Shown here in pieces: positions 1-32,685 of a stretch of 32,685 bases of DNA. Below the pieces are notes generated by a model. It worked only from the letters and a program-made list of their open reading frames with translations, had not been told where the DNA came from and searched no databases. Every line of letters starts with the position of its first letter. The first letter of the stretch is position 1. Position numbers and translations under genes: made by a program. The DNA is from Polyrhizophydium stewartii (Eukaryota; Chytridiomycota; Chytridiomycetes; Rhizophydiales): assembly GCA_027604665.1 (NCBI GenBank), contig JADGIZ010000059.1, forward strand, positions 1 to 32,685, written 5' to 3'.

Positions 1-159
1 CTCGCGGTGGTCCCAGCCGGTTGAGGGGAAGTCGGCCGCCTCGCTCCTTAATAAATCCCTCTTCTAATCTAATCTAATCTGGTTCGTGGTGCGTGGCGTG
101 GGGCAGTGTGGAGTCAGCACGAGGGGATGGGCACTCAGACGACGCAGGCCAGGCCGCAC

Positions 160-262
160 CTGCGTCCCACACGACGAACTGGCATGTGCAGGTCTCCTTG
201 TCAAAGAACGGCCTGACCTGGGCCGTGGCGGCGGCGGCTGAGGTGGTGTCTGCGAAGCCCAT
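160..262 (-). CDS. Possible first exon of a metallo-beta-lactamase-fold hydrolase (partial)
   Basis: On the minus strand an ATG at 262 opens a frame of 34 codons containing VRPFFDKETCTCQFVVWDA. It ends at a GTGCGG donor (exon end 160, phase 1) like other donors in this window. The FFDKET...VVWDA pattern resembles the N-terminal strand of ETHE1/persulfide-dioxygenase-like metallo-beta-lactamase proteins, where it precedes an IDPV motif and the metal-binding HxHxDH. None of that downstream part is visible: the remaining exons would lie beyond the left edge, across an intron of at least 159 nt. The family call rests on one short motif and is tentative. It could also be a chance open frame in GC-rich sequence. 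Confidence 0.33.
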
Positions 263-1164
263 TGATCGGTCGGGAGTCTGGGTGAGGCTGGCGGGGTGGG
301 GGCCGCTTGGCTTTTGACGCCGACGGCGAGTTGTTCCGGCAGATGCAGCCAGGGCGAGCCGCCGGACGAGGGGCGGGGCGGCGGCTGCGGGACAGCGGGA
401 CAGCAGCGCGGACAGCGAGGCCGTGTGCGCGGCAGCTGCCGGGCCCACGCACAGGCGCACGGCGTGCGCAGCGAGCGGGCGGGCAGCGGGCATCGCGGCG
501 TCCCCCGGCTGCGATGGCGGCAGTCGCCCGGACAAACTCCGTCTGGTGTGTTTGTCCGCACGACCCCACAGACGGCGGCCCAGCTGCGCCTCCCCCATCC
601 GGTTCTGCCGCAGCACCTCGGTACGCCGTCACCCCACCCAGCCAGCCATGCACCCAAACACACATCGCAGGATCCAGCAACGACATGCAGTTTTGTTCAG
701 GACTTGCCGCTGCGCAACAAGCCAGAGCTCATGAGCAGGTTCGACAGCACCAAGTCGCCCTCGATCACGCCCTCGACCTGGGGCCTGCTTGCCAGAGCGA
801 GTGAGCGCGGCGGCGCAGGGCAGCACGGAGCGCATGCGTGGTCAGCGTTCCTGGTCTGGCCGAGTGCGCAGATGCCGTCTCGCCCGGCTCCAAAGGCAAC
901 ACCTGCACGCCAGCGCACTGTATTGCGAGTCTGGGCTGACCAGGGCAACAGCAGGAGAGCGGCGGCGGCGGCAGACCCAGGCGCACGGGCGAAACAGAGG
1001 GCGGAAGGGTTGCACGGGAAGGGCAGGAGGCCGGCGCGACGGCTCGGCGGATCGGGGAGCAAGGCACTGCAAGGACCTAATATCGGCACGCCAAGCGGCA
1101 GCTGCGTTGTGGGTTGATCTGGCTCCTCAGCGGCCACATTCAGGCACTCTCCCCATTCTTCGAA
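263..1164. other. Unassigned stretch upstream of APRT
   Basis: About 900 bp with no gene I can support. Long open frames occur on both strands, but they are Arg/Ala/Pro/Gly-rich, as expected of GC-rich non-coding DNA. Two short pieces look more protein-like and overlap each other. The plus-strand piece follows a good acceptor (TTTTGTTCAG, ending about 700) and reads DLPLRNKPELMSRFDSTKSP, continuing to about 800. The minus-strand piece, about 790 to 697, reads QVEGVIEGDLVLSNLLMSSG and then reaches a stop. Both have high GC at third positions, so I cannot say which is coding, if either. The APRT promoter must lie in the right-hand part. Confidence 0.5.
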
Positions 1165-2114
1165 ATGACTCTTACGCTCGCCGAAATCAAGAACAAGATT
1201 CGCCCGACGGCCGACTTCCCCAAGAAGGGCATCCTTTTCCAGGGTGCGTTGCAAGGAGGGCCTGCGACAGCCAGCCTTGCCGCGCGCTTCGGCTCGTGCT
1301 CGTGTCGCGAGCGCACCGCAGCCGCTGCGCCTTGCCGCTGACGCCGACCCGCTGACATGTGCTGACAAATGGCGTGATCTCGCAACCGCTGCTGCCGCCA
1401 CGGGCGACGGACGGCCTGTGCGTGCGGGTGCCGTGCGGGCAGACATCTTCCCCATCTTCGAGGACCCCAAGGCCACCGAGGTGCGCATCCGCATGCTGCC
1501 GAGCCCGCACCCCGCGGATGCTGACGCCCGACCAAGTCGCTCGTGGAGCACATCATCAACCACCTCAAGGAGACGGGCACAAAGGTCGACGTCGTCGTTG
1601 GTGCGTCCGCGCGTGCGGCGCAAGCGTATGCGTGCGTGGGTCCCGATCGCTGACTGCCGCTGCGTGTGGTGCAGGCCTTGACTCGCGCGGCTTCCTGCTT
1701 GGCCCGTGGCTTGCCAACAAGCTCAGCGCCGCGTTCGTGCCTGTGCGCAAGGCCGGCAAGCTGCCGCCTCCCTGCCACAAGGTCGGCTACACCAAGGAGT
1801 ACGGCACGGTGCGTACGATCGGCTCTTCCCCAATCTTGCTCCGACCTGCTGATCTGGGACCTTTCGGCTGACTTCACGCTCTCCTCTCCCAGGACTACTT
1901 TGAGATCAGCCAGACCGCCATCAAGCCCGGCCAGAACGTGCTTGTGTTCGACGACCTGATTGCCACGGGCGGCAGCGCCAAGGCCGCCGGCGAGCTGATT
2001 CAGCTTTGCGGCGGCAAGACGGTCAAGTACGTCTTTTTTGTCGAGCTCACCTTCCTCAAGGGCAAGGATGCTCTTGATGCCCCGACCTTTTCGCTGTTCC
2101 AGTACGACGACTGA
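1165..2114 (+). CDS. APRT: Adenine phosphoribosyltransferase
   Basis: This purine-salvage enzyme converts adenine and PRPP to AMP and pyrophosphate in the cytosol. Five exons give one frame of 178 aa, the usual APRT length: 1165-1243, 1443-1480, 1537-1600, 1675-1808 and 1893-2114, all with GT-AG borders and mostly GTGCG donors. Recognisable family blocks in order are FPKKGILFQDIFPIF near the N-terminus, VVVGLDSRGFLLGP, the flexible-loop KAGKLPPPCHKVGYTKEYGT, and the PRPP-binding signature VLVFDDLIATGGSA with its two adjacent Asp residues. The start at 1165 sits at the normal family N-terminus. The gene converges on the EDEM-like gene, with stops 148 bp apart. No key residue is missing, so it should be functional. 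Confidence 0.95.
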
Positions 2115-2261
2115 GCGCCCTCGACCCAATGAACATCACCATCCCGCCATGTCTGGGTTATATTTGACTGAGGTGATTGCGCATTGCGTCGTGCGGACAA
2201 CACATCGAGCAGTAGCAAGCAAACTCAGGTGTATTGGCACGTCCGCGGGTGCTCGGAAACA

Positions 2262-5200
2262 CTACAGAGCCCTGGCGCAGCATGTGCGCCGATCGCCTGC
2301 GGCGCACATCCACACACACTCGAGTCTGGCGCCTGGGTCGATGAGAGTGCTGGTGGCACCGACGCGGCGGAACCCGTCGTCGAGGTCGATTCGATCGTCG
2401 CCTTGGTCGCGCTGCCCAAAGGAGCTCGGGCGGCGCAGGAGGATCAGATTCTCGATAGGCCGCTGGTTGATGGTGATGCGAATGTCGAGCTCGCGGCCGC
2501 CCGTAAGGTCGGGATCGACAATCTGGACCGAGATGGGCACCACGGGCGGCTCAAAGAACGCGGTGCCGATTCCGAACGCGCCAAGAATCCGACGGCCGAG
2601 ATCGCTTCCAAACTCGGCCAGCTTCGACGCGGCGCTGCTGCCGAACGCGTCGCCTGACGACGCTGGCGATGGAGGCGATGACGATGACGGGTCGGGCGGC
2701 GGTCTGGAGGCGTCTTGGATAGCCTGCAGAAGCATAATCGATGTGGCTCGTGCAGCAAACAAGGACGGAATGCGGATCGTGTCGACGCCGTCGATGCGGC
2801 CGGGAGCATCGGGCATATCGCTCGAGGGCTTCATGTACAGCGAGTGAACCGCGACCGACGCCACAATCATGCCTCTGGCGCCTGCGGCCTGCAGATGCTC
2901 GGCCTTGGTCGCAAATAAACAACCGCCGCGGCGCACGAGAACAAACCGGCCACGAACATGGTGCTGTTGGAGCGGCGTCAGCGGCTGGCACGCCATGTCC
3001 AGCTTCGAGAATAAGTTGCGCTTGGGCAGGCTCTGGAGCGCCTCGATTACGACCGACAGCCCGGCGGGAGGGTTCTTGGGAGGCGTGCCGTTCCAAGAGT
3101 GGCTTCCTGGGTACCACTGCTGCCCTCCTGCGGGCGGAGATGGCAGGCCCCGTGCTTGAACAATGAGCGGCACCATCTCGCCCTCGAGCACGCTGCCATG
3201 TGGCAGATATGGCCCAAACATGCCCGTATAGACTACAGAGTCGTCGCTCGACACGCCGCCAGCCGTGATGATACCGCGAGTCAGAAACTGCTTGTTGAGC
3301 TCGTTCTTGGCGGTGCCTGCTGGTGAGTTGCTTGGGCCGTTCGAGTACGGCACGCCATCGTGATCGACGCGCAGGTCCTCGTGGCGGCCCAGGCGCATGC
3401 TTGGGTGGAAGACGCGCACGACACGGTACTTGTTTGACTGTGTGAGCTCAAGGACAACATGCGCTCCCTCGATTGAGTTGGCAATGTATCCGTAGTCCAT
3501 CTGTGCTCCGTGCTCGTATCAGCAAAAGTATCCTATTCACCGCCGGGAGCGGGGCGTGACACTCACCTTGGCAACGAGCGGCGACACTGCCGCAAACGTG
3601 GGCTTGCGGGTCAGGCTATCGCCGGTTCGCAGCGTAAGGCAGTCCGGATCGGAAGGCGATTGTCGCAGATTCCCGTCGCCGAAGATGCATGCCCAAGCCG
3701 CACGCCGTTTATTGCGCGCGGATGTGCAGTCCCCGAGACGTGGAGGCGTGCGGTCCGGCGGAAGTGGCGGCGGCAGGCAGACAAGTTGATGCGGCGGAGG
3801 CAAAGGCGCATCGGCGGGAGAGACGTGCACAAATACAGTGTGTCAAAAGTCCAAACGAATATGACGCATTGGGGGATTGGGGAAAAGCAAAGGGTCGCTG
3901 CAGACAACAAACGCATGGGGACGGGTACAGGGGTGGAGCGAGGAAGAGCTATCGCGCAGATTAGAGGGGGATTATGAATTGTAGGGGGGGGGGGCAACCA
4001 GGGTCTGATCATGCCCAGCGCGGCCGGGATGTCAAGGACCACCAGATGCACAGGATCGAAGCAAAGTGCATAAAGGTTTGCAGCACACTCGAGAGCCAAG
4101 CAGATTCGAGGGGCTCGTACGTGATCTCAACGTTTCGGAAGGCGCTGGGAAGTCCCGGGTTCGTTGGTCCGACATCGAGGCCGCGCGGCGGGCACACAGG
4201 GTCGTCTGTTGCCGGAGGCGTGTATCCGACAATCATGTTGCATGCGTCCATCTCGTTCACCGACAGCGGCGGTCGAGTCTGGATGGGCGACTGCCTCGCA
4301 ACGATGGGGCTTTTGGGGATGGGACATGTGCGGTTGGACGGGACTGATCCGGCCGCAGTGTGGTACTTGTATGGCAGCGGCAAGAAATGACCCTCTGGTT
4401 CCAGAGCCGCGTGGTGCATGGGGTTAACACACAGGAAGCGAGAAAACGATGCATGGGACGCGAGGAGCTCACAACATACCGGTCGTGAAGACAAAGTTGG
4501 AATCCAGCTTGTTTACAAAGTTGTCTTGAAAGACGCAAACGCATCAGCGGGTAGCGCAGCGTGCCCAAAAGCGGCAGCACGCATCGCACCTTCGTCAAAC
4601 AAAAGGTACAGGTACTTGAGCGTCTCGCTCAGAAAGAAGCTTTCCATGCGGTCTTCGCGTGCACCAGTGCGGACGTCCTTGATGGACGCAAAGCCGCAGC
4701 TGACGCGAGCGGCGGACTCGATGTCATTGAGCATGATCTCGCCGGCGTGTAGATAGAACGGATTCTTTGTTGCCTGCGGGGACGCAAGTCAACGTGGGAA
4801 CGTGGACAAGAGTCTGCGCGAGCCAGGGTACCTGATAGAGCATGTATGTCGACTCGATAAGCTCTGGGCGGAGCGGATAGCTCGCGATGTTGGGCGAGCG
4901 CGAGTGCAGGTCGAAGCGCTCGGGCAGGGCACCGAAACGACGCCAGATGGTGAAGTACAAGTATTGATGCTTGATGGCACTGTCAATGTCTCCGGCGAGA
5001 ACTTGCAACCCGGGGAAGAAGGATGCGAGAGAGTCGATCCAAGTGGAGACCAGGGCGCCGTCGTCCATGTTGACGTTCTTGTAGACAAAGCCGCGCTCAT
5101 CGCGGATCCACTTCATGATTGCCCTGTATGCGTCGTCGAACATGCCAAGATACTCTGTGTCGCCCAGAAGCACGTATGCCTTGAAGAGATACTGAGGGGC

Positions 5201-6481
5201 AGTGGCGTAAGCTGCGGTGTATCAAAGCAGGGCATGCCCCCCCTGAGGATGCGCACCTCAAAGAACGAGTCGATGCCGGCGCCGATGCCCGATTGCTTCT
5301 CAATCCACTGCATGCGTGTGAGGGTGAGTGCCAGATGCGCGCTGCACAAACAGGAGCGCACGCACCCTGAGCTTCGTAATGCTCATTGTGTTGCCGATGA
5401 GGTCGAGTGCCGAGCGCTGGCTCCAGATGGTCTGCAGTGCCTTGCGGGCGGCGGCCTCGTACTTTGGGTCCTTTGTCAAGCGGCTGAGGGTCGCAAACTC
5501 GAGCAGCAGCGTTCCGGCGCCGGCGGTGCACGCTTCCTTGACCTCGAACGAGAGCACACCGCGGCGCAGGTTGACCTTGAGGCCGGGCTGGCGTCAGCGC
5601 ACGGTCAAAGGGTCACACAGAGCACGGAGCGACTCACTCGCGGGAACGGCAGGCCGGTCGGGGTGTCGAATGCGGGCATCAGGCGGTCGCCCAGGTCCTT
5701 CGCCAGCGAAAGCAGCTCGCCATTGTACCAGGAGATCCTGAACCCGAGCTTTGGGTCCGAAGCAAGCAGGTGGGCGGACAGCAGGCCGCCGAGCATGCGG
5801 ATGTTGACCTCGAAGACCTGGACGCGCGAGTCGAGATCGAAGCGAACGTTGTCGGCGACGAGACGCACGGAGTTCTCGAAGCCGCTGCGGTCGCCCATGA
5901 TCTGCGTTGGCGGGGCGGGACGGCTCAGCAGCTCGCTCGGTCTTGCGTGCGGGTCTGTTGCGGGTGATCGCACCGCAAGCGTGTCAAGGCTGTCGACCAG
6001 CGTCAGCGAGAAGTTGCCGAGCACGTCGTTAACGTTCCAGTTGTTTGGGTCTGCGTCGCGGGAGCGGCCGCGGCACAAGATCGGGTTGAGCTCGTCCGCG
6101 GGATATGCGTGCTGCATGTAGCTCGAGAAGCCTGCATGTCCTCGGGAGTCAGCGAGGCGGCCACTCACGGCAGGCAGGCGCGGCGGCCGCACCGTGGTCG
6201 AACATCTCCTTTGCCCGGTCGCTGGCGGCGGGCGGCAGCATCGGCGTCGTCGTCGGCAGCGGCAGCGGCAGCGTCGGCGGCAGCGCCGTCAGCTTCGTCA
6301 GCGACTGGGGCAGACGGCTCGGGCAGACGGCTCAGCGCACGCACCGCAGGCGCAGGCGGCGGGCGGCGGTCATGGCCGGCGCGTGCGGCCCCGCAGTTTC
6401 GGCATCGACGCCGGCGCCGGCGGCCACCAGCGCGGCGGCGGCCAGCGCAGCCGCAGCGGCCCCGAGCACCCCCAGCCGCAT
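2262..6481 (-). CDS. EDEM: EDEM-family GH47 alpha-mannosidase-like protein with PA domain
   Basis: Predicted to act in the ER lumen, trimming mannose from misfolded glycoproteins for ERAD. Twelve exons in transcript order: 6481-6345, 6221-6193, 6131-5974, 5901-5638, 5587-5366, 5307-5257, 5191-4832, 4773-4590, 4524-4480, 4394-4052, 3615-3567, 3500-2262; they give about 1026 aa. A hydrophobic Ala/Leu/Val signal peptide (residues 1-27) leads into GH47 (about 45-490): [48 protein letters not shown] (E139), [11 protein letters not shown] (D283), RPELIESTY (E400) and calcium-site TTEGHF. These retained acids suggest catalytic competence. A protease-associated domain ([20 protein letters not shown], about residue 797) makes it EDEM3-like. 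No ER-retention tetrapeptide is seen. The 4052/3615 junction is the least certain: the part below 3615 could be a separate PA-domain gene. Confidence 0.88.
3616..4051 (-). other. Long EDEM intron with an extended AG-free zone
   Basis: Read on the minus strand, this proposed 436-nt intron runs from a GTGCAT donor to an acceptor ending GATAG. The 280 nt before the acceptor (plus-strand 3618-3897) contain no AG dinucleotide at all. Other introns here are mostly under 170 nt. An AG exclusion zone normally lies between a distant branch point and the first usable AG, which supports the acceptor at 3616. The splice phases on both sides (phase 2) agree. A TTTATT at 3708-3713 (AATAAA on the minus strand) leaves open that a transcript can end here. 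Confidence 0.5.
3984..3994. repeat. Homopolymer of 11 G (plus strand)
   Basis: Eleven consecutive G on the plus strand, read as a C tract inside the proposed long EDEM intron. It is prone to slippage and sequencing length error, and since it lies in non-coding sequence a length change would not alter the protein. Confidence 0.9.
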
Positions 6482-6625
6482 TTGGAGGCACACGGCCGAG
6501 CCGTCGGCTGCCGCCGTGTCGCCGCCCAGAAACCCGCGCAACGTCTCCGCCAGGGTTGACAGGGGCTCCTCCCTCGCTTCCCCGGACGCCCGACCGTTGC
6601 CCCCCGACCTCGCTTCACGCGCGCC
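6482..6625. promoter_or_regulatory. Shared divergent promoter region (EDEM / F-box gene)
   Basis: Only 144 bp separate the EDEM start codon (6481, minus) from the F-box start codon (6626, plus), so both 5' untranslated regions and core promoters must fit here or overlap upstream exons. The stretch is C-rich on the plus strand. I see no convincing TATA box. Confidence 0.5.
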
Positions 6626-8830
6626 ATGGCCGACAGCTCCGCCGCTGCGCCGGCCATGTCTCAGCCCGACGCCCCGGCCGCTGCCTCGCTGCATGCGTCT
6701 GCCGGCGGGCCGCACGCCGCCGCCACCGGATCCGCCTCGCCCGCCAACTCGGGCAGTGCTGCCGGCGCCGCGGCAGGGGCCTTGGACGCCCGGCCGCCGC
6801 CCGTGCTGGCCATGCCCACCGAGGTCCTCGTCAAGATCCTGCGCTGGGCCCTCGCCGACTTTGAGCACATCCCGTTCCCGCTGCTCATGTCGCTGGCCGG
6901 CGTCTGCACGGCGTGGGAGACGGCCGTCCTGTCGGCCCCCGAGTTGTGGTGCCAGGTCAGCCTGGTCGTGCCCGACAGCGCCTCCACCCGCGGCTCCTGG
7001 CTGCGCTACACGGCCGGCCGCTCGCTGCCCCAGCGCCGCCGGATCGCCGCCGCGGCCGCAGCTGCCGCCGTTGCTGCCATGGCGGCCGCTGACGACACCT
7101 CCACGCCCGACGGCCCCGCCGCGCGAGCCGCCAGGCGCCGTGCCGAGGCCGTCCGCATGAGGATGCTCTCCCGCCGCACCCGCGGCATGTGGCGGATCGA
7201 GGCCCACGAGCCGGCCTACGCCTACGTCGAGTCGCCTTACGCCTTGCTCAGCGACCTCACCGACCTCGTCTCGCCCTCCGTGCTCGCCTCGTCCATGCGC
7301 TCTGTCAGCTTGAGCGGCTGTCGCTTCGCCAGCATCACGACGGTGCTGCTTCTGCTCGACGTGTGCCCAAGCCTCGCCAGGCTCGACATCTCCAACACCC
7401 CAGGCCTGTGGATCCGCGACCTGCCCGGCCAGCTCGCAAGCTGGGCGACGTGGCGCACCGCCCGCCGCTCCAGCGCCGCCGTGCGCGCGCAGCTGCTGCG
7501 CGGCCCCGACGGCCGCCCCTCCATCGCCGCGCCGACGCAGCGCCCGCTCGCTGCGCACAAGCTTCGGCTCGCGCATCTCAACGTCCACCAGTGCGGCGGC
7601 ATTTCAAACGGACCCCAGCACGACGACTGGGACGACTTCTGGCTCGACCCTAACAACGTCTCGGAAAGCGTCGAAACCCTGATCGAGCTCAACGACGTGC
7701 TGCGGCCCCTGTGCCTCAACCAAGACGCTCTCCCCATCTTCCCGGCCATCTGCCCGCAGTGCAAGGACGGCTTCGTGCGTGCCGAGCAACTCGAGTGCTT
7801 CGAGTGCTACAAACCCTTGCCCTTCTTGTGCAACGTGTGCATCCCCGACAGCGAGTGCGTCGAGTGCGTCGCCCGAAGCTGCTTTGCTTCACGAGCCTGT
7901 ACGCCATGCGCCGCCTCGAACCGGTGCACTGGCTGCGACGACTGGTGCTGCCCAACTTGCGTCGCAAAGTCGGACAAGGCTCGCAAGCGCCGCCGCCGCT
8001 ATCGCGACCGCGACGACAGCGAGAACGACAGCAACAACAGCGACAACGACAGCGACGACAGCGACGGCAGCACAAACGACAATCATGGCATCTTCAAGGT
8101 GCGAAAGTGCTCGGACCGAGCATGCCAACAGATGCTCTGCCCGACGTGCTTTAGCGAAGACGACTGGACGCGCTGCTACAAGTGCCGCGACCGCGTCTAC
8201 TGCCTCGAGCATTCGAGCACTGGCTTCATCCAGTGCGACTCGTGCCAAACGTTTGTCTGCAAGCGCCAGTGCATTGATCGCGTCAAGATGTGCGAGAGCT
8301 GCGACAGCTGGGTCTGCCGAAACAACTGCGCAGCAGCGCACAACCGCCGCAAGCACCGCGAAGACAAGGAACCGGCACGCGAGCCCTCGCCGCGGCCGAC
8401 GTTCGCCAACGGCGGCATCGACCACGATCTGCCGCCGCTCGAGTTTGCTCAAGACCAGGACCTGGTTGGACTCGCGGCATTTGTGCTTTCCGAGCCAGCA
8501 CCCACCGTGTCCATTGAAGACGAGCTTGCCATTGCGCTCGCTGCCGCCCTCGAGATTTCGCTGCCCGACAGCGATGGCGGCAGCTCGCATGGCGCCGATC
8601 CGATCGATGAGATGATCGATGCCGCTGTCGGAAGCGCCGCCGAGGCAAATAGCGCCGAGCATAGCGGGCAACACAGCGATGATCATGATTCAGGCGGCCA
8701 CGCCGATGTCGACAGTACTGGCGCGGCAGACGACCATGACAATGACGGTGGTGATGATGACGATGACGATAATGATAATGATGATGATGCCGACTACGTC
8801 GGCGCCAGCAGCGACAGTGTTTCGCAGTAA
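6626..8830 (+). CDS. F-box protein with Cys-rich zinc-binding-like region and acidic tail
   Basis: One uninterrupted frame of 734 aa with a good start context (GCGCCATGG). After an Ala/Pro-rich N-terminus, residues 63-113 form an F-box (MPTEVLVKILRWAL through APELWCQV), the Skp1-binding motif of SCF ubiquitin ligases. Residues about 222-262 look like one or two leucine-rich repeats (SVSLSGCRFASITTVLLLLD). Residues about 376-572 carry many CxxC pairs (CPQCKDG, CFECYKPL, CNVC, CVEC, CTGCDDWCCPTC, CPTCFSEDDWTRCYKC, CDSC, CESCDSWVCRNNC), probably several zinc sites. They are split by an Arg-rich then Asp/Asn/Ser-rich linker. The C-terminus is strongly acidic. I infer a substrate-recruiting SCF subunit; the substrate is unknown. 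I do not recognise a named family for the Cys-rich part. Confidence 0.82.
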   Translation: MADSSAAAPAMSQPDAPAAASLHASAGGPHAAATGSASPANSGSAAGAAAGALDARPPPVLAMPTEVLVKILRWALADFEHIPFPLLMSLAGVCTAWETAVLSAPELWCQVSLVVPDSASTRGSWLRYTAGRSLPQRRRIAAAAAAAAVAAMAAADDTSTPDGPAARAARRRAEAVRMRMLSRRTRGMWRIEAHEPAYAYVESPYALLSDLTDLVSPSVLASSMRSVSLSGCRFASITTVLLLLDVCPSLARLDISNTPGLWIRDLPGQLASWATWRTARRSSAAVRAQLLRGPDGRPSIAAPTQRPLAAHKLRLAHLNVHQCGGISNGPQHDDWDDFWLDPNNVSESVETLIELNDVLRPLCLNQDALPIFPAICPQCKDGFVRAEQLECFECYKPLPFLCNVCIPDSECVECVARSCFASRACTPCAASNRCTGCDDWCCPTCVAKSDKARKRRRRYRDRDDSENDSNNSDNDSDDSDGSTNDNHGIFKVRKCSDRACQQMLCPTCFSEDDWTRCYKCRDRVYCLEHSSTGFIQCDSCQTFVCKRQCIDRVKMCESCDSWVCRNNCAAAHNRRKHREDKEPAREPSPRPTFANGGIDHDLPPLEFAQDQDLVGLAAFVLSEPAPTVSIEDELAIALAAALEISLPDSDGGSSHGADPIDEMIDAAVGSAAEANSAEHSGQHSDDHDSGGHADVDSTGAADDHDNDGGDDDDDDNDNDDDADYVGASSDSVSQ
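8753..8788 (+). repeat. GAY/AAT triplet repeat coding an Asp/Asn run
   Basis: Twelve consecutive GAT, GAC or AAT codons near the 3' end of the F-box gene encode an acidic run (DDDDDDNDNDDD). A related GAC/AGC/AAC-rich stretch lies near 8010-8080. Such tracts vary in length between strains. Confidence 0.8.
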
Positions 8831-8892
8831 AATGTATTTCACGCCCGATAGCTCCAAAGACATCGTGGAAAATCCAATCTTGCTTCAAAGCC

Positions 8893-11347
8893 ATGAGGTC
8901 GCATGTCTCGGCGCAGCTGCTGCCGCATCCGTTCGAGGTCCGCCGCCACGACATGGATCCGTGCGTGATGGACACGACCCCAGAGCACCGTGCGCGCATG
9001 CGCAAGATTCTGTACGGCGAGCGCCAGAAGCCCGTGGGTGAGAGTCCCAAGGGCGGGCCGCATTCTGCGATCTGCAGATCTGGATTTGGCGGTGCGACCG
9101 TGGCGGCCGCTGACCGCACCGATCTGTTGCGACGCGCGCTGCCCGCAGCCGGCACGGGCCGCGAGTCAGGTAACTTCCATGCCAACTATGGCGACGAGGT
9201 GCCGCCCAAGTGGCGCAGCACCACCGACGCCGAGTACGATCGCAAAGTCTCGCATCAGATCCTCGACAACAACAACCAGAACAAAGAATGTGAGCAGCAA
9301 TCGAGGCGGCGTATGCCTCTGGCACTCTGCCTGCTGCTAGAAATGGCCGTCGGGTGGCCGGTCTCTCCCATGCAACGAATCTGACACGGCGGATAACGGC
9401 GCATCGCCGCCCGCGGCTTGTCGCCGCACCGAACCACGCCTCTCGCGCGAGGCCAGCATCCAAATACATGCGCGAGTCGCACTTTTCGCTCGAGGCCCAC
9501 GAGGAACCCGGCGCACCAATGAGCCTGACAAAGAAAGACTATTGTGGAAAGGACCCTAAGGTGCGCGCAACATGATTACGGCTGCTGATCGGCCCTGGGC
9601 TCACACCTCGAACGCAGGCGGCGCAGCGCGCCAATTACCGCGCCGTCTCCGAAGGCCACAGCACGTATCCACCTATCTTCCGCGACGAGAACGAGCTCGT
9701 CATGCACCGCGGCAAGGAGATGCCACACACCAGGCAGAGGCCGGCGCCAGTGGGTCGATTTGAGCGCAAACCCATGATCGACTCCAGCGCTGCGAGCAAG
9801 AGCACGACCCACTTTTCGCTCGGCGACGATATTACCGTGTGGGAGTCGGTCACGAGCGCGGCCATGAAGCGCCATTCCCTGACAAGCAAGCCGCCGCCGT
9901 CCGAGTACGAAAGCCTCGAAAAGTCCAAATCAACTGTACTGGACAATCCGGATCTCGTGCTTGAGCCAATGCAGAGCGTGCAGAGACGAGGTGCAGCACC
10001 GCTTCGGCAGCCCGGCTTGAAAACAGACGCTTTGGTGCTGATTCTTCTCGCCAATACGAGACTTTTCGCTCAGTGACAGTCTTGACCGCTCGACGCTCAA
10101 GGTCGACAATACTCTTTCGATAAGAGATCTCAAGTCAACGCACTTTACGGTGCGCGCATGGCAAACCAACGCTTGGTGCTTCAAGGTTCATGCGCTGACA
10201 TGAGCTGCCTGACCGCGATGGAGAGCAGCTTGGCACCGACGACTCTGGTCATCAGACATCGCAGTATCAAGCGACATTTGGCGCATCTGCGGCCGAGTCG
10301 GCCGAACTCGCCAGAAATCACAAGCGGCTTGCGCAGTCACAGCCGGCGTCCAAGCTGTGTATTATCGCCGAAGACTTTGAGGACCGCCGCATGGGTACAA
10401 GCTCGCAGCGAGAGGACTTTCGCGACCCCAAACTCCGTGCGAGCGCAGGCCACAGCAGGCGAAAGATCGAGGAGATCAAGGTCCGCAGATGCTCGGATGC
10501 GCTTCATCTTAGCCTTTCCCTGCCCCAGCTTGTGCGCTGACACCGCCACCAGAAAATCAACTCGCAGTCTTCCATCACCCTCGGGCTGGACTCTGCAGGA
10601 CTCTCCAACGACAGTAGGTCGGTTACCAGGAGCGATTTTAACCGGCCCGCCGAAAAGCCTGACGGCGGACTCGCGCTCGAGGCGTACAAGCGCCACGGAC
10701 GGCCGCTCCGCCCAGAGATGCGCTCGTACAACCCCCTGAGTGTCGAGGATATCCCCATGGATAAGATGTCCGCGACGCACTCGCAGTTTCGCCCGCCTCC
10801 GAGCAACCCGCTGTCGGATCCGCTTATGAGCGCACCCGCGGCCGGCGCGATTGCGCGCGACGCCGAGGATCACCGCATTTACCTCAAGGCGAGCCACTTT
10901 GAGATCGGCACTGACGAGGACGCTGCCGTGGCCGAGGGCCGGCGGCAGTCGACGACGATGCGGCACTTTGTCAACCCGCAGTCGCTGGCGCATACGGTGC
11001 GTCGAGAGGGTGCCGGCGCATCGGGCCTCAACGGCAGCCACACGATCTCGCGGCGCAACGAGCGTTTCGAGGAGACACTTGACAACACCATCACTCGGTA
11101 CCCTGGATCCAACGAGCGCCTCACCATGACGTCCAATTCGAGGTACGGCCAGTTCGCGCAGCCAAAGCGCACTGTGCCGCACAGGCCGCCAGCGCAGGAT
11201 ACGATGTCCGCATACTTGCACCCGGCTGTCGTGCCCTCTGTAGAGCAGCAGGACGGCAGTGTGCGCTTTGAGCCCATTCGAGACTTTTCCACCGTATCGC
11301 GCCGCACGTTTGTGGCACCAGAGGTCGTCATTGCGCAGGCTTCCTGA
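8893..11347 (+). CDS. Probable axonemal microtubule-associated protein with HFxLGxD repeats (SAXO-like)
   Basis: Proposed exons: 8893-9037, 9170-9289, 9457-9560, 9618-9990, 10061-10149, 10229-10480, 10553-11347, giving about 625 aa. The intron 9038-9169 is a multiple of three (132 nt), so its retention would add 44 residues in frame. The donor at 10481 is GTCCGC, atypical here. The protein repeats a motif around HFxLG(x)D followed by S/T-rich and (D)F/Y residues: HFSLEAHEEPG, STTHFSLGDD, DFSLSDS, STHFTLGTDD, SSITLGLDSAG, ASHFEIGTDED. The DNA ACTTTTCGCTC recurs at 9481, 9811 and 10061 in three of them. This resembles SAXO-type axonemal proteins (possibly the SAXO5/TEX45 group), from memory and without a search. 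Position directly upstream of an outer-arm dynein gene fits a flagellar role. No enzyme motif, signal peptide or membrane segment is visible. Confidence 0.6.
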
Positions 11348-11621
11348 GGGGGCGTCTCAAAAGCTGCTGGCTCTGCTGGAATGCTTGCCCGGCGTGGCAG
11401 CGCGACTGCCCTGACGCGAGCGAAATACACTTCTCGCTCGCTTTCCCAACTTGCGATCCGACATCTCACCCGTCCTGCGCGCATCTCTGCCGCGCGCATC
11501 GTGACAGGCTCGCACATCGCCGCACTCTCGCCCCTATCCGCATCCGCACCTGCCGCAACCTCAGCCGCAGCCGCACTCACCGCTAACGCTTCTCGAGCCC
11601 GACAAGAGCGACATTGCCGCC

Positions 11622-14600
11622 ATGGCGACCACGGGCAGCACCAACAACCTCCACCGCTCGAATCAGAACCTCGCGCATGACAACGAGAACAAGAAAAAGG
11701 CCGCCGCGGCCCAGACGGCCGTCGAGAAGAAACGCGCATCGCTCGACGCGCGGCACCGCTACCTGCTCGAGAAGTTTGCGGCCTTTGTCGACGAGAAGCC
11801 CGCGACGCTCGAGAACTCGCTGCTCGTCGGTAACAAGCTGGACCTCATCAACGACTTTTTCGCCGAAGGCGGCTCGCGCAAGGTCCTGTTCTTTTGGCAG
11901 AAGGTGTGTCTGCAGGCGTGTCAGTGTGTGTGCCTATGTTTGTGCCTGCGCGTGCGGTCGCAGGCACGGGCGTGAGTGTAGACGAGGGTGTGGGTGCGAA
12001 TGTGCTTGTCTGCCTGCCGCGCTCGCTGTTTGTTGTCTGGTGGGCAGTGCGGCCACCGCGCGAGATCTGGCGGTCGCCGACCTCGTGGGTCGCTCCTGGC
12101 ACCGAGGGAGGCGCCGCGCGGATGCGCATCGGGCTTGGTCTGGCGTGCTGAGCTGGCCCTGCTCGAGCCTCCCTCCCGCGCACGCTCTAGGGCGTTCGTT
12201 TGCGTCGCTATTCGCTGACGACCAGCACTCGTCGTGCCTGCTCGCTCATCTGGTCCGCCCGCTCGCCGGCTCGCGTCCCATCGCGTTGCGCATGACCAGG
12301 ATGACTCGAGCACAGCAAAGACTGCGGCCGCAGCCGCCAACCAGACCAAGCCCAATACCCTGATCGTCACCCTCGGTAACAAGGAGGTTCTCACGGGCCT
12401 CGGCGCCTTCTTCATCCGGCCCAACACCAAGGCCATCACCCCGCAAAACATCTTCACCGACATCTCTTTTGGACCGCTCAACTCTAACCTGCTGCCATCG
12501 CTGACAAGCATGGTCAAGTACATCATAATGCCCGCGCTCCGCGCCCAGGTGCGTGCCGTGCTTGGTGTCCTTGATATGTCCGATGCAGCGGTGGTTGCTT
12601 GCGGAGGTACCTGACGCTGCGCTCTGCCGCATATTCTCCGATGACAGGACAACTGGGGTGTTCTCGCGCGGCAAAAAGACGAGTCGGTCAAGGGATTCAT
12701 GGAGGTCCTCGAAAAGTTCACTGGCGACATTGATGTCGCCATGGTCAACCTTCACGATAGCGTGCAGCTACATCCCTGCACAATCGACCTCGAGGCCTTC
12801 AAGAAGCCCTACGACTATGCCAATGCCGCACACAACCCCGAGGTCATAAACGCGCTCGAAGGTAGACTGCGCTCTGGACGCTGCTCCCGAACTCGAGCGG
12901 CCGCTTACGCCCGCGGTGCCGTTTTCGCACGCAGGGCTTGTCAACGAGTGGTGCAAGCAGATCGAGCAGGTTCTCGCCGAGAGCGAGCAGATGCGAAAAG
13001 AGGCTGATGACATTGGCCCCAACGCCGAGCTGGCTCACTGGAAAGCGCGCATGGTCAAGTTCAACAGCATTACTGACCAGCTCAAGAGCCCCGTCTGCAA
13101 AAAGGTCATTGGCATCCTCAACGCCGTCAAGTCGCGTGCGCTTCTCAAGACGTGGAAGGACCTCGACGACCGGGTTACGGACGCAGCCAACGAGTCCAAG
13201 GACAACGTCAAGTACCTTTACACGCTCGAGCGCTTCTGCGATCCACTCTATCGCAGCGACCCACTCGGCATGATCCCCGCGATCCCTGGCCTGATCAACG
13301 CCATCAAGATGATCTACTCCATCTCGCGCTACTACAACACGTCAGAGCGCATGACTTCGCTCTTTGTCAAGATCACCAACCAGATGATCACGAGCTGCAA
13401 AGAGTTTGTCTACAAGGACGGCGGCTCCAAGATCTGGGACCTCGACCGCCAGGTGCTTGTGCAGAAGCTCATGGAGTGCCACAAGCTCAACGAGGCGTAC
13501 CAGCGGTGCTTCCACGAGATCAAGAAGAAGCTTCAAGAGACGCCGCAGGAGAAGCAGTTTGACTTTTCCGAGATGTATATTTTCGGCAAATTCGATGCCT
13601 TTTGCAAGCGCATCCAAAAGGTCATTGACATGTTCAACATCATCGAAAAGTTCTCGCTGCTCGAAAACCTCGGCGTCGAGGGTATGGACTCGATCGTGCG
13701 TAAGTTCTCCAATATCCTGACGCAGATGCAGCGCAAGCCGTACGACATCCTGGACCACCGCAAGATGGAGTACGACTCGGACTACAACAACTTCAAGAAG
13801 CAGGTCTCGGACCTCGAAGCAACGCTGCAGCAGTTCATCGACTCGTCGTTTGAGCACATCTCGAGCACAGAGCAGTCGCTCGAGCTGCTGTCCAAGTTCA
13901 GCCAGATCAAGGACATGCAGCTCGACCTCGAGTCCAAGTACCACTCGGTCTTTGTGCACTACACACGCAAGGACCTCGAGGGCGTGCGCAAGCTGTACCA
14001 AAAGTACAAGGACCTGCCACCTATCCCGCGCAACACCCCACCGGTGTCCGGTGCGATTGCATGGGCCCGCCAGCTCTACCGCCGCATCGAAAACCCCATG
14101 AAGCACTTCAAGAGCAAGACCTCCGTTCTTGACTCGGCCGAGGCCAAGAAGCATATTCGCAACTACAACAAGCTCGCGCGCGCTCTGATCGAGTTCGAGG
14201 TTCTGTGGCACCGGTCGTGGTACAACATCGTCGAGCAGGCCAAGACGGGCCTACAGGCGACCCTGCTCGTGTCCAACGGCGAGGGGCAAGTCTACGTCAA
14301 CTTTGATCCGCAAATCATCCAGCTCATCAAGGAGACAAAGTACATGCTGCGTCTCGGGCTCGAAGTCCCAGAGTCCGTCAAGAACGTCTGCACAAAGGAG
14401 ATGTACTACAAGGGGCTCTACAACGGTCTCGTGCACATCCTGCAGAACAAGAAGCGCGTTCTCGAGCGCGTGTCCAACATCCTGCGCCGAGCCATGGCGC
14501 CGCACATTGACGAGCTCGACCGCACGCTGCAACCGGGCTTGACGGCGCTGACTTGGTGAGCCACCGCTTCGCATTGGAGCTTGCCAGGAGCACCGCCTCT

Positions 14601-17600
14601 GTCGTCGTAACGGCCCTCTGACTCCTGTTCTGCTATTCAGGACGTCGCTCAACCTCGACGACTACCTCCAGGCCAACCATAAACAGCTTGCCAAGCTCGA
14701 GGAGCTCGTCGACAAGCTGCTAGACATATCAGAGTGCCGCATCGAGATGGGCGTGCGCAAGATCGCCGAGATTTCCCTCGTCGAGGTGCCTGCGGACACA
14801 GAGCAATGGTCGGTCGATATCTTCTTTGAGAAGACCGAGAAGCGCTGCAGCTCCATGATCCAAACAATCAGCAACCGCAGCAACCTGATTGAGAGCGCGA
14901 CGCGTGACATGATCGCCGAGCTGTCCAAAGGCGTTGCACAATACGTCAACCCGGACCTGCGCCTGGCGTACGAGAGCGTGTACTACAACGCAAACTACCA
15001 GAACTTTGAGGCGTTAGTTCAGTGCACCAAGGGCTCGCTTGACATGCTGCGCGCGCGCTTGGGCACGTACACAAGCAATCAGTACAACAAGGCGCCAAGC
15101 CAGAAGCCGTTCTTCCGCGCCGAGATCGTGCTGCTTATCCCAAACGTCGTGCTACAGCCCAAGCTCGAGGACATCCAGGCGGCGCTCAACCGTGCGGCGG
15201 GCATGGTGATTGACGTGGCCAAGAAGCTTTCGCTCAACTGGCGCGTTTTCCTCGACGCACCCGAGGACCATGCGACGGCGCACTACCCCGAAGACACGTC
15301 GCAGGTCGCCAACAACAAGGACGTGCTCAAGGTCATGATGATGCTCAGCTCGACGGTCAACTCCATGAAGAAGGACGTCGAGAGCCATCGCGAGCAGTTT
15401 GGCAAGTACGACTTTCTGTGGAAGGAGGACAAGGCCGAGACAATCCAAAAGTTCCTTGACAGCAACCCGACCATCTCGGACTTTGAGAACGAGATCAATC
15501 GATACGAGTTCATTGAGCGCGAGATCGTCGAGATTCCCGGCTCGACCCAGATCGGTCTCTTGCTCATCTCCGCGGAGCCGCTCAAGCTTGCGCTGCTTTC
15601 CGAGACCAAGGAGTGGAAGCAGCAATACGGCCTCAACCTCAACCGCAAGGTCAAGACCGACATGGAGCAGCTCATTGAGTACATGGAGAGCAAGACCATC
15701 AAGCTTAGCCGCAAGATTGCCGACATTGACGACCTGCGCATTGCAGTCCAAACGCTGAGCGAAATCCGCGAGGCCGAGGTCGACATTGACATGAAGGTCG
15801 CGCCGATCGAAGAGGCGTACCTGCTGCTGACCAAGCACAACGTCTCGGTCACGCGCGAGGAAACTGAGATGGTCGACTCGCTACGGTACAGCTGGAAGAA
15901 GCTCAAGATGCTCGTCATCGACACTCAGGCGCATCTCAGCAAGATTCAGCCCGTATTCAAGGCCGATCTGCTCGGCGCCGTGCAAAAGTTCTCGCAGGAC
16001 GTCAAGGAGTTCACGGTTGAGTACACCGAGAACGGGCCCATGGCCGGCAATATCCCGCCAAAGACCGCCAGCGAGCGCCTCAACGTCTTCCAACGCGGTT
16101 TTGACGAGCTCAACCGCAAGTGGGAGACGTACTCTGGCGGCGAGGAGCTCTTCTGCCTCCCCGTGACGCCGTTCCCAACGCTCGTGCGCATCAAGAAGGA
16201 GCTCAAGCTCCTGCAGAACCTGTACAGCCTCTACAACGACGTTCTCGAGAAGCGCCAGACGTACAACGAGACGTTGTGGGCCGACATTGATCTCGAAAAG
16301 ATTAACACCGAGATGACCGACTTCCAGAACAAGATCAAGAAGCTGCCCAAAGCCATCAAGGACTGGGACGCCTTCACAGAGCTCAAGAACATTGTCGAGA
16401 ATCTCGCCGCGATGGTACCGCTGCTCGAGATGATGTGCAACAAAGCCATGCAGCAGCGCCACTGGGATTCGATCATGGCCATCACGAAGACGCAAATCAA
16501 CCTCGATCCCGACATGTTCTATCTCAAGAACCTGCTCGATGCGCCGCTAGTCCAGTTCCGCGAGGACATTGAGGATATCTGCACAGCGGCCGTCAAGGAG
16601 GCGGACATTGAGGTCAAACTCAAGGCCACGGTCGTCGACTGGGAGGACAAGAACTTCACGCTCGCCGGTTTCAAGACCCGCGGCAACCTCATCCTCAAGC
16701 CGTCGGCCACGTCCGAGATCATCTCGCAAATGGAGGACTCGCTCATGACGCTGGCGTCACTGATGAGCAACCGCTACAACGCACCCTTCAAGCCAACGAT
16801 CCAAACCTGGGTCCACAACCTGTCGACCGCGTCCGAAGTCATTGAGAACTGGCTTGCCGTCCAGAATCTGTGGATCTATCTCGAAGCCGTGTTCGTCGGC
16901 GGTGACATTGCAAAGCAGATGCCAAAGGAGGCCAAGCGCTTCAGCAACATCGACAAGTCGTGGTGCAAGATCATGGGCCTCGCCAACGAGCATCCCAACG
17001 TGATCCAGTGCTGCGTTCTCGACGAGACCATCGCCAACCTGCTGCCGCACTTGACCGAGCAGCTCGAGCTGTGCCAAAAGTCTCTTTCGGGCTACCTCGA
17101 GTCCAAGCGCGCCATCTTCCCGCGGTTCTATTTTGTGTCGGACCCGGCGCTGCTCGAGGTCCTCGGACAGGCGAGCGACTCGCACACAATCCAAGCGCAT
17201 CTCAAGAGCGTCTTTGACAACATCGACAAGGTGCAGTTCCACGACAAAGAATACGACAAGATCATCGGCATGGAGTCGTCCGAGGGCGAGCGCGTTCCGC
17301 TCAGCCGCCCGATGCTCGCGGCAGGCAATGTTGAAGTCTGGCTCGGCACGCTGCTCAAGTCCATGCAGACGTCCATCAACGATATCATCCGCGAGGCCGC
17401 CGCGCGCGTCAACGACGTCCAGACACAAAAGTTCATGGACGAGTATCCCGCGCAAATCGGCTTGCTGTGTCTTCAGATCCAGTGGACTCAAATGTGCGAG
17501 GAGGCTCTGACGCTGTCCAAGACCGACAAGAAGAAGATGGGCGCAACTAACCAACGCATCATCGAGATCCTCAACATCCTTATCGAAGTCACTACAAAGG

Positions 17601-20600
17601 ATCTGTCCAAGATGGACCGCACAAAATACGAGACGCTCATCACGATCCAGGTCCACCACCGTGATGTGTTTGAGAAGCTGTACAAGTCGCATGTCAAGTC
17701 GCCCGACGATTTCGAGTGGCTCAAACAAGCTCGCTTCTACTGGCAAGAGACCAAGGACTGCTGCATTGTCTCGATCACCAACTTTGATTTCAAGTACCAG
17801 TGCGAATACCTCGGGTGCTGCGACCGCCTCGTCATCACGCCACTTACGGATCGGTGCTACATTACGCTCGCTCAAGCCCTTGGCATGTCTCTCGGTGGCT
17901 CTCCTGCGGGTCCCGCTGGTGAGCTGATGTGCCTGCTGCGTACTTCTCAACGCTTTTGAGCTTACCACCGATCCAGGAACGGGCAAGTGTTGGGGCCGCG
18001 GCACGCGGCTGGTCATGCTCGACGGCACGGCCAAGGCGGTCGAGGAGATCTGCGAGGGCGACGTGCTCATGGGACCGGACTCGCAGCCGCGCATTGTGCG
18101 GCCCGGCTCCATCACGCGCGGCACCGAGGCCATGTACCGCGTCACGGCGACCGACGATGCCCGCATCTCGTGGACCTGCAACGGCCCGCACATCCTCGTG
18201 CTGCAGCTCAACGACAAGCCCACCGTTGTTGCCGCCGGCGGCCGGTTCTTCGTCAAGACGTGGACGACACGGCCCGGCACGAGCGCTGTCTCGCAGATCC
18301 CGTGTGCGGATCTCGTTGGCGGTGCATTCGCGACCCGCAACGATGCCGAGGCGTTCATCGACGAGCTTGTGCGCACCGAGTGGCAACCACTCGTGTTCGA
18401 GTGCACCGTCATCGATTACCTTGCCATCAAGGACGAGTCGCTGCGGCGGTCGCTGGCCATGTTCCAGCCGCCACTGATCGAGTGGCCGTCGCCAGCCGTC
18501 TCGCTCGCTGCGAGGATCAGTGAGATGCGCGGCCCAGAGGCGTCGCTCGCCATGGTCGCCCAGATTGCATGGGCCATCGGCGCATGGCTGGCGCTGAGCA
18601 CTGGTTCCGGCCGCGTCGAGATTTGCGAGCAAGTTCACTCGGAGTTTGAACGCATCGCGGCGATGCTCGGCGAGGGCATGCCGGGGAAGTGCGAATCGGC
18701 ATTCTCGGAATTGATCGGGTCGTACGGGCTGGCCCAGGCCACGAACATCCCGCACGAGCTGATGACCGAGTGCCCGGCGGTGCGCCGCGCGCTGCTGGCT
18801 GGACTTGTCGACTGCAGCGGACGCATTGGCGAGGACGGCGGCTGCACGATCACATCTGCATCGGCAGGCATCCTGACTGATGCGGCAAGCCTGGCTCGCG
18901 GCCTCGGCCTCGTCGTCGGAAAGTCGCACGAGCACGCATCCATCGCGGTTCGCGGCGCGGGCCTCACGGCTGTTGCCGAGCACATTGTGACCGATGACAA
19001 GCGCCGCGCTGTCGCTGAGCTGGCATCGGGCACACAGGGCACCGACTCGTGCTTTGGCTTCACGATCGAATGCGTTGGATTCGACGACTATTTTGGCTTC
19101 TCGCTCGACGGCCGCGACGGCCGCTGCCTGCTCGCGGACTACACCGTGACGCACAACACCGAGTCTGTCAAGGATCTGGGCAAAAACATTGGACTTTGGG
19201 TCGTCGTCTTCAACTGCTCTGACCAGATGGACTACCGCGGCCTTGGCCGTATCTACAAGGGTCTCGCCCAGAGTGGCTGCTGGGGCTGCTTCGACGAGTT
19301 CAACCGCATTGAGCTGCCGGTGCTCTCTGTGGCTGCTCAACAGATTGGCTGCGTGTTCTCGGCGCGAAAGGAGCGCAAGACCTCGTTCCTGTTTACAGAT
19401 GGTGACGTTGTTGAGCTCAAGCCAGAAGTTGCCATGTTTATCACGATGAACCCAGGTGTGTGCCGATGCGAAGCTAAACTTGAAGTTTGGAGGGCGAAGG
19501 CTGACACGCGAGCGCGCGCTTGTCGTTCGACTCAACTGCGCCGATTATGCCGTCTGCCTGACAACAACCAGGCTATGCTGGTCGTGTCGAGCTCCCCGAG
19601 AACCTCAAAGTGCACTTCAGATACGTCGCCATGATGGTGCCTGATCGCCAGATCATTATTCGCGTCAAGCTTGCCGGTTGTGGTTTCATCAGCAACTTGA
19701 TCCTGGCCAAAAAGTTCTTTGTGCTTTACCGCCTTTGCGAGGAGCAGCTCTCGAAGCAAGTGCATTATGACTTTGGCCTCCGCAACATTCTCTCTGTGTT
19801 GCGCACGTGCGGTTCGGTCAAGCGCGCGAACCCAGACGACTCTGAGAACTTGATTATCATGCGCGTGCTGCGCGACATGAACCTCTCCAAGCTTGTCGAC
19901 GAAGACGAAGCGCTCTTCCTGAGTCTCGTCAATGACTTGTTCCCAGGCCTCACAGCCAAAAAGGGCAGCTATCCAAACGTCGAGGCAGCCGTCGACCAGC
20001 AACTCGCTGAAGCAAATCTTATCAGCCACCCGCCATGGACGCTGAAGGTTATCCAGCTTTACGAGACGGCCAAAGTGCGCCATGGCATCATGATTCTCGG
20101 TCCAACTGGTGAGCTGATGCGTCGGCTGAGTGCTTGCCAACGCTTTTGAGCTGACCACTGATCCAGGAACGGGCAAGTGCTGGGGCCGCGGCACGCGGCT
20201 GGTCATGCTCGACGGCACGACCAAGGCGGTCGAGGAGATATGCGAGGGCGACGTGCTTGTGGGGCCTGACTCAAAGCCGCGCGCCGTGCTCACTGGCTCC
20301 ATCACGCGCGGATTCGCACCCATGTTCCGCATCGCACCTGCGCAGCCTGGCCGCCAAGCGTGGACCTGCAACGAAGATCATATCCTCGTGGTGCGCCTGC
20401 CGATTGAGCCGTTTGCGGCCCAAAATGCCCCGAACGGAGATTGGTCGGTTGTCGAGTACGTCGCGGCGCCAGGATCCACGCCCGAGTCGTTTGTGCCTCG
20501 CCTCGACCACGTCAAGGGCGGATTCGGATCCCGCGCAGACGCCGAAGCCTTTGCACGGGATCGCATCATGTCGGCGTGGACCCCCCTCGAGTTCGAGTGC

Positions 20601-23600
20601 ACTATCCGCGATTACATGAGCTTGGATGAGACGATCAGGTCGGCGCTCGTCATGTTCCAGCCTGGCGCGATCAACTGGCCTGCACCTCAACGCGGACTCG
20701 CGCACGAGCTCGAAGCCTTACTCGGCGCCTCGCATGTGGCTGAGCTCGTGCTGCGCTCTGCATGGGCCCTTGGTGTTTGGATCGCACGAGGCATCGAGGG
20801 AAGCCCAAGTGTTCGCACCAGCGGCATGTGCGATACTGCCGAGCATGACCTTTCAAAACTGGCGGTTGATCTTGGCGGTCTATCGCACAAGCTTAGTGAT
20901 CGAATCGATCTTGGCGATCGGTTTGCACAGCTGCTGAAGCGGCTCGCCATGCTCACTGGCAAGCGCATTCCGCAAACTCTGCACCAGGAGTCACAAGAAA
21001 TTCGCGGCGCCCTGCTTGCCGGCTGGATTGATGGCGCGGCTGTTTCGAGCGACGCGCTGCATATCCAAATCCACTGCGGCTCGCACGAAGCCGCAGAGGA
21101 CCTTGCGCGTCTTGCTCGCGGATTAGGGTTGGCCGCCATTCCCGAAGCTGCTGCAACCAACGACGCACGAGCAGGGCCTATTTTGTGCGTCGTCGCCGTG
21201 GTCGGCCATCAGCAAGTCTATGAGCACATCCGCAGGCGCATGGCATCTGTCGCTGCCGCTCCCGCGAAGCTGGACGCGATGTGCTCCAAGTTTACTGTCA
21301 CTCGTCTTGACGCAGACTTCTACTATGGCTTCGAGCTCTCGGGCGACGGCCGCTGCCTCATCTCAGACTTTACTGTCACGCACAACACAAAGTGCATTAA
21401 CGCGCTGCTCAAGGCCATGACTGCGTGCGGCGACCCTCACAAGGAGCTTCGCATGAATCCAAAGGCCATCACGGACTACCAGATGTTCGGAAAGCTCGAT
21501 GTCGCCACAAACGACTGGACCGACGGCATCTTCTCCTCCTTGTGGCGCAAGACGCTCAAGCGCAAGGGCGAAACCGTATGGATTGTGCTCGACGGCCCCG
21601 TCGATGCCGTGTGGATCGAGAACCTCAACTCTGTGCTCGATGACAACAAGTGCTTGACGCTGGCCAACGGCGACCGCATCCCCATGTCGCCCGCGTGCAA
21701 GCTTACCTTTGAGGTGCACTCGCTGCGCAACGCCAGTCCGGCGACCGTGTCGCGCTGCGGCATGATCTACATTGGCGTGACGGCGCTCACGTGGGACATT
21801 GTGCTGCAGTCGTGGTTCAAGACACGTCCAGCAAACGAAGTGGGCGTCCTCGAGGCGCTCTTCAACGGAAGCTTTGGCGCCGTCAACCAGTTCATGATCC
21901 TCGAGCTCCACCCAAAGATGATCATCGCGCAGGTCAACTACGTTGTCAACGCAACGATTCTGCTGACAGGCCTGATTCCCAAGGCCGAGGCGAACAAGTC
22001 GCAAATCTCCTCCGAGCATCTGGAGCGTCTGTACGTCTACGCGCTGTTCTGGGCCTTTGGCTCTCTGCTCGAACTCGACGAGCGCAAGAAGTTGCAGCAG
22101 TTTATGCTTGAGAAGCTACCGGACCTCAAGTACCCGCCCATCGATCCGTCGTCGCAGGACACCTTCTATGAGTTCTTTGTCAACGACAACGGCCAGTGGC
22201 AGCACTGGCGCGACCGTGTCGTCGATTGGCTGTATCCGCAGGACACCACGCCCGAGTTCTCGTCCATCATCATCCCCATGGTCGACAACGTGCGCACCGA
22301 GTTTATGATGGAGACTGTCACAAAGCAAGGCCGCCCCGTGCTGCTGATTGGCGAGCCCGGCACGGCCAAGACTGTGACGGTCAAAAAGTACCTCGCCAAG
22401 CTCAACCCAGACACGCATCTGTCCAAGAACCTGAGCTTTTCGTCCGCCACGACGCCAATGATCTTCCAGCGCACGATTGAGAGCTACCTCGACAAGCGCA
22501 TGGGCTCGACGTACGGCCCGCCTGCGGGAAAGAAGATGATCATTTTCATTGATGACATCAACATGCCCGAGATCAACGAGTGGGGCGACCAGGTCACGGG
22601 CGAGATCGTGCGCCAGCTGATGGAGTACCAGGGCTTCTACTCGCTCGACCGACCTGGCGACTGGACCGCAATCGTCGATTTGTTCTTCCTCGGCGCCATG
22701 ATGCATCCTGGCGGTGGTCGCAACGACATTCCCTCACGGCTCAAGCGCCAGTTTGTGGTGCTCAACTGCACGATCCCTTCGGACGTCTCGGTGGACAAGA
22801 TCTTCGGCACGATGCTCGAGGGCCACTTTTGCGCCGCGCGCAACTTTGCTCCCGACGTCATTGCTATGGCTGCGCGGCTGCCGCCGCTGACGCGCCGTCT
22901 GTGGCAGATGACCAAGGTCAAGATGCTGCCGACTCCCGCAAAGTTCCATTACATTTTCAACCTCCGCGACCTGAGCCGCATCGTCGAAGGCATGCTCAAC
23001 TCGACGCCAGATGCCATCTCGAGCGACAAGCTGCTGCTCAACCTGTGGGAGCACGAGTGCTCGCGCGTGCTGCCAGACCGCTTCATCACGCAAGAAGACG
23101 TCGACTGGTTCAACAAGGCGATCATCAACATCGTGCAGAAGGATCTTGGAGACGACTATGTGGGCGTCGTTTCGACGAAAAGTTACTTTGTCGACTTTAT
23201 GCGCGAGCCCCCGGAGAACGACGATCCCGAGGTTGAGATTGATCTCGAGGCGATCAAGGTCTACGAGCGCGTTCCGTCCTTTGAAGTCCTGCGCGAGCGC
23301 CTTCTCGACTACATGAAGCAGTACAACGAGAACATTCGTGGCTCCAAGATGGATCTCGTGCTGTTTGAAGACGCCATGCGCCACATTGTGCGCATTTCGC
23401 GCATCATTCGGACGCCGCGTGGCAACGCGCTTCTTGTTGGCGTCGGCGGCTCTGGCAAGCAGTCGCTCACCAAGCTGGCGGCCTTCATTGCAAAAAGCCA
23501 AGTCTTCCAGATCGCAATCACAAAGAACTACAACGTCTCGAACCTCATGGAGGATCTCAAGCTCATGTACAAGGTCGCCGGCGCGCAGGGCAAGTCCATG

Positions 23601-26600
23601 ACGTTTATCTTCACCGACAACGAGGTCAAGGAAGAGGGCTTCCTCGGCTTCATCAACAACATCCTGACCTCGGGCGAGATCACCAACCTGTTCCCCAAGG
23701 ACGAAATCATCAGCATCTCGTCGGACCTGCGCGGCCCACTCAAGAAGCAGCGTCCCAACGTGATCGACACAATCGAAAATTTGTGGCAGTTCTTTATTGA
23801 TCGCGTCAAGGCGAACTTGCATGTCGTGCTCTGCTTCTCGCCCGTCGGCGACAAGTTCCGCAACCGCTCGCTCAAGTTCCCCGGTCTTGTCTCGGGCTGC
23901 ACGATGGACTGGTTCAGCCGCTGGCCCAACGAGGCTTTGCGTGCCGTCGCAGACAAGTTCGTTGCCGAGATGGAGATTGTGTGCACGGACCAGATCAAGA
24001 AGGAGGTCGTTTACCACATGGCGTTTGTACACGATCTTGTCACGGACGCGTGCAACAACTACTTTATGCAGTTCCGCCGCCGCACACACGTCACGCCCAA
24101 GTCGTATCTGTCCTTCTTGGGCTCGTACAAGTCGTACTACAAGAGCAAGCGCGACGAAGTCGGCAGCTCGTCTGACCGCATGAATATGGGTCTCTCGAAG
24201 CTCGTCGAGGCGTCCAAGTCGGTCGCAGTGCTGCAGGACCAGCTCGTTGTCAAGGAAAAGGAGCTTGCGATCGCATCAAAGGCTGCGGACGCTGTGCTTG
24301 CCGAGGTGACTGCTAGTACGACGGCGGCAGAGAAGGTCAAGGATGCCGTGCTCAAGGTCAAGACCAAGTCCGAGAGCATTGCCAACATGATCAAGGGCGA
24401 CAAGGAGTACGCCGAGTCGCAACTGGAGGCCGCCAAGCCTGCGCTCGAAGAGGCCCGCAACGCGCTCAACTCCATCCAGCCGTCGCACATTTCAACCGTG
24501 CGCAAGCTGGCCAAGCCGCCCCATCTCATCATGCGCATCATGGACGGCGTGCTCTTGCTCATGAAGCGCAAGATCGACACAATCACGCAAGACCCGGACA
24601 AGCCGTGTATGAAGCCGTCATGGAGCGAGTCCCTCAAGCTCATGTCGGCCTCGGACTTTTTGACGAATCTGCTCAACTTCCCCAAGGACGAGATCAACGA
24701 GGAGACTGTCGAGTTTCTCGAGCCGCTCATGGAGATGCCCGACTTCAACCTCGAGGGAGCCAAGAAGGTGTCGGCAGACGTCGCCGGTCTCGCATCCTGG
24801 GTCGGCGCGATGGCAGTTTACTATAGCGTGAACAAAAAGGTCATTCCTCTCAAGGCCAACCTGATCGTGCAGGAGCACAAGCTCGCAATCGCCATGGAGG
24901 ATCTCAACAAGGCGCAGCAGATGCTTGACGAGAAGCAGGCCGAGCTCGACGTCTTCCAAGCAAAATACAACGAAGCCATCTCGAACAAGCAGGCGCTGCA
25001 GGCCGACGCCGACAGCTGCAAGCGCAAGATGAATGCTGCCACGGCGCTCATTAGCGGTCTCAAGGGTGAAAAAGACCGCTGGACGATTCAGAGCAAGGAG
25101 TTTGCTGAGCGCATTGGCCGCCTTGTCGGCGACATTATCCTCGCCACGGCGTTCTTGTCGTACAGCGGCCCGTTTAACCAGACGTTCCGCTCGCAGCTGC
25201 TGCAAGATTGGCGCAAAGAGCTCCTGCGGCGCAAGATCCCGCACACCGAGGACCTCGACATCATAGGCTTGCTTGTCGACAACACGACCGTCGGCGAGTG
25301 GAACATCCAGGGCCTGCCCACCGACGAGCTGTCGATCCAGAACGGCATCATTGTCACCAAGGGCACGCGCTTCCCGCTTCTGATTGACCCCCAGAACCAG
25401 GCAAAGGTTTGGATCAAGAACCGCGAGGAGCAGAACAAGCTGCAAGTCACGACCCTGAGCCACAAGTACTTCCGTCAGCACATCGAGGACTGCGTCAGCC
25501 AGGGCCGTCCGCTGCTGATCGAAGACGTCGAGGAGACGCTCGACCCGACCTTGGACAACATCCTCGAGCGCAACCTCATCAAGGCCGGCCGCGGCTTCAA
25601 AGTTGTCTTTGGCGACAAGGAGATCGACTGGTGCGAGGGCTTCTACGTCTTCATCACCACCAAACTGCCCAATCCCAATTACAACCCTGAGATCTACGCA
25701 AAGTGCTCCATCATCGACTTTACCGTCACAAGCAAGGGTCTCGAGGAGCAGCTGCTCGGCCGTGTGATCATGCGCGAGAAGCAGGAGCTCGAGACTGAAC
25801 GCGCAAAGCTGCTCGAGGAGGTCAACTCAAACAAGCGCAAGATGAAGCAGCTCGAGGATAACCTGCTCGAGCGCCTGACATCGACAAAGGGCTCGCTCGT
25901 CGACGACGAGTCGCTGATTGAGGTGCTTGCGGTGACCAAGACGACCGCTGAGGAGGTTAACGAGAAGCTGGTTGTTGCCGCCGAGACGCAAAAGAAGATC
26001 GGGTCCGCACGCGAGGAGTACCGCCCCGTCGCAAGCCGCGGATCCATCATCTACTTCCTGATCGCCGAGATGAGCATGGTCAACGTCATGTACCAGACGT
26101 CGCTCAAGCAGTTCCTGCAGCTCTTCGACGAAAGCATGGAAAAGGGTGCTCCTTCGCCGATCCCAAGCAAGCGCATCCAGAACATCATCGAGTACTGCAC
26201 GTTCCGCGCATTCTCGTACATCACGCGCGGCCTGTACGAGATCCACAAGGTCATTTTTGTACTGCTGCTAGCGCTCAAAATCGACATCTTCAACGGCAAG
26301 GTCACGCACGAGGAGTTCCGCTGCCTTATCAAGGGCGGCGCCGCGCTTGACATCAACGCCGTCGTCAAAAAGCCGTTCAACTGGATTCCCGACATGACCT
26401 GGCTCAACTTGGTCGCTCTCAGCAAGATGCCCGGCTTCACAGATGTACTCAACCAAGTCGGCAAGAACGAGAAAGCCTGGCGCTCGTGGTATGAAAAGGA
26501 CGCTCCGGAGAACGAGGTCTTGCCCGGCGGATACCAGAACTCGCTCGATGCCTTCCGGCGACTGCTTCTCGTGCGTTCGTGGTGTCTCGACCGAACCGGC

Positions 26601-28664
26601 ATGATGGCCAAGCAGTACATTGCGTCGTCCATGACCACGCGCTTTGCCGAGTCGCAGATCCTCGACCTCGACGCCCTTCTCGGCGAATCCAACAACCGCA
26701 CGCCCATGATCTGCCTGCTGTCGCAAGGCTCCGACCCGTCGTCGGACATTGAGAACCTCAGCAAAAAGTACAAGATCGACATGAAGGCGATTTCTATGGG
26801 CCAGGGCCAGGAGGTGCACGCCCGCAAGCTGCTCTCGGCGTTCATGCTCAATGGCGGATGGGCTCTTCTGCAAAACTGCCATCTGGGCCTGCCGTTCATG
26901 GACGAGCTGCTCGGCTTGATTCTCGAGACCGAGGTCATCCACGAAAAGTTCCGCCTCTGGATCACGACCGACGTCAGCCCAAAGTTCCCCATCACTTTCC
27001 TGCAAATGTCCATCAAGTTCACCAACGAGCCGCCGCAGGGCATCAAGGCTGGTCTCAAGCGCACATACGCCTGGTTCACCCAGGACATGCTCGACATGAG
27101 CGCACGCCCGCAGTACAAGCCACTGCTCTATGGCCTCGCATTTTTGCACTCGATCGTACAGGAGCGTCGCAAGTTTGGCCCTCTCGGCTGGAATATTCCA
27201 TACGAGTTCAACCAGAGCGACCTTGCCGCCAGTGTGCAATTTGTCCAGAATCACGTCGACGAACTGGCGCCCAAGGCAAACATCTCGTGGACCACAGCGC
27301 GCTTCATGTTCTGCGAGGTGCACTACGGCGGCAGAGTCACGGACGACTTTGACAGGTATGTGGCTCGCGCGCGCCATGAGATCCAGCCGGGTCGGTGGGT
27401 GCTGACGCTGCAGCACCAAACGCAGACGTCTGCTGCAGACATACGGCAAGGTCTGGTTTGGCGACCACATGTTCCTTGACTCGTTCTGCTTCTACAAGGG
27501 ATACACCATCCCTCATCTCAAGACGATCGAGGAGTATCGTCAGTCCATCGAGAGCCTGCCGCTCATTGACACGCCCGACGCGTTTGGGCTGCATCCCAAC
27601 GCCGACATCTCCTGCCAAACCAAAGAGTCTCAGCGCATGCTCGGTGAGTTGCCCTTGGTTGGCGCAGGCGAGCTGCACAGCGTCCTTTCCGCTCACTCGT
27701 CGGTACTTCCACCGCAGATACGATCATGTCCATTCAGCCCAAGGACAGCAACACGGGCTCGGGAGAGACGCGCGAAGAAGTCGTCAAGCGCATGGCCAAC
27801 GACTTGCTCAGCAAGTTGCCCGAGTCGTTTGACAAGAACCGCACCAAGATCCAAATCCAGAAGCAGGGCGGACCCAAGCCTCTCAACATCTTCCTCGGCC
27901 AGGAGATCGACCGCATGCAAGTCGTTATTTCTGCCGTCAAGTCGACGCTTTCGGACCTCAAACTCGCTATCGACGGAACCATCATCATGGCGCCTGCGCT
28001 GCAAAACGCTCTGGACGCGCTCTACGACGCCCGCGTGCCAGATAGCTGGGTCAAGATTTCGTGGCAGAGCAGCACACTCGGTCTGTGGTACACCGAGTTT
28101 CTGAGCCGCGCCGCGCAGTTCCACACGTGGCTCTACGACGGCCGTCCACTCGTCTTCTGGCTCTCTGGCTTCTTCAACCCGCAGGGCTTCCTGACGGCCA
28201 TCCGCCAAGAGATTACCCGCGTCCACAACGGATGGGCACTTGACAGCGTGAAGGTGAGCGCGCACGTCTTGGTGCGTGGTTTGGGCGACTGATGCTGACA
28301 TCGTACCGCATGGCCACGATAGCTCGCCCCAGAGGTGATGAAGCAGATGAAGGAGGACATCAGCGCGCCGCCCGCTGAAGGCGTGTACATCCACGGCCTC
28401 TTCATCGAAGGCGCCGCCTGGGACCGCAAAAACATCCGCCTGACCGAGTCCCAGCCCAAGATCATCTTCCAGAGCATGCCCGTCGTCCACGTCAGCGCCA
28501 CAAACTCAACCGACGACGGCGACCCGCGCATGTACCGCTGCCCCGTCTACCGGCGCCCGCGCAGAACCGACCAAAACTACATCTTTGACATTGAGCTCAA
28601 GACGCAGCAGAACCCCGACTACTGGATCCTGCGCGGAATCGCCCTTCTGTGTGCGACGAGCTGA
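11622..28664 (+). CDS. DNAH5/8-like: Outer-arm axonemal dynein heavy chain (DNAH5/DNAH8-type) with two inteins
   Basis: ATP-driven motor of the flagellar outer dynein arm. Exons: 11622-11903, 12300-12548, 12648-12861, 12935-14555, 14641-17918, 17977-19455, 19572-20108, 20167-27355, 27426-27643, 27718-28253, 28323-28664; every phase agrees, total 15945 nt (5314 aa precursor, 4521 aa after intein removal; DNAH5/8 are about 4500-4600). Start context GCCGCCATGG is strong. Order: N-terminal tail and linker (residues 1 to about 1870), AAA1 P-loop GPAGTGK|T, AAA2 P-loop GPTGTGK|T, AAA3 GEPGTAKT (22350-22373), AAA4 GVGGSGKQ (23439-23462), stalk coiled coils around the microtubule-binding domain (about 24160-25085), AAA5-AAA6 and C-terminal domain ending [13 protein letters not shown]. 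Diagnostic DNAH5/8 stretches include [20 protein letters not shown] and [20 protein letters not shown]. Inteins lie at precursor residues 1886-2275 and 2558-2960. Confidence 0.96.
11904..12299 (+). other. First dynein intron, long and GT-rich
   Basis: This 396-nt intron is several times longer than the other dynein introns (58-116 nt). Its first 100 nt are rich in GTGTG/TGTGTG on the plus strand. It joins a 94-residue first exon to an exon starting [12 protein letters not shown]. Borders are AAG|GTGTGT and CCAG|GAT, phase 0. I see no coding exon inside, though a micro-exon cannot be excluded. Confidence 0.6.
17919..17976 (+). other. Twin intron A, 58 nt, in the AAA1 P-loop codons
   Basis: A phase-1 intron (GTGAGCTGATG...GATCCAG) splits the second Gly codon of the AAA1 Walker A motif (GPAG/TGK). 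Without its removal the frame meets TGA inside the intron. It lies 11 nt upstream of intein A and is 49/58 identical, with equal length, to the intron at the equivalent place in AAA2. It resembles no other intron in the window. Confidence 0.9.
17988..19157 (+). mobile_element. Intein A in AAA1 Walker A motif (390 aa)
   Basis: An in-frame protein intron inserted between Lys and Thr of the AAA1 P-loop (GPAGTGK|T). It begins Cys1 ([14 protein letters not shown], block A). Block B is [10 protein letters not shown] with T63 and H68, and it ends DYFGFSLDG...[10 protein letters not shown] (blocks F and G, H389-N390), with Thr as +1 extein residue. This set allows class-1 splicing. The layout is that of nuclear PRP8-like large inteins, including the spacer [11 protein letters not shown] ahead of the endonuclease region. 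The LAGLIDADG motifs are degraded: motif 1 [10 protein letters not shown] (residues 197-206) has Leu where the acid belongs, and motif 2 LAGLVDCSG (270-278) has Ser at the catalytic position. I predict a splicing-competent, endonuclease-dead intein. Confidence 0.95.
20109..20166 (+). other. Twin intron B, 58 nt, in the AAA2 P-loop codons
   Basis: A phase-1 intron (GTGAGCTGATG...GATCCAG) splits the second Gly codon of the AAA2 Walker A motif (GPTG/TGK), 11 nt before intein B. Length, position, phase and 49/58 bases match the AAA1 intron. Like its twin it carries an in-frame TGA, so splicing is required for the downstream reading frame. Confidence 0.9.
20178..21386 (+). mobile_element. Intein B in AAA2 Walker A motif (403 aa)
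   Basis: Second intein of the same gene, between Lys and Thr of the AAA2 P-loop (GPTGTGK|T). It starts [14 protein letters not shown]; block B is [10 protein letters not shown] (T63, H68); it ends [15 protein letters not shown]...TVTHN (H402-N403) and is followed by Thr. It is clearly homologous to intein A: 39 of the first 45 residues are identical, with much lower identity further on. Endonuclease motif 1 LGVWIARGI (198-206) has Arg, and motif 2 LAGWIDGAA (280-288) has Ala, in place of the catalytic acids. Splicing residues are intact. As with A, I predict protein splicing without homing activity. Confidence 0.95.
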
Positions 28665-28682
28665 GCGGCACGCTGGCGCCGA

Positions 28683-28688
28683 AATAAA
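28683..28688 (+). terminator. Possible polyadenylation signal of the dynein gene
   Basis: An AATAAA hexamer lies 18 nt after the dynein stop codon, in the 105-bp gap before the P450 start. This is the usual sequence and a plausible though short distance for a 3' processing signal. Confidence 0.4.
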
Positions 28689-28769
28689 GAGAGCGAGATC
28701 GCCAATGCTCAGCCCCCGATTCGGATCCGCATTTCCCATGCAAACGCAGCTTCCCAATCTCCAGCAAAC

Positions 28770-30870
28770 ATGCTTGCTGCGCTCGTCCTGGGCATCCCTG
28801 CGCTCATCGTCGCCGCTGTGCTGCGCTGGCGACAGAGGTCCAACATCAAGGAGCGCGCGCTGCAGGCGCTCAACCCAAGCGTACGCATCTTCAAGTTCCT
28901 CTTCCCGCGGTTCCTGTTCGGCGTCCTCGACGTCACACGTTTCGATATCATTCCGCAGATGGTCTTGCCCTTGCCTCGCGGCTGGGAGTGGTCGGCCAAA
29001 CACAGAGTCTACGAGGCCTGGTGAGCAGCGTGCCGCGCGCAGCGACCGGCCTGCACACACCCCTCTCCCACACCATCGCCCCTTGCCTCTGCGCCTCCTG
29101 CTTCTGCCCCGCCCCCTGCTTCGGCGCCTGTTGCTTCGGCCTCTGTCGATGAGCCGAGAAAGCCTGTGTCCGCTCGGCTCGGCTGCACTCGGGCTCCGAA
29201 CTCTCTGCAAAATTTTATTGGCCGGCATCTGATAACATCCAACTCTGCCTTGCTCCCGCGCTGCTCGCAGCGGCCAAGACGCCTTCTTCGTGGTTGGCCC
29301 TGAGAGCCGATACTTCTGGGTTGCCGATGCCGACCTCGTTCGCGATATTGTCGTCCGCAAGCTCGACTTCCCCAAGCCGATCCAGATATACAAGATTCTC
29401 GACCTCTTTGGCCGCAACGTCGTCACGACCGAGCACGCCGAGTGGCGCCGCCACCGCAAGGTCGCCGCGCCGCAGTTCTCGGAAAAGAACAACATGTTTG
29501 TCCACCGCGAGACCGTGCGCACCGTCAAGGACATGTTCCGCGCCTGGGACTCGACCGCCGCCCAGTCGCCCGCGCAGTCTGCCGAGACCAGCGCGCTCCT
29601 TGCCGTCAACACGGACGGCGTCGTCATCGACGTCACCAACGACATGATGAAGCTTGCCCTGCACGTCATCAGCAGCGCCGGCTTTGGCTTGAAGATCGAC
29701 TGGGTCGAATCCGATAACGAACTCAAGCTGCCCGCCAACCACAAGATGTCATTCAAGACCGCTGTTCATGAGGTAATTGAGGGACTGAAGCTCAAGCTTC
29801 TTTTGCCCAAGTTTGCGTACAGCCTGCCGATCAAGCGCATCCAGCACCTCAAGGACTGCTTCGAAGGTGAGACCCATGCCGCCGTGCCTTGCTCTGCAAT
29901 CTCGCGCTGATCCGTGCGCGCTCTCGCAGAGTTTGAGCTGTATCTGCGCGAGATGATCCGCAGCGCCGACACCCAGACCGAGGCCAACCTGCTCGTGTCG
30001 CTCGCCAAAGCGGTCAAGGCCGAGGATCCCGCCAACAGCATTCTGACCGAGCAGGAGCTCGTTGGAAACATGTTCATCTTCATGTTCGCGGGTGAGTGCA
30101 GCGCACGCCTGTTACAACTGTCGAGAGCGGCTGCTGATGCGTGAATATGACGGCAAGGTCACGAGACGACCGCCAACGCCCTGAACTTTTCGCTGGCGCT
30201 GCTCGCCATCAACCAGAACGCTCAGCAGCGTCTTCACGACGAGGTCAAGACCGTCATCGGCGACAAGGATCCCGAGTACCGCCACATCCCCGAGCTTGTC
30301 TACACTCTCGCCGTCATGAACGAGGCACTGCGCATGTATCCTCCCGTTTCCGAGATCCCCAAGATTTCCAACGGCCGGCAGTCCGTCGGGGGCGTTAATT
30401 TGATCGACAGAACCCGCATCACGCTCGATGTCATGGCGCTGCACCACAACCCCAAGTACTGGGGTCCTGACCCCCAGGCGTTCCGCCCCGAGCGCTGGTT
30501 CGCCAGTCCCGAGTGCGCGCGCAGCGCCAAGGCCACTGCCGACGCCGTCCGTGCCAACGCCAATGCCCGTTCGACCAAGGAAGCACCTGCTATGGACGGC
30601 GATCTTCCGCAGCAGGCTCAGCCCCTGTACTCGTACAACCGGTACGCCTTCATTCCGTTCTCTGAGGGTGCCCGCTCATGCCTCGGCAAGCGCTTCTCCC
30701 AAATCGAGTTCATCACGGCGCTGGCGATGATCGTGCAAAACTACTCGGTCCACCTGCCCGATGGCGCTTCGCCCGAGCAGATGCTCGACACACAGATGCG
30801 CATCACGGTTCAGACAGCGGAGCACGTCAAGCTTGTGTTCCGCCGCCGTGCTTCATCCGCGCATGCTTGA
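28770..30870 (+). CDS. Cytochrome P450 monooxygenase (membrane-anchored)
   Basis: Four exons (28770-29020, 29271-29866, 29930-30091, 30158-30870) give 573 aa. An N-terminal hydrophobic anchor (MLAALVLGIPALIVAAVL, then RWRQR) predicts ER-membrane attachment. P450 signatures in order: WRRHRK (C-helix), I-helix oxygen-binding AGHETT (about 336-341), K-helix ExxR (EALR, 392-395), PERF-type FRPERW, and the heme loop PFSEGARSCLGKRF with Cys511 as the iron ligand. All key residues are present, so an active NADPH-P450-reductase-dependent monooxygenase is expected; the substrate is unknown. An unusual Ala/Asn/Gln-rich insertion of some 30-40 residues separates FRPERW from the heme loop. The exon 1/2 junction (phase 2, giving Cys-Gly-Gln-Asp) is the least certain splice. 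Confidence 0.9.
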
Positions 30871-30990
30871 TTGCGCCTCATCTTCCCATTCCCCTCATTT
30901 GTTGACCCGTCTTCGCTTGCGCCGGCACCTTCCTTGCCCCCGCGCGAACAATACAAATCTCGGCACAGCGCCTTTCTCAGTGGATCTGCG

Positions 30991-31899
30991 ATGCGCCGCA
31001 TGCGCGGCATCGCTCAGCTGCCCGACATATGCATCGTGTCGATCTTGCAGCACTGCGACTCGCCCGCCACGCTTGCGCGGACGTGCTCGCGCATCGCGGC
31101 CGCATGGCGGCCAGTGTCCGTGCAGGCCCACTGGCTCACGCGCACGCGGCACGCCGGCGATGTGCACGATGCCTTCGAAGACGCTTGCCTGGGCATCCGC
31201 TCGACCCGCATCGCGGTGCATCTGCTGCGCTGCCACGACCTGCGGCCCGTCTGGCTTGCGCATGTGCTGGTCGACCTGGCGTCTGCCGAGACCCATCTGG
31301 CCGATGAGCACGCAGCCGCCGTCATTGCAGCCATGCTGCCAACAGATGCGGGTCGCGGCGCACTAGCGCAGCGCAGCAAGGCCGACCTCTGCTGCGACAT
31401 CTCGCTGTGGATCCGCTCGCTGCTCTTCATGCCGCTGCTCCGGCGGCACAACCAGCCGCAGCATCGCGGCGAACAACCGCTGTCCATGTTCACCACCGCT
31501 GGCGAGGACATTGCAGCGGCAGTCGCGGACCTCGGCGGCCTCGGATCGCATCTTGCCGCCGAGAACGTCAACGTCGTGTTCCTGATCAACGAAGCCGCGG
31601 GCCGGCCCATCCGCGCTGGCTTCGCGGCCGTGTTCTTCGCCAGCTGCGCGGGCAACACCGCCGTCGTCGAAGCGCTCCTGCACAACGAGGTGCGCGGCCG
31701 CATCGACTGCAGGTGCTTTGGCGATGCTGCACTTGTCGTTGCGTGCGCACAAGGCCACGCCCGCATCGTCGAGCTGCTCGTCGATCTCGGCGGTGCCGAC
31801 GTGCAGGCGAGGGGCGGCTTGCCGCTGCGGATCGCTCTGAGGAACCGCTTCGATGGCTTGGCGACGTTCCTTGTCTCGCGCGGCGCGCAGCAGGCCTGA
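30991..31899 (+). CDS. F-box-like protein with C-terminal ankyrin repeats
   Basis: A single-exon frame of 302 aa. Residues about 8-45 (QLPDICIVSILQHCDSPATL, then ARTCSRIAAAW) match an F-box in length and hydrophobic pattern. The C-terminal third has about three ankyrin-like units: AGFAAVFFASCAGNTAVVEA, GDAALVVACAQGHARIVELL and GGLPLRIALRNRFDGLATFL. The start is taken at 30991 because the open frame upstream has no ATG. It may be an SCF adaptor like the gene at 6626, but the two share no obvious sequence beyond the F-box. The stop is only 59 bp from the convergent gene's stop. Function is otherwise unknown. Confidence 0.65.
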   Translation: MRRMRGIAQLPDICIVSILQHCDSPATLARTCSRIAAAWRPVSVQAHWLTRTRHAGDVHDAFEDACLGIRSTRIAVHLLRCHDLRPVWLAHVLVDLASAETHLADEHAAAVIAAMLPTDAGRGALAQRSKADLCCDISLWIRSLLFMPLLRRHNQPQHRGEQPLSMFTTAGEDIAAAVADLGGLGSHLAAENVNVVFLINEAAGRPIRAGFAAVFFASCAGNTAVVEALLHNEVRGRIDCRCFGDAALVVACAQGHARIVELLVDLGGADVQARGGLPLRIALRNRFDGLATFLVSRGAQQA

Positions 31900-31958
31900 G
31901 CGCACGCTTGCGATCCAGGCTGCTGCGATAAACACTGCATGTTCATTGATGCACAGGC

Positions 31959-32685
31959 TCACTTGCGCTGGCTGCGCGGCACAAACTCGCCGACAGGCAC
32001 CGTGAGGTCGGGGCCATCCCTGCGTGCGCGTAAGCCGCGGTGTCAGCACTCGCGGCGGCGCAGGCGTGCATGCACCAGCAGACACAACGCACCACAGCGG
32101 CACGACCTGCGTCGGGTTGATCTTGATGTGCGAGACATAATAGTGCTTCTTGATGTGGTCCATGTCGACCGTGGCCGCGATCTTGGGCATCTGGTACACG
32201 CGGCGCAGCCAGCGCAGGATGTTGGGGAAGTCGTGCGTGACCGTGCCGCTCGTGCACTTGAAGTGCGTGTGGTACACCGGGTCGAAGCGCACCATGGTCG
32301 TGAACAGGCGGATGTCGGCCTCAGTGAACGTCGAGCCGACGAGGAACTCGGACTCGGCAAGGATGTCCTCGACGCGCGCGAGCGCCGCGAACACGGCCTT
32401 GCAGTTGCGCTCGTAGGCGTCCTGCGTGGTGGCGAAGCCGGTCTTGTAGACGCCGTTGTTGATCTGGTCATAGATCCAGGCGTTGACGTCGTCGATCTGC
32501 TGGCGCAGGCTCTCTGGATAGAACGTCAGACCAGGCGCCGACGACCACTCGTCGAACGCCGTGTTGAGCATGCGGATGATCTCGGAGCTCTCGTTGTTGA
32601 CAACGGTACCCAGCTGCTTGTCCCACAGCACGGGGACGGTGAAGCGCGCAGAGTACTCTGGGTCGGCCTTGAAGTACAGCTCGTG
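31959..32685 (-). CDS. ECM4-like: Glutathionyl-hydroquinone reductase (Ecm4/xi-class GST), 3' part
   Basis: The minus-strand gene enters from the right edge. Visible exons are 32685-32093 and 32019-31959, joined by a 73-nt GTGCGT...CAG intron, giving the last 217 aa. Family enzymes reduce glutathionyl-hydroquinones using glutathione. Characteristic xi-class sequences are VPVLWDKQLGTVVNNESSEI, the alpha-helical domain with NAWIYDQINNGVYKTGFATT, the FLVGSTFTEADIRLFTTMVR block, and a C-terminus with HYYVSHIKINPTQVVPLW. The N-terminal thioredoxin-like part with the catalytic Cys-Pro-Trp lies outside the window, so activity cannot be judged here. Confidence 0.9.

Follow-up and report, generated by a model that had tools for sequence, protein, structure and literature searches.

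Background

Inteins are thought to move almost solely between copies of one gene and to keep to one site there, and ectopic movement is expected to be very rare according to Goodwin et al. 2006 (PMC1635734). The inteins of the RNA polymerase second-largest subunits, a paralogous eukaryotic family, are described there as occupying mostly distinct sites and as not generally closely related. Another system in which mobility and splicing meet is that of the shintrons of mirusviruses, which PMC12768974 presents as spliceosomal introns carrying homing endonucleases. Here we describe a single intein family that, within one genome, occupies an identical position in seven paralogous motor genes and also a second module of one of them.

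Results and discussion

The window, i.e. the whole 32,685-nt stretch that was analysed, is from contig JADGIZ010000059.1 (GCA_027604665.1, forward strand) of Polyrhizophydium stewartii, a saprotrophic chytrid that is in culture, and all coordinates refer to it. Its host gene is an outer-arm (DNAH5/8-type) dynein heavy chain. Pfam matches identify DHC_N1, DHC_N2, AAA_6, AAA_7, AAA_8, AAA_9, the stalk (MT), the D6 region and most of Dynein_C, an inventory that starts downstream of exon 1 and ends within Dynein_C, and the best related solved structures are labelled DNAH5, outer-arm gamma or as whole-axoneme entries. The features are as follows:

12850..17918, forward: exons and introns of the N-terminal part of the heavy chain, as far as GPAG in the AAA1 P-loop (DHC_N1, DHC_N2, first 42 positions of AAA_6); 12850 is where the mapped part begins
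17919..17976, forward: AAA1 P-loop intron of 58 nt, spliceosomal type (GTGAGC...CTTACC...CCAG); translation continued from the exon stops at a TGA at 17957-17959; the corresponding intron is spliced out in the C106 and C246 database models
17977..17987, forward: 11-nt exon piece GAACGGGCAAG of AAA1, completing G and then giving T-G-K of Walker A
17988..19157, forward: intein 1 (AAA1), 390 aa, Hint and degenerate LAGLIDADG endonuclease, by Pfam matches and fold
18594..18596, forward: Leu203 of intein 1, at the first LAGLIDADG Asp position of relatives (alignment A1)
18810..18812, forward: Asp275 of intein 1, the second LAGLIDADG Asp, kept (alignment)
19158..19455, forward: C-extein exon of AAA1, starting TES (AAA_6 match)
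19456..19571, forward: ordinary 116-nt intron within AAA1
19572..20108, forward: exon with the remaining AAA1 up to GPTG of the AAA2 P-loop (AAA_6 positions 142-323)
20109..20166, forward: AAA2 P-loop intron of 58 nt, with 97% identity to the C169 AAA1 intron
20167..20177, forward: 11-nt exon piece GAACGGGCAAG of AAA2
20178..21386, forward: intein 2 (AAA2), 403 aa, Arg in place of the first endonuclease Asp
21387..27479, forward: heavy chain AAA2 to AAA6, stalk and lids
27648..28289, forward: exon of the dynein C-terminal domain, positions 6-195 of 309 (Dynein_C, E 1.8e-58)

Splicing residues of the inserts

The original prediction placed two complete inteins (390 and 403 aa) in consecutive P-loops, those of AAA1 and AAA2, each at GTGK|T, and this held: both are stop-free inserts covered from end to end by Hom_end_hint (PF05203; E 2.6e-17 for intein 1 and 2e-15 for intein 2), with additional matches to Hom_end (PF05204; E 1.1e-8 and 1.8e-4, respectively). 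NCBIfam yielded nothing useful. Each of the two, placed between GTGK and T, begins with Cys, contains block B TCNxxH and ends in VTHN with Thr next. The residues expected of class 1 inteins are present in all eight dynein inteins of the genome (see below), namely Cys1 (Cys or Ser at position 1), the Thr and His of TCNxxH, and VTHN before a Thr codon (HN, then Cys, Ser or Thr), and the Hint fold is present as well. By these intact residues, the inserts are class 1 inteins, predicted to be removed by protein splicing.

Removal of the inteins at the RNA level is rejected from the sequence: there is no GT-AG at the exact ends of the inserts (AAG or AAA, then TGT or TGC, at the start; AAC at the end), and splicing from the donor of the 58-nt intron to a point beyond the intein would delete GTGK of Walker A. 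Assembly artefacts or pseudogenes would be another way to account for the copies. However, the eight sites lie on seven contigs with differing flanks, the intein frames are open with dN/dS below 1, and the window gene has the major dynein domains. Nothing was found in favour of any of these explanations, RNA removal included, and we regard them as highly improbable.

Distribution across the dynein family

The AAA1 intein was found at the same residue, with 87-94% identity, in seven of the 13 dynein AAA1 domains detected in the P. stewartii genome, these counts being lower bounds, as the genome search scored the best candidates only. The carriers are the two chains of the outer arm plus five inner-arm types with a single head; among the 13 domains, those lacking the intein belong to DNAH2 and DNAH10 (the I1 chains), to the two cytoplasmic dyneins and to two divergent dyneins. 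Single-headed, inner-arm and I1 refer to what we take to be the roles of these heavy chain types; C106, C15, C246 and C49 were named from database labels. The extein tree, to be read with caution like the intein tree below, was built on 100 residues from 11 of the 13 loci, with C7 and C45 left out. The AAA2 intein is the sister of the AAA1 inteins at 41-43% identity. One motor carries two inteins, and the genome eight copies in total. A genome search with PF05203 returned eight places, all of them these dynein sites; PF05204 and PF14890 added an insert in PRP8 and one in RPB1, respectively. Neither the six further dynein genes with this intein nor the 58-nt P-loop introns next to the two inteins of the window were part of the original prediction.

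The companion intron

The same 58-nt spliceosomal-type intron lies 11 nt upstream of all eight dynein inteins, and its window copies split P-loop codons just upstream of each (17919-17976 and 20109-20166). Its ends are GTGAGY or GTAAGC ... CAG in every copy, within the GT-AG rule, its removal restores the frame, and the database gene models P0022 and P0023 use it; we infer that it is a spliceosomal-type intron that is spliced. A genome search that skips very common words found it nowhere beyond the eight intein sites, and therefore the intron, the 11 nt and the intein behave as one unit. Introner elements comprise many similar introns at unrelated sites, a description that does not suit eight copies all located at inteins, and at 58 nt the intron holds no endonuclease gene of the kind found within shintrons. 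Compared with the 58-nt intron, an intron of C27 (DNAH10) gave a mean z of 1.88, and five other dynein introns gave 0.04-1.51.

Relatives of the dynein inteins

Among the matches listed, the closest non-dynein sequences were the inteins P0027, P0029 and P0002, with 29% identity over 98-100%. These are uncharacterised sequences from metagenome collections, the host proteins being, by Pfam, a UPF1-like helicase, RPB1 and ribonucleotide reductase, respectively. In the intein tree, all three form one clade with the dynein inteins (support 100/100). That tree drew on 30 relatives chosen from the listed matches, 29 of which passed the length filter (P0004 was dropped); the intein ends of the relatives were set by pairwise alignment, two of the 30 having no sequence before the intein, and PRP8 inteins were not part of it. 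Like the dynein inteins, P0027 sits at GK|T of a P-loop (GPPGTGK|T). The GK in the RPB1 host of P0029 is not a P-loop. All three relatives retain the first LAGLIDADG Asp, unlike the dynein inteins, and their hosts differ.

No dynein intein was found in other species in three protein-database searches, two with 8000 candidates scored each (one giving the best 120 of 230 matches) and one with 1274. As to a possible viral source, searching IMG/VR with intein 1 alone returned no relative, and with alignment A2, 39 of the 68 matched stretches encode relatives, the best 10 of which by E-value have 21-47% identity in the best segment.

The suggestion that a PRP8-like intein had invaded a flagellar dynein motor is partly supported: intein 1 resembles PI-SceI/VMA1 and not PRP8 in fold and sequence, and the organism's own PRP8 intein differs, matching four of the eight dynein inteins at no more than 22.9 bits. 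PRP8 ancestry is rejected for intein 1 by fold and sequence, and for all eight by the comparison with the organism's own PRP8 intein.

Endonuclease state and selection

By alignment, the first LAGLIDADG Asp is lost in all eight dynein inteins (Leu in the seven AAA1 copies, Arg in AAA2) and the second is kept in all eight, so the acidic residue that active enzymes have in both motifs is present in one. A residue like Lys301 of PI-SceI is missing from the seven AAA1 copies. Judged from these residues, the dynein inteins are now probably immobile. Since the losses are shared in this way, the AAA1 copies probably descend from an intein that could no longer cut, and therefore homing either predates that ancestor or the spread was by gene conversion alone. 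dN/dS is 0.33 for the endonuclease part, which is not neutral, and 0.43 for Hint-C, which is no more constrained.

Such selection could reflect domestication of the inteins as a shared post-translational switch, in which splicing frees active AAA1 domains jointly, e.g. at zoospore formation, and gene conversion keeps the copies tuned alike. The presence of the intein in seven of the nine ordinary axonemal heavy chains found and in neither cytoplasmic dynein would fit a switch, as would purifying selection and the probable loss of mobility. However, any intein that must splice should show purifying selection, and the two I1 heavy chains have no intein, which leaves the switch a doubtful proposition. 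It is also improbable that the eight units, with their companion intron, form one concertedly evolving system that holds the outer-arm and single-headed inner-arm AAA1 inactive until splicing; if it were true, the whole axonemal motor set would be switched on together after translation.

Proposed conversion tracts and history

Between the AAA2 and AAA1 units, the intron and the first ~60-90 nt of the intein are alike and the remainder is far apart. Similarity sets in abruptly at the left edge of the unit when AAA2 or distant paralogs are compared, but in the inner-arm chains closest to each other the exon before the intron matches as well as the intron does (C106-C15: exon 84%, intron 81%). 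In the first 60 nt of the right flank, identical codons made up 231 of 312 same-residue codons in intein-bearing pairs, and 134 of 186 when intein-bearing loci were compared with the intein-free C27 and C19, and no general excess identity indicative of right-flank co-conversion was seen across pairs. The pair C106-C246 alone stands out (57/60, then 41/60). A recombination test among the seven AAA1 units indicated mosaicism (p about 0.04), the test being weak and its incompatibilities such as homoplasy could give.

These tracts could also be accounted for in two steps, with the intein first entering intron-free P-loops and the 58-nt intron arising later beside one copy, from which conversion anchored in the intein sequence carried it to the other seven, as a passenger of conversion and not of homing. 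AAA2 has just such a tract, and the degenerate endonuclease of all eight copies and the mosaicism would be expected. However, divergence of the intron among the AAA1 copies is about equal to the silent divergence of the intein, as one event per gene predicts, and with the intron beside all seven AAA1 inteins, every conversion would need to have gone to completion. We consider this order of events possible, though rather unlikely.

Our preferred reading, to which we assign a probability of roughly three in four, is that homing and gene conversion distributed an intein of the GK|T kind among these paralogous motors, together with the intron. The ancestor would have come from a family sitting at GK|T of P-loop ATPases and would have entered one dynein AAA1 that had, or later gained, the 58-nt intron at a distance of 11 nt upstream. 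Homing at the DNA level, together with gene conversion, would then have brought it into the AAA1 of six more axonemal heavy chains, the intron being copied along because it is just 11 nt from the insertion site; we therefore propose that new spliceosomal introns arose through the mobility of the intein. The AAA2 intein of the window gene, older and diverged, may later have received the intron and its first ~60-90 nt through a conversion tract. All eight copies now have an apparently broken endonuclease active site, conversion would have kept the seven AAA1 copies alike, and we propose that the inteins persist because an essential P-loop seldom loses one precisely. Each insert, a PI-SceI-fold intein of class 1, would excise itself after translation and join GTGK to T, restoring the Walker A of dynein.

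On this history, the passenger intron would record the movement of the intein, providing a tangible example of spliceosomal introns gained through an intein. Judging from the predicted products, the swimming motors probably must excise their inteins before working, so that an organelle would be motile only if most of its motors underwent protein splicing. The original prediction knew of no inteins in an axonemal dynein, and no prior account of inteins in dynein was found in the open-access literature searched.

Comparison with known systems

Intein 1 shares sequence and fold, including the endonuclease domain, with the PI-SceI/VMA1 (VDE) intein of yeasts. The dynein inteins differ from it in residing in dynein and not VMA1, at a GK|T P-loop rather than the usual VMA1 site, and in having lost the first catalytic Asp, with many paralogous copies and a linked intron. 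They differ from the fungal PRP8 inteins in host, site and sequence. The RNA polymerase inteins, as described in PMC1635734, are alike in occupying a paralogous family, whereas in dynein one intein recurs at a single site across seven paralogs of the same genome. With the shintrons, as characterised in PMC12768974, the dynein units share a spread of spliceosomal introns tied to a homing endonuclease; in shintrons the endonuclease gene lies inside the intron, whereas in dynein a 58-nt intron adjoins the intein.

Two inteins in one dynein heavy chain

The presence of two inteins in this gene is real, unusual and more extensive than first reported. Translation of positions 17988-21386 of the window gives two inserts without stop codons, of 390 and 403 residues, both of which start with CWGRGTRL, finish with VTHN and are flanked by GTGK before and T after, exactly at the coordinates and lengths of the original prediction. 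The Pfam model Hom_end_hint covers both end to end, with Hom_end matching internally, and intein 1 has the fold of the VMA1 intein (VDE). The two are probably removed by protein splicing.

Features of the window
2265-3518, minus strand: PA-domain protein gene (neighbour, by Pfam)
5608-6288, minus strand: glycosyl hydrolase 47 gene (neighbour, by Pfam)
17988-19157: intein 1, in the AAA1 P-loop
20178-21386: intein 2, in the AAA2 P-loop
30151-30867, plus strand: cytochrome P450 gene (neighbour, by Pfam)

The host gene, on contig C59, encodes DHC_N1, DHC_N2, AAA_6 to AAA_9, the stalk, the D6 region and the greater part of the C-terminal domain, its first exon and last part being unmapped. For the part 3' of intein 2, the nearest solved structures are chains named DNAH5 and outer-arm gamma chain; the top row of that comparison belongs to a whole-axoneme entry labelled with something other than a dynein name.

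Spread across the dynein family

In the 12.86 Mb assembly containing the window, six more copies of intein 1 were found, and the seven are 87-94% identical in pairs. The AAA2 intein is an eighth copy, 41-43% identical to the other seven. Those of C106, C246 and C15 match, at 390 of 390 residues, the inteins in three database dyneins labelled Polyrhizophydium stewartii, which identifies the organism as this chytrid. The AAA1 model PF12774 identifies 13 dynein loci above its cut-off, seven with the intein and six without.

Dynein heavy chain loci by contig (C) and, where given, locus (L)
C59: DNAH5/8 type, intein-bearing
C169: DNAH9/17 type, intein-bearing
C74: DNAH3/7/12 type, intein-bearing
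C106: database label dynein 7, intein-bearing
C15: database label dynein 7, intein-bearing
C246: database label dynein 1, intein-bearing
C49: database label dynein 6, intein-bearing
C27: DNAH10, intein-free
C19: DNAH2, intein-free
C123: cytoplasmic dynein 2, intein-free
C267: cytoplasmic dynein 1, intein-free
C7 (L029): divergent heavy chain, unusual AAA1 P-loop GPVSVGKT, intein-free
C45 (L031): divergent heavy chain, unusual AAA1 P-loop GQGGSGKT, intein-free

The AAA1 intein thus occurs in the two outer-arm types and in five of the inner-arm types, these five being single-headed in other organisms, and in neither of the I1 types nor either cytoplasmic chain. A VDE-fold intein, with the companion intron described below, has colonised most of the axonemal dyneins found in this chytrid, whose motility would then depend on intein splicing.

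Among the AAA2 P-loops inspected, a joined GTGKT was seen only in the window gene, where GTGK belongs to the moved unit. The AAA3 P-loops of four intein-bearing genes (L019, L020, L022, L024) read GPTGTGKS and are uninvaded.

A companion intron

At all eight sites a 58-nt GT-AG intron splits the P-loop codons, its 3' end lying 11 nt ahead of the intein. The eight introns are 78-97% identical with no indels. The 126 nt 5' of the intron are 53-84% identical among the AAA1 copies (63-84% once C169, with an exon that may begin inside this stretch, is left out) and 28-38% identical between AAA2 and AAA1. The contrast between intron and upstream exon is clear for AAA2 and the distant paralogs but not for the most alike inner-arm genes (C106-C15: exon 84%, intron 81%). 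The C169 intron plus 11 nt, used as a query in a genome DNA search that passes over very common words, matched eight places, which are the eight intein sites. The 11-nt piece, GAACGGGCAAR, is common to all eight units, and the corresponding stretch varies in the intein-free C123, C267, C19 and C27.

The intron is probably spliced from the mRNA: database gene models of C106 and C246 remove the 58 nt and keep GPAGTGK|intein|TET, whereas those of C15 and C49 differ at this place. That the intein is itself part of a larger intron is ruled out, because excision starting at the donor of the 58-nt intron would take GTGK away with it.

The intein-free DNAH10 gene on C27 (L034/L017, near 30085-30151) has a 77-nt intron at the exact position of the intein-linked one, to which it may be related.

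Selection and probable exchange between copies

Across the 21 pairs of AAA1 inteins, dS is 0.10-0.23 and dN/dS 0.18-0.41; mean dN over mean dS by region is 0.16 (residues 1-130), 0.26 (131-185), 0.33 (endonuclease, 186-345) and 0.43 (346-390). Divergence of the 58-nt introns, about 15% as averaged by hand from the identity matrix, is close to the intein dS. The tree of the inteins is star-shaped; that of the exteins is deep. The copies presumably share a history of homing.

Which copy is the nearest neighbour of another depends on the position in the unit. Between C169 and C49 there is 1 difference in 195 sites over residues 1-65 and there are 16 in 195 over residues 66-130; across residues 131-325 the copy nearest to C169 is C59. 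Among 86 informative sites, 55% of site pairs are incompatible, with clustering at least as strong as observed in 38 of 1000 permutations. Identity between the AAA2 and AAA1 copies is 83-97% in the 58-nt intron, 97-98% in the first 60 nt of the intein, 77-83% in residues 21-45 and 42-45% in residues 76-130, a pattern that we read as a putative conversion tract that takes in the intron and the beginning of the intein. A general excess of identity was looked for in the right flanks of the inteins and was not found. In C106 and C246, which are different dynein paralogs, the first 60 nt 3' of the intein are identical at 57 of 60 positions and the next at 41 of 60, possibly another conversion tract.

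Relatives and comparison with known inteins

The best non-dynein matches among those listed, at 29% identity over 98-100%, are the database proteins P0002 (a ribonucleotide reductase piece), P0027 (a UPF1-like helicase, with the intein at GPPGTGK|T) and P0029 (RPB1). In a tree with 29 relatives the dynein inteins are monophyletic (support 99/92) and form one clade with these three and P0028 (100/100), separate from the remaining helicase, DnaB and ATPase inteins. GK directly precedes the intein in 25 of 30 relatives, and two of the other five lack upstream sequence.

Other inteins or intein-like inserts in the same genome
C180:12160-14196 (L043:1361-3397), minus strand: PRP8 intein, 679 aa, CLEAGTQ...TTVHN then CLDFPNI; PRP8 domains by Pfam
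C356, about 9959-11272 (L044), minus strand: intein-like RPB1 insert, 457 aa, preceding TFHYAG; host by Pfam

The PRP8 intein keeps Asp in both LAGLIDADG-like motifs, as judged by eye, and has matches to four dynein inteins out of eight, which score 14-23 bits. The RPB1 insert, scanned at the protein level, scores 44 bits with Intein_splicing, above the cut-off, but as delimited here its first residue is Ser and its last is Asp in place of Asn, making its splicing competence uncertain.

The original prediction knew of no intein in an axonemal dynein, and the open-access papers searched, judged by titles and abstract openings, yielded no description of one in any dynein. The main text of PMC5784728 does not contain the word dynein, which is also absent from that paper's table of common intein hosts in eukaryotes. 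Ectopic intein movement is described as very rare in the available text of PMC1635734, and conserved sites as not preferred by spliceosomal introns in that of PMC2814812. Spliceosomal introns bearing endonucleases are reported from mirusviruses in the accessible part of PMC12768974, an association stated there to be previously unobserved.
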